64,000 bases of DNA from Fulvia fulva (lineage: Eukaryota; Ascomycota; Dothideomycetes; Mycosphaerellales; Mycosphaerellaceae), in contig NC_063012.1 in NCBI RefSeq assembly GCF_020509005.1, positions 1,736,001 through 1,800,000 of the forward strand, given 5' to 3'. The notes below the pieces were generated by a model. That model was not told the DNA's origin. It ran no database searches and was given only the letters and a program-made list of their open reading frames with translations. The translations under genes were made by a program, and so were the position numbers. Shown piece by piece: positions 1 through 64,000 of the stretch (within the stretch, counting starts at the first letter, position 1; every line of letters begins with the position of its first letter).

Positions 1-21
1 TAACGTCGTCTTCGTCGTTAG
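1..21. other. Flank of gypsy-1, including 5-bp target duplication
   Basis: This is 21 bp of sequence outside the first LTR element. Positions 17-21 read GTTAG and are repeated at 7074-7078, so they are the left half of a target-site duplication. Nothing else can be said about the host sequence here. Confidence 0.7.
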
Positions 22-218
22 TATTACGGGCGAGAGTACTATAATAGGGTCGGGTAAAGACATATATAGTTACGCGAGCTATCTAAGAGAGCGCGAGAAG
101 CGTAAGAAGATAAAGTCGCGTGAATCGAGCTAGCGGGTACTAGCGGCCGCTAGCGCGCGGGCGTACGGCCGACGATACTATATTACGAGGTAGTTAGTAA
201 AAAGGGCTGTCTCGTAAT
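22..218 (-). repeat. gypsy-1 LTR (3' LTR in element sense)
   Basis: This repeat matches 6876-7073 almost base for base. Read on the plus strand it starts TATTACGGG and ends CTCGTAATA. Undoing RIP at the ends gives TGTTACG and CGTAACA, the TG...CA ends expected of an LTR. Confidence 0.88.
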
Positions 219-299
219 AGTACCCCCCCTCCTCGAATAAGGAGCTCCTACGACGTTTCTACGTTTAATACTCGGAGCGTATAGAGGGCTATCGCTAGT

Positions 300-3200
300 A
301 CTAATACCGGTACTAGTTTCGAGAGCTTTATCAAGGAAGCTATAGTTATACTTATATATACGGTCCGAGGATTAGCGCTAGCCCGTATTAAGTTGCCGGC
401 TAATCGAGTCCGTCGAAAGTAGGCTTAAGTTTGTCTAGGTATCGCTAGTAGAACGCGATTACGAGTTCTTTATATCTAGGTAGTACGGCTAACTACTTAG
501 CCTAGCTTCGCGTACGATCCTTCTAAATAACTATATACTACATATCGTTATACCTAATCTTAGAATCTACTAGATCCTCTACTTCGTATTCCTCCGATAC
601 CTAGCCTTCGCGTTTAACGATTACGGGCGCTAGTAGTAGTCTACGTTATCTAGGCATCCCTTCGGTTACTACGCGGCGTAACTTACTCGTATAGAATACG
701 TTATAGATTTATATCATATCGCTAAGTTCGAGTTTATACGAGCGTCTACCTACGGCCCTAACGACTCGAAACGGCCTAAGGAACTTATAATCGAGTTTCT
801 TACTTAGGTATATAGTCCTAATATTACGGGTATCTAGTAGAACTATATTTTTAGGCTAGTAGGTAGGCGCTAGCGCTCGCCGAGTATCTACGGCTTCGGC
901 CGTTCGTACTTACGTAAAAGTATATACGTCGCGTAGCTCGTCTAGGCGGTCGTAGTATATAGACTCGAGTACCCGCCGTATTTATACTTAAGTGTCTTAT
1001 ATATTATTAACTAACGCGTTAGCGGCCTCGACGTTAGGTACTTCCCGAGCTATAACTTATAGTTTAGCTAGGCTACTAAACTCTATCCGCGGGTAGCGGC
1101 TAGAGTCGGCGAAGAATAGAGTTATTCCGGTACTTATAGACTCGTAATTATTAAGGGCGAACTCGGCGTCGGGTAGTAACTCGACCTAGTTATCTTATTA
1201 ATAGTTAGTATAGGCGCGGATATACTATTCGAGTACTTAGTTTATACGTTCTAGTTGCCTATCCGTTTCTAGATAGAAGGCTATAGAAAGATTCTAGTAG
1301 ATACTAAGCCTTACGTAGAGTCTACGGAAGAGCGCGCTAACGAATTACGTACCTCTATCGCTTACGACTACCTCCGGTAGGCCGTATACGGGGAATATAT
1401 ACTTATAGAACAAGGTAGCGGCGTGCTTAGCGTTTAAGTTATTAGTAGGGAGCAGCCGTACGCGTTTAGTTAGTCTATTAGTAACTATTATAATATGTTT
1501 ATAGATTAGTCTAGTATCGGAATCTTTACTAGCGGGTAGGTCGACAATAAAGTCTACGGCGATATACTTCTATTCGTAACCGGGCGTATAGTATAGGGAT
1601 AGGGTGTCTTGCTTTATTAGTCTTAATAGAGTTAAGCGCCTATCTATTAGGTAGTATCGTACGTATCTTACGACGTTACTTACTTTACTAGGCTAGAAGA
1701 GGTTTTGCCTCTATAGTAGATTAAAAGTCCTTACTATACCTTAGTAGCTAGCTACTCTACTATTATAGTATTTACGTACTATCCGGGTATAGAGGTTCTA
1801 AAAGGCTAGGATATATAAGGCTTTATCGACGTATAGTCGATCCGCGATAATTTCGTAATCTAATACGGCGATCTTCTATTATTATAGCTATACGTTAGCG
1901 ATCCCTTACTAGAGATTAGACTTTAGTTTAAGTATACGTATCGTTATAGACCGGCTATTATATACTTCTATATATAGTTCTTCTTTATATAACTCCGTTT
2001 ACTCCCGTTCCTTTAGTAGCGTAGGTTCGTCTAACGGCTCTATACTTCCTTCGACAGGTTGCTAGTTACTAGGCGTCTCTTCGACTAGGACTCTACTATC
2101 TAGTTCCGAGTCGACGTTACTACCTACCTCGGCGTCGTTTAGTTCGAGTAGCGGCTATATTACGTCTCGCTAGGCGAGGCGGGTTAATCGCCGGGGGGTA
2201 GCGACATTACTAGTATAGTAGTCTTCTTCTTTATCGTCCGAGTCGCAAATTAATAGTGCTTAATAGTTTATTAGTAGGTCGTCCTATACTTATATAGCGA
2301 ACTAAGTAACAATGTCTAGGTTATAGGGTTTTAGAATAGTCTATTGTTAATACTACGTTCTAGTATCGTCTACCCCCGCCGGTATATCCTAAGAGCGACG
2401 GGTAAGACTATCTAGTTTCGTTCCTTAGGCGCCCGGGCGATAGGTAATCTTAAAGTTAAACTAGGACAGGAACTTAGCCTAGCGTACCTAGCGCCGGCTA
2501 AGCTACTTAGTAGTTATAAAGTACTTAAGATTACGGTAATTAGTAAGTACCCGAACTAGCTTATCGTCTATAGCGCCGATAAGTTCCGGTTACTATTCCT
2601 CGAACGCCTTAACGATAGCTAGGAGCTCTTTATCGTAAATGTCGTAGTTATATTCTTACGGACTAAGCTTCTTCGAGTAGAACGCTACGGGTCTAAGGAC
2701 GCCGTTAATTATCTATAATAGTACCCCTATATTAACCTAGTCGCTAGAGTCTATTTCTACTTAAATCTGCTCGCCTAGTTAATAATAGGCTAGTATACTT
2801 ACTTAGCTAAAGCGCTACTTAAGTTCCTTAAAGGCTATACCGTACTATTAGGTCTATACGAAGGGTAGCTTCTTGACTTCCTTGCCGTCGACTTTGCTCT
2901 TTTTACCTATCTTTGTAAGGTCTATAAGGCACGCGGTTACTTTAGAGAAGGCGTAAATAAACTTCCTATAGAATCTAGTGAAGCTAAGGAACGTAAGAAC
3001 GTCCTTAACGTTACGAGGCACCTCCTAGTTTATAATAGCTTTAATCTTTATAGGGTCTATCTTAACGCCCTCCGTTATAATAATAAGGCCTAGGTATTTG
3101 ATCCGTTTAACGTAGAATTCATACTTATCGATATCTACTAGTAGCCCTATATCCCGTAGTCTATATAGGACCTTTCGTACGTAAGCTCTATAATTATTTA

Positions 3201-4382
3201 AGGGGCCGTCCGTATAAATTAGGACGTTATCGAGGTATACTATAGCGAAGGCGTCTAGGAATTCTCGGAGGATGTCGTTGATCTTACGCTACTAACTACT
3301 AGGGCTATTATAGAGGCCGAACGGAAGGACCTTAAACTAGTATAATCTATACCTAGTAATAAAGGCGGTTATCTATTCGTCCCCCTTACGGATACGTATA
3401 TTATTAAATACGGCGACAATATTAAGCTTAGTAAGCCACTTGGCCTTAGAAACTCGCTTAAGTATCTCCCTTAATAGAGGTATTAGGTATCGGTCCTTAA
3501 TTATAATAGTATTTAGGGCGCGGTAGTCGACGTAGACACGGAGTCCGCCTCCTAGCTTTTTAATAATTCTACTAGCTAATCCGGGTTTATACTAAAGGCC
3601 TTCTTATAGGGTCGCTACGCTTCTAATCCTAGTTTCAAGTTGATCGTATAGTCGGACGGGCTGTACTTAGGTAGCTTAAACTCGCTCTTATACCTAAAGG
3701 CGTCGGCTAGGTCGTAATATTCGGGCGGTAGCTTAGCCTTCGGGTCCTATACCTTATTCCTATTTATAAAGATTTTTAAATTATCTAGCGATATAGCGAA
3801 GGTAGAGGTATACTCCTCGTCGTCGAAATCCTCCGGCTATAGTACGAAGAGCTTATTAGCGTCTAGCTAGTCTTATCGCTTCTAGGCTTACTTCGCTATA
3901 CGATAATAGGCGTCCGCGCTAATAAAATAGATATCGGGTTCTAGCTCGGGTAGTACTAGTTTCGGCGCCTTAGGCTTACTACCTTCTATTATTATCGTAT
4001 AAGGTATACCGTTCTAGTAATAATATTAGTAGTAGGTAGGCTTATCGAAGCTAAGTGTCTTATATTTAAAGCTGTACGAAGGGTCGTATTCTTCGAGCTA
4101 GGAGATACCTAGTACTAGGTCGTACTTATCGAGGTTAGTAACGTAGTATAGCTCTTAACTAGTATAGCTACCGATAGTAACGTCTATTAGTACTACTTCG
4201 AGTAGTCGTATAGCCGCTCCGTTAGCTATACGTAGGCGTCTTGGCCTTTCTAGCTTAAAGGTAGAGACTTTATTTACGCGAACAAATCTTAGGTCAATAA
4301 ACTTAGAGGAGGCGCTAGTATTAGAGAGGATGAGTACGTTTGCTCTTCTACCTAATATACTAGTTATAGTACTAGCGTACAC
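300..4382 (-). pseudogene. gypsy-1 pol remnant
   Basis: Minus-strand frames, ignoring RIP stops, show the pol domains. The protease lies at about 4155-4382, where the active-site D-S/T-G is degraded to N-T-S (LSNTSASSKFID). Reverse transcriptase spans about 3200-3560: GGGLRVYVDYRALN at 3510-3550 and the catalytic box VYLDNVL at 3220-3240. RNase H reads EIDSSD near 2705-2760. Integrase shows DFIVDLP near 1530-1590 and RQLERINQ near 1211-1260. Near 420-560 a W-P-Y-Y-L-D stretch followed by FY-RYLDKLKP resembles the end of a chromodomain and the segment after it. Limits are approximate because no long frame survives. Confidence 0.8.
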
Positions 4383-4399
4383 TATATACTTTCTATACG

Positions 4400-6470
4400 T
4401 TAGTTATATATATATAGGCGTATAGGTGTTACCCTTAGCTATTACTATATATAGGTATTCTTCCTCTCGGGTATATATCTCGTAGTCTTGTTCTTTGTGT
4501 TTATAATTCGTAGATTCGTATATTGCTCCTTTAGCGCGACGGTACTAAGGAGCTAGGCATTTCCCTAAACGGGTAGTACTTCGATCTAGAGGGCTAGCGC
4601 GTCGGTTATAGCGTTAAGAGCGATAGGTATTTCATAGTCGACGTCGCCGGTACGCTACTTACCGCGGGAGTTATAAAGAATATATACGGGGTCGAGGCCG
4701 GTATATCTAGGTTCACGATAGCGGAAGTAGCGGCCTTACTAGTATAGCCGGTCGCGGAGTTCGTCGGTAAGCTTAGGTAGTATAGTATAACGCTAGGGGA
4801 TAAGGCGTACGGCCGGGCTAGCGTTCTAGGTACGCGTAGAGACCGTAAGCGTGTTGTTTATAGTAGGCGGCGCGGCTCGTAGTACTATACTAGCGCTCTA
4901 TTATCTAAAGCCCTATTAGCCTTGTCCTTAACTACTACGACGCCCGTTACTACCTTACTAGGTGTCCTTATCCTTATCCCTCTTACTATATATACTCTTT
5001 ACGGTATTATATACCTCTTCTTTATCTTTAGTAATACGAATAAACTGGCTAACGGGGTCTATAAGCTAGTAGTTCTCTATCTTCTTTATCTAGAACTCGT
5101 TTAGGCTAATCTATAGCTCGTACGACACTATAGGCTTACCGGCCTTAGTGCTAAGGCGGTAGTATTCGACGATATATTTACTAAACTCCTAGCCGTACTT
5201 CTGCTTTAGCTAGTATAGGTCGCGTCTAGCCTTAAGCTTAATATCTCGAGGATTCTTACCGAAGTTGTCGTCTAACTCGTCCTATATATCCTCGAGGCTT
5301 GCCTATTCGTCGTTCTTAATAGCCGTACGGATAATATCCCTAGGGGTACCGAGAGTATAACGCTTAACGTAGTTAAAGATATTAAGACAAGGTGTTTATA
5401 TAGTATATCGTACCGCGATAGAGTCCTTATAGCTCTCTTTCTAGTCGATATAGAAGAGCTCGCCTAAGTTGTCGAACTCTTTAGGATAGAGGAAACGTTA
5501 GTCGGTTTAGGCGGCGAATATCGTAGTATTATTAGTACGGGCTACTAAGGGTACGAGAGAACCGGCGCGGGTAGTACGGTTATAGGTACGGGCCCGATAG
5601 CCGCTACCTACTAGAGTCTAAGAACGACGGGTACCGGCTTATAGGAATCCTTCTAGACTAGTAGTCTACTATTCTTACTACTACGGCTATTACTAGGGTC
5701 GTAACTACTTAGGGAAAGTGAGCGGGCGGTCTCGCTCGCTTAGTAAGGCGGTAAGCCGGGCTTATATCTTAAGTTACGAGATCTTAGTGTCCTACTATAT
5801 AATCTTAGCCTTAAGTTAGTCGAATTCGTCCTCTACTTACTCGAGATAGCTATTAGTAGTCTTAATACGGCCTACTAGCTTATCGGTAATCTTCTTATAG
5901 TACTCCTTAGTTACGGCGTCGTCTAAGGCTATTTATAGTATCTAGATACGGGCCTTAGTATCTTCCTAGGATGTCTAATATATTATAGTATCGGCTTATA
6001 TCTTATCTCGCTCGGTTACTACATCCTATCGGTCTTTAAAGACGACATTATATTCTTCTTAGAGCTTCGCGAGTTTAGTATCGACTTGATCGCGTTCCTC
6101 GTAATAGCGTCGTACCTAGGCTCGGGAGTAGTCGAGTATAACCTTCTAGTAGGCGTACCTATCTATAGTACTCTTAACCTTAAGATATATAGTATTAGGC
6201 CGTAAGGTGACTACCCTCTTAAATACTTCGGTATCGGCGATCTTATAGTTTATTAGATTATACTCGAAGTCTATATCGTCGAAGTCGATCTAGTCTATAC
6301 GAGGAGGCGATATACTATTAATAAACTATATAAAGTCGATACCTTTACTATCGTCCTCGTAAGGCGAGAGACGAGTGTCTTCGATATCTAGTCGTACTAG
6401 CTTCTTAACCTCTACCCTACTACTCTTATATCGTATTAAAGACTAAGGCGTATTATTAGTTATAGGAATT
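4400..6470 (-). pseudogene. gypsy-1 gag region (decayed)
   Basis: This region lies between the protease remnant and the 5' LTR, where gag must be in this element order. I could not read a convincing zinc knuckle or capsid motif through the RIP damage, so the call rests on position only. Short frames such as 4922-5104 on the plus strand are antisense leftovers. Confidence 0.5.
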
Positions 6471-6875
6471 TATAAATCGGGTATATAAAGATAAGAGAGA
6501 GTAGACCTACCTATACCAAACGGCGGTATATCCCTATCTATTCTGTTTCCTTACTTATACTATATCCTACTTACGCGGTCCGGATATATACTATCGCTAA
6601 GGATTAAGTTGAGCTAGTTCTAAAGTTCTAGGTTCTAAGGGTCTCCGGTTAGTAACTCGGCTAAGATAGAGGGCGTACGATATAGGTACTACTATCGCTA
6701 AGTAACGGCGGTAGGTCGTATACTTAAAGGTCGTAGGGGAGGGCGTCGAGAGGCCTCGTCGGCGTTCTCTATTATCGCGAATTAATCGTACGGTCTAGTA
6801 CTATCGTACTGTCTTAGGCGGTCTCGGTATCGTACGTAGAGGTTAGCTCTCTAGTCGTAGGTAGGCGTAACTAAC

Positions 6876-7073
6876 TATTACGGGCGAGAGTACTATAATA
6901 GGGTTAGGTAAAGATATATATAGTTACGTAAGCTATCTAAGAGAGCGCGAGAAGCGCGAGAAGATAAAGTCGCGCGAATCGAGCTAGCGGGCACTAGCGG
7001 CCGCTAGCGCGCGGGCGTACGGCCGACGATACTATATTACGAGGTAGTTAGTAAAAAGGGCTATCTCGTAATA
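6876..7073 (-). repeat. gypsy-1 LTR (5' LTR in element sense)
   Basis: This is the second LTR of gypsy-1, matching 22-218. It is directly followed by GTTAG (7074-7078), the right copy of the target duplication. Scattered C/T and G/A differences from the partner LTR are the kind RIP makes. Confidence 0.88.
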
Positions 7074-7133
7074 GTTAGTCGTTAAGTCGTCTATCGCTAC
7101 GCTCTTACGCTTTACTATACTATTATTATCCTT
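7074..7133. other. Short unassigned spacer
   Basis: This stretch of about 60 bp lies between the gypsy-1 target duplication and the start of recognisable LINE A sequence. It has RIP-like composition and no feature I can name. It may be the host side of the duplication breakpoint. Confidence 0.4.
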
Positions 7134-8563
7134 AAATATCCTAGTATAGTCGCCCTCGACTAAGGAGAACTATAGGCTACTAGAAGAGAAGTATAAGATC
7201 TACGAGGACTAGGCTAGGAGGTATAGGGCTCGGTTTGCCCTAGAAAAGTATAATCTAATACACTTTACGCGCCGGCTACGGTTCTATAATATATAAGCTT
7301 CTATCTAGATATAGGAGTATACGACTAACCTAGTAAATTAGCTTAGGATCCTCGGACTATAGGTAGACCCGGCGCTACGGTAGAGGAAGTACGTATAGGC
7401 AAAATTACGGAAAGCTAAACAGAATATAGTATTATACTAGAGGCTTACTACGTCTATATAGGGGGCGGACTTTCGGTAGTTACGACTTCTATATACGGCT
7501 ATTATATAGCTAGTCCTTACCTATAGTAGCTAAGTATAGTCCTTAGGCGAGAGGGCCTACCTATTAAAGGGACTCGTCGCGCCGTTAGTAAAGATCTAAA
7601 ACTAATGCCTAAGGAAGGTCACCGGGGTATATAAGCCGATACTAATAAAGATACTTAAGTACGAGACCGCTATACCGCCGATCGACCTATATATCTAGGG
7701 ACTACGGACCTCCTACTTAGGTAAGTCGGTATAGTACCTAGTATAGAAGGTTATCGCTAGTATAGTCGTAAGGGCCCGCGGATTAGTACTAGCGTATAAG
7801 GGTATTCGACCCGGAAACGAGCCGAACTACCGGGTAAGGGACGAATAGCGAGTAATATAATAGGAGTATAAGAAATCGTTTATAGAGTAACTATAGAAAG
7901 AGAGGTAGAACAACTAGGTTATAGGCATAGTAGACGCCCTTAGCTAGTAGGATAACCTAAGGAATAGTTAGCTACGAAATCCGCGGTCAAGTACCCCCCG
8001 AAGCTTATCTACTACCGCCTTACGAGGGTATAGAGTAGTATAGTAACCTAACTATAAAGCGAACACATCGGCCTCTAGAGATACCTATTATAGAGGAAGG
8101 TTCTAGAATATACGAATACTAGCTACCCCTACGGCTATTACTCCTAGAATATACGGTACGTACTCCTCGTCTATCCGAGGTAGTCGCTAGGAAGGGGGGA
8201 GTAGATAGTAAAGGCGAGGAACCGGACGATTAGGGCACTTCTTAATAACGTTAAGGACCTACGGCGTATTACGAACTAGATACTAGAGAAGGGCTAGCTA
8301 GAACAGTACCGCCTAGTAGGAGTAGTATAGGAAGAGAGGACACGGCGTAGCGCGACGAGACCGGCTAGGAGCGGGGGCTAACGGGGTAGTAATATAGACT
8401 ACGTACGTTTAGAGGGAAAGCTAATCTAGATAAGGAGAGGCCGGGGGCGGGAAGGGTTTTTACCTATTCGGGTTTTCCTTTATATATAATAATAGATATA
8501 TATCTATATAGACCGAATAGGGTCCTAGAATAGGAGAATAACAAATCTATCTATCTATCTATC
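7134..8563 (+). mobile_element. LINE A 3' fragment, RIPed (inverted duplicate copy)
   Basis: This is a plus-strand relic of the LINE A ORF2 3' half, from the reverse transcriptase active-site region to the 3' UTR and the (TATC)n tail at 8546-8563. It closely matches the reverse complement of the RIPed LINE A at 46832-47509 plus 53807-54570. The match includes private variants, such as GAGAGGCCGGG in the 3' UTR where other copies have GAGTAGTCGGG. The gypsy insertion of that copy is absent here: AGTAAC at 7886-7891 is uninterrupted. The 5' limit is probably a duplication breakpoint rather than a normal LINE 5' truncation. Confidence 0.85.
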
Positions 8564-9519
8564 TATTATTCGTTATCCGTAAGGTCTATTTCCGTACTAA
8601 CCTACTATATCTCCTAAGCCTATATCCCGCTGTCCGGCTAGCCCTAGGGCCGCTAGGGCGCTCTAAAGATTTATATTTAGCCTAGTTCGTTAGCGGCCCG
8701 GTCAAGGTGTCGAGGCCTACCGGGAGGTAGATACGTTTACGGTTAGATTTCCTTATTCGTCTCTTCTACCCTCTTCCTTTTACTCGGCTCTAAGCCCTTA
8801 TATCCGGTAGGTCCCTCCTACTATCGTTAGGGGTACCTAGCTAGTATAGAGATCCTTACTTATCTCGCTCGTTCTTATACTACTATTCTAGCTAGGTATT
8901 AGTTTGAATACGCTAGGTGCCTTCTACCGTAGTATATATACCTACTCTCCTTTTTTAGGCATTCCCTTCCCTAGTATAGGCCTACGTAGTAGGGATACCT
9001 TAGGGTCTTCTCCCCGTATTTTAGGGCGATATGACCGTACTGTTAGTATTAGAAGCATTATAGTACCCTATAGCTACTCTAATAGATCTCCGTGTCTATT
9101 CTCTCGTAGTTCTAGAATAGCCTCTTATCTAGTATCTAGTTAGTTTGTTCCGCTGTCTCTACCTAGATAATAAGCGATAAATACGTCTTCTCTCGGTCTA
9201 CTATCTTATATAGCTATATCGCTATTATTAGTCGTACTCCTAGGGAGGTGTTCTAGTTCTATACTTAGAGGTAGGGAAGGTCTTCGACCTTAAATGTCCT
9301 AGGGACCCCGTAGGCGATAACGGTATACTATTAGTAGGAGACTCGTACCGACTTCGCGACTTTAGTAGTCTACTCCTTATAGGTCTCTAGCTTTCGTCTA
9401 TTAGACTCTTATACGGTAAAGAGTCTCACTACGCCTATTACCTCTACCCTCGCTCTAACTACCTCCTTTTAGCCAATTCTATCGACAATCTCTTTACTTA
9501 TTAGAGCTACGATTTCTTG
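8564..9519 (-). mobile_element. LINE B ORF1 fragment, RIPed (inverted duplicate copy)
   Basis: This is the minus-strand relic of LINE B ORF1, from its stop region back to about codon 133. It matches the B-old pieces at 46182-46831 and 40735-41053 (reverse complement) essentially perfectly, including changes RIP cannot explain. It runs straight through the point where the intact LINE B is inserted in B-old: TACTATCTTATATAG near 9208-9225 is unbroken. A 79-codon frame at 8904-9143 is an antisense shadow. Confidence 0.85.
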
Positions 9520-12500
9520 AATATCCTCCTTACTATCGATTACTATATCCGTCGGGCGGCTAAGCTAGTACGGCTATATAGAGGCTTAGGGTATATAGCG
9601 ACATCCTTGTTCTAACGCTTATTATAGAGACTTCTATCCCTTGTTATCTTTATAGAAGTAGGTATACGCGGTTCTATAGTAGCCCTAGCGTATTGAGTAT
9701 CCGAGCCTATATCTATAGCGTTCGTTTCTATAGAGCTTTATAGGTTAACTATAGGCGTGTCGAACTCTATCGCACTCGTATTAAGTCTTATCGAGCGGCG
9801 TAACGTCCTTACTTATAGCTTAGACGCCGTTACGGGCGTATTAGTTTACGGTATAACTACTAGTATAGACGTACTCGCGTTCTCCGTAGGTAACTACCTA
9901 GACTTAGTATAAGATCGTAGTATACTAGTAACTCGGTCCTTATTAGGTACCTAGTCGTACGGCGGTATAAAGTCGGCGGGTATAGACTTCGTCGGAAAGT
10001 TATAGTAGAAGTCTATAATAGAGGCGGCTGCTCCTACTAATACTTCTAGTGTCTCCTAGCTCGGCTCGCGGTATCCTTTCTACTTTACTAGGTACTTATA
10101 CTCGTCTTGCTTCGGTAGTAAGTATTTTAGTAGTCTTCCCTTTAGCCTAAAATATTTCCTATCGAGTATGTCCTCTACGAAGTACTCTTCGGATATTTCG
10201 CCGTCGTCGTCGCGGGTGATCTCGATTAGAAGCGGCGGTACTAGGATCTGTCTAGGTTCGGGGTTATTAGTAGCTAGTTATAGGAGCGAGGCGTAGAAAG
10301 TGTTATAGAGATTGCCTAACTAATCGGGTATTATAACGCGGTAAGCATTTTGATACGGGAGTACTACGGTAATCTCGTACGGCCCTAGGTTCTTAATGTC
10401 GAGCTTCTTAGACGGGCGTGTTATTAACTAGTTAGTAGTGTTGATATAAACTTCGTCGCCGATGTTATAATTCGGAGGTAGCTAGCGATATACGTTTATA
10501 AAATCTACTTATAATACTTAGGCTAACACAATTTCTTGCCTTAGATATACGTACATCTAGTTTATACGCTTAGTAAACGTATTCGTAGATTCTGTATCGA
10601 GTCGTTACTTATAGGGCATAAGCTTTATAGGGGTGGTTAGACTAGTATCCGTAAATTCTAGGTTACGACCAGTATTAGCGTAGAAGGGTAATACTCTAGT
10701 AGTAGCTAATATTTAATTATTAGTAACAAACTCGGCAAGTAGTAACTAATTAACCTAATCATCTTAGGCGTAGTTAATGTAGGCCCTAAGGTAACGTTCT
10801 ATAACCTTATTTATGTTTTTAGACTATCTATCGGATTCTAGGTAAAAGGCCGTCGACAGTCGTTATTAAATACCGAGTAGGGAGCAAACTCGTCTCTAGA
10901 ACGTAGACGTCTACTAGGAGCCCCGATCCGAGACGATGCTCTTAGGAATGCTATAACGCACGAAGATGTAGCGGATAAAGATATATACGATATATAGGGC
11001 GTCTATCTATAGTACTAGGATTAGGTGTCTCTCCTTAGTAAGCCTGTCCGTAACTATAAGGACGTTCTTATACGTTTGTCTATCGGTTAAGCTCTTACTT
11101 ACGGGCAAATCTATAACGAAGTCAAAAGCGATATCCTCCTATACTCCGAAGGGTACCGGTAATAGTATAAGGAGGCCCTAATACTACTAATTTGACGAAA
11201 CCATTGTTCTATATATAATATAATTACGGACGAATCTCTTAATCGTTTATACTATACGTAGCTAGTAGTAGTATCTACTAATCAACTCGAATGTCTTTTT
11301 ACGGCCGGGATGCCTAGCCGCGGGTATGTCGTAGAAACGTTTCGTAATTAGAGTACGAAGTTCTACTACGCTAGTAACTTCTAGGATAAATAAGCTATAT
11401 CCTCTATAGGCGTTCTTTATATAGATTATGCTATCTTCCACTTTAGACGTACGATCGTCGATCTTATATTTACGTAATAGGGGTACTTACTAGTTCTAGG
11501 ATAGCTATTATATAGTAGCCTAAACGGTCTCTTCGTTATATAGAGCCTTGACTTATATAAGTAAATCCTACTATACTACCTACTACGCTACCTCCCCCTC
11601 CCGTAGCTCGCTTGAATTGAGCTTAATATCGAGGCGAGCGGGCGGTAGGATGACCTAGCTCTAATACTATAGACGTAAATCGCTTAGATCCGACGGTAGA
11701 TCTTACGATCGTCTAGTAAGGCTATTAGGCTTTATGCCCTATATACCTAGACGATAGGTGATTTTGAATACGAACTGTGCTAGGAACTATACCTAGCGTG
11801 CCTACCGTCTATTAAGTTGTTTCGTGCTTATAAAGTATTCTAGGTTCTTATAATTGGAGTAGATAATAACGGGATTGTTATCTATATCCTTCGTATTCTC
11901 GAAATCGGTGTCTATATTATCGTCTAAGTTAATAGTAAGCTTAGGTCTCTATTCTTCGAAGGCGAGGACGATAGCTAATAGTTCCTTATCATAAATCTCG
12001 TAGTTATACTCCTATAGTAACATCTTCTTAGACATATATACTACCGGTCTCTAGACGTCTCCGTATTTCTATAAAATTACTACGGTAGTAACGAAATCTA
12101 AGGCATCTGTTTCGACTATAGTTCTAACTCTAGTACGAAGTGTACGAGTACCGTGTCCGTTAAGAATACATCTTTTAATCCTTAGAAGGCTACTTCGTAT
12201 TCTATTGTCTAAACGAATAGTATCGGCTTACTATTCTTACTAGTCTTTATTAAATTCGTAAGGGGTATATAGATTTTAGAGAAGTTCTATATAAACCTTC
12301 GATAGAAGTTTCCGAACCTAAGGAATGCTTATACATCCTTTAGGCATATTAGAGTGAGCTAGTTCTTAACTACGTCGACCTTTTCCGGGTCTATACGGAT
12401 ACCGTCGACTCCTATAATAACACTAAGGTACTTTGTCTCTATTTAGTAGAACTCGTATTTGTCGATATCTAATTATAGGCCGGCTTTACGTATACGCTAT

Positions 12501-12536
12501 AGTACTTTATATACGTATTATATATATTCCTCGAAT
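9520..12536 (-). mobile_element. gypsy-2, 3' half: RIPed Ty3/gypsy chromovirus
   Basis: This is the minus-strand downstream half of a RIP-dead chromovirus. Reading RIP stops as W, residues YLVKWKGYREPSWETLEV at 10042-10104 form a clear chromodomain. Integrase shows SDRG at 10921-10933 followed by a TSTFW-like stretch, and SDRQSKNINKVIERYL near 10790-10845, where the catalytic E appears as K. RNase H shows SNYKNLEYF at 11821-11858. No LTR was found on the left: the element stops at the LINE B fragment at 9519. On the right a LINE A copy interrupts the reverse transcriptase, with 14-bp duplications at 12523-12536 and 17526-17539. Confidence 0.85.
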
Positions 12537-15500
12537 AAGGTGAATATTGTTATTTTTTATGTAATAGTCGGAGTAGGCGCTAAAACAAGACATATTCGAA
12601 AGCTCTTATTAAGGCTATTCTAACGATATATAAAGCAGGCCACTGCCCGTAGGACTAAGGGAGTTCTACCTCATTTAATCTAGATAGCTTGAAGCTCTCC
12701 TCACCCTGTTTCTTTAGCTCTAAACGCCGCGGAGGTGCCTAGCTACATTAGGCAACTCCTAGGTAATAGTAGCCTAGGCTACGGTACTAACGGCGCCTAC
12801 GGCCCTATAGGCGAAGCCCCCCTAAGACAACTAGTAGCAACTTATAGAGGACGCAAAAAGTATAGAAACTAACGATCAGCTCCCTTACCGGTCTCTATAG
12901 GTAATGATCACTTAGCTACGCACGGCGCTTATACTGTCGTATTACCGAGGGTAACAAGAAATAAGGACGACGTCCTAGGCGATTAGTAAGGCCACCCGGA
13001 ATCAACACCCCTATAGCTAGGTATCGGTCGCGGCATCGATACTAGGCCCCCGCCTAACGCACGATGTAGTTACGATCCGTATTGTAGTAAAGGAAGACTA
13101 GGCCGAAGTTACGAAGCTATCGAACAAGGAGCTCGCCTAACGAATTAACTAACTAGGGGTGGTCGTAGTAAAATAACAGTCTAACGGTACTCTATAGATC
13201 TATACTAGCTCTACTACTACTAGGAGGCACCTAGAGGCATAGCTATAGTAGGTATCTAAGGTTACGGTATTAGCGAAGGTCTTAACGAAACAATTCACGA
13301 TCCTAGTCTACGACATACCTAAGGAGTTTGACCTAACTAACTAGGGTCACCTACGCGCTCTCTAAGAGGACAACCCGGTCACTCTTAACTCTCTAATCCA
13401 GAAGGCGACTTAGCTCTATAGGAAATGGCTAGAAGGCAAGAAGGCCTCGGCGCTAATAGTATAGCTATAAGACGCGAAAGCGGCGGATCTAGCGATAGAA
13501 TAAGGCCTAGTCTAGTAATATAGCCTCAAGATAGTAGAAAAGCACTCCTTATCCTTTCGTGTCCTCTAATGCTTCAAATACTAACAGTATAGACACTAAA
13601 CCTATACGTGTACAAACAAGCAGGCCTACTCGAACTATATAGGAGACTATATATCTAGGGACTATATATCGACTACGAGACGGTACGCGAACTGTCCGGG
13701 GCACTACCTATCGTATAGTACGGAATGCCTATAGCGGAAACTAGCGAAAAACAAGGCAATCACAAACAGAACCGTCGCCCTAAGATTCTACGGCGACCGT
13801 AAGGCTAGCCTATACCGGAACTAACTAGCGGCGGTCGGGCATAAGCGCCCTAGGGCCGAGAACGATATAAAGGATACGCAACCTAGGGCGTACGGGAGGC
13901 CACGTGCTCTACTAGCTACGGCGAGGGAATCTAACTAGGCCCGGCTCCCCTTTAGTATATAGCCGATAGGCGTAGACTAGGACGTATAGGGCAGTAGGAC
14001 ATAGGACGATATAGAGGAAATAATTGTCGATGCCGATAACTAGCCTCGACACGCTTAGCATTATCTAGTATAACGTTGACTATAGCAAGGATATAGTCTA
14101 GAACCATTTCCTATACGAGGCGGACCCGCGCGTCTACTACGTCCTTATAATCTAGGAGCTATAGATTAACCCGTACTATAAGAGACTAACGACCTATAAG
14201 TTACTAGGCTATACGATATACCTACGAGGCGACGGTAGACCCCGTACGTACTTCTATATTAGTAAGGATATACTAGAATCCGACTAGGAGGTAGTATACT
14301 ACGTAGACTAAGAAGGCGGGGGCGATATTACCTCCCTCTACGTAGGTAGTACTTAGATACATAATATATATATACAACCGCTAGCCTCGAGGTCTAGCCG
14401 CGACCTTAGGGTCTATAGACACCTAGATAGTACGCTTAAGAAACAAGGGTGCTATATCGTAGTAGGAGACTTCAATATACACTACCCTTCCTAGGAAAGC
14501 CTTATATAGCCGCACCCTATAGCCGACGAAGTACTCGACTTGATAGCGAGTAACGTAATTGCCCTTAATACCCCGAAGGACCTAGGTACCTAGAAGAGAG
14601 GGGGACTCTAAGGCACGATCGACCTCTCCTAGATCTTAGATAGCCACTACTATACGGTAACCTACTATAGGATCGAATATGAACTCGAGGCGTCATTAGA
14701 CTATATACTAGTCAGGACCTCTATTACGATATAGATATAACGTACACTAGCAAGAACCCCTAAGCTAAACTAGGGAAAGGCCTACTAGGCCAACATCTAG
14801 GCGTACCTCGATAACTCTAAGAGGCTAGTCTAGATCGCGTAGTAGTAATATAATAGTAAAGACGAGATAGACGAAGTAGTCTAGGGGTTAATAGACGAAA
14901 TAAGAAAAGCGACCTTACTTCACGTTCCGCTTACCTAACTAACGATAAAGTCTAAACTATACTAGACGCCGGAGTACACTACGGTAGTAAGAGAAGCAAG
15001 GAGAGCCCGCCGGGTATAGACGAGTAGCTATAGCGAGGAGGCCTAGAACGTATATAGGGAGGTATACTAATAGAAGAAAGCTATAATACGAAGGGAGAAA
15101 GCAGTCGGCTAGAGGGCTATAGTAGAAGAAATCGCCGGTAAGATAGAGAGGATGTAGAAGCTAGCGAAATAGGCCCGACAGGACCCTATACAGGGCCCCT
15201 CCTTCTCTATCCTAGCGCTATAATTGCCTAGTGGCCCGGTTAGCGACCCCGAGGCCAAGGCGCGTCTACTAGCTAGCAAGTTCTTCCCGCCCCTAGTCGA
15301 GGCTGATCTAAGCGACATAAACAGCTCTACTCCCCTAGCCCCTAGCATCGCGGTCTAATAGGAGGTGTCCGAGGGAGAAGTTGCCGCTATACTAAGGAAG
15401 TTGCCGGCGAAGAAAGCCCCGGGGCCGGATAGGATCCCAAACGAGCTACTAAAGAAGTGTAGAGATTAACTAGCCCTAGTAGTTATAGCGATCTTTAACG

Positions 15501-17525
15501 CCTACCTACAGACCGGGTACCACCCGATAGCTTTTAAACAATCGACGACAGTAGTCCTACGTAAGCCGTAGAAGGAAGACTATACGTAGGTGAAGTCGTA
15601 CCGCCTAATTACGCTCCTTAACACTCTTAGGAAGGCGCTTAAGAAGCTAGTTATAACGAGACTCTCCGAGGCGGTAGAGGAACACTCCCTACTCCCGGAC
15701 ACCTAGATAGGTACGCGCCTATAGCAATCGACGCTATCCGCGATAGAACTTATCACCTCTTAGGTAAAGGCTATCTAGTATAAGAATAGGGACAAGGTGG
15801 CTTCCTTACTTAGCCTAGACATATCGGGAGCCTTCGACTACGTGTTATACCCGCGGCTACTCTATATCCTAAGGTCGAAGGGACTCCCTAAGTAGCTTGT
15901 CAACTTCGTACGGTCCTACCTCTAAAACCGTAGTACGTCGATCCTAGTCGGCTAGTATAGAAGCCTATTTCAAGCAGTCTATACTAGAATCCCGTAAGGC
16001 TTAACGCTAGTACCTATTCTGTTCCTCTTCTTTATAGCGACGCTACTCCTAGCCCTAGAATCCTAGAACACCGCTACGAGCGGCTTCGTAGACGACACAA
16101 ACATCCTAGCGTAGTCTTCCTCGACTAAGGAGAACTGTAGGCTACTAGAAGAGAAGCACAAGATCTACGAGGACTAGGCTAGGAGGCACGGGGCTCGGTT
16201 TGTCCTAGAAAAGTACAATCTAATACACTTTACGCGCCGGCCACGGTTCTATAATATGTAAGCTTCTATCTAGATATAGGGGCATACGACTAACCCGGCA
16301 AATCAGCTTAGGATCCTCGGACTATAGGTAGACCCGGCGCTACGGTAGAGGAAGCACGTATAGGCAATATTATAGAAAGCTAAACAGAATATAGCATTAT
16401 ACTAGAGGCTCACTACGTCTATATAGGGGGCGGACTTCCGGTAGTCACGACTTCTATATACGGCTATTATACGGCTAGTCCTTACCTATAGTAGCTAAGT
16501 ATAGTCCTTAGGCGAGAGGGCCTACCTATCGAAGGGACTCGTCGCGCCGCTAGCGAAGATCTAAAACCAATGCCTAAGGAAGGTCACCGGGGCATATAAG
16601 TCGATACTAACGAGGATACTTAAGCACGAGACCGCTATACCGCCGATCGACCTATATATCTAGGGACTACGGACCTCCTACTTAGGCAAGTCGGCATAGT
16701 ACCTAGTATAGAAGGTCATCGCTAGTGTAGTCGTAAGGGCCCGCGAATTAGTACTAGCGTATAGGGGCATTCGACCCGGAAACGAGCCGAACTACCGGGT
16801 AAGGGACGAATAGCTAGTAATATAATAGGAAGGTAAGAAATCATTTGTAGAGCAACTATAGAAAGAGAGGTGGAACAACTAGGTTGTAGGGTATAGTAGA
16901 CGCCCTTAGTTAGCGGGACAACCTAAGGAATAGTTAGCTACAAAATCCGCGGTCAAGCACCCTCCGAAGCTTATCTACTACCGCCTTACGAGGGTATAGA
17001 GTAGTATAGTAACCTAACTACGAAGCGAACACATCGGCCTCTAGGGGTACCTATTATAGAGGAAGGTTCTAGGATACACGAATACTAGCTGCCCCTACGG
17101 CTATCGCTCCTAGAACGTACGGTACGCACTCCTCGTCTGTCCGAGGTGGTCGCTAGGAAGGGGGGAGTGGATAGTAAAGGCGAGGAACCGGACGATTAGG
17201 GCACTTCTTAATAACGCTAAGGACCTACGGCGTATTACGAACTAGATACTAGAGAAGGGCTGGCTAGAACAGTACCGCCTAGTAGGAGTAGTATAGGAAG
17301 AGAGGACACGACGTAGCGCGACGAGACCGGCTAGGAGCGGGGGCTAACGGGGTAGTGATATAGACTACGTACGTTTAGAGGGAAAGCTAAACTAGATAAG
17401 GAGTAGTCGGGGGCGGGAAGGGTTTTCACCTATTCGGGTTTCCCTTTGTACATAACAATAGATATATACCTATATAGGCCGGATAGGGTCCTAGAACAGG
17501 GGAATGACAAATCTATCTATCTATC
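12537..17525 (+). mobile_element. LINE A, full length, RIPed, inserted in gypsy-2
   Basis: This is a full-length plus-strand LINE A flanked by the 14-bp duplication TATATTCCTCGAAT (12523-12536, 17526-17539). ORF1 corresponds to about 12767-14043 and ORF2 to about 14020-17345. Both are full of TAG and TAA where the intact copy at 22253-27223 has CAG, CAA or TGG. The 3' end is the (TATC)n tail at 17509-17525. The first 39 bp (12537-12575) do not match other LINE A copies; common sequence starts near GGCGC at 12576. Confidence 0.9.
12767..17346 (+). pseudogene. RIPed ORF1 and ORF2 of LINE A (in gypsy-2)
   Basis: Both reading frames can be followed by alignment to the intact LINE A. ORF1 shows the zinc-knuckle region near 13560-13740, with Cys codons converted to TAT or TAC. 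ORF2 keeps the FVDDTNILAW region near 16083-16115 in recognisable form, with W turned into TAG. The antisense frame at 15109-15348 is a shadow. No protein is expected from this copy. Confidence 0.85.
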
Positions 17526-20500
17526 TATATTCCTCGAATGTGTCGCTAAAGATCAGGATATTATCTAGGTATACTAAATAGAAGTTATCGAGATACTCCC
17601 TAAGCGTATCGTTAATATATAACTAGAATGTTCCTAGAGTATTATATAGGCCGAAAGGCATTACTATATACTCGAATTGACTATAGCGAGTACTAAACGT
17701 AGTTTTCTATTCGTAGCCCTCCGTAATATAAATACGGTTAAAGGTAGAGATAATATCGAGTTTAGTAAAGTACTTCTTCCTATTTAGGCGGTTTAGCGTT
17801 TCTTAGAATAGCGGTATTAGGTATCTACTTTTAACTATAAGGGCATTAAGAGCTCTATAGTCAATACAGACCCGTAGACCGCCGCCTAGTTTGCGTATAA
17901 TTAGTACTAGTATAGAAGCCGGGCTCGTGCTTTGTTATATCGCTCTAGATTCTAGCTAATTATCGACCTACTTCTTAATTACCTTATTCTCGCGAGACGA
18001 CATTACGTATAGCCGCTTGAAAGGAGGTGACTTAGTTTCGTCTTTAAGGTGTATTTTATAGTCTTTGCTAGGGCGGTAAGGTAGGATCTTCGATATATCC
18101 TAACGGTTAAAACAGTCCTTAAAATCGTATAGTTCCTAGGGCAAGTAGACCTTAGTATCTTAGTCCTTATCTTTGCCTTTTATAAATCTATCGAAGTCGC
18201 TATTTACTATTATTATATATGCTATTAAGGGGTTTGCTAACTATACCTTCCGAAGGTTTATAGCGTAGAGCCTAGTAGGATCGAAGTCTTGCCTAGTCGC
18301 TACTATTACGTAGGCTCGTAATAGGTTAGCGTAGTACTTCTGACTAGGCAGTATAATCTATATTATATAGACTTCCGCTCCTTTCTTACGAGCTAGTTTT
18401 GCTACGTAGGCCGCGGAGATATTTACGATATCGATCTCTAGTTCTAGTTTAACAACTCGTTACTTTTGTTTTATATATCGGTACGGTCGCTTTAACGTCT
18501 TAACGCCGTCTACCGGTAACGGTTATCGAGTATATATACGGAAGTCATCCTCTTCGTCCTCGAACGTCGTATAGAACTATAGTTAGGGTATATACTTAGG
18601 TAACGATAGCGTAGGAGCGGTAACTTCGTCGGGGTTATCTTCTACTATCGGCGGTCGATAATTGCCTAATAGTACTAGCGTAGCTAGATAGTTAATAGAC
18701 TGTACTATTAGGTGCTTATTAGACCTCTAGTTTGCCTTATAGGTACGGTAATTCAAATGATTCATTATTATAATACCCTTCTCCTATTGTATCTATAGTC
18801 CGTAGTCTACGAACTAACTAGAGCCGAGCACGATGTTATACTCTAGTAATTCTACTAGATAGTAGCTAAAGATTTCGACGTAGCCGCCGATATTAAAAGG
18901 AAAGTACGTAGACTCGGTTAAGCTCGTTAGCGGAGCCGCTATTAGCTAGTCCTAATTAAAGAGGTTCTTCCTAGAGTCGAGGAAGATTATATATACGAGC
19001 GTATACAGAATTTATGTACTAAGAGGTGGCACTACAATTAAGGAAGGCAAGAGCTTAATTACTATCTATACTACTAGGCATTATAAGGTGAGGGGATACT
19101 CTCGGCCTTAGTGCCCCTTGTATAATAGGCGGTATTAGAGAGCTTACTAATATACGTAAAGCGTACTCTAGTCCTTATATTACCGTATCTCGCTATGTTT
19201 CCTTCGTAGTATTATATTCGTAAGTAGGACTAACGGTTGTTATACTTAAGCGTTAGTCTAGCTATTTCTCTGTTACTAAGGGTTGGCCGGTGTCTATATT
19301 ATAGAGCTAGTATTTACGCGCGGCGGAGGGCGCTTATACTACTTAATAGTATAGTCTAGCGAGTACAAGTTATAGTCTATACGGCGGTAGCGGATATAAC
19401 TACCTACTACAATAATACTAGCCTTCTCCTTAGGCTCGAGCTTCTTAAGTTCCTTAAATTCGCGCGGTATCTAAGCGTATAGCTTAAGGCCTAAACCTTA
19501 GGCTACGCCGGGCGCGGTAGGTATAGTGCCGTTACTACCGCTAGTACTACGAGGTAGTCGTAGTATAGTTAGGGTCTTTGACTTTAGGCGCTCGAACTTG
19601 GCTTCGAGCTTATAGTATAGGTCGACTAAGTCTTCGCGGTCCTTAGTCTCTATAGGTAGTGCCTCTATATATTTGTAGTTAAGCTTACCCTCGAGTAGGC
19701 GGTAATTAGTCTAAGCTAATAGGTCGTATAAGTTGCGCTATTTGTCGTACTTAGCGATAAAGATAGAAAATGACTCCTTCTTACCCTACTATAAGACCTA
19801 GAGCTTCTAGAAGGCCTTGCCTACGACGTCCTTCTTACTATACCGGTCGATAAGGAATTAGATTATCCTATTAATAGACTTGAAGGGGTTAACGTAATTG
19901 CGCTTAGTACGCTTAGAGGGTACTCGCGGATTGTATAGCTAGTACGGGTACCCGTCGAGGTAGTTAAGGATGTAGCGTAGTCCGTTCTCGATAGTCTAGA
20001 ACTATATTACGGACAGCTTGATCTCTAGCTAATCGAGCTAACGGTTAAAGTTTATATTCTTATTATCAAACTTACTTTCTAGGTCCTTAAATAACTTGTT
20101 AGTATATATAACATTAACGGAGGGTTCGATAGTAGTGAACTGGCTAACGGCGGTATTGCTAGTTACCCTAGAAGCACTACTAGGTATATCCTAGCGTTCT
20201 CGTCGTAAGGAGTTACGGCGTAGGTAACGGCATAGTCGACTATTATCTCTACCCTTATCGTTATTAGAGTTATCTCCGTCGTTATCGCTACTACCTCTAC
20301 TACCTCCTCGTCGGGTACCTCTACCTATACGGTCCTACTAAGTAGGAGGCGTAGGTGATCGTGAAATACCGTTACGACGAGGGGAGTAGACGCGGACCTA
20401 ACGACTACGGTCATTATTATTATTACCGTTAGTACCGCTAGTATCGCTAGTACCGTTCGTGTCCTTAGCTACTAGCTAAGCCTTTAGCTCTATTACCTCC

Positions 20501-21416
20501 TTATTTAGAGCCTAATTGCGCTTAGATAGGGCTTTGATGTCCTTAGGTAATATGCCTACCTACAACTCCTCGACCTGTCTAAAGAGCGTATCGTTATCCT
20601 ATCGGAGGCGCTAATTAGCTTCCTTAAGGTCTTGTATCTAACTCTTATACTTCTAGTATTTATTAAAGTAGAATAGAAAGAGGCCCTTAACATCCTTATC
20701 CTTTTCGAGTTGACTAAGACTCTCGGATACGATGTTACGTTCCTTCTTTATATCGGCGTACTTACGCTATATAACCTTATTAGCCTTCTTTAGGGACTCG
20801 ACCTAGTTGAAAAGTATAATAAAGTCTGACTATATCTAGCGAACGAGGTGAAACATAATCTCCGGGTATACTATAGTACGAGTCGCGAACTCGGCTAGGC
20901 TCTTAATAGTAGTATACTCTAAGGCGATTACCTACTCCTTAGGTTAGCGTATATTATTAGTTTCACTATCTTATGTAGATATATCATCTCTTGACTCTAT
21001 AATCTTATACACCCTGATTCTTCCTTCTTCTAAGATCTATTCTTCGTCGAGGAATTGTACGAAGTTAATAGGGTCGGAGATTAAGGTAAACTACTATTCT
21101 TTAGGTAGTAGATCCTTCTCGATCTCTTATTATTCGGCGGCGAATACGTTTGAGTCGTCGTCGGAAGGGAAGGCACCTAGGGCGGTATCGGTGCCTAGGT
21201 TATCGAGTATCTACGTTTTAGTAGATACGGTTAGGAAAAGCTTAGCGCGTACGAGCGACTAACGCTTATACTTACTAAGATCTAGATAAAGAGGTTACTT
21301 AGGTAAGAGCACCCCGTTAGTAGTACTACCGGGTATAGCTATGTTATACTATTACGTAGTAGATAAGACTACTCTCTTAGTAGGTATATAAGGGCCCTAT
21401 AAGAGTAGGGAGGCGC

Positions 21417-21632
21417 GCGTTTTACGCGAAGGAGAGAGATGATCTATTGACTTAACTAGTACGCTTGTTTACGCGACTATAGTTGTTATTAGTGCGCCTA
21501 TACGCGCGACTCGACGGTTAGTAACTATAGTGAACTTGACCTACCTTAACGCGTTTTACGCGAAGGAGAGAGGTGATCTATTAACTTAACTAATGCGCTT
21601 ATTTACGCAACTATAGTTATTATTAGTACGAT
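21417..21632. repeat. Two imperfect direct repeats near the gypsy-2 5' end
   Basis: A block of about 80 bp starting GCGTTTTACGCGAAGGAGAG at 21417 recurs at 21551 with RIP-type differences, a spacing of 134 bp. It lies in the untranslated leader between the 5' LTR of gypsy-2 and its gag. Confidence 0.75.
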
Positions 21633-21684
21633 TTGATTGTGACTACTAGCCTGACTAGATAGACCGCTTATAGACCGAACAAAC

Positions 21685-21834
21685 TATTACGGGCAGTGAT
21701 CTATAAGACGATAGTATAGGGTTACTATATAACAAGCGTTGTTCTATAAGGCTATAAAAGAGAAGCGCGAAGCGCGCGAGATATATAAGGAAGCGCTAAG
21801 GCGCGCGACGTTACGGTAGTAGTAAACCGTAATA
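21685..21834 (-). repeat. gypsy-2 5' LTR
   Basis: This is a 150-bp block reading TATTACGGGC at the left and CCGTAATA at the right on the plus strand. Undoing RIP gives TGTTACGG...CCCGTAACA in element sense. It is preceded by GAACAAAC, as is the gypsy-3 LTR. The matching 3' LTR was not found in the window, so the call rests on its ends and position. Confidence 0.65.
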
Positions 21835-22252
21835 TAGGAACGCTTATATACCCTTTAGGTTAGTTAGAGCCTCTTAGCTTTAGATACATTCTAGCTTATC
21901 GGGGTCTATTTTAATACCTTCTAGCGTAATAATTAGGCCTAGGTATTTGACTCTCTACTAATAGAATTCGTATTTGTTAATATCTACGGTCAACCCGGTA
22001 TCGCGTAGTTTTATCAAAATCTTCGTTACGTACTCGATATACTCTTCGAGTATATCGCTAAAAACTAGTATATTATCTAGGTATACCGACACGAAGTCGT
22101 TAAGGTGTTCCTATAGCACACTATTAATATATAACTAAAACGATACCGGGCCGTTATATAGACTAAACGGTAAGACTAGACATTCGTATACTCCGTACCG
22201 CGTAGCGAACGCTATTAGCTATTTATACCCCTCGGTAATATAAAGCTTATTA
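21835..22252 (-). mobile_element. gypsy-3, reverse transcriptase piece (RIPed)
   Basis: This is the minus-strand reverse transcriptase C-terminal part of a third gypsy element, with DFVSVYLDNIL at 22066-22099. Its RNase H and integrase should lie to the left but are missing: the sequence abuts the gypsy-2 LTR at 21834. On the right the frame is interrupted by the intact LINE A; the 14-bp duplication TATAAAGCTTATTA is at 22239-22252 and 27224-27237. Confidence 0.8.
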
Positions 22253-22426
22253 GATAGATAGATTTGTCATTCCCCTGTTCTAGGACCCTATCCGGCCTAT
22301 GCAGGTATATATCTATTGTTATGTACAAAGGGAAACCCGAATAGGTGAAAACCCTTCCCGCCCCCGACTACTCCTTGTCTAGATTAGCTTTCCCTCTGAA
22401 CGTACGTAGTCCATGTCACTACCCCG

Positions 22427-25400
22427 TTAGCCCCCGCTCCTAGCCGGTCTCGTCGCGCAGCGTCGTGTCCTCTCTTCCTGCACTGCTCCTACTAGGCGGT
22501 ACTGTTCTAGCCAGCCCTTCTCTAGTATCCAGTTCGTAATGCGCCGTAGGTCTTCAGCGTTGTTAAGAAGTGCCCCAATCGTCCGGTTCCTCGCCTTTAC
22601 CATCCACTCCCCCCTTCCTAGCGACCACCTCGGACAGACGAGGAGTGCGTGCCGTACGTTCTGGGAGCGATAGCCGCAGGGGCAGCTAGTATTCGTGTAT
22701 CCTGGGACCTTCCTCCATGATAGGTACCCCTGGAGGCCGATGTGTTCGCTTCGCAGTTGGGTTGCTATGCTACTCTGTGCCCTCGTAAGGCGGTAGTGGA
22801 TGAGCTTCGGGGGGTGCTTGACCGCGGATTTTGTAGCTGACCATTCCTTAGGTTGTCCCGCTGGCTGAGGGCGTCCACTATGCCCTACAACCTGGTTGTT
22901 CCACCTCTCTTTCCATAGTTGCTCTACAAACGATTTCTCACCTTCCCATTGTGTTGCTAGCTGTTCGTCCCTTGCCCGGTAGTTCGGCTCGTTTCCGGGT
23001 CGAATGCCCTTATGCGCTGGTACTGATTCGCGGGCCCTTGCGACTGCACTGGCGATGACCTTCTGTACTGGGTACTGTGCCGACTTGCCTAAGTAGGAGG
23101 TCCGTAGTCCCTGGATGTATAGGTCGATCGGCGGTATAGCGGTCTCGTGCTCAAGCATCCTCGTTGGTGTCGACTTATATGCCCCGGTGACCTTCCTTAG
23201 GCATTGGTTTTGGATCTTCGCTAGCGGCGCGACGAGTCCCTTCGATGGGCAGGCCCTCTCGCCTAAGGACCACACTTGGCTGCCATAGGTAAGGACTGGC
23301 CGTACAATAGCCGTATATAGAAGTCGTGACTGCCGGAAGTCCGCCCCCCATGTGGACGCAGTGAGCCTCTGGCATGATGCCATATTCTGTTCAGCTTTCC
23401 GTAATATTGCCTGTACGTGCTTCCTCCACCGTAGCGCCGGGTCCACCCATAGTCCGAGGATCCTGAGCTGATTTGCCGGGTTAGTCGTGTGCCCCTGTAT
23501 CTGGATAGAAGCTTGCATATTGTGGAACCGTGGCCGGCGCGTAAAGTGTATCAGATTGTACTTTTCTGGGGCAAACCGAGCCCCGTGCCTCCTAGCCCAG
23601 TCCTCGCAGATCTTGTGCTTCTCTTCTAGTAGCCTACAGTTCTCCTCAGTCGAGGAAGACCACGCTAGGATGTTTGTGTCGTCTACGAAGCCGCTCGCAG
23701 CGGTGTTCTGGGATTCTAGGGCTGGGAGCAGCGTCGCCATAAAGAAGAGGAACAGAATAGGTGCTAGCGTTGAGCCTTGCGGGATTCCAGTGTGGACTGC
23801 TTGAAATGGGCTTCTGTACTGGCCGACCAGGATCGACGTACTGCGGTTTTGGAGGTAGGACCGTACGAAGTTGACAAGCCACTCAGGGAGTCCTTTCGAC
23901 CTTAGGATGTAGAGAAGCCGCGGGTGTGACACGTAGTCGAAGGCTCCCGATATGTCTAGGCTAAGTAAGGAAGCCACCTTGTCCCTATTCTTATACCAGA
24001 TGGCCTTTACCTGAGAGGTGATAAGTTCCATCGCGGATAGCGTCGATCGCTGTGGGCGCGCACCCATCTGGGTGTCCGGGAGTAGGGAGTGTTCCTCTGC
24101 CGCCTCGGAGAGTCTCGTTGCAACCAGCTTCTCAAGCGCCTTCCCAAGAGTGTTAAGGAGCGCAATTGGGCGGTACGACTTCACCTGCGTATAGTCTTCC
24201 TTCTGCGGCTTGCGTAGGACCACTGTCGTCGATTGTTTAAAAGCTATCGGGTGGTATCCGGTCTGTAGGCAGGCGTTGAAGATCGCTGCAACTGCTGGGG
24301 CTAGTTGATCTCTACACTTCTTTAGTAGCTCGTTTGGGATCCCATCCGGCCCCGGGGCTTTCTTCGCCGGCAACTTCCTCAGCACAGCGGTAACTTCTCC
24401 CTCGGACACCTCCTGTTGGACCGCGATGCTAGGGGCTAGGGGAGTAGAGCTGTTTATGTCGCTTAGATCAGCCTCGACTGGGGGTGGGAAGAACTTGCTA
24501 GCCAGTAGACGCGCCTTGGCCTCGGGGTCGCTAACCGGGCCACTAGGCGATTGTAGCGCTGGGATAGAGAAGGAGGGGCCCTGTGTAGGGTCCTGTCGGG
24601 CCCATTTCGCTAGCTTCCACATCCTCTCTGGCTTGCCGGCGATTTCTTCCACTGTGGCCCTCCAGCCGACTGCTTTCTCCCTCCGTATTATGGCTTTCTT
24701 CTGTTGGCATGCCTCCCTGTATACGTTCCAGGCCTCCTCGCTATGGCTGCTCGTCCACACCCGGCGGGCTCTCCTTGCTTCTCTTACTACCGCAGTGCAC
24801 TCCGGCGTCCAGTATGGTTTGGACCATGTCGTTGGTTGGGCAAGCGGAACGTGGAGTGAGGTCGCTTTTCTTATTTCGTCTGTCAACCCCTGGACTGCTT
24901 CGTCTATCTCGTCTTTACTGTTGTATTGCTGCTGCGCGATCTGGACTAGCCTCTTGGAGTCATCGAGGTACGCCTGGATGTTGGCCCAGTGGGCCTTTCC
25001 CCAGTTTGGCTTAGGGGTTCTCGCTGGTGTGCGTTGTATCTGTGTCGCAATAGAGGTCCTGACTGGCATGTGGTCTGACGACGCCTCGAGTTCATGTTCG
25101 ATCCCACAGTAGGTTACCGTGTGGTAGTGGCTATCTGAGATCCAGGAGAGGTCGATCGTGCCTTGGAGTCCCCCTCTCTTCCAGGTGCCCAGGTCCTTCG
25201 GGGTATTGAGGGCAATTGCGTTGCTCGCCATCAAGTCGAGTACTTCGTCGGCTATAGGGTGCGGCTGCATAAGGCTTTCCCAGGAAGGGTGGTGTATGTT
25301 GAAGTCTCCTACTACGATGTGGCACCCTTGTCTCTTGAGCGCACTGTCTAGGTGTCTGCAGACCCCTAGGTCGCGGCTAGACCTCGAGGCTGGCGGTTGC

Positions 25401-25744
25401 ATGTATAGGTTGTGTATCCAGGTGCTACCCACGTGGAGGGAGGTAATATCGCCCCCGCCTTCTTCGTCTGCGTAGTACACTACCTCCCAGTCGGATTCTA
25501 GTATGTCCTTGCTGACATAGAAGCACGTGCGGGGTCTGCCGTCGCCTCGTAGGCATGTCGTGTAGCCTGGTGACTTGCAGGTCGTTGGTCTCTTATAGTG
25601 CGGGTTAATCCATGGCTCCTGGATTGCAAGGACGTGGTGGACGCGCGGGTCCGCCTCGTGTAGGAAATGGTTCTGGACTATATCCTTGCTATGGTTGACG
25701 TTATACTGGATGATGCTAAGCGTGTCGAGGCTAGTCATCGGCAT
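22427..25744 (-). CDS. LINE A ORF2: endonuclease-reverse transcriptase
   Basis: This encodes a protein of about 1105 residues that nicks target DNA and copies the LINE RNA onto it. Numbering is from the open-frame start at 25750. The N-terminal AP-type endonuclease shows IIQYNVN, AIQEPWIN, VVGDFNIHHPSW and, near residue 224, ASSDHMP. Reverse transcriptase follows: KAPGPDGIPNELLKK, SYRPIALLNTLGK, GIPQGSTLAPILF and the catalytic FVDD at 688-691. A zinc-like SCPCGY...H...C motif lies near 1022-1040. I see no RNase H motif between them. I chose the ATG at 25742-25744; a second ATG at 25736-25738 gives ATGACTAG, overlapping the ORF1 stop, so reinitiation after ORF1 is likely. Confidence 0.95.
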   Translation of the reverse strand: MPMTSLDTLSIIQYNVNHSKDIVQNHFLHEADPRVHHVLAIQEPWINPHYKRPTTCKSPGYTTCLRGDGRPRTCFYVSKDILESDWEVVYYADEEGGGDITSLHVGSTWIHNLYMQPPASRSSRDLGVCRHLDSALKRQGCHIVVGDFNIHHPSWESLMQPHPIADEVLDLMASNAIALNTPKDLGTWKRGGLQGTIDLSWISDSHYHTVTYCGIEHELEASSDHMPVRTSIATQIQRTPARTPKPNWGKAHWANIQAYLDDSKRLVQIAQQQYNSKDEIDEAVQGLTDEIRKATSLHVPLAQPTTWSKPYWTPECTAVVREARRARRVWTSSHSEEAWNVYREACQQKKAIIRREKAVGWRATVEEIAGKPERMWKLAKWARQDPTQGPSFSIPALQSPSGPVSDPEAKARLLASKFFPPPVEADLSDINSSTPLAPSIAVQQEVSEGEVTAVLRKLPAKKAPGPDGIPNELLKKCRDQLAPAVAAIFNACLQTGYHPIAFKQSTTVVLRKPQKEDYTQVKSYRPIALLNTLGKALEKLVATRLSEAAEEHSLLPDTQMGARPQRSTLSAMELITSQVKAIWYKNRDKVASLLSLDISGAFDYVSHPRLLYILRSKGLPEWLVNFVRSYLQNRSTSILVGQYRSPFQAVHTGIPQGSTLAPILFLFFMATLLPALESQNTAASGFVDDTNILAWSSSTEENCRLLEEKHKICEDWARRHGARFAPEKYNLIHFTRRPRFHNMQASIQIQGHTTNPANQLRILGLWVDPALRWRKHVQAILRKAEQNMASCQRLTASTWGADFRQSRLLYTAIVRPVLTYGSQVWSLGERACPSKGLVAPLAKIQNQCLRKVTGAYKSTPTRMLEHETAIPPIDLYIQGLRTSYLGKSAQYPVQKVIASAVARARESVPAHKGIRPGNEPNYRARDEQLATQWEGEKSFVEQLWKERWNNQVVGHSGRPQPAGQPKEWSATKSAVKHPPKLIHYRLTRAQSSIATQLRSEHIGLQGYLSWRKVPGYTNTSCPCGYRSQNVRHALLVCPRWSLGRGEWMVKARNRTIGALLNNAEDLRRITNWILEKGWLEQYRLVGAVQEERTRRCATRPARSGG

Positions 25745-27008
25745 CGACAATCATTTCCTCTGTATCGTCCTGTGTCCTACTGCCCTGTGCGTCCTGGTCT
25801 ACGCCTATCGGCTGTGTACTAAAGGGGAGCCGGGCCTGGTTAGATTCCCTCGCCGCAGCTAGCAGAGCACGTGGCCTCCCGTACGCCCTAGGCTGCGCAT
25901 CCTTTACATCGTTCTCGGCCCTAGGGCGCTTGTGCCCGACCGCCGCTAGTTGGTTCCGGTGTGGGCTAGCCTCACGGTCGCCGTAGAATCTTGGGGCGAC
26001 GGTTCTGTTTGTGATTGCCTTGTTTTTCGCTAGTTTCCGCTGTGGGCATTCCGCACTATACGATGGGTGGTGCCCCGGACAGTTCGCGCACCGTCTCGTA
26101 GTCGATGTACAGTCCCTAGACATATGGTCTCCTGCACAGTTCGAGCAGGCCTGCTTGTTTGTGCACGTGTAGGTTTGGTGTCCATACTGTTGGCATTTGA
26201 AGCATTGGAGGACACGAAAGGATGAGGAGTGCTTTTCTACTGTCTTGAGGCTGTATTGCCAGACCAGGCCTTGTTCTATCGCTAGATCCGCCGCTTTCGC
26301 GTCTTGTAGCCATACTATTAGCGCCGAGGCCTTCTTGCCTTCTGGCCATTTCCTATGGAGCCAAGTCGCCTTCTGGATTGGAGAGTTAAGAGTGACCGGG
26401 TTGTCCTCTTGGAGAGCGCGTAGGTGACCCTGGTTGGTTGGGTCAAACTCCTTAGGCATGTCGTGGACTAGGATCGTGAATTGTTTCGTTGAGACCTTCG
26501 CTGATGCCGCAACCTTAGATGCCCACTGTGGCTGTGCCTCTAGGTGCCTCCTAGCAGTAGCAGAGCTAGTATAGATCTGTAGGGTGCCGTTAGACTGTTG
26601 GTTCACTGCGACCACCCCTGGTTGGTTAATTCGTTGGGCGAGCTCCTTGTTCGATAGCTTCGCAACTTCGGCCTGGTCTTCCTTTGCTGCAATGCGGATC
26701 GTAACTGCATCGTGCGTTGGGCGGGGGCCTGGTATCGATGCCGCGACCGATGCCCAGCTATGGGGGTGTTGATTCCGGGTGGCCTTGCTAATCGCCTGGG
26801 ACGTCGTCCTCATTTCTTGTTGCCCTCGGTGATACGACAGTACAAGCGCCGTGCGTAGCTGAGTGATCATTACCTGTAGAGACCGGTAAGGGAGCTGATC
26901 GTTAGATTCCATGCTTTTTGCGTCCTCTATAAGTTGCTGCCAGTTGTCTTGGGGGGGCTTCGCCTGTAGGGCCGTAGGCGCCGTTAGTACCGTAGCCTGG
27001 GCTGCCAT
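25731..27008 (-). CDS. LINE A ORF1: gag-like RNA-binding protein
   Basis: This is a 425-residue protein expected to coat the LINE RNA in a ribonucleoprotein particle. It begins MAAQATVLTA at the first ATG. The N-terminal 250 residues are polar and Q-rich and contain HSWASVAA near residue 83, a W-A-x-VA motif also seen in the other two families here. Three zinc knuckles follow: C269-C272-H277-C282, C288-C291-H295-C300 and C307-C310-H314-C321. The C-terminus is basic, then acidic (DDTEEMIVDADD). Its TAG stop at 25731-25733 lies 2 nt after an ORF2 ATG, so the two frames are coupled. Confidence 0.94.
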   Translation of the reverse strand: MAAQATVLTAPTALQAKPPQDNWQQLIEDAKSMESNDQLPYRSLQVMITQLRTALVLSYHRGQQEMRTTSQAISKATRNQHPHSWASVAASIPGPRPTHDAVTIRIAAKEDQAEVAKLSNKELAQRINQPGVVAVNQQSNGTLQIYTSSATARRHLEAQPQWASKVAASAKVSTKQFTILVHDMPKEFDPTNQGHLRALQEDNPVTLNSPIQKATWLHRKWPEGKKASALIVWLQDAKAADLAIEQGLVWQYSLKTVEKHSSSFRVLQCFKCQQYGHQTYTCTNKQACSNCAGDHMSRDCTSTTRRCANCPGHHPSYSAECPQRKLAKNKAITNRTVAPRFYGDREASPHRNQLAAVGHKRPRAENDVKDAQPRAYGRPRALLAAARESNQARLPFSTQPIGVDQDAQGSRTQDDTEEMIVDADD

Positions 27009-27223
27009 TGCCTAGGAGTTGCCTAATGTAGCTAGGCACCTCCGCGGCGTTTGGAGCTGAAGAAACAGGGTGAAGAGAGCTTCAAGCTGTCCAGATTGAA
27101 TGGGGTAGAACTCCCTCAGTCCTAGGGGCAGTGGCCTGCTTTTTATATCGTTGGAATGGCCTTGATAAGAGCTTTCGAATGTGTCGTGTTTTGGCGCAGA
27201 GATCGATGATTCCGTCAATACTC

Positions 27224-28283
27224 TATAAAGCTTATTAAAGGCTACGACGATATCTAGCTTCGTAAAGTACTTCTTACTATACATCCTATTAAGGGTTTCC
27301 TAGATTAAAGGTATAGGGTACCTATTCTTAATAGTTATTACATTTAGCCCTCGATAGTTAATATATACTCGGAGTCCTCCTCCTAGCTTACGTACTCCTA
27401 GAACAGGAGCTAGGGACTAGCTTGTCTTCTAACTAGCCTTACGGACTTTCCCTTTGCTCTCCTACTTAGTGACCTATTTCTTAACTACTTTATTCTCTTA
27501 CGGTATAAGCCTATAGGGTTTACGGTAAGGAGGCTCTTATAGGCCGTCGGGCTTAATATAGATTTTATAGTTATTACCCGGCCTATAAGGCGGGAGCCCT
27601 TTATAGTCTTTAGCTAAGAACGCGTCCGTAATATAATAGTACTCGGGCGGAAGCTTCTCCTTCGGGTTTTAGTTAAGTTGCTTATTTAGGAACTAATCAA
27701 GGTCGTTAGCTAATATTACGCTTAGCTTTAACTCGCCGTTACTATCCGTTTCGCTAGACTCGTTACTAGTAGGCAGAATATAGAAGTACTCGGCCCTAGG
27801 CCGGTACGTATATATCTCCTTAGCGTGACGACTAACGCCTTAATAGTCCACTTTCTTATCGTCGTCTATATATAAGGACGAGACGTTTAACTCCGCCCCT
27901 CCTACCGTAAATCCCGGCGACTCCCCGGTAAAGGGCTCTAGTCCGTATTTCGTACGTTACCGGTATTAGTAGTTTAGGGACTAAACTATTATCGAAGTCT
28001 TCCTACAAAGATAGTAACCAAAGTAGTAGTCTAATCTAAGGGCCACTTCGCCGGTTTCCTAGATAATATTAGGGTTATACTAGCTTAACTAAGGTAGGCC
28101 GAGGACGATCTCGTATTTAAGGTCGGTTACGTAGTATATTATTTGCTCGTAATAATGACCGCCGATAATAACGTCGACTAAGGCTACGTATATAATACGC
28201 CTAGTACTCGCCTTCCTATTGGCTAGTATTAAGTTCTTACTCTAAACTAGGGGTATTAGAGGGATGTTATGTTTAAGTATATA
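27224..28283 (-). mobile_element. gypsy-3, reverse transcriptase N-terminus and protease (RIPed)
   Basis: This continues gypsy-3 after the LINE A insertion. On the minus strand YFTKLDIVVAFNKLY (about 27229-27275) and [20 protein letters not shown] (about 27320-27385) are the start of reverse transcriptase; the rest lies at 21835-22252. The protease should be near 28050-28280. The right end is cut by another LINE A with the 12-bp duplication TTTAAGTATATA (28272-28283, 33257-33268). The 90-codon frame at 27012-27284 is a chance fusion of this sequence with the LINE A leader. Confidence 0.8.
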
Positions 28284-31200
28284 GATAGATAGATAGATTT
28301 GTCATTCCCCTATTCTAGGACCCTATCCGGCCTATATAGGTATATATCTATTGTTATGTATAAAGGGAAACCCGAATAGGTGAAAACCCTTCCCGCCCCC
28401 GACTACTCCTTGTCTAGTTTAGCTTTCCCTCTAAACGTACGTAGTCTATATCACTACCCCGTTAGCCCCCGCTCCTAGCCGGTCTCGTCGCGCTACGTCG
28501 TGTCCTCTCTTCCTATACTACTCCTACTAGGCGGTACTATTCTAGCCAGCCCTTCTCTAGTATCTAGTTCGTAATACGCCGTAGGTCCTTAGCGTTATTA
28601 AGAAGTGCCCTAATCGTCCGGTTCCTCGCCTTTACTATCTACTCCCCCCTTCCTAGCGACCACCTCGGACAGACGAGGAGTGCGTGCCGTACGTTCTAGG
28701 AGCGATAGCCGTAGGGGCAGCTAGTATTCGTATATCCTAGAACCTTCCTCTATAATAGGTACCCCTAGAGGCCGATGTGTTCGCTTCGTAGTTCGGTTGC
28801 TATACTACTCTATACCCTCGTAAGGCGGTAGTAGATAAGCTTCGGGGGGTGCTTAACCGCGGATTTTGTAGCTAACTATTCCTTAGGTTGTCCCGCTAGC
28901 TAAGGGCGTCTACTATGCCCTATAACCTGGTTGTTCCACCTCTCTTTCTATAGTTGCTCTATAAACGATTTCTCACCTTCCTATTATATTACTAGCTATT
29001 CGTCCCTTGCCCGGTAGTTCGGCTCGTTTCCGGGTCGAATGCCCCTATACGCTAGTACTAATTCGCGGGCCCTTACGACTACACTAGCGATGACCTTCTA
29101 TACTAGGTACTATGCCGACTTGCCTAAGTAGGAGGTCCGTAGTCCCTAGATATATAGGTCGATCGGCGGTATAGCGGTCTCGTGCTTAAGTATCCTCGTT
29201 AGTATCGACTTATATGCCCCGGTAACCTTCCTTAGGCATTAGTTTTGGATCTTCGCTAGCGGCGCGACGAGTCCCTTCGATAGGTAGGCCCTCTCGCCTA
29301 AGGACTACACTTAGCTACTATAGGTAAGGACTAGCCGTATAATAGCCGTATATAGAAGTCGTAACTACCGGAAGTCCGCCCCCTATATAGACGTAGTAAG
29401 CCTCTAGTATAATGCTATATTCTGTTTAGCTTTCTATAATATTGCCTATACGTACTTCCTCTACCGTAGCGCCGGGTCTACCTATAGTCCGAGGATCCTA
29501 AGCTGATTTGCCGGGTTAGTCGTATACCCCTATATCTAGATAGAAGCTTACATATTATAGAACCGTGGCCGGCGCGTAAAGTGTATCAGATTGTACTTTT
29601 CTAGGACAAACCGAGCCCCGTGCCTCCTAGCCTAGTCCTCGCAGATCTTGTGCTTCTCTTCTAGTAGCCTATAGTTCTCCTTAGTCGAGGAAGACTACGC
29701 TAGGATGTTTGTGTCGTCTACGAAGCCGCTCGTAGCGGTGTTCTAGGATTCTAGGGCTAGGAGTAGCGTCGCTATAAAGAAGAGGAACAGAATAGGTACT
29801 AGCGTTAAGCCTTACGGGATTCTAGTATAGACTACTTGAAATAGGCTTCTATACTAGCCGACTAGGATCGACGTACTACGGTTTTAGAGGTAGGACCGTA
29901 CGAAGTTGATAAGCTACTTAGGGAGTCCCTTCGACCTTAGGATATAGAGTAGCCGCGGGTATAACACGTAGTCGAAGGCTCCCGATATGTCTAGGCTAAG
30001 TAAGGAAGCCACCTTGTCCCTATTCTTATACTAGATAGCCTTTACCTAAGAGGTGATAAGTTCTATCGCGGATAGCGTCGATCGCTATAGGCGCGTACCT
30101 ATCTAGGTGTCCGGGAGTAGGGAGTGTTCCTCTACCGCCTCGGAGAGTCTCGTTATAACTAGCTTCTTAAGCGCCTTCCTAAGAGTGTTAAGGAGCGCAA
30201 TTAGGCGGTACGACTTCACCTACGTATAGTCTTCCTTCTACGGCTTACGTAGGACTACTGTCGTCGATTGTTTAAAAGCTATCGGGTGGTACCCGGTCTA
30301 TAGGCAGGCGTTAAAGATCGCTATAACTACTAGGGCTAGTTAATCTCTACACTTCTTTAGTAGCTCGTTTGGGATCCTATCCGGCCCCGGGGCTTTCTTC
30401 GCCGGTAACTTCCTTAGTATAGCGGCAACTTCTCCCTCGGACACCTCCTATTAGACCGCGATGCTAGGGGCTAGAGGAGTAGAGCTATTTATGTCGCTTA
30501 GATTAGCCTCGACTAGGGGCGGGAAGAACTTGCTAGCTAGTAGACGCGCCTTAGCCTCGGGGTCGCTAACCGGGCTACTAGGCGATTGTAGCGCTAGGAT
30601 AGAGAAGGAGGGGCCCTATATAGGGTCCTATCGGGCCTATTTCGCTAGCTTCTACATCCTCTCTAGCTTACCGGCGATTTCTTCTACTATAGCCCTCTAG
30701 CCGACTGCTTTCTCCCTTCGTATTATAGCTTTCTTCTGTTAGTATACCTCCCTATATACGTTCTAGGCCTCCTCGCTATAGCTACTCGTCTATACCCGGC
30801 GGGCTCTCCTTGCTTCTCTTACTACCGTAGTACACTCCGGCGTCTAGTATAGTTTAGACTATATCGTTAGTTAGGTAAGCGGAACGTAAAGTGAGGTCGC
30901 TTTTCTTATTTCGTCTATTAACCCCTAGACTACTTCGTCTATCTCGTCTTTACTGTTATATTGCTACTACGCGATCTAGACTAGCCTCTTAGAGTTATCG
31001 AGGTACGCCTAGATGTTGGCCTAGTAGGCCTTTCCCTAGTTTAGCTTAGGGGTTCTCGCTAGTATACGTTATATCTATGTCGTAATAGAGGTCCTGACTA
31101 GTATATAGTCTAACGACGCCTCGAGTTTATGTTCGATCCTATAGTAGGTTACCGTATAGTAGTAGCTATCTAAGATCTAGGAGAGGTCGATCGTGCCTTA

Positions 31201-33256
31201 GAGTCCCCCTCTCTTCTAGGTGCCTAGGTCCTTCGGGGTATTAAGGGCAATTACGTTGCTCGCTATTAAGTCGAGTACTTCGTCGGCTATAGGGTACGGC
31301 TATATAAGGCTTTCCTAGGAAGGGTAGTATATGTTGAAGTCTCCTACTACGATGTGGTACCCTTGTCTCTTGAGCGCACTATCTAGGTGTCTATAGACCC
31401 CTAGGTCGCGGCTAGACCTCGAGGCTAGCGGTTATATATATAGGTTGTGTATCTAGGTGCTACCTACGTAGAGGGAGGTAATATCGCCCCCGCCTTCTTC
31501 GTCTACGTAGTACACTACCTCCTAGTCGGATTCTAGTATGTCCTTGCTAATATAGAAGCACGTGCGGGGTCTACCGTCGCCTCGTAGGCATATCGTATAG
31601 CCTAGTAACTTATAGGTCGTTGGTCTCTTATAGTACGGGTTAATCTATAGCTCCTAGATTATAAGGACGTAGTAGACGCGCGGGTCCGCCTCGTGTAGGA
31701 AATGGTTCTAGACTATATCCTTGCTATAGTTGACGTTATACTAGATGATACTAAGCGTGTCGAGGCTAGTTATCGGCATCGACAATTATTTCCTCTATAT
31801 CGTCCTATGTCCTACTACCCTATACGTCCTAGTCTACGCCTATTAGCTATGTACTAAAGGGGAGCCGGGCCTAGTTAGATTCCCTCGCTGTAGCTAGTAG
31901 AGTACGTGGCCTCCCGTACGCCCTAGGTTACGTATCCTTTATATCGTTCTCGGCCCTAGGGCGCTTATACCCGACCGCCGCTAGTTAGTTCCGGTATAGG
32001 CTAGCCTTACGGTCGCCGTAGAATCTTAGGGCGACGGTTCTGTTTGTGATTGCCTTGTTTTTCGCTAGTTTCCGCTATAGGCATTCCGTACTATACGATA
32101 GGTAGTGCCCCGGATAGTTCGCGTACCGTCTCGTAGTCGATATATAGTCCCTAGATATATAGTCTCCTATATAGTTCGAGTAGGCCTACTTGTTTGTACA
32201 CGTGTAGGTTTAGTGTCTATACTGTTAGCATTTGAAGTATTAGAGGACACGAAAGGATAAGGAGTGCTTTTCTACTATCTTGAGGCTATATTACTAGACT
32301 AGGCCTTATTCTATCGCTAGATCCGCCGCTTTCGCGTCTTATAGCTATACTATTAGCGCCGAGGCCTTCTTGCCTTCTAGCCATTTCCTATAGAGCTAAG
32401 TCGCCTTCTGGATTAGAGAGTTAAGAGTGACCGGGTTGTCCTCTTAGAGAGCGCGTAGGTGACCCTAGTTAGTTAGGTCAAACTCCTTAGGCATGTCGTA
32501 GACTAGGATCGTAAATTGTTTCGTTAAGACCTTCGCTAATACCGTAACCTTAGATGCCTACTATAGCTATGCCTCTAGGTGCCTCCTAGTAGTAGTAGAG
32601 CTAGTATAGATCTGTAGAGTACCGTTAGACTGTTATTTCACTACGACCACCCCTAGTTAGTTAATTCGTTAGGCGAGCTCCTTGTTCGATAGCTTCGTAA
32701 CTTCGGCCTAGTCTTCCTTTGCTACAATACGGATCGTAACTATATCGTACGTTAGGCGGGGGCCTAGTATCGATACCGCGACTAATGCCTAGCTATAGGG
32801 GTGTTGATTCCGGATGGCCTTACTAATCGCCTAGGACGTCGTCCTTATTTCTTGTTGCCCTCGGTAATACGACAGTATAAGCGCCGTACGTAGCTAAGTG
32901 ATCATTACCTATAGAGACCGGTAAGGGAGCTGATCGTTAGTTTCTATACTTTTTACGTCCTCTATAAGTTGCTACTAGTTGTCTTAGGGGGGCTTCGCCT
33001 ATAGGGCCGTAGGCGCCGTTAGTACCGTAGCCTAGGCTACTATTGCCTAGGAGTTGCCTAATGTAGCTAGGCACCTCCGCGGCGTTTAGAGCTGAAGAAA
33101 CAGGGTGAAGAGAGCTTTAAGCTGTCTAGATTAAATGAGGTAGAACTCCCTTAGTCCTAGGGGCAGTGGCCTGCTTTGTATATCGTTAGAATGGCCTTAA
33201 TAAGAGCTTTCGAATATGTCTTGTTTTGACGTAGAGATCGATAAGCCGAGGTATCT
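28284..33256 (-). mobile_element. LINE A, full length, RIPed, inserted in gypsy-3
   Basis: This is a minus-strand full-length LINE A with a 12-bp duplication (28272-28283, 33257-33268) and a (TATC)n tail at 28284-28298. It aligns along its whole length with the intact copy 6 kb to the left. ORF2 corresponds to about 28463-31780 and ORF1 to about 31765-33042. Decay is less complete than in the 46832-58133 copy: some TG and CA pairs remain. The last 14 bp at the 5' end (33243-33256) match no other copy. Confidence 0.92.
28463..33042 (-). pseudogene. RIPed ORF1 and ORF2 of LINE A (in gypsy-3)
   Basis: Frames are recognisable only by alignment to the intact LINE A. TAG and TAA replace CAG, CAA and TGG many times in both. 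The antisense frame at 30461-30700 has no function that I can infer; it is open because that frame has few RIP-sensitive codons. Confidence 0.85.
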
Positions 33257-35726
33257 TTTAAGTATATATTTCTAATCGAGAAAGAGAGAGGTTAAAGTAG
33301 AATCTAGTAGGCCTCGTGCCTTTCTATTTTGTATTATTATAGGTAGTACTATATAAGGGTATATATCCGGTAACTATAGTTCTAATATATAGGCCGATAT
33401 CTTAAGTTCTCCGCTATAGTCCGTCTCTTATATTCTATACCTCTCGATCTTATACTCTTTCTAATTCTTATTCTAACTACTATCTACTATACTTAGGTAG
33501 TGGCCCCGGTATTTCCCTACTTAGTAGCGAGGGCGCTTAAGTTCGGAGTCGCGTTACGTAGTCGAGGTAGGCGGTAGTCGCCGTCGTAGCCGTATATCTC
33601 GTACTCGGGGTTACTAGTAATATATAGTCCGGTATAGTAACGGAAGTACTTACCCTACTTCTTTAGATCTTCGCGACCCTCGCGGTTAAGCGGTAGTAGA
33701 TTCTAAAGGTATACTAGTAAGTCTTCCTTCTTCTTAATGCCTAAGTACTATAGTAGGCGCTATACGATCGCGCCGGTCGCGCTATCTACGGTAGCTATAG
33801 TAGTTATTACGTTACTAGTAGGGCCTAGGTTCTAGTTACCTCCTCCGCCGCTACTACGAGGGCGGTTATTGTCCTACTAAGGGTATAGCTACTCGGTCTC
33901 GTAGAAGGTCTCGTCTAACTCGGTATACTCCTTAATAACATCCTATATACTATCTAGGCGATAGTTAACCTCTCGGTCGCCGAATGTCTTAACGAAGTAC
34001 TTACGGTTTAGGCGGTTACGGAAAAGTATTAGCTCGGTATTATCCCCCTAGTCTATCTAGGTACGTAACTTCGAGTAACGTGCAAAGAATACGATAAAGG
34101 ATTCCTTCTACTACTACTTATAGGTTATAATATCGACTATAGCCTTTATAGCTTCGTTCCGGGTGCCGTACTATCGAGTTATCTAGTCTAGTAGCTCCTC
34201 GCCGGTACTAAACTCGTTATATAACTAATGTCCTAGGATAGGGATACGTAGCTTAATAGTAGTCTAGACTTTACTATTAGTCTATCTATATAGGAAGCGG
34301 AGGGTATCCTACTCGGTACGGAAGGTCGCTACTATAAGCTTTAGTAGGATACTCGTATACTAACTATCGAAAGATAGGTCGGTATCGTTCTTAAACTTCT
34401 TAGGATCTAGTACTCCCTTACCGATCTCTATACTACGCTCTAAGGTACGGTCGATATTAATAAGACGCTCGGCGAGGTCTACTAGCGGTATCTATATACG
34501 ATTAGTACGTCCTCCTCTAGTACGTACCGTCTCTTAGCGCTCGTTACGGCGGCGATTATCGCGGCCTCGATCCTTATCCTTATCGCTACGGCCTAGGCCG
34601 TTATTATTATCGTTATCTCTACTACTACCCCTACCGCCCCCGGTAGCGGCTTTACGATATATACGCTAAAGCTTCTCGAGGGAGGTCTCTCGCGGGTAAG
34701 AGCGCGAGCGTAACGGACTACGGCCTCGACGCCTATTACCGTTAGTAGTGTTGTCCTCTATAGCTTAGAGTCGAGTCTTTAAGTTATCGATCTCCTTCTA
34801 TAACGCCTAGTTTATACTCTTAGTATCTTATACCTTCTTCTTAGCCTCTTATGCCTTCTTCTTCTCCTTTTCGCTAAGATCGTAAAATTGCTTATATAGA
34901 TTATTAGCTTGCTTATACTTGTCCTAGACCTCCTTTATCTTAGCTAGGTCTAGTACGTTCTTAAGATCCTATACTATCTTCTATAAGGCAGACTTCTCGG
35001 TTCTAAGTATCTAATAGATACGGTCGTATTCGGCGTAGAGGTTACGGTACTAGTCGTTCTAGAGGGCGTTTATACGTTATAAGACGTCGACTTACTCGGT
35101 AGCGGTCTAAGCGGTATGAAATCCTCGTAGTATAAAGTCGTATAAAGTCTTAGGATAGTCTCGGACTAACTCGGCGAGGTCGTTCGCGTCGACGTTCTAG
35201 AAATTGCTAGCGGCGATATGTTCGGCTTCGTCGAGGGAGTAGTAAATAGGTAGTATATCGTCGCTACCCTTCTCCTAGTACTCCTTTGGCTCGTAGAGTT
35301 CTATAAAGTCAATAGCGCCTCTCTATTCCCTATCGAGTGCCTTCTCCTATACTATATCTAACTCCTACTAAAGAGCGACGCCGGTATTAATCGTAACACG
35401 CCGGTCGTTATCTTAAGTCTAGGACTATAGAAAAGATAAGAGATCTAGGAAAAGAGATATAAGCTTGCCTAAGGGCTTTGCCGGTAGTAGTATACCGTTC
35501 TAGGTCTATAAGTCCTACTAACTCGTTATAGTGTCGGTATTAACGCGACCTATTACTATCGCTAAGGTCTTCGCGGCGTTAACTTCTCTAGGTATCTACG
35601 TACTCGGCGCCTTACCGTGTTCTACTATACGCTCGTAGTCGCGTATTCTTTAGTTCTATAAGTCTGTTCCTATTATTACGCGTCTCTTACCTAAATCCGT
35701 AATCTAGGTAGGGAGGTAGAACAAAC
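33257..35726 (-). mobile_element. gypsy-3, gag region (RIPed)
   Basis: This is the gag part of gypsy-3 on the minus strand. A decayed zinc knuckle can be read near 33490-33535: the K-Y-x-G-H-Y pattern has Cys codons turned to Tyr by RIP. The remainder to about 35400 is polar, gag-like sequence with many stops. The first 12 bp are the right target duplication of the LINE A insertion. Confidence 0.7.
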
Positions 35727-35910
35727 TATAAGGGCGCGCGTACTATAGGGTCTAAGAGAGATAGTTATTGTTCTACGAAGCTACGAAAGAGGAGCGCGAG
35801 GCGCGGCGAAGTTATATAGTTATACTAAGCCGCGCTAACCCGATACGGAAGGTCCGCGGAACAGCCGGGCTGACCCTTCGGTAGTAAAGGGTCGCGGGTA
35901 GCCCGTAATA
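35727..35910 (-). repeat. gypsy-3 5' LTR
   Basis: This 184-bp block reads TATAAGGGCG at the left and GCCCGTAATA at the right on the plus strand. It is preceded by GAACAAAC like the gypsy-2 LTR, and its outer end undoes to TGTTACGGG. The partner LTR is absent. Confidence 0.65.
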
Positions 35911-36053
35911 AGTAGGCCCTTCCCTAGTTTAGCTTAGGGGTCCTCGCTAGTATATATTATATCTATATCGTAATAGAGGTCCTAACTAGTATATAGTCTA
36001 ACGACGCCTCGAGTTTGTATTCGATTATATAGTAGGTTACTATATAGTAGTAG
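35911..36053 (-). mobile_element. LINE A scrap, RIPed (143 bp)
   Basis: This short minus-strand fragment corresponds to the endonuclease end of LINE A ORF2, matching about 24977-25125 of the intact copy with RIP changes. It has no tail or target duplication, so it was probably trimmed by later events. Confidence 0.75.
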
Positions 36054-36069
36054 TATATTATTAAAGAGA

Positions 36070-36408
36070 GGAGAGCGGAATATCGACGAGGACTATTTAT
36101 TTAATAGCCCTTATTAAGACGAGTAATCTACTTAAGTAGTAGCGACCCGTCTACGCTAGCGGCGGCGTAATCGTAGTATAAAGAACCCTAAAACTAAGGT
36201 TCCGTTCCCCTAAAGGTAGACCCTAGAGTTACGGAGTTACGGAGGATAACTACCTAATTAGAAAGCGCGACCTTACCCCGAATAGTAGCGAAGAATAGTA
36301 ACTAAGGAGAGCTATAGCCTTACGAACATTCTATACTAAGAGCTAAACCGGGGAACAAACTAAGAAAAAACCTAGGATATAAGCTAAGGCCTACTATATA
36401 GAAAGCAG
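36070..36408 (+). mobile_element. B-old piece 1: LINE B 5' UTR and ORF1 start, RIPed
   Basis: This is the 5' end of the ancient RIPed LINE B copy whose remainder lies at 40436, 46182, 58134 and 63919. It aligns with 41070-41399 of the intact LINE B, but with CA read as TA and TG as TA. ORF1's ATG region is at about 36279. The last 15 bases (36394-36408, CTATATAGAAAGCAG) recur at 40436-40450 and are the target duplication of the composite insertion. The exact 5' boundary near 36054-36070 is uncertain. Confidence 0.88.
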
Positions 36409-37486
36409 GGTCGACGACGAGAATCACCTGTACGTGGTGTCGGCTACGAACCTCTCGTCTAGCTACGAGAGAGCCAAGTATTCTCACGCTGGAGCGTCGT
36501 GGGCGCGACGGGCGCGCAACGTAGGCGAAGCCGCGGCGAACAGAGGACTACCAGCAAAACGGGTATGAAAACCATCCGACGAGCGTGTACTCGTGTCGGG
36601 AGCGAGTCCCTCTTCTTTCTACGTGTAAGAAGGGCGCGGAACCGTGGCCTATACGCTCGACAGGACACCTCTGGTATGAGTGCAGAATTTTCACCCCCGG
36701 AGACCGCAAACCGAGCGGGCTGAGCGACGAACATTGGACGAGCGGACTACAGAACAACAACTGAGCGGACTATGCAACGGCGTCGAGCGGACTACGAAAC
36801 AATCTGGTGTTTGCCAGCGGGCAATGCGGTGGGTAGGTGGACACGCGACGAAGCCTGTAAGGGCCTGTTGAACACCCGGTATGGGAACGAGGGTTTTGCC
36901 TGAGGCACTGCCTGTCCCGCTACACAACGCACCTAGTCTGACATGGTAGATTGCGACGAGGAAAAGACGATAGCCTGAGCAAGGAAAAGACGGCTGTTAG
37001 GACGGGGAAAAGACGTACAATGCAAGTGGATTAGTTCTGTGATCGGGGAGGATCGAGGGCAGGGTGATAAGGAACTTCATATTGGTTAGTAGGTGGAAAC
37101 GCAAGGAGTACGCTGCCCGGCGTGGTGTGTGCCCCGAGCAAACCTGCGAGGCATGGACGGCCGCTTTCTAGAGATAGGCTGCGGTAACGCGAAGGGCGTC
37201 AAAACCTGGGGCGTGGTGTACACTGGCAGCGACGGCTGACACTGTCTGTACAGCCCGAGAGGACGGATGCGCATGTCGGTCAATAGAGAGCACTAAAGGG
37301 CTTAGGCCTATGGAGGTGGATATTGGCTTAAGGAGCAAACAGGGAGGGAGGGCGTAGAGGGAAGCTTTTGCTCCGGGCTAACCTCTCGAAACGAGGCTAC
37401 ACGGTGGTGCTAGATGAGTGGGAAAGCGCGGTTAAGACTTGTCACCTTATCTCGTAGCTAGCTTGCTAAATACGATTCCTTCCTTG
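36409..37486 (+). other. Non-LINE 5' part of the composite (WEIRD-like position)
   Basis: This is 1078 bp of unrecognised CpG-rich sequence without RIP damage. The longest frames are under 95 codons and overlap on both strands, so I call none. It holds three copies of GAGCGGACTA (36740, 36763, 36785) and three of GGAAAAGACG (36960, 36983, 37006), each spaced 22-23 nt. A perfect hairpin CTCTCGT/ACGAGAG lies at 36452-36471. It may derive from a host or noncoding transcript. Its origin cannot be told from this window. Confidence 0.7.
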
Positions 37487-40262
37487 CCCGAAGGACCTGG
37501 GCACCTGGAAGAGAGGGGGACTCCAAGGCACGATCGACCTCTCCTGGATCTCAGATAGCCACTACCACACGGTAACCTACTGTGGGATCGAACATGAACT
37601 CGAGGCGTCGTCAGACCACATGCCAGTCAGGACCTCTATTGCGACACAGATACAACGCACACCAGCGAGAACCCCTAAGCCAAACTGGGGAAAGGCCCAC
37701 TGGGCCAACATCCAGGCGTACCTCGATGACTCCAAGAGGCTAGTCCAGATCGCGCAGCAGCAATACAACAGTAAAGACGAGATAGACGAAGCAGTCCAGG
37801 GGTTGACAGACGAAATAAGAAAAGCGACCTCACTCCACGTTCCGCTTGCCCAACCAACGACATGGTCCAAACCATACTGGACGCCGGAGTGCACTGCGGT
37901 AGTAAGAGAAGCAAGGAGAGCCCGCCGGGTGTGGACGAGCAGCCATAGCGAGGAGGCCTGGAACGTATACAGGGAGGCATGCCAACAGAAGAAAGCCATA
38001 ATACGGAGGGAGAAAGCAGTCGGCTGGAGGGCCACAGTGGAAGAAATCGCCGGCAAGCCAGAGAGGATGTGGAAGCTAGCGAAATGGGCCCGACAGGACC
38101 CTACACAGGGCCCCTCCTTCTCTATCCCAGCGCTACAATCGCCTAGTGGCCCGGTTAGCGACCCCGAGGCCAAGGCGCGTCTACTGGCTAGCAAGTTCTT
38201 CCCACCCCCAGTCGAGGCTGATCTAAGCGACATAAACAGCTCTACTCCCCTAGCCCCTAGCATCGCGGTCCAACAGGAGGTGTCCGAGGGAGAAGTTACC
38301 GCTGTGCTGAGGAAGTTGCCGGCGAAGAAAGCCCCGGGGCCGGATGGGATCCCAAACGAGCTACTAAAGAAGTGTAGAGATCAACTAGCCCCAGCAGTTG
38401 CAGCGATCTTCAACGCCTGCCTACAGACCGGATACCACCCGATAGCTTTTAAACAATCGACGACAGTGGTCCTACGCAAGCCGCAGAAGGAAGACTATAC
38501 GCAGGTGAAGTCGTACCGCCCAATTGCGCTCCTTAACACTCTTGGGAAGGCGCTTGAGAAGCTGGTTGCAACGAGACTCTCCGAGGCGGCAGAGGAACAC
38601 TCCCTACTCCCGGACACCCAGATGGGTGCGCGCCCACAGCGATCGACGCTATCCGCGATGGAACTTATCACCTCTCAGGTAAAGGCCATCTGGTATAAGA
38701 ATAGGGACAAGGTGGCTTCCTTACTTAGCCTAGACATATCGGGAGCCTTCGACTACGTGTCACACCCGCGGCTTCTCTACATCCTAAGGTCGAAAGGACT
38801 CCCTGAGTGGCTTGTCAACTTCGTACGGTCCTACCTCCAAAACCGCAGTACGTCGATCCTGGTCGGCCAGTACAGAAGCCCATTTCAAGCAGTCCACACT
38901 GGAATCCCGCAAGGCTCAACGCTAGCACCTATTCTGTTCCTCTTCTTTATGGCGACGCTGCTCCCAGCCCTAGAATCCCAGAACACCGCTGCGAGCGGCT
39001 TCGTAGACGACACAAACATCCTAGCGTGGTCTTCCTCGACTGAGGAGAACTGTAGGCTACTAGAAGAGAAGCACAAGATCTGCGAGGACTGGGCTAGGAG
39101 GCACGGGGCTCGGTTTGCCCCAGAAAAGTACAATCTGATACACTTTACGCGCCGGCCACGGTTCCACAATATGCAAGCTTCTATCCAGATACAGGGGCAC
39201 ACGACTAACCCGGCAAATCAGCTCAGGATCCTCGGACTATGGGTGGACCCGGCGCTACGGTGGAGGAAGCACGTACAGGCAATATTACGGAAAGCTGAAC
39301 AGAATATGGCATCATGCCAGAGGCTCACTGCGTCCACATGGGGGGCGGACTTCCGGCAGTCACGACTTCTATATACGGCTATTGTACGGCCAGTCCTTAC
39401 CTATGGCAGCCAAGTGTGGTCCTTAGGCGAGAGGGCCTGCCCATCGAAGGGACTCGTCGCGCCGCTAGCGAAGATCCAAAACCAATGCCTAAGGAAGGTC
39501 ACCGGGGCATATAAGTCGACACCAACGAGGATGCTTGAGCACGAGACCGCTATACCGCCGATCGACCTATACATCCAGGGACTACGGACCTCCTACTTAG
39601 GCAAGTCGGCACAGTACCCAGTACAGAAGGTCATCGCCAGTGCAGTCGCAAGGGCCCGCGAATCAGTACCAGCGCATAAGGGCATTCGACCCGGAAACGA
39701 GCCGAACTACCGGGCAAGGGACGAACAGCTAGCAACACAATGGGAAGGTGAGAAATCGTTTGTAGAGCAACTATGGAAAGAGAGGTGGAACAACCAGGTT
39801 GTAGGGCATAGTGGACGCCCTCAGCCAGCGGGACAACCTAAGGAATGGTCAGCTACAAAATCCGCGGTCAAGCACCCCCCGAAGCTCATCCACTACCGCC
39901 TTACGAGGGCACAGAGTAGCATAGCAACCCAACTGCGAAGCGAACACATCGGCCTCCAGGGGTACCTATCATGGAGGAAGGTCCCAGGATACACGAATAC
40001 TAGCTGCCCCTGCGGCTATCGCTCCCAGAACGTACGGCACGCACTCCTCGTCTGTCCGAGGTGGTCGCTAGGAAGGGGGGAGTGGATGGCAAAGGCGAGG
40101 AACCGGACGATTGGGGCACTTCTTAACAACGCTGAAGACCTACGGCGCATTACGAACTGGATACTAGAGAAGGGCTGGCTAGAACAGTACCGCCTAGTAG
40201 GAGCAGTGCAGGAAGAGAGGACACGACGCAGCGCGACGAGACCGGCTAGGAGCGGGGGCTAA
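37487..40262 (+). pseudogene. 5'-truncated LINE A ORF2 (reverse transcriptase without endonuclease)
   Basis: LINE homology begins at 37487 within the CCCGAAGG shared with the intact copy, where the ORF2 codons P-K-D-L-G-T-W begin. The first in-frame ATG is at 37620 and would give 880 residues, identical to residues 228-1107 of the intact ORF2 apart from two changes. Reverse transcriptase is complete, with FVDD at 39000-39011, and so is the C-terminal CxCGY...H...C motif. The endonuclease catalytic residues upstream of SSDH are lost and ORF1 is absent. It is not RIPed. It could make an endonuclease-free reverse transcriptase if transcribed, but is most likely dead on arrival. Confidence 0.9.
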
Positions 40263-40435
40263 CGGGGTAGTGACATGGACTACGTACGTTCAGAGGGAAA
40301 GCTAATCTAGACAAGGAGTAGTCGGGGGCGGGAAGGGTTTTCACCTATTCGGGTTTCCCTTTGTACATAACAATAGATATATACCTGCATAGGCCGGATA
40401 GGGTCCTAGAACAGGGGAATGACAAATCTATCTAT

Positions 40436-41053
40436 CTATATAGAAAGCAGAGGCTACCGACTAATAATATAGCGTAGACGACCCTATATACGGAGGCGGA
40501 AAACTTACTAGGGGATAATAAACACCTAGCCCGGATATATAAGAATACTATAGTATAGCTACTAGGAGCGCTAAAAGCGCTATTATACGAAATCCCGAAG
40601 ACAATCTAATAAGTAATATAGAAGGTAGCCTAGAGACTAACTATATAGGCAATAGTAGTAGTAGGTAAGAATTAACCCCCTCCGAAGGTAAGTTAGGCGG
40701 TACGCCTATATATTACTAATCCGGCGGAGAAACAAGAAATCGTAGCTCTAATAAGTAAAGAGATTGTCGATAGAATTGGCTAAAAGGAGGTAGTTAGAGC
40801 GAGGGTAGAGGTAATAGGCGTAGTGAGACTCTTTACCGTATAAGAGTCTAATAGACGAAAGCTAGAGACCTATAAGGAGTAGACTACTAAAGTCGCGAAG
40901 TCGGTACGAGTCTCCTACTAATAGTATACCGTTATCGCCTACGGGGTCCCTAGGACATTTAAGGTCGAAGACCTTCCCTACCTCTAAGTATAGAACTAGA
41001 ACACCTCCCTAGGAGTACGACTAATAATAGCGATATAGCTATATAAGATAGTA
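40436..41053 (+). mobile_element. B-old piece 2: LINE B ORF1 middle, RIPed
   Basis: This continues B-old ORF1 from the YRKQRPTT region to RLTKAAWLHKTV. It starts with the right copy of the composite's target duplication. It ends with CTATATAAGATAGTA (41039-41053), which recurs at 46182-46196 and flanks the intact LINE B. RIP stops are frequent. Confidence 0.9.
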
Positions 41054-41284
41054 AGAGCACTCTTTCGGGTACTAGGACGAGGACCATTCAATCGATAGCC
41101 CTTATCAAGACGAGCAATCTACTCAAGCAGTAGCGACCCGCCTGCGCTGGCGGCGGCGCAATTGTGATACAAAAAAAAACCCCCAAAACCGAGGTCCCCT
41201 TCCCCTGAAGGCAGACCCTAGAATTGCGGAGTTGCGGAGGACAACTGCCCAATTAGGAAGCGCGACCCCGAACAACAGCGAAGG

Positions 41285-42634
41285 ATGGCAACCAACGAGA
41301 GCCATAGCCTTGCGAACATTCTGCACCAAGAGTCAAACCGGGGAACAAACCAAGAAAAAACCCAGGACACAAGCCAAGGCCCACTATACAGAAAGCAGAG
41401 GCCAACGACAAACAACACAGCGTGGACGACCCTATATACGGAGGCGGAGAACTTACTAGGGGATGACGAACACCCAGCCCGGGCATATAAGAACACCATA
41501 GCACAGCTACTAGGAGCGCTAAAAGCGCTATCATACCAAATCCCGAAGACAATCCAACAAGTAACACAGAAGGCAGCCCAGAAACCAACTACATGGGCAA
41601 CAGTAGCAGCAGGCAAGAATCAACCCCCTCCGAAGGAAAGTAAGGCGGTACGCCTATACATTACTGATCCGGCGGAGAAACAAGAAATCGCAGCCCTAAC
41701 AAGCAAGGAGATTGTCGACAGAATCGGCCAAAAGGAGGTAGTTGGGGCGAGGGTAGAAGCAACAGGCGTAGTAAGACTCTTTACCGCACAAGAGTCTGAT
41801 AGACGAAAGCTGGAGACCTATAAGGAGTGGACTACTAAAGTCGCGAAGTCGGCACGAGTCTCCCACCAACAGTATACCGTCATCGCCCACGGGGTCCCTA
41901 GGACATTCAAGGTCGAAGACCTTCCCCACCTCCAAGTACAGAACCAGAACACCTCCCCAGGAGTACGACTAACGAAGGCGGCATGGCTGCACAAGACAGT
42001 AGACCGAGAAAAGACGCATTCATCGCTTATTATTTGGGTAGAGACAGCGGAACAAGCTAACCAGATATTAGACAATGGGCTATTCTGGAACTGCGAGAGA
42101 ATGGACACGGAGATCCATCAGAGCAGCCATAGGGTACTACAATGCTTCCAATGCCAACAGTACGGTCACATAGCCTCAAAATGCGGGGAGAAGACCCCAA
42201 GGTGTCCTCACTGCGCAGGCCCACACCAGGGAAGGGAATGCCCAAAAAAGGAGAGCAGGTGCGCATGCTGCGGCAGAAGGCACCCAGCGTATTCAAGCCA
42301 ATGCCCGGCTAGAATAGCAGCACAAGAACGAGCGAGACAAGCAAGGATCTCTACACCAGCTAGGTACCCCCAACGACAACAGGAGGGACCTACCGTGTAC
42401 AAGGGCTTCGAGCCGAGCAAAAGGAAGAGGGCAGAAGAGACGAACAAGGGAACCCAACCGCAAACGCATCCACCTCCCGGTCGGCCTCGACACCTTAACC
42501 GGGCAGCCAACGAACTAGGCCAAATGCGAATCTTTGGGGCGCCCCAGCGGCCCCAGGGCCAGCCGGACAGCGAGATACAGGCTCAGGAGACACAGCAGGT
42601 CAGCACAGAAATGGACCTCACGGATAACGAATGA
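41285..42634 (+). CDS. LINE B ORF1: gag-like RNA-binding protein
   Basis: This is a 449-residue protein, the ribonucleoprotein partner of ORF2. The N-terminal part is rich in Q, K and T with a PTTWATVAAG motif near residue 101. Three zinc knuckles follow: C287-C290-H295-C300, C307-C310-H314-C319 and C326/C329-H333-C340. The tail is basic and proline-rich, ending in a short acidic stretch (EMDLTDNE). It has the same architecture as LINE A and LINE C ORF1. Its TGA stop (42632-42634) overlaps the ORF2 ATG as ATGA. Confidence 0.95.
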   Translation: MATNESHSLANILHQESNRGTNQEKTQDTSQGPLYRKQRPTTNNTAWTTLYTEAENLLGDDEHPARAYKNTIAQLLGALKALSYQIPKTIQQVTQKAAQKPTTWATVAAGKNQPPPKESKAVRLYITDPAEKQEIAALTSKEIVDRIGQKEVVGARVEATGVVRLFTAQESDRRKLETYKEWTTKVAKSARVSHQQYTVIAHGVPRTFKVEDLPHLQVQNQNTSPGVRLTKAAWLHKTVDREKTHSSLIIWVETAEQANQILDNGLFWNCERMDTEIHQSSHRVLQCFQCQQYGHIASKCGEKTPRCPHCAGPHQGRECPKKESRCACCGRRHPAYSSQCPARIAAQERARQARISTPARYPQRQQEGPTVYKGFEPSKRKRAEETNKGTQPQTHPPPGRPRHLNRAANELGQMRIFGAPQRPQGQPDSEIQAQETQQVSTEMDLTDNE

Positions 42635-45600
42635 TACTATACGACGACATCACTATCGTACAGTACAACGTAAACAAAAGTAGGGACAAGGTCCAGCGCC
42701 ACTTTCTACAAGAGCTAGACCCGCTACGGCACCACGTTATTGCGGTACAGGAACCATGGATCAACCCCTACGTAGGACTCCCAGCCACTTGTAATGACCG
42801 GAGATACCACACCGTAATCGCGGGCCAACGAGGCGTCATCCCGAGGACATGTATATACGTAAGCAAGACTATAGACCTTGAGTCGTGGAAGGTTATACTA
42901 CCGCAGCAGGGCAACCTAGGAGACATAACATCAATCCAGATCGACACGACACAAGGCCCTATCCAGATCCATAACGTTTACAACCCGCCACCGCGGGGTC
43001 GGACGAGTAGGGAACTAGGAACCCTCGCCCACCTAGAGCGGACCCTAAGCCAAGACACGAAGCAAGTACTCCTCGGCGACTTCAACCTCCACCACCCACA
43101 GTGGGGACTCGAATTCACTCCCCCGCACGCATTTCTAGGGGGGAAGCTACTGGACATAACCGCACGCTACGGAATGGCCTTAGTAACACCAAAGGGAACA
43201 GAGACGTGGAAGGCCCGTACTAGTGCAAGCACGATCGACCTATGCTTTCTATCACGAGAACTTGAAGAGAGACTAGTCCAATGCCGACCGAACTACGCGC
43301 TAGAAGCCTCCTCAGACCATATCCCTATCCAAACGACGCTAGGGGTGAAGGCGATAGAGGAGCCAGCAAACGAACCACGCCGTAACTGGAAGAAGGCACG
43401 CTGGGACGACATAAGAGGCTTCCTAATAGCGAACCTACCACAGCATAGAGAACTCGAGACGACAGCTCAGCTAGATCAAGCAGCGGAACAGATTACCTCG
43501 GTCATATGGCAAGCAGCGGAACAATACACGCCGTTACTCCGGCCCTCAACGCAGCAGAAGGCCTTCTGGACCCCTGAATGCTCTACGAAGGTAAGGGAGG
43601 CTAGAAGGGCAAGGCGACAGTGGACGAAGGAGCACACCCAAGAGACGTGGGAGCAATACTGCCACGCGACACAAGAGAAGAAGGCACAGATAAGACGCGA
43701 TAAGCTGCAGGACTGGAGAGCGACGATCGGGCTCGTTACAGAAAACCCGGAACAGATGTGGAGACTTGCTAAATGGGCACGACTACCTGAAGAGCAACAA
43801 GCCCCTCACTTCCCCCCAATCGTAGACCGCGAAGGGATTGCCCAGGCTACGCCCCGGGGCAAGGCAAAAGCGTTAGCCGACCATTTCTTTTCGACGCAAG
43901 TAGAGGCAGACCTTACGGACATCGACCCGAGCACATACCCGGAACCCCTGGACATGGATTGGGCGGTTAGCCCTAACACAGTAACAGGAGTCATAAGTAA
44001 GCTAAAGGGACGAAAAGCCCCAGGCCCAGACAGGATACCAAACGTACTGCTAAAAGAGTGTAGAGAAGAGATCGCGCCGAGCCTTGCAAACCTATTTACC
44101 GCGTGCCTACGGCTAGGGTATCACCCGAAGCCGTACAGAGAGTCTATGACAGTAGTGCTACGCAAGCCACAGAAGGAAGACTATACTCAGCCCAAGTCGT
44201 ACAGACCAATAGCACTTCTAAATACGATAGGGAAGGTCCTAGAAAAGATAGTAGCCCAGAGACTTACGCAGCTTGCCGAGGACAACCACGTACTCCCAGC
44301 AACACAGATGGGGGGAAGAAGCCAGCGATCGACACTAACAGCAATGGAGCTAATTACGGAGCAAATCCAGACCCTCTGGCACTACGGCAGGAACCGAGCG
44401 GCGTCCTTACTATCCCTCGACATCGCAGGGGCCTTCGACAACGTCTCACACCAAAGGCTAATACATATCCTACAGCAGAAAGGCATCCCCCAGTGGGCAA
44501 CGTCGTTCGTCTTCTCCTTTCTCCAGGAACGGACGACATACCTAGTCCTAGGAAGGTACACGTCCGACCCGGTGAAGGCAGAGACTGGAATACCTCAGGG
44601 ATCTACTCTCTCCCCTATCCTGTTTCTAATATTTATGTCGGATCTAATCCCCCTACTCACCTCTCCGCAAACCTCAGCATCGGGGTTCGTAGACGATACA
44701 AACATCCTAGCCTGGTCAGACTCGACAGAAGAGAACTGTCGCCTCCTTGAAGATAGGCACAAGAAATGCGAGGAGTGGGCAAAGAAGCATGGTGCCCGGT
44801 TCGCCCCTGAAAAGTACCAACTTATACACTTCAGTAAAGCGAGAACACACCATAATATGAAGGCGGCGGTAAGAATCCAAGGCTACGAGACCAAGCCATC
44901 AGCGGAGCTACGAGTACTAGGGATCTGGCTCGACCCGAAGCTAAGCTGGAATGTACAGATTAAGAAAGCCCAGAGTCGAGCGCAAGTCAATGAAGCCTCG
45001 ATAAAGAGGCTTACGGCATCTACATGGGGAGCAACATTCGACAAGGCAAGAGTAATGTATAAGGCGATCGTCAGACCAGCTATGTTGTACGGGGCACAGA
45101 TTTGGGGAACAGGAGGCGCAGGCAAGCCGATCCCGAAACGGATAGAGCAACCCCTAAACAGGACACAGGCAGGCAACCTACGTAGGGTACTAGGCGCATA
45201 CAAGACAACGTCAACAAGCACGGTAGAAATGGAGACAGGAATACCACCAATCGGCCAGTACATCCGGGGAATGAGAATTCAATACGCGGCAAAGACGACA
45301 GGTTACCTAGCACAAACCACGATCCAGGAGGCAAAGAATAAGATAGAAAGCCGCTACCGGAGAGGGGCAGGATATAGGACAAGCCAAAAAGAGGATGACC
45401 TTACGACCTTTACGGCCGTACAGGCAAGCACCGAATGGCTAGCACGAAAGGAGGAGGAGCGTAGGACTCGCCAGGCCGGCGGGAGCAAGGCTAAGACCCA
45501 AAACCTAGCGGAACAGATAGCGAGCTGCCTATGGGAGCAGGACTGGAAAAGGAAGCCCCCTAAGACAACAGGCCCGATAGCGCTCCGAGCCTTCCAGAGA

Positions 45601-45984
45601 CACAATTACCAGCTATATAGGGACCTGACAAGGGCCGAAGCAAGCATAGCGATCCAAATCAGGTCCGAACACATTGGATTAAGGGCCTACCTGTTCAGAA
45701 GACGCGCACTAGACATCTATAGCCCAGCCTGCCAGTGTGGCTACCCATCGCAAAACCCAGAACATATGCTACTACGATGCCCGCAGTGGGCGAGAGGCAG
45801 GGGAAATTGGAGGCACCAAGCGGGAAGGAGAGACTACAAGTCAATTATTAGGGACAAAGGCAACATTCGCCGAATCTCTCGGTGGATACTACAGCAGGGA
45901 TACCTCCAGCAGTTTAGCCTCGCGAGCGAGACGGAGGAGTGGATAGACAAGAGGCGGAAGCGAGGGGGGTTGCAGATAGGGTAG
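42631..45984 (+). CDS. LINE B ORF2: endonuclease-reverse transcriptase
   Basis: This is an 1117-residue protein. The endonuclease domain shows IVQYNVNKS, AVQEPWIN, LLGDFNLHHPQW near residue 150 and SSDHIPIQ near 229. Reverse transcriptase has KAPGPDRIPNVLLKE, KSYRPIALLNTIGK, SLDIAGAFDNVSH, GIPQGSTLSPILF and FVDD at 686-689. A linker rich in Q, K and R follows, then LTRAEASIAIQIRSEHIGLRAYL and the zinc-like CQCGY...H...C near 1033-1050. No RNase H motif is visible. The ATG at 42631 overlaps the ORF1 stop by 4 nt, so translation probably restarts there. Confidence 0.95.
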   Translation: MILYDDITIVQYNVNKSRDKVQRHFLQELDPLRHHVIAVQEPWINPYVGLPATCNDRRYHTVIAGQRGVIPRTCIYVSKTIDLESWKVILPQQGNLGDITSIQIDTTQGPIQIHNVYNPPPRGRTSRELGTLAHLERTLSQDTKQVLLGDFNLHHPQWGLEFTPPHAFLGGKLLDITARYGMALVTPKGTETWKARTSASTIDLCFLSRELEERLVQCRPNYALEASSDHIPIQTTLGVKAIEEPANEPRRNWKKARWDDIRGFLIANLPQHRELETTAQLDQAAEQITSVIWQAAEQYTPLLRPSTQQKAFWTPECSTKVREARRARRQWTKEHTQETWEQYCHATQEKKAQIRRDKLQDWRATIGLVTENPEQMWRLAKWARLPEEQQAPHFPPIVDREGIAQATPRGKAKALADHFFSTQVEADLTDIDPSTYPEPLDMDWAVSPNTVTGVISKLKGRKAPGPDRIPNVLLKECREEIAPSLANLFTACLRLGYHPKPYRESMTVVLRKPQKEDYTQPKSYRPIALLNTIGKVLEKIVAQRLTQLAEDNHVLPATQMGGRSQRSTLTAMELITEQIQTLWHYGRNRAASLLSLDIAGAFDNVSHQRLIHILQQKGIPQWATSFVFSFLQERTTYLVLGRYTSDPVKAETGIPQGSTLSPILFLIFMSDLIPLLTSPQTSASGFVDDTNILAWSDSTEENCRLLEDRHKKCEEWAKKHGARFAPEKYQLIHFSKARTHHNMKAAVRIQGYETKPSAELRVLGIWLDPKLSWNVQIKKAQSRAQVNEASIKRLTASTWGATFDKARVMYKAIVRPAMLYGAQIWGTGGAGKPIPKRIEQPLNRTQAGNLRRVLGAYKTTSTSTVEMETGIPPIGQYIRGMRIQYAAKTTGYLAQTTIQEAKNKIESRYRRGAGYRTSQKEDDLTTFTAVQASTEWLARKEEERRTRQAGGSKAKTQNLAEQIASCLWEQDWKRKPPKTTGPIALRAFQRHNYQLYRDLTRAEASIAIQIRSEHIGLRAYLFRRRALDIYSPACQCGYPSQNPEHMLLRCPQWARGRGNWRHQAGRRDYKSIIRDKGNIRRISRWILQQGYLQQFSLASETEEWIDKRRKRGGLQIG

Positions 45985-46181
45985 TCATCAGGGCAGGCCC
46001 ATGACACTAGCGTACCCCTAACAAGGGAAATTTAAGACGACAACGAGGAGGAAAAGACAGGCGGGAAGGAGGAGGGGTTTTCACCAACACGGTTTCCCCT
46101 CTATATATACAAAAACAAGATAGCATAGCTGCATAGGCCAAAGGGCACTACAACAGCTTAATGAAATATCTATCTATCTAT

Positions 46182-46831
46182 CTATATAAGATAGTAGACC
46201 GAGAGAAGACGTATTTATCGCTTATTATCTAGGTAGAGACAGCGGAACAAACTAACTAGATACTAGATAAGAGGCTATTCTAGAACTACGAGAGAATAGA
46301 CACGGAGATCTATTAGAGTAGCTATAGGGTACTATAATGCTTCTAATACTAACAGTACGGTCATATCGCCCTAAAATACGGGGAGAAGACCCTAAGGTAT
46401 CCCTACTACGTAGGCCTATACTAGGGAAGGGAATGCCTAAAAAAGGAGAGTAGGTATATATACTACGGTAGAAGGCACCTAGCGTATTCAAACTAATACC
46501 TAGCTAGAATAGTAGTATAAGAACGAGCGAGATAAGTAAGGATCTCTATACTAGCTAGGTACCCCTAACGATAGTAGGAGGGACCTACCGGATATAAGGG
46601 CTTAGAGCCGAGTAAAAGGAAGAGGGTAGAAGAGACGAATAAGGAAATCTAACCGTAAACGTATCTACCTCCCGGTAGGCCTCGACACCTTGACCGGGCC
46701 GCTAACGAACTAGGCTAAATATAAATCTTTAGAGCGCCCTAGCGGCCCTAGGGCTAGCCGGACAGCGGGATATAGGCTTAGGAGATATAGTAGGTTAGTA
46801 CGGAAATAGACCTTACGGATAACGAATAATA
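46182..46831 (+). mobile_element. B-old piece 3: LINE B ORF1 3' end, RIPed
   Basis: This resumes B-old ORF1 at LHKTVDREK and runs to its stop region. It begins with the right target duplication of the intact LINE B. It ends with GATAACGAATAATA (46818-46831), repeated at 58134-58147 around the RIPed LINE A. The 79-codon antisense frame at 46252-46491 is a shadow, identical to the one at 8904-9143 because the two regions are duplicates. Confidence 0.9.
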
Positions 46832-47509
46832 GATAGATAGATAGATAGATTTGTTATTCTCCTATTCTAGGACCCTATTCGGTCTATATAGATATATATC
46901 TATTATTATATATAAAGGAAAACCCGAATAGGTAAAAACCCTTCCCGCCCCCGGCCTCTCCTTATCTAGATTAGCTTTCCCTCTAAACGTACGTAGTCTA
47001 TATTACTACCCCGTTAGCCCCCGCTCCTAGCCGGTCTCGTCGCGCTACGCCGTGTCCTCTCTTCCTATACTACTCCTACTAGGCGGTACTGTTCTAGCTA
47101 GCCCTTCTCTAGTATCTAGTTCGTAATACGCCGTAGGTCCTTAACGTTATTAAGAAGTGCCCTAATCGTCCGGTTCCTCGCCTTTACTATCTACTCCCCC
47201 CTTCCTAGCGACTACCTCGGATAGACGAGGAGTACGTACCGTATATTCTAGGAGTAATAGCCGTAGGGGTAGCTAGTATTCGTATATTCTAGAACCTTCC
47301 TCTATAATAGGTATCTCTAGAGGCCGATGTGTTCGCTTTATAGTTAGGTTACTATACTACTCTATACCCTCGTAAGGCGGTAGTAGATAAGCTTCGGGGG
47401 GTACTTGACCGCGGATTTCGTAGCTAACTATTCCTTAGGTTATCCTACTAGCTAAGGGCGTCTACTATGCCTATAACCTAGTTGTTCTACCTCTCTTTCT
47501 ATAGTTACT
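46832..47509 (-). mobile_element. RIPed LINE A in B-old, 3' part
   Basis: This is the 3' end of a full-length minus-strand LINE A: (TATC)n tail at 46832-46850, 3' UTR, and the ORF2 C-terminus back to the gypsy insertion. RIP damage is strong. The element resumes at 53801 after the intact gypsy. The last 6 bp (47504-47509, GTTACT) are the gypsy target duplication. Confidence 0.92.
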
Positions 47510-48029
47510 TGTCATGGTCTCCCCACAGAGTGTACAGAAGGTGGGGACAGAAGAGCCTCAGAGTGCTCAGAAGTCGTCAAGAAGTGACAGTCCAGCTTGG
47601 TGTGTGAGCACCAAGAATCACATGCCCCGCAACATTCACTACGGGACCCAGCCCTCCAAATTCACCCCTCTACCAAACCTTGACAGATTCACTTCGGCTC
47701 GTGACTGTGTGACTCACGGCACTCCCGCGAGCACCCGCGACTGCGCTGGACCCTGGAAGAAGCACGTGGAAGACTCGGAACGTAGGGCAGGTTGGAATAA
47801 GGTTTTGAGCAAAGCTGCTGAGCGCGGCTTCGCACGGGTTAGCCCTGTTGATGCGGGGACACGCACTCGCGAGGGTCGCGTATAAATATCTGGCCTTCCC
47901 CAGGCCTCTCTTGCTTTCTTCGTCTTTTGTTTTGTGTAGCAATCATACCATACCCTTTTGCATCTGCACTTCGCACCTGCATTCTCGCTTTCACCCTTGC
48001 ATCTCACAGGCCAGGCTCTCGCCCTGACA
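47510..48029 (+). repeat. gypsy-4 5' LTR
   Basis: This is a 520-bp LTR with TG...CA ends. It holds a candidate TATA box, TATAAATA, at 47881-47888; transcription would start about 30-40 bp downstream. A 123-codon open frame (47514-47885) is the LTR copy of the pol C-terminus and is not expected to be translated here. Confidence 0.95.
47881..47888 (+). promoter_or_regulatory. Putative TATA box of the gypsy-4 LTR promoter
   Basis: TATAAATA is the only TATA-like motif I see in the LTR and lies 149 bp before its end, a plausible U3/R position. The same motif in the 3' LTR (53652-53659) contains the pol stop codon TAA. Confidence 0.6.
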
Positions 48030-48040
48030 TCACAAAAGAC
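48030..48040 (+). promoter_or_regulatory. Candidate primer-binding site, possibly self-primed
   Basis: The bases right after the LTR (TCACAAAAGAC) do not start with the TGG expected for a tRNA primer. ACAAAAGAC at 48032-48040 is exactly complementary to GTCTTTTGT at 47922-47930, close to where the transcript should begin. Tf1/sushi-type elements prime from their own RNA 5' end in this way. The role is inferred. Confidence 0.45.
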
Positions 48041-48071
48041 CAACAAACCGTCAACCACTCGAGTCATCCTC

Positions 48072-49232
48072 ATGGGTGACCACGCCACCGATAGAGGTGT
48101 CAACCTCGACAACCAAGACACTCCATTCCACTTCAGTGAGTGGACTGACATCCCCTTCTCGAACGCCGCTGCCTTCGGTGCCTGGGCAAACGCCAACCCC
48201 GACACCGCCTACGCTCTCATCAACCGCACCGTCTCCTCTTTCCGCGAGACCGCCCAGCAGGTCGAGCAAGCAAACAACCAAGCAACATACCTTCAAGGTA
48301 TTGTGAACACCTTCCAGAACCTCGCCCCGCACGCCGACGACAACCGCCGCCAGCACTTCTCCAAGAAGGTCAACGACCCAGACGAGTTCGACGGCAACAA
48401 GAGCAAGTTTGAGGCATTTGAGACACAGCTCACCATCAAGCTGTTGGCTAATGCCGACCACTTTCCGCAAGAGAAGGACAAAGTCACGTACGTCTTCTCC
48501 CTCCTTCGGGGAGACGCCGCGGCTCAGGTACAACACTACATCGACAACGCCACGCAGACTATCGGCTGCCCGGACGTCCTCACCTTGATGCAGGACCTCC
48601 GTGCTGCCTTTGGTGATCCAGACCGTAGAGCCACCGCCCAGAACGCCATCCACAACCTCCTCCAGAAGAACAAGAGCTTCGCCGAGTACCTCGCGGCCTT
48701 CAACCGCGACATCGGGTTCACCGGCTACAACGAAGAGACCAAGAAGAGCACTCTCCGCCGTGGTTTGTCAGCAGAGCTTCTTCGAGCCCTCGAGGACAAG
48801 GACGTCGGTGCTATGAGCTTCCGTGAGCTCGTCGAGACCTGCCAGCGCCTCGACTCCAACATGAAACACACCGCCTCTCTCCTCGCTTCCCGTTCTCAAG
48901 GTCGTCAGCCTCGTGGTCCCGGAAGCCACTTCGCTGCTCCACTAGGCGCCGCCGCTCCTACGGCTCTCCCTCCCGTCTCTGTAGGTGACGCTATGGATCT
49001 CAGCGCTGGTGCCGCCGTCCCTCGAGTCCAGGGCCTCGTCAACGGTAAGCTCACTCCCGAAGAGAAGCTTCGCCGTCGCCAGGCCGGACTCTGCACCTAC
49101 TGCGGCGGTCCAGGCCACATCGCAGCCAACTGTCCGCAGCTCGCTGCCCGTAACGCCCGCAACCCGGTTCGCGGCGCTGTCGGCGCTATCGAGCCTGCTC
49201 CTGCTGCTCCCGCTGAGCAGGGAAAAGCCTAG
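48072..49232 (+). CDS. gag: gypsy-4 Gag (capsid and nucleocapsid)
   Basis: This is a 386-residue structural protein that packages the element RNA. The first ATG after the LTR is at 48072 (MGDHATDRGV); the frame is open further upstream but has no ATG there. The middle matches retrotransposon gag: KFEAFETQLTIKLL, then DKVTYVFSLLRGDAAAQ and FAEYLAAFNRDIGFTGYNEE. One CCHC zinc knuckle, C341-TYC344-GGPGH349-IAANC354, binds RNA. The C-terminus is rich in A and P. The stop TAG (49230-49232) lies inside the frameshift signal. A -1 slip just before it makes Gag-Pol. Confidence 0.94.
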   Translation: MGDHATDRGVNLDNQDTPFHFSEWTDIPFSNAAAFGAWANANPDTAYALINRTVSSFRETAQQVEQANNQATYLQGIVNTFQNLAPHADDNRRQHFSKKVNDPDEFDGNKSKFEAFETQLTIKLLANADHFPQEKDKVTYVFSLLRGDAAAQVQHYIDNATQTIGCPDVLTLMQDLRAAFGDPDRRATAQNAIHNLLQKNKSFAEYLAAFNRDIGFTGYNEETKKSTLRRGLSAELLRALEDKDVGAMSFRELVETCQRLDSNMKHTASLLASRSQGRQPRGPGSHFAAPLGAAAPTALPPVSVGDAMDLSAGAAVPRVQGLVNGKLTPEEKLRRRQAGLCTYCGGPGHIAANCPQLAARNARNPVRGAVGAIEPAPAAPAEQGKA

Positions 49233-49259
49233 GTCTTCCTCATCGACGCGATGAAGACC
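49220..49259 (+). promoter_or_regulatory. Programmed -1 ribosomal frameshift signal at the gag-pol junction
   Basis: The slippery heptamer GGGAAAA (49220-49226) is in the gag frame as G GGA AAA. A 5-nt spacer follows (49227-49231). Then a stem-loop: GGTCTTC (49232-49238) pairs with GAAGACC (49253-49259), a 3-nt bulge follows, and ATCG (49242-49245) pairs with CGAT (49249-49252) around an ACG loop. A -1 slip leads exactly into the open pol frame, and the gag TAG sits in the spacer and stem base. Confidence 0.85.
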
Positions 49260-52200
49260 AAGAACAACGTTTACCGAAAGTGAAGAGAGGAAAGAAGTTG
49301 AGGATCAATACAGCACAGCTAGACCTGTACGACGAGACGGGCAAGGACCACGCTTGCAAACCGTTCGTCACGAATGTCAATATCGGCTCAAAGAAACTCT
49401 CTTCTTCCAATCTCACTCTCATGGACACTGGCGCACTAGGCGAGTCTTTTATGGACTATAAACTCGCGACCTCTCTCAACCTCGAACCCCAGGAACTGAA
49501 GTACCCTCGCACCCTTGAACTCTTTGACGGCACGGAGACTACCACTGGTAAGATTACTCATGTTGTACACACGTCAATCACCCTCGGAGGCAAGCGTATG
49601 TCGATCACTAGCTTCCTTACGTCCCTACCGCATCAGAAGTTTATCCTCGGCCTCCCCTGGTTCAGACGACACCGACCTATCATCGACTGGACTTCCCTTA
49701 CTGTCAGCTTCCCTCCAGAAGTTCCTCCGGCACCTCCGCCTTCTCCGCCGCCTCAGCGCGGTCCTGAGTATACCAAGATCTTCCAGGTGAACGCCGCTGC
49801 CTTCACCACTGCTGCTAAGCAGCCCAAAGCTCAAGTCTTCGCCGCCTCTCTCCGCGATATCGACATCGCCCTCGAGAAGCTCGACAAGAAGCGTACACCT
49901 ACCGACCCTGCTACGAAGGTCCCTCCTTGGGCACACCACATCCTCCACGTATTCGATGCTAAAGCCGCAGACGAGCTGCCTCCTCATCGCCCTCACGACC
50001 ACAAGATTGAGCTAGAAGAAGGTGCAGAGACACCGTTCGGACCGTTATATTCCATGTCCCGAGAAGAGCTTATCGTCCTCAAGAGATACCTCGAAGAGAA
50101 CCTAAAGAAGGGGTTCATTCGAGCGAGCCGTTCCAGCGCTGGCAGTCCCGTCATGTTCGTCAAGAAGCCCGGCGGTGGTCTACGCTTCTGCGTAGACTAC
50201 CGAGGCTTGAACGCTGTTACAAAGAAGAACCGCTACCCAATACCGTTGATTCAGGAGACGCTCGAGCGCCTCTCTAAGGCCAAGTACTTCACCAAGCTCG
50301 ATGTCATCGCTGCGTTCAACAAGTTACGAATGGCAGAAGGACACGAGTATCTCACAGCCTTCCGTACTCGCTACGGGCTGTTCGAGTCGCTCGTTATGCC
50401 CTTCGGCGTTTGTAACGGGCCTAGTACCTTCCAGAACTTCATTAACGACATCCTTCAGGAGTTCCTCGATCAGTTCTGCACTGCCTACATCGACGACATC
50501 CTAGTCTACAGCGAGACCAAGGAGGAGCACCGCGAGCACGTCTGTAAGGTCCTTCAGAAGCTCGCAGACGCCGGCTTGCAGCTCGACATCGACAAGTGCG
50601 AGTTTGAGAAGACCGAAGTCAAGTTCCTTGGTTTGATCATTACCGCAGACGGCATCAAGATGGACCAAGAGAAGATCGACGCTATCGTCGAATGGGATGC
50701 TCCTACGAACGTCAAAGAGGTCCAGGGTTTCCTAGGCTTTGCCAACTTTTACCGCCGCTTCATCCACGCATTTTCGGGCGTGGTACGCCCTTTGACGAAG
50801 CTCACGCGCAAGGGTGAGAAGTTCGCCTGGACCGACGAATGCCAGGAGGCTTTTGACTTGCTCAAAGCGAAGTTTGTTGAGAACCCGCTTCTACGGCACT
50901 TCGATTTCGAACTGGAGACCCGTGTAGAGACCGACGCATCCGACGGCGTGGTGGGCGGTGTCCTGCTACAACGCCGCTCGCCTGAATCCCCCTGGTTACC
51001 TGTCGCCTTCCTCTCCAAGAAGATGACCGCTACGGAGTGTAACTACGAGATCTACGACAAGGAGCTTCTCGCCATCGTCAAAGCTTTCGAAGAGTGGCGC
51101 CCCGAGCTCGAAGGCTCTGCTATGCCCGTCCAAGTAAGCTCCGACCATAAGAACCTCGTCTACTTTATGAAGAGCAAGCTGCTCAATCGTCGCCAGGCCC
51201 GCTGGAGCGAGTTCCTCTCCCGGTTCAACTTCGTGATCTCGTACACGCCCGGCAAGGCCAACTCGATGGCCGACGCCCTTACCCGCCGCCCTGGTGACTC
51301 TCCAGTTGATCGAAGAGGGGGCCGGCAAATCGCAGGGCAACAAGTCATCAAAGAGCACAACCTCTCTTCCGAGCTTCGAGAGTACCTATCGAATGGCCAG
51401 CCTACGCTCGCCGCTTCCTTTGCTACTCTCGTGCTCGCTCCTGCCTACCTTGACGAGAGTGACGATGAATCCGAGCCTGAAGAATACGCCTCGGACGCTG
51501 AGGACTTGAACGACGATGAAGAGGGCTCAGTAACGACCGACGGCTCATCCGAATCAGACTTTGAGGGGTTTGATAATGAGGAGCAGCCCGAAGGCATCAT
51601 GGCACGAGTACGAACAGCGTACGATGCCGACATAGACGCCCAAGAGTTAGTTCAGGCCCTTGAATCTGGCGCGAGGACATTCCCGGGCTTCTCGCTGTCC
51701 GAGTGCGAGCTCCAGGAAGGTGTCGTCTACTTCCGTAAGAAGCTTTACGTACCGCAGCCCGAAGGCTCTAATATCCGAGCTGAGATTCTTCAAATCATCC
51801 ACGACTCCGCCTCTGGGGGTCACCCAGGCGTAGCAAAGACCCACAAGCTCCTCGCTAGGTATTACTGGTGGCCGCATTCCTGGAAGGACGTCCGCCGCTA
51901 CGTGCTGAACTGCGCTGCTTGCCGAAGAGCCAAAGCTAACCGCCACCGTCCCCACGGTCTCTTGCACCCTCTCCCGGCTCCTGATCGTCCGTGGAAGCAC
52001 ATCACTATGGACTTTATCACCGATCTTCCTCACGGCAAGACCTTCAGCGGCGTGAAAGCAAAGGCCCTTCTAGTGATCGTGGACCGTCACTCTAAGGACC
52101 GGTACATGATCCCGTGCTGGAGCATGACCGCAAAGGAGACTGCTCGCTTGTTCTACGAATTCGTCTGGCGCTTTCAAGGCCTCCCGGATAGCATCACCTC

Positions 52201-53656
52201 TGACAGAGGCACCCAGTTCATCTCGCACTTCTGGAAGCGTCTGTGTGCTATCCTGGGCATCAAGCATAACCTCTCGACCAGTTTCCAGCCACAGACCGAC
52301 GGCCAGACCGAAATTACGAACGCTATCCTCGAGCAGGTCCTTCGTTGCTTCGTCGACTACCACCAGAAGGATTGGCCTCAGCATATCCCTGCGGTGGAGT
52401 TCGCTACTCGTAACTGGGACTCGGAGACTACTGGCTACTCTCCCTTCTATACTACGAGAGGTTACCACCCTCGTACAGGCATGGAACCAGAAGAACCTCT
52501 CCCGCCTACCGAAGACGCAAACGAGCAAGCAGCAGACGAGTTCGCTACTATGCTCTCACAGATCCATGAAGAAGTTCACGACGAGATGGTGTACGCACAA
52601 GCAATCTACGAGGATCAAGCCAATCGTCGTCGCCAGCCAGCTCCCGACTACCAAGTAGGCGATATGGTCTACCTCAACTCCAAGAACATCAAGACAGACC
52701 GCCCCTCCAAGAAGCTGAACTGGAAGAACCTAGGTCCTTTTGAGATCACCGAGCGTATCAGTTCACACGCCTACCGTCTAGCTCTTCCTGCGAACATAAA
52801 GATCCACGACGTCTTCCATCCCGTACGCCTTCGGCCGTCGGCTGAGGACCCATTCCCGAACCAAAACCAAGACATGCCAGGTCCTCCCGATGAAGTAGAA
52901 GTCGACGAGCCTGTTAACCTACCTTCTGACGACTATGCCGTCCGCAAGATCCGGGGAATCCGCGTAGAGCCCAACGACGTTGAAGGACTACCGCCGATCA
53001 AGTATGAAGTCGAATGGCAAGGTTGCCCTGAGTGGGATACCTCATGGGAACCTATCCAACATATCATCTTCAATCGTCAAGCAATCGAAGAATACCACGC
53101 CCGCGCAGACGGCCCAGAAGTCAACATCGGCAGGCTCTTCGAATCTGAGCTTTTCGACGGGGCTTACCAATGGTGTATCGACCATGACATCAGGCCTAGG
53201 CCTGGTACTGAAGCTGAACATCCTCGATATGTGGAACTACTACGGCTTCGTAGGAACTCAGCTTTGTTCGGGGGGGCTACTGTCATGGTCTCCCCACAGA
53301 GTGTACAGAAGGTGGGGACAGAAGAGCCTCAGAGTGCTCAGAAGTCGTCAAGAAGTGACAGTCCAGCTTGGTGTGTGAGCACCAAGAATCACATGCCCCG
53401 CAACATTCACTACGGGACCCAGCCCTCCAAATTCACCCCTCTACCAAACCTTGACAGATTCACTTCGGCTCGTGACTGTGTGACTCACGGCACTCCCGCG
53501 AGCACCCGCGACTGCGCTGGACCCTGGAAGAAGCACGTGGAAGACTCGGAACGTAGGGCAGGTTGGAATAAGGTTTTGAGCAAAGCTGCTGAGCGCGGCT
53601 TCGCACGGGTTAGCCCTGTTGATGCGGGGACACGCACTCGCGAGGGTCGCGTATAA
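49220..53656 (+). CDS. pol: gypsy-4 Pol polyprotein (PR-RT-RH-IN-chromodomain)
   Basis: This has 1478 residues counted from the slip site and is made as Gag-Pol. Protease: LMDTGA with D69. Reverse transcriptase: LRFCVDYRGLN, FTKLDVIAAFNKLR, YIDD at 423-426. RNase H: D572, E615, D642, D685. Integrase zinc finger H861-H868-C898-C901; catalytic D931, D995 and E1031, the D-D-35-E spacing; GPF near 1171. The chromodomain at about 1239-1290 (YAVRKIRGIR, KYEVEWQG, WDTSWEP) should direct integration to methylated-histone chromatin. The frame has no stop before the 3' LTR; the last 124 or so residues are LTR-encoded and end at TAA 53654-53656. All catalytic residues are present. Confidence 0.95.
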   Translation, partial: GKSLGLPHRRDEDQEQRLPKVKRGKKLRINTAQLDLYDETGKDHACKPFVTNVNIGSKKLSSSNLTLMDTGALGESFMDYKLATSLNLEPQELKYPRTLELFDGTETTTGKITHVVHTSITLGGKRMSITSFLTSLPHQKFILGLPWFRRHRPIIDWTSLTVSFPPEVPPAPPPSPPPQRGPEYTKIFQVNAAAFTTAAKQPKAQVFAASLRDIDIALEKLDKKRTPTDPATKVPPWAHHILHVFDAKAADELPPHRPHDHKIELEEGAETPFGPLYSMSREELIVLKRYLEENLKKGFIRASRSSAGSPVMFVKKPGGGLRFCVDYRGLNAVTKKNRYPIPLIQETLERLSKAKYFTKLDVIAAFNKLRMAEGHEYLTAFRTRYGLFESLVMPFGVCNGPSTFQNFINDILQEFLDQFCTAYIDDILVYSETKEEHREHVCKVLQKLADAGLQLDIDKCEFEKTEVKFLGLIITADGIKMDQEKIDAIVEWDAPTNVKEVQGFLGFANFYRRFIHAFSGVVRPLTKLTRKGEKFAWTDECQEAFDLLKAKFVENPLLRHFDFELETRVETDASDGVVGGVLLQRRSPESPWLPVAFLSKKMTATECNYEIYDKELLAIVKAFEEWRPELEGSAMPVQVSSDHKNLVYFMKSKLLNRRQARWSEFLSRFNFVISYTPGKANSMADALTRRPGDSPVDRRGGRQIAGQQVIKEHNLSSELREYLSNGQPTLAASFATLVLAPAYLDESDDESEPEEYASDAEDLNDDEEGSVTTDGSSESDFEGFDNEEQPEGIMARVRTAYDADIDAQELVQALESGARTFPGFSLSECELQEGVVYFRKKLYVPQPEGSNIRAEILQIIHDSASGGHPGVAKTHKLLARYYWWPHSWKDVRRYVLNCAACRRAKANRHRPHGLLHPLPAPDRPWKHITMDFITDLPHGKTFSGVKAKALLVIVDRHSKDRYMIPCWSMTAKETARLFYEFVWRFQGLPDSITSDRGTQFISHFWKRLCAILGIKHNLSTSFQPQTDGQTEITNAILEQVLRCFVDYHQKDWPQHIPAVEFATRNWDSETTGYSPFYTTRGYHPRTGMEPEEPLPPTEDANEQAADEFATMLSQIHEEVHDEMVYAQAIYEDQANRRRQPAPDYQVGDMVYLNSKNIKTDRPSKKLNWKNLGPFEITERISSHAYRLALPANIKIHDVFHPVRLRPSAEDPFPNQNQDMPGPPDEVEVDEPVNLPSDDYAVRKIRGIRVEPNDVEGLPPIKYEVEWQGCPEWDTSWEPIQHIIFNRQAIEEYHARADGPEVNIGRLFESELFDGAYQWCIDHDIRPRPGTEAEHPRYVELLRLRRNSALFGGATVMVSPQSVQKVGTEEPQSAQKSSRSDSPAWCVSTKNHMPRNIHYGTQPSKFTPLPNLDRFTSARDCVTHGTPASTRDCAGPWKKHVEDSERRAGWNKVLSKAAERGFARVSPVDAGTRTREGRV
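53270..53276 (+). other. Possible polypurine tract (G7)
   Basis: A run of seven G ends 4 nt before the 3' LTR. It is the only purine run at the place where plus-strand DNA synthesis should be primed. It is short and not directly adjacent to the LTR, so the call is weak. Confidence 0.3.
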
Positions 53657-53800
53657 ATATCTGGCCTTCCCCAGGCCTCTCTTGCTTTCTTCGTCTTTTG
53701 TTTTGTGTAGCAATCATACCATACCCTTTTGCATCTGCACTTCGCACCTGCATTCTCGCTTTCACCCTTGCATCTCACAGGCCAGGCTCTCGCCCTGACA
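53281..53800 (+). repeat. gypsy-4 3' LTR
   Basis: This is a 520-bp LTR reading the same as 47510-48029. Its first 376 bp are translated as the C-terminus of Pol. It is followed by GTTACT (53801-53806), the right target duplication. Confidence 0.95.
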
Positions 53801-56800
53801 GTTACTCTATAAACGATTTCTTATACTCCTATTATATTACTCGCTATTCGTCCCTTACCCGGTAGTTCGGCTCGTTTCCGGGTCGAATACCCTTATACGC
53901 TAGTACTAATCCGCGGGCCCTTACGACTATACTAGCGATAACCTTCTATACTAGGTACTATACCGACTTACCTAAGTAGGAGGTCCGTAGTCCCTAGATA
54001 TATAGGTCGATCGGCGGTATAGCGGTCTCGTACTTAAGTATCTTTATTAGTATCGACTTATATACCCCGGTGACCTTCCTTAGGCATTGGTTTTAGATCT
54101 TTACTAACGGCGCGACGAGTCCCTTTAATAGGTAGGCCCTCTTGCCTAAGGACTATACTTAGCTACTATAGGTAAGGACTAGCCGTATAATAGCCGTATA
54201 TAGAAGTCGTAACTACCGAAAGTCCGCCCCCTATATAGACGTAGTAAGCCTCTAGTATAATACTATATTCTGTTTAGCTTTCCGTAATATTACCTATACG
54301 TACTTCCTCTACCGTAGCGCCGGGTCTACCTATAGTCCGAGGATCCTAAGCTAGTTTACCGGGTTAGTCGTATACCCCTATATCTAGATAGAAGCTTATA
54401 TATTATAGAACCGTAGCCGGCGCGTAAAGTGTATTAGATTATACTTTTTTAGGGCAAACCGAGCCCCGTACCTCCTAGCCTAGTCCTCGTAGATCTTATA
54501 CTTCTCTTCTAGTAGCCTATAGTTCTCCTTAGTCGAGGAAGACTACGCTAGGATGTTCGTATCGTCTACGAAGCTACTCGTAGCGGTGTTCTAGGATTCT
54601 AGGGCTAGGAGTAGCGTCGCTATAAAGAAGAGGAACAGAATAGGTACTAGCGTTAAGCCTTACGGGATTCTAGTATAGACTACTTAAAATAGGCTTTTAT
54701 ACTAGCTAACTAGGATCGACGTACTACGGTTTTAGAGGTAGGACCGTACGAAGTTAACAAGCTACTTAGGGAGTCCTTTCGACCTTAGGATATAGAGTAG
54801 CCGCGGGTATAACACGTAGTCGAAGGCTCCCGATATATCTAGACTAAGTAAGGATACTACCTTATCCCTATTCTTATACTAGATAGCCTTTACCTAAGAG
54901 GTAATAAGTTCTATCGCGGATAGCGTCGATCGCTATAGACGCGTACCTATCTAGGTGTCCGGGAGTAGGGAGTATTCCTCTACCGCCTCGGAGAGTCTTG
55001 TTATAACTAGCTTCTTAAGCGCCTTCCTAAGAGTGTTAAGGAGCGCAATTAGGCGGTACGACTTTACCTACGTATAGTCTTCCTTTTACGGCTTACGTAG
55101 GACTACTATCGTCGATTGTTTAAATACTATCGGGTAGTATCCGGTCTATAGGTAGGCGTTAAAGATCGCTACGACTACTAGGGCTAGTTAATCTCTACAC
55201 TTCTTTAGTAGCTCGTTTAGGATCCTATCCGGCCCCGGGGCTTTCTTCGCCGGTAACTTCCTAAGTATAGCGGTAACTTCTCCCTCGGATACCTCCTATT
55301 AGACCGCGATGCTAGGGGCTAGGGGAGTAGAGCTATTTATGTCGCTTAGATCAGCCTCGACTAGGGGCGGGAAGAACTTGCTAGCTAGTAGACACGCCTT
55401 GGCCTCGGGGTCGCTAACCGGGCTACTAGGCGATTATAGCGCTAGGATAGAGAAGGAGGGGCCCTATATAGGGTCCTGTCGGGCCCATTTCGCTAGCTTC
55501 TACATCCTCTCTAGCTTGCCGGCGATTTCTTCTACTATAGCCCTCTAGCCGACTGCTTTCTCCCTTCGTATTATAGCTTTCTTCTGTTAGTATGCCTCCC
55601 TATATACGTTCTAGGCCTCCTCGCTATAGCTGCTCGTCTATACCCGGCGGGCTCTCCTTGCTTCTCTTACTACCGTAGTGCACTCCGGCGTCTAGTATAG
55701 TTTAGACTATGTCGTTAGTTAGGTAAGCGGAACGTGAAGTAAGGTCGCTTTTCTTATTTCGTCTATTAACCCCTAGACTACTTCGTCTATCTCGTCTTTA
55801 CTATTGTATTGCTACTACGCGATCTAGACTAGCCTCTTAGAGTTATCGAGGTACGCCTAGATGTTGGCCTAGTAGGCCTTTCCCTAGTTTAGCTTAGGGG
55901 TTCTCGCTAGTATACGTTATATCTATATCGTAATAGAGGTCCTGACTAGTATATAGTCTGACGACGCCTCGAGTTTATATTCGATCCTATAGTAGGTTAC
56001 CGTATAGTAGTAGCTATCTAAGATCTAGAAGAGGTCGATCGTGCCTTAGAGTCCCCCTCTCTTCTAGGTGCCTAGGTCCTTCGGGGTATTAAGGGCAATT
56101 ACGTTGCTCGCTATTAAGTCGAGTACTTCGTCGGCTATAGGGTACGGCTATATAAGGCTTTCCTAGGAAGGGTAGTATATGTTGAAGTCTCCTACTACGA
56201 TGTAGTACCCTTGTCTCTTAAGCGCACTATCTAGGTGTCTATAGACCCTAAGGTCGCGGCTAGACCTCGAGGCTAGCGGTTATATATATAGGTTATATAT
56301 CTAGGTACTACCTACGTAGAGGGAGATAATATTGCCCCCGCCTTCTTCGTCTACGTAGTATACTACCTCCTAGTCGGATTCTAGTATGTCCTTACTAATA
56401 TAGAAGTACGTACGGGGTCTATCGTCGCCTCGTAGGTATATCGTATAGCCTAGTAACTTATAGGTCGTTAGTCTCTTATAGTACGGGTTAATCTATAGCT
56501 CCTAGATTACTAGGACGTAGTAGACGTATAGGTCCGCCTCGTATAGAAAATAGTTATAGACTATATCCTTGCTATAGTTGACGTTATACTAGATGATACT
56601 AAGCGTGTCGAGGCTAGTTATCGGTATCGACAATTATTTCCTCTATATCGTCCTATGTCCTACTACCCTATACGTCCTAGTCTACGCCTATCGGCTATAT
56701 ACTAAAGGGGAGCCGGGCCTAGTTAGATTCCCTCGCCGTAGCTAGTAGAGCACGTGGCCTCCCGTACGCCCTAGGTTACGTATCCTTTATATTATTCTCG

Positions 56801-58133
56801 GCCCTAGGGCGCTTATACCCGACCGCCGCTAGCTAGTTCCGGTATAGGCTAGCCTTACGGTCGCCGTAGAATCTTAGGGCGACGGTTCTGTTTATGATTG
56901 CCTTGTTTTTTGCTAGTTTCCGCTATAGGCATTCCGCGCTATATAATAGGTAGTGCCCCGGACAGTTCGCGTACCGTCTCGTAGCCGATATATAGTCCCT
57001 AGATATATAGTCTCCTATATAGTTCGAGCAGGCCTACTTGTTTATATACGTATAGGTTTTGTGTCTATACTATTAGCATTCGAAGTATTAGAGGACACGA
57101 AAGGATAAGGAGTGCTTTTCTACTATCTTAAGGCTATATTACTAGATTAGGCCTTGTTCTATCGCTAGATCCGCCGCTTTCGCGTCTTATAGCTATACTA
57201 TTAGCGCCGAGGCCTTCTTACCTTCTAGCCATTTCCTATAGAGCTAAGTCGCCTTCTAGATTAGAGAGTTAAGAGTGACCGGGTTGTCCTCTTAGAGAGT
57301 ACGTAGGTGACCTTAGTTAGTTAGGTCGAACTCCTTAGGTATATCGTAGACTAGGATCGTAAATTACTTCGTTAAGACCTTTGCTAATACCGTAACCTTA
57401 GATACCTACTATAGCTATACCTCTAGGTACATCCTAGTAGTAGTAGAGCTAGTATAGATATATAGAGTGCCGTTAGACTATTAGTTCACTACGACTACCC
57501 CTAGTTAGTTAATTCGTTAGGCGAGCTCCTTATTCGATAGCTTCGTAACTTCGGCCTAGTCTTCCTTTACTATAATACGGATCGTAACTATATCGTACGA
57601 TAGACGGGGGCCTAGTATCGATACCGCGACCAATACCTAGCTATAGGGGTATTAATGCCGGGTGGCCTTACTAATCGCCTAAGACGTCGTCCTTATTTCT
57701 TATTACCCTCGGTAATACGATAGTATAAGCGCCGTACGTAGCTAAGTAATCATTACCTATAGAGACTAGTATAGGAGCTAATCGTTAGTTTCTATACTTT
57801 TTACGTCCTCTATAAGTTGCTACTAGTTGTCTTAGGGGAGCTTTGCCTATAGAGCCGTAGGCGTCGGTAGTACCGTAGTCTAGGCTACTATTACCTAGGA
57901 GTTGCCTAATGTAGCTAGGCACCTCCGCGGTGTTTAGAGCTAAAGAAATAGGGAAAAGAGAACTTCAAGCTGTCTAGATTAAATAAGGTAGAACTCCCTT
58001 AATTCTAGAGGCAGTGGCCTACTTTATAGATCGTTAGAATAGCCTTTATAAGAGCTTTCGAATATATCGTATTTTAGGGCTATAATAGATCGATATCGTA
58101 ATTAGCTTCGAGATATACTCTGGCTATATAATC
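53801..58133 (-). mobile_element. RIPed LINE A in B-old, 5' part
   Basis: This is the remainder of the full-length LINE A interrupted by gypsy-4. ORF2 corresponds to about 53807-56640 and ORF1 to about 56620-57900 on the minus strand, both heavily RIPed. The whole LINE (46832-47509 plus 53807-58133) is about 5 kb and is flanked by GATAACGAATAATA (46818-46831, 58134-58147). Its outermost 39 bp at the 5' end (58095-58133) are not shared with other LINE A copies. The antisense frame 55309-55548 is a shadow. Confidence 0.92.
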
Positions 58134-59020
58134 GATAACGAATAATACTATACGACGACATTACTATCGTATAGTATAGCGTAAACAAAAGTAGGGATAA
58201 GGTCTAGCGCTACTTTCTATAAGAGCTAGATCCGCTACGGTACTACGTTATTACGGTATAGGAACTATAGATCAACCCCTACGTAGGACTCCTAGCCACT
58301 TAGAATGACCGGAAATACTATACTATAATCGCGGGCTAACGAGGCGTTATCCCGAGGATATATATATACGTAAGTAAGACTATAGACCTCGAGTCGTAGA
58401 AGGTTATACTACCGTAGTAGGGTAACCTAGGAGACATAATATCAATCTAGATTAATACGACATAAGGCTCTATCTAGATCTATAACGTTTATAATCCGCT
58501 ACTACGGGGTCGGACGAGTAGGAAACTAGGAACCCTCGCCTACCTAGAGCGGACCCTAAGCTAAGACACGAAGCAAGTACTCCTTAGCGACTTTAACCTC
58601 TACTACCTATAGTAGGGACTCGAATTCACTCCCCCGTACGCGTTTCTAGGGGGAAAGCTACTAGATATAACCGTACGCTACGGAATAGCCTTAGTAATAC
58701 TAAAGGGAATAGAGACGTAGAAGGCCCGTATAAGTATAAGTACAATCGACCTATACTTTCTATTACGAGAACTTAAAGGGAGACTAGTCTAATGCCGACT
58801 AAACTACGCGCTAGAGGCCTTCTTAGACTATATCTCTATTTAATCGACGCTAGGGGTGAAGGCTATAGAGGAGCTAGTAAGCGAACTACGCCGTAACTAG
58901 AAGAAGGTACGCTAGGACGATATAAGAGGCTTCCTAATAGCGAACCTACTATAGTATAGAGAACTCGAGACGACAGCTTAGCTAGATCAAGTAGCGGAAT
59001 AGATTACCTCGGTTATATAG
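58134..59020 (+). mobile_element. B-old piece 4: LINE B ORF2 endonuclease region, RIPed
   Basis: This begins with the right target duplication of the RIPed LINE A at the ORF1/ORF2 junction and continues through the endonuclease domain to ITSVIW, matching about 42618-43510 of the intact copy. It ends with TACCTCGGTTATATAG (59005-59020), repeated at 63919-63934 around LINE C. There are frequent RIP stops. Confidence 0.9.
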
Positions 59021-59214
59021 ATAGATAGATGATTCATTTACCCGTTATGGTGCCCTCCGGCCCATGCGGGTTTATGTCTATATATGTTACTGCATAAGGT
59101 AGGAAACCTATTCCTAGGTAAAAACCTCCTCTCCTTCTCTAATAGCTTCCTTGCCATGAGTTCTCAGTTTTCCTTCCATTAGGGTGCACTAGTGTCATAG
59201 TGGTTAGCCTCTGA

Positions 59215-62200
59215 CTACCTTGTCTGCAACCCTAGAGTTGTCCCCCTCTTCCTGCTCTCCTCCTCCTTCTTTCTCTCCTCAATCCATCTCTCTGTTTCCC
59301 TAGTAAGAGAGAACTGCTCCAAAAATCCTTGGTGGATGATCCACCTTGTAATTCTCTGGAGGTCTCCCTTATTGCTGATCATGGCTTGGAAGTTTCTGTT
59401 CCTTGCCCTTGCCCTCCATTCACCTCTCCCTGTACTCCATTCTTTGCAAACCAGAAGTCTATGTTCGACATTCTGGGACAGGTAGCCGCATGGGCAACTC
59501 TTGTCTTCGATACCTGGGACTTTTCTCTGATGCAGGTATGCCCTGACTCCGATGTGTTCAGAGCGGATTTGTATTGCTATGCTTGCTTCTGACCTGGTCA
59601 GGTCTGAGTACAGTAGGTAGTTGTGGCTACCAAACTGTTGGAGTGCCTTTGGGGTTCCTGGCCTCTGTGGGGTTCTTGTCCATTCAGTCTTCCAGAGGAG
59701 TCCTGCCATCCTTTCAGCTAGAGACTGTTGCTTCTTCCCTTGGCTGGCTGCTGATCCTCTCCCTTGAGCCCCTCTGTCCTGTTCCTGCTGGGCTAGGTGC
59801 AGCTGTTCTGTTAGTTCTTTGAACTTCTGCAGGTCCTGCTGCTTCTGTGGGGCTGGATTGGGTCTTGCTTGTCTGTGCCTTCTTGTGCACTGGCTCCTGA
59901 TTTTGTTGACTGCCTTCTGGATTACTAGCTGGGCTGGGTATGCAGACGTCTTTCCTGCATACTGGTATCTCAACCCTTGAAGGTAGAGCTTGGCTGGTGG
60001 GGAGCCAGACTCCATTTCGACCACCCTTGTTGGAGTTGACTTGTATGCTCCAAGCACCTTTTTCAGACAGGAGGCTTGGGCTCTGCTGATGGGATCTGCA
60101 ATTCTCTTTGGGATCTTGTCTTGGGCTGACCAGATCTGGGCTCCATATAGCATGGCTGGCTTCACAATGGCCTTGTACATAACCTTTGCTTTCGCAAATG
60201 TGGCTCCCCATGTGGAGGCTGTAAGCCTGTCAATTGATTGCCTGTTGTTGTCTGCTCTTGCCTGTGCTTTCTTGACCTGTGGTCCCCAGCTGAGCTTTGG
60301 ATCCATCCATATTCCTAGCACCCTTAATTCACTTGAGGGTTCTGTTGTGTGTCCCTGAATAGTGATTGGGGCTTGCATATTGTGTCTGTTTCTGGCTCTA
60401 CTGAAGTGGATGAGTTGATACTTCTCTGGGGCAAATCTGGCTCCATGTTTCCTGGCCCATTCCTCACATTCCTTGTGTTTCTTCTGCAAGATTCTGCAGT
60501 TCTCTTCTGTGCTGTCTGACCAGGCTAGGATGTTTGTGTCATCTACAAACCCTGAGGCTGATGTGTTTCTGGAGTTTAGCTTTGCTGGCAGGTCTGCCAT
60601 AAAGAGGAGAAACAGGATTGGAGACATTGTTGATCCCTGTGGGATTCCTGTCTCTGTAGGCATGCTGTCAGATTTGTATCTGCCCAGTCTTAGTCTTGTG
60701 GTTCTGCCTCTGAGGAAGGACTGGATAAACTGGACTGTCCAGTTAGGGATAGCCTTCTGTTTCAGGATGTGGATCAGCCTCTGGTGTGAGACATTGTCAA
60801 AGGCTCCTGATATGTCTAGTGAGAGGAGTGTGGCTGCTTTGTTGTTCCCAAAGTGCCATAGGGTCTTGATCTGCTCTGTGATAAGTTCCACAGCTGTTAG
60901 TGTTGATCTTTGTTTCCTGCCTCCCATCTGTTCTTCAGGAAGGATTCCATGTTCTTCAGCTAGGTTTGTCAGCCTTTCTGCTATGATCTTTTCCAGGAGT
61001 TTGCCTAGTGTGTTGAGCAAGGCAATAGGTCTGTATGCCTTTAGCTTTGTGTAGTCCTCTTTCTGTGGTTTTCTCAAGACCACAGTCAGTGACTCCTTGA
61101 AGTGTTTAGGGCAGTGCCCTTGGGCCATGCACTGTGAAAAGATGTTTGACAGTGCAGGGGAGATCTGGTCCTTGCATGTCTTAATGAACAAGTTTGGAAT
61201 CCCATCTGGTCCTGGGGCCTTGTTTCCTGAGAGTGTCTTAATGATGCTCTTGATCTCTCCCTCTCCCACTGTGCAGGATTGCTCTAGTGGTGTTGGATAC
61301 ACACTGCCCTCCAGATCCTGCAGGTCAGCTTCTACCTGTGTGCCAAAGAAATGTTTCCCCAATGCCTGTGCCTTTCCTGGGAGAGTGTGTTGGATTACTC
61401 CTTCCTGGTCTTCAATGTTTGGAAACTGGGGCAGCATGTTTCTGTCCTGTGTGGGTTGTCTTGCCCACTTTGCTAGTTTCCACATCTTCTCAGGATTCTG
61501 GGTAATGGATCCAACTGTTGACCTCCACTCCAGCATCTTGTCCCTCTTGATCTGGGCCTTCTTGTCTCTGGTTGCCTGGTTGTATCTGTCCCATGCTTCC
61601 TGGGAGTGGCTCTGGGTAAGGGCTCTCCTGGCCTGCCTGGCTGCCTTGACCTTCTCTGAGCATTCCTTTGTCCAGAATGGCTTCTGGTACAGTGACTGTT
61701 TCTTTTCTCTGGTGTGGGCTGCCGCAGTTTCCTGCATTGTTCTAACCAGTTCTGCCACTGCTTGGTCTATGTCTAAGGCTGTTTCCAGTCTCCTGGTCTC
61801 TAGTCCAGCTAGCTTCTGTTCCAGGTCTTGTCTGATCTGTTCCCAGTTGGCTGCCTTCCAGGCCAGCTGAGGTTCTAGGTCTCCTTCCTGCTGTGTCTGT
61901 GTTTCAAACTCCACCTGAATTGGGAGGTGATCTGATGAGGACTCCAAGTCCTGGTTAACCCAGCATCTGGTGACCTTCTGCTGCAGGTCATGTGATGCAA
62001 AGCACAGGTCAATGGTGCTTGAGCTTGCTCTCTGTGACCAGGTAGTTAGGCCCTTTGGGGTAACTAGGTGCATGTTGTTGCTTTGGGTAGTGGAGAGGAG
62101 TCTGTTAGCTAGGAAGTGATGGGCAGGTGCAAAGTCTGATCCCCATGTAGGATGGTGCAAGTTGAAGTCTCCCAGCACGATGTGTTGGGAGTCACTCTGC

Positions 62201-62601
62201 AGGATGTCTGGCAGCTGTTGTAGTGTGCCCAGCTGGGTGCTGCTTCTGGAGCTGGGGGGTGGGTTGTATACACTATGGATGTGGATGCTGCCTTGGTTGG
62301 TGTTGAGTCTGACTGAGGTGATGTCTCCCCCTTCCTGTTGGATTTGTTCCCAGCTGTCTGTTGCCATCTCTTTGCTGATGTACATGCATGTTCTAGGGGT
62401 GCCTTGTTTGGCTAGGAGTGTGTGATACCTTGGGTCGTTAGCAGTAGATGGTCTGTTAGATTTGCTGTTGATCCAAGGTTCCTGGACTGCAATAACTAGG
62501 TGTTTCTTTGGGTCCAGTGCTTGGAGAAAGCTTCTCTGGACCTTGTGCTGGCTTTTGTTGACGTTGTACTGGATAGTGGTAAGATTAGGTGTCTCAATCA
62601 T
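59215..62601 (-). CDS. LINE C ORF2: endonuclease-reverse transcriptase
   Basis: This is a 1128-residue protein starting MIETPNLTTIQYNVNKS. The endonuclease domain shows AVQEPWIN, VLGDFNLHHPTW and SSDHLPIQVE. Reverse transcriptase shows NKAPGPDGIPNLFIK, KAYRPIALLNTLGK, SLDISGAFDNVSH, GIPQGSTMSPILF and FVDD at 685-688. A Q- and K-rich linker follows, then LTRSEASIAIQIRSEHIGVRAYL and the zinc-like CPCGY...H...C near 1032-1050. No RNase H motif is visible. The ATG (62599-62601) overlaps the ORF1 stop as ATGA, so translation is probably coupled. Codons are CpG-poor compared with LINE A and LINE B. Confidence 0.95.
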   Translation of the reverse strand: MIETPNLTTIQYNVNKSQHKVQRSFLQALDPKKHLVIAVQEPWINSKSNRPSTANDPRYHTLLAKQGTPRTCMYISKEMATDSWEQIQQEGGDITSVRLNTNQGSIHIHSVYNPPPSSRSSTQLGTLQQLPDILQSDSQHIVLGDFNLHHPTWGSDFAPAHHFLANRLLSTTQSNNMHLVTPKGLTTWSQRASSSTIDLCFASHDLQQKVTRCWVNQDLESSSDHLPIQVEFETQTQQEGDLEPQLAWKAANWEQIRQDLEQKLAGLETRRLETALDIDQAVAELVRTMQETAAAHTREKKQSLYQKPFWTKECSEKVKAARQARRALTQSHSQEAWDRYNQATRDKKAQIKRDKMLEWRSTVGSITQNPEKMWKLAKWARQPTQDRNMLPQFPNIEDQEGVIQHTLPGKAQALGKHFFGTQVEADLQDLEGSVYPTPLEQSCTVGEGEIKSIIKTLSGNKAPGPDGIPNLFIKTCKDQISPALSNIFSQCMAQGHCPKHFKESLTVVLRKPQKEDYTKLKAYRPIALLNTLGKLLEKIIAERLTNLAEEHGILPEEQMGGRKQRSTLTAVELITEQIKTLWHFGNNKAATLLSLDISGAFDNVSHQRLIHILKQKAIPNWTVQFIQSFLRGRTTRLRLGRYKSDSMPTETGIPQGSTMSPILFLLFMADLPAKLNSRNTSASGFVDDTNILAWSDSTEENCRILQKKHKECEEWARKHGARFAPEKYQLIHFSRARNRHNMQAPITIQGHTTEPSSELRVLGIWMDPKLSWGPQVKKAQARADNNRQSIDRLTASTWGATFAKAKVMYKAIVKPAMLYGAQIWSAQDKIPKRIADPISRAQASCLKKVLGAYKSTPTRVVEMESGSPPAKLYLQGLRYQYAGKTSAYPAQLVIQKAVNKIRSQCTRRHRQARPNPAPQKQQDLQKFKELTEQLHLAQQEQDRGAQGRGSAASQGKKQQSLAERMAGLLWKTEWTRTPQRPGTPKALQQFGSHNYLLYSDLTRSEASIAIQIRSEHIGVRAYLHQRKVPGIEDKSCPCGYLSQNVEHRLLVCKEWSTGRGEWRARARNRNFQAMISNKGDLQRITRWIIHQGFLEQFSLTRETERWIEERKKEEESRKRGTTLGLQTR

Positions 62602-63857
62602 GACTCATCCATGCTGGTCTCCTGCTGGTCTTCTCGTGCTTCCTGCTGCTGGCTGCTATTTGAGATTGTGGTAAGGTTGAGCCTGCTTTGTGACGGGTCT
62701 CTTCCTGCAACCACAATTGATTTTGGTCTACCCATAGCAGGGTGGCCTTGGGCCTGTGTGGTCTCTTCTGTTCTGCCTCTTTTCAGAGGGTTGTAGACAG
62801 TCCTTAGGGGTTCTTGGGTGATTGTCCCTGTCTGGAATCTGATAGGGGTGTTGATCCTGGCTTCTCTTGCCCTCCTCTTTGCCTCAATCCTAGCTGTGCA
62901 GTCTTGGGACCAGGAAGGGTGTTTCTTTCCACAGCATGCACATCTGGCTTCACTCTTTGGGGCTGTGCAATTCTGTACTTTGTGGCTACCAGCACAGTGG
63001 GAACAAGTGTCCTTTTGGCTTGGGCATCTAGTAGAGATATGACCATACTGTTGGCACTTGAAGCATTGCAGTAGTCTGTGGGTGCTTCTATGGATTTCTG
63101 TGTCCATTCTTTCGCATTCCCAGAAGATGCCCTTGTCAAGCACGGTGTTTGCCTGTTCTACAGTGCCTATCCAGAGCACTAGAGAAGACTCTCTCTTTGT
63201 GTCCTTTGTCTTTCTGTTGACCCATGCTGCTTTTGTGATCTGTAGCCCTGGGCATACAGCCTGGTTCTGGTCCTGCAGCCTCTTAAGGTCTCCTTCAATG
63301 TCAAACTTTGTGGTCATCCCATGGGCAATAACCATATTTTGTTGGTGTGAGACCTTAGCCGTCTTGCCTAGTTTGACTGTCCACTCCTTCTGTGTCTCTA
63401 GCCTCTTCCTGTCTTGCTCCTGTGCTGTGAACAGCTTAAGGACACCTCCCTTCTCTTTCCTGGCTCCAATGATGCCTTGTATCCCAATCTTCTGTATGAT
63501 CTCCTTGCCTGACAGGCCCTCAATCTCTTTCTGCTCTTGCTGGTCGGAAATGTAGACCTTGATAGCTGTTTTCTGGGGGGGAGGGTTTTGGGATGCAACT
63601 GCTGCCCAGGTTGGTTGGCTTAGTTTCTGGCCTTCCTGTGTCCTCTTCTTTGCTGCTGCTGCTACTGTCCTGTTAATGATCTGTCCTGTTTGGCTCCTTA
63701 GTGCCTTTAGCCCTCCAAGGAGCTCCAAAATCATCCCCTTAAGTGCTCTTTCTGGGTGCTCGCCATCTCCTGCCATTGCCATTGTTTCTGCCTTCCTGCA
63801 GACCTCCTTCCACTCGTTACTCTCCTGCTCCTGGTCGTTTCCTGCGATCGCTATCAT
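62598..63857 (-). CDS. LINE C ORF1: gag-like RNA-binding protein
   Basis: This is a 419-residue protein starting MIAIAGNDQE, 61 bp inside the element. The first 250 residues are charged and Q-rich with a QPTWAAVASQ motif near residue 81. Three zinc knuckles follow: C265-C268-H273-C278, C285-C288-H292-C297 and C306/C309-H313-C320. The C-terminus is basic, then acidic and Q-rich. It has the same plan as the LINE A and LINE B ORF1 proteins, and closest to LINE B in the stretch ending in VEQANTVLDKGIFWECERMDTE. Confidence 0.94.
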   Translation of the reverse strand: MIAIAGNDQEQESNEWKEVCRKAETMAMAGDGEHPERALKGMILELLGGLKALRSQTGQIINRTVAAAAKKRTQEGQKLSQPTWAAVASQNPPPQKTAIKVYISDQQEQKEIEGLSGKEIIQKIGIQGIIGARKEKGGVLKLFTAQEQDRKRLETQKEWTVKLGKTAKVSHQQNMVIAHGMTTKFDIEGDLKRLQDQNQAVCPGLQITKAAWVNRKTKDTKRESSLVLWIGTVEQANTVLDKGIFWECERMDTEIHRSTHRLLQCFKCQQYGHISTRCPSQKDTCSHCAGSHKVQNCTAPKSEARCACCGKKHPSWSQDCTARIEAKRRAREARINTPIRFQTGTITQEPLRTVYNPLKRGRTEETTQAQGHPAMGRPKSIVVAGRDPSQSRLNLTTISNSSQQQEAREDQQETSMDES

Positions 63858-63918
63858 CGTGTCACGCCTCTCTTTCCTACTATATAGGGTTCCTCTTTCC
63901 TCTATCTAGGTCCCTATA

Positions 63919-64000
63919 TACCTCGGTTATATAGCAAGTAGCGGAACAATATACGCCGTTACTCCGGCCCTTAATATAGTAGAAGGCCTTCTAGACCCCT
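63919..64000 (+). mobile_element. B-old piece 5: LINE B ORF2 continues past the window edge, RIPed
   Basis: This starts with the right target duplication of LINE C and continues ORF2 at IWQAAEQYTPLLRPSTQQKAFWTPE with RIP changes. The rest of B-old ORF2, its tail and its target duplication must lie to the right. Confidence 0.88.

Follow-up and report, generated by a model that had tools for sequence, protein, structure and literature searches.

A noncoding sequence repeatedly joined to 5′-truncated LINEs of at least four families in a fungal genome, in the manner of the MINE chimeras of Magnaporthe

The chimeric fungal elements known as MINEs were reportedly first described by Fudal et al. in 2005. 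They are fusions of the sequence WEIRD to the LINE MGL in Magnaporthe, of which 31 are presented in a dedicated study (Gogvadze et al., 2007; PMC2104539), the published fungal set of such chimeras standing at 33 (PMC2104539). In the open-access literature searched, by title and the start of the abstract, fungal chimeras of this sort appear only in that study and in PMC3978060; the word "chimeric" is absent from the main text of PMC9453070 and PMC10823647.

Here, we analyzed a stretch of 64,000 nucleotides (hereinafter the window), which contains a composite retroelement at positions 36409-40435, made up of a 1078-bp segment that we call S and the 3′ part of a LINE (LINE A). The composite and its insertion site comprise the following features:

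36085 to 36408, plus strand: left half of the target, an old, diverged LINE B from its position 23 onward (alignment)
36394 to 36408, no strand: 5′ target-site duplication CTATATAGAAAGCAG, with an identical 15 bp at 40436-40450; the empty-site join gives one LINE B alignment
36409 to 37486, plus strand: S segment, full length, noncoding 5′ partner of 1078 bp (genome-wide end counts; Rfam, Pfam and ORF scans)
37487 to 40435, plus strand: 5′-truncated LINE A from its position 2006 onward, with an (ATCT)n end (99.93% identity to the reverse complement of 22251-27207)
40436 to 40450, no strand: 3′ target-site duplication CTATATAGAAAGCAG, identical to 36394-36408
40451 to 41053, plus strand: right half of the target, the same old LINE B, to its position 948 (alignment)

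As an earlier note on this DNA had claimed, the 15-bp duplication encloses both halves of the composite. The flanks, when joined with one copy of the repeat, give a single alignment to LINE B 23-948 (84.5% identity, 9 gap positions in 931), which indicates that the insert entered the old LINE B as a unit and bears out the proposal that S and the LINE A part arrived in one event. Window positions 37487-40438 are 99.93% identical to LINE A 2006-4957, as represented by the minus-strand copy at 22251-27207, and include an 880-aa ORF (37620-40262); going by where the Pfam domains lie in the LINE A protein (1107 aa), the truncated LINE A would have retained the reverse transcriptase domain and lost most of the endonuclease domain. 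At the junction (37487), LINE A reads ...AATAC^CCCGAAGG and S ends in ...CCTTG; where an overlap of 2-3 bp had been suggested, the alignment has no base in common, and zero overlap should hold unless the true end of S has one or two extra C residues. No further match to S was detected inside the window at E 1e-5.

Apart from the target and the composite, the window contains three LINE copies that each have two long ORFs and belong to families that are partners of S:

22251 to 27207, minus strand: LINE A, the reference for the 3′ half of the composite; duplication TAATAAGCTTTATA slightly beyond both ends
41054 to 46182, plus strand: LINE B, another S partner family; CTATATAAGATAGTA at 41039 and 46182; Pfam reverse transcriptase and endonuclease
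59022 to 63918, minus strand: LINE C, another S partner family; 5′ end set by eye from the duplication (ORFs; Pfam)

LINEs A, B and C all possess PF14529, PF03372 and PF00078 and have a first ORF upstream, a layout of the Tad1 clade as judged by domains and ORF order. Together with a fourth family, LINE D, they show about 64-69% mutual identity over the longer alignments. Among organism-named relatives, the LINE B reverse transcriptase has one in Passalora fulva (57% identity over 76%). The LINE Tad1 constitutes 16.3% of the genome of Cladosporium fulvum Race 5, whose genome paper places its most abundant LINE family in Tad1 (PMC9453070). The 5′ starts of LINEs A and C differ by tens of bases between copies (window position 27207 on the minus strand; L006, L026, L074 and L152). 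The window additionally carries a Ty3/gypsy-type LTR element (47510-53800) with gag/pol frames and identical 520-bp LTRs (47510-48029 and 53281-53800), which is nested in an old LINE A (46838-47509 and 53800-58094).

A search of the whole genome (67,169,167 bases, 14 contigs) at up to 2 mismatches recovered 603 3′ ends and 567 5′ ends of S, with no hits for the reversed patterns, making the window copy one of about 600. Twenty of 20 chosen copies, from loci fetched long via a zero-mismatch S 3′ end, begin at base 1 of S; taken with the near-equal end counts, this suggests that S copies are almost all complete. An exception is the old S in L017, which starts at position 408 without another S ahead of it. 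The 3′ end is comparably fixed: in all 532 copies matching the last 31-mer of S (RIP-type variants allowed), base 1078 is G, or A as repeat-induced point mutation (RIP) would give. In 525 of these the G/A is followed by a pyrimidine and in 7 by a purine, with no copy having another base at 1078. The 7 comprise the S-S element L022, five junctions with LINE A or B, and L152, where S is followed by 35 other bases and then by LINE A from position 16. Neither a solo S nor a source locus was met among the copies read, which are a minority of the 525 with a following pyrimidine.

S itself appears to be noncoding. Its longest ORF is 91 aa, and a Pfam search with six of its ORFs gave two weak matches, both under the cut-off; the only hit in Rfam (E 2.7) is under its gathering score. 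Ten 150-base windows, each compared with 40 shuffles, revealed no excess RNA structure (z from -0.75 to 1.39). Pattern scans of S for a Pol III B box, a TATA element and a telomere template were negative; they recovered one A-box-like match (S 237). Without a B box, the SINE-type arrangement of an internal Pol III promoter is lacking. The motif TAAATAC at S 1059, 19 bases from the end, would suit a candidate polyadenylation-type signal. Among the full S bodies, 23 have exactly 1078 bases, and 18 of these are >99% identical; these young copies fall into three close variants, which may reflect either several sources or one source that changed. Branching of the variants was rejected as proof of several sources, as three variants can equally be arranged in a line.

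In older S copies (L010, L011, L014, L019, L021, L024 and others) the differences are mostly C-T or G-A (e.g., 57 of 63 in L010), the pattern expected of RIP, with the terminal TTG of S becoming TTA. The use of these RIP-type bases as proof that the sources of S are themselves repeats was likewise dropped, because RIP could also strike a single gene that has copies elsewhere. Two clusters were also observed: five S 3′ ends on the same strand with an exact spacing of 3318 bases on contig 2 (G000 C2:2705809-2719113), resembling a head-to-tail array of S composites; and S copies about 4.67 kb apart on contig 1 (G000 C1:8826066, 8830733 and 8835404; L035-L037), all at LINE D position 286, perhaps another array.

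We then read what follows S at 115 rows of 3′ ends, representing 114 distinct copies, with the window copy being L002. In 106 of the 114, S continues into a LINE (A, 34; B, 45; C, 16; D, 11). The remaining eight lie off the map of LINEs A-D: L006, at the LINE A 5′ end; the outer S of L022 and L079 (S-S); L021, L041, L051 and L080, which have weak LINE-like matches after S; and the old S in L017, which has no match. In L006, L026 and L152, S meets LINE A at its 5′ end or slightly ahead of it, so that in some nearly full-length LINEs S would occupy the promoter position. To the S joints we added 20 stretches (19 elements) picked by S variant; the second S of L026 and L074, joined to LINE 5′ ends missing from the LINE library used, were excluded from the breakpoint count. 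The resulting 128 mapped copies show 5′-truncated LINEs in the same orientation as S with variable breakpoints (73 distinct sites), as is typical of MINE-type chimeras. Likewise, short direct repeats surround the whole chimera, perfect duplications of 11-16 bp enclosing S plus LINE in 21 of the 23 composites tested (19 of 21 composites that were long enough, the window copy and L007); for L019 and the second S of L021 a flanking duplication was not found. The 20 duplications tabulated all start with (T)(C)TAT(A/T).

The distribution of S variants over these junctions shows that the fusion recurred independently and that one chimeric master cannot account for the set. Thus, 12 S copies that reach the highest possible bit score, being identical throughout their 1078 bases, occupy 10 junctions in LINEs A, B, C and D, and 12 copies with at most one mismatch to the window S occupy 12 junctions, again in all four LINEs. 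Conversely, the same nucleotide is joined to different S variants at B3361, B2893, A1577, A4094, B1733 and D3318. The most used junctions are B2893 (8 copies), B3361 (7) and C3179 (6); L009, L023 and L132 have both S variant and junction in common. Three elements have the structure S-S-LINE (L022, L079 and L141/L142).

The breakpoints obey a sharp sequence rule. A purine-pyrimidine^pyrimidine (RY^Y) motif is present at 63 of 72 scored LINE sites, compared with 10.2% of LINE positions (P about 1e-52, binomial test), the other nine being YY^Y (6) and RY^R (3). The base at -1 is a pyrimidine at all 72, with two sites re-placed by hand (A2368 to 2369 and A3247 to 3249, where a C run or a RIP-type base misled the aligner) and at all but these two without such re-placing, which reduced the sites from 75 to 73. 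The one site left unscored is that of L015, for which the library lacks the preceding sequence, and the second entry of the window copy was excluded; an initial count with fewer loci and no re-placing gave 57 of 64. The 128 mapped copies on which the rule rests are a non-random set (104 zero-mismatch or best-scoring S hits, 19 chosen by S variant and 5 for a purine as the next base). When S itself is left in the three S-S-LINE elements, this is at AAC^GGCG, GAC^CGCA and AAC^CATC, all after R-Y and two of the three at RY^Y. Predicted folding is not stronger at breakpoints (64 used versus 417 unused R-Y-C-Y sites, p 0.29-0.77); consequently, neither the hairpin idea put forward for MINEs (PMC2104539) nor pausing as a cause finds support here. 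Spliceosomal trans-splicing was rejected, since all 72 scored sites have a pyrimidine at -1, so that the joint never follows AG.

LINEs truncated without S provide a further comparison. Among 94 zero-mismatch LINE B 3′ ends on contig 1, classified by the markers used (5′ marker and S), the 5′ marker lies at full-length distance in 20, S occurs within 5.15 kb upstream in 35, and the remaining 39 show neither. Three of the 39 were read whole: two lack roughly the first 180 and 217 bases of LINE B, and the third, L110, is an S-less copy truncated near LINE B 3425 at a site obeying the RY^Y rule, with a duplication that is imperfect by eye. Another 20 were read in a single 600-base window; LINE B continues in several, many show other sequence, and in L122 an old S end is present. 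Also among these 20, L131 is an S-less LINE B truncated at 3203, 100% identical there. L010 ends without S at A3599; it has a 15-bp duplication, and two additional bases precede its LINE part. S junctions are also known at both B3203 and A3599. The S-less truncation of L019 (A3681) departs from the rule. The proposition that every truncated LINE carries S was accordingly rejected (L110, L010, L131 and L019). In this small sample of S-less truncations compared with the rule (L131, L010, L110, L019 and an old copy at window position 7134), ends at S-used sites suggest that the LINE departure site may be fixed before S joins, with S being a common, not the sole, continuation.

Standing ahead of truncated LINEs of at least four families, S appears to have spread through being copied whenever LINE enzymes abandoned their own RNA at a specific short motif. 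We regard it as fairly probable that a noncoding S RNA, with both its 5′ and 3′ ends fixed, acts in this genome as an alternative template onto which reverse transcriptases from several LINE families move; we infer that this switch takes place in the course of reverse transcription and that S RNA occurs in free form. The likeliest mechanism, ahead of RNA ligation, is template jumping in target-primed reverse transcription. Here, the LINE would open a (T)CTAT(A/T)-type target, and its reverse transcriptase would begin copying its own RNA at the (ATCT)n tail, depart from it at an RY^Y site and resume on S RNA from the 3′ end through the 5′ end, the cDNA of S plus LINE then integrating as a single insertion flanked by a target duplication. 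Across the mapped copies, the LINE adjoins S without extra bases (except the second S of L026 and L074), and no poly(A) lies between them. Template jumps by reverse transcriptases are usually described as less clean than this, which weakens the case for jumping. By the same token, joints exact at a single S 3′ end, and a rule sharp enough to resemble a cleavage preference, keep in play a prior RNA ligation, whereby LINE RNA would be cut at RY^Y, a tRNA-ligase-type enzyme would attach S RNA to the 5′ end so created, and the chimera would be retrotransposed whole. The S-less truncations at sites also used with S (L010 and L131) fit such a cut; however, S-S-LINE copies would require two ligations, the chimeric RNA is putative, and we know of no nuclease with an RY^Y rule. 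On balance we consider ligation unlikely, while noting that it is an accepted alternative for U6/LINE-1 chimeras (PMC13174262). Thus, with respect to the template jumping by LINE reverse transcriptase that the earlier note had invoked, a LINE-made composite is well supported, and jumping is favored without being separated from prior ligation.

Two other explanations fare worse. If a few S-LINE composites were transcribed from S and copied whole, like SINE-type nonautonomous elements, recurring junctions such as B2893, B3361 and C3179 and the likeness of L009, L023 and L132 would follow naturally; however, the different S variants at six recurring junctions, the identical S at many junctions and the 73 distinct sites among 128 mapped copies make this a very improbable general account, though it may be a partial cause of single junctions. 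That S is the native 5′ region of one LINE might be read from its position ahead of the LINE in nearly all copies read, and from the joints at or close to the start of LINE A, but it is already contradicted: LINE A and B copies with their own duplications lack S (a LINE C copy likewise, by eye), and the joints of S fall at numerous positions inside four LINEs, leaving this reading a negligible probability.

With S as a template for jumping LINE enzymes, at least four LINE families would have captured one RNA about 600 times, at recurrent points exact to the nucleotide and under a near-absolute sequence rule, furnishing independent events numerous enough to ask why a LINE reverse transcriptase quits its template and picks another RNA. 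A noncoding sequence has, moreover, become highly repeated, with none of the copies read so far standing alone. More tentatively, it is possible, though short of probable, that S is a selfish RNA without its own integration or priming signal, multiplying only when enzymes of several LINE families jump onto it; that S copies, rather than a host gene, supply the S RNA; and that a second fungus thus recruited a different sequence to the role of WEIRD under the same R-Y-Y rule. Should S copies feed the S RNA, S would be a retro-parasite living solely on template jumps.

Like S, SVA and SINE-type nonautonomous elements are noncoding sequences mobilized by LINE enzymes; unlike them, S lacks its own LINE-like 3′ terminus, a constant 3′ half and a Pol III B box. 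The U6 snRNA/LINE-1 chimeras of mammals resemble S-LINE in having a full-length RNA at the LINE 5′ end, in sense orientation and with target duplications (PMC13174262), whereas S is kilobase-long, corresponds to no known RNA and lies upstream of 35 of the 94 LINE B 3′ ends on contig 1. The closest parallel is MINE, and the likeness drawn in the earlier note extends to many features: both have a noncoding, full-length 5′ part of about 1.1 kb, a 5′-truncated LINE 3′ part on the same strand, target duplications, recurrent breakpoints and multi-part chimeras, with no solo 5′ part found. In our own count, R-Y-Y also stands just upstream of the site in 17 of 18 rows of representative MINE sites (Table 3 of PMC2104539), the S-LINE joint being one base further 5′ in this motif. 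MINE breakpoints have been linked to hairpins, whereas folding is not stronger at those of S-LINE. On the earlier question of WEIRD versus a new partner, the two published WEIRD primer sites compared (PMC3978060) have best sense matches of only 11/20 each in S (shuffled means 11.6 and 11.7), and the MNR2 primer, which may belong to WEIRD or MGL, has none. Judged at these two sites, the 5′ part is not WEIRD and S is probably another partner, though it could yet be a diverged relative. Thus, S-LINE is a MINE-type system that differs from its Magnaporthe counterpart in scale, with about 600 S ends against 31 MINEs (PMC2104539), and in breadth, S being joined to four LINE families and WEIRD to one LINE and a SINE.
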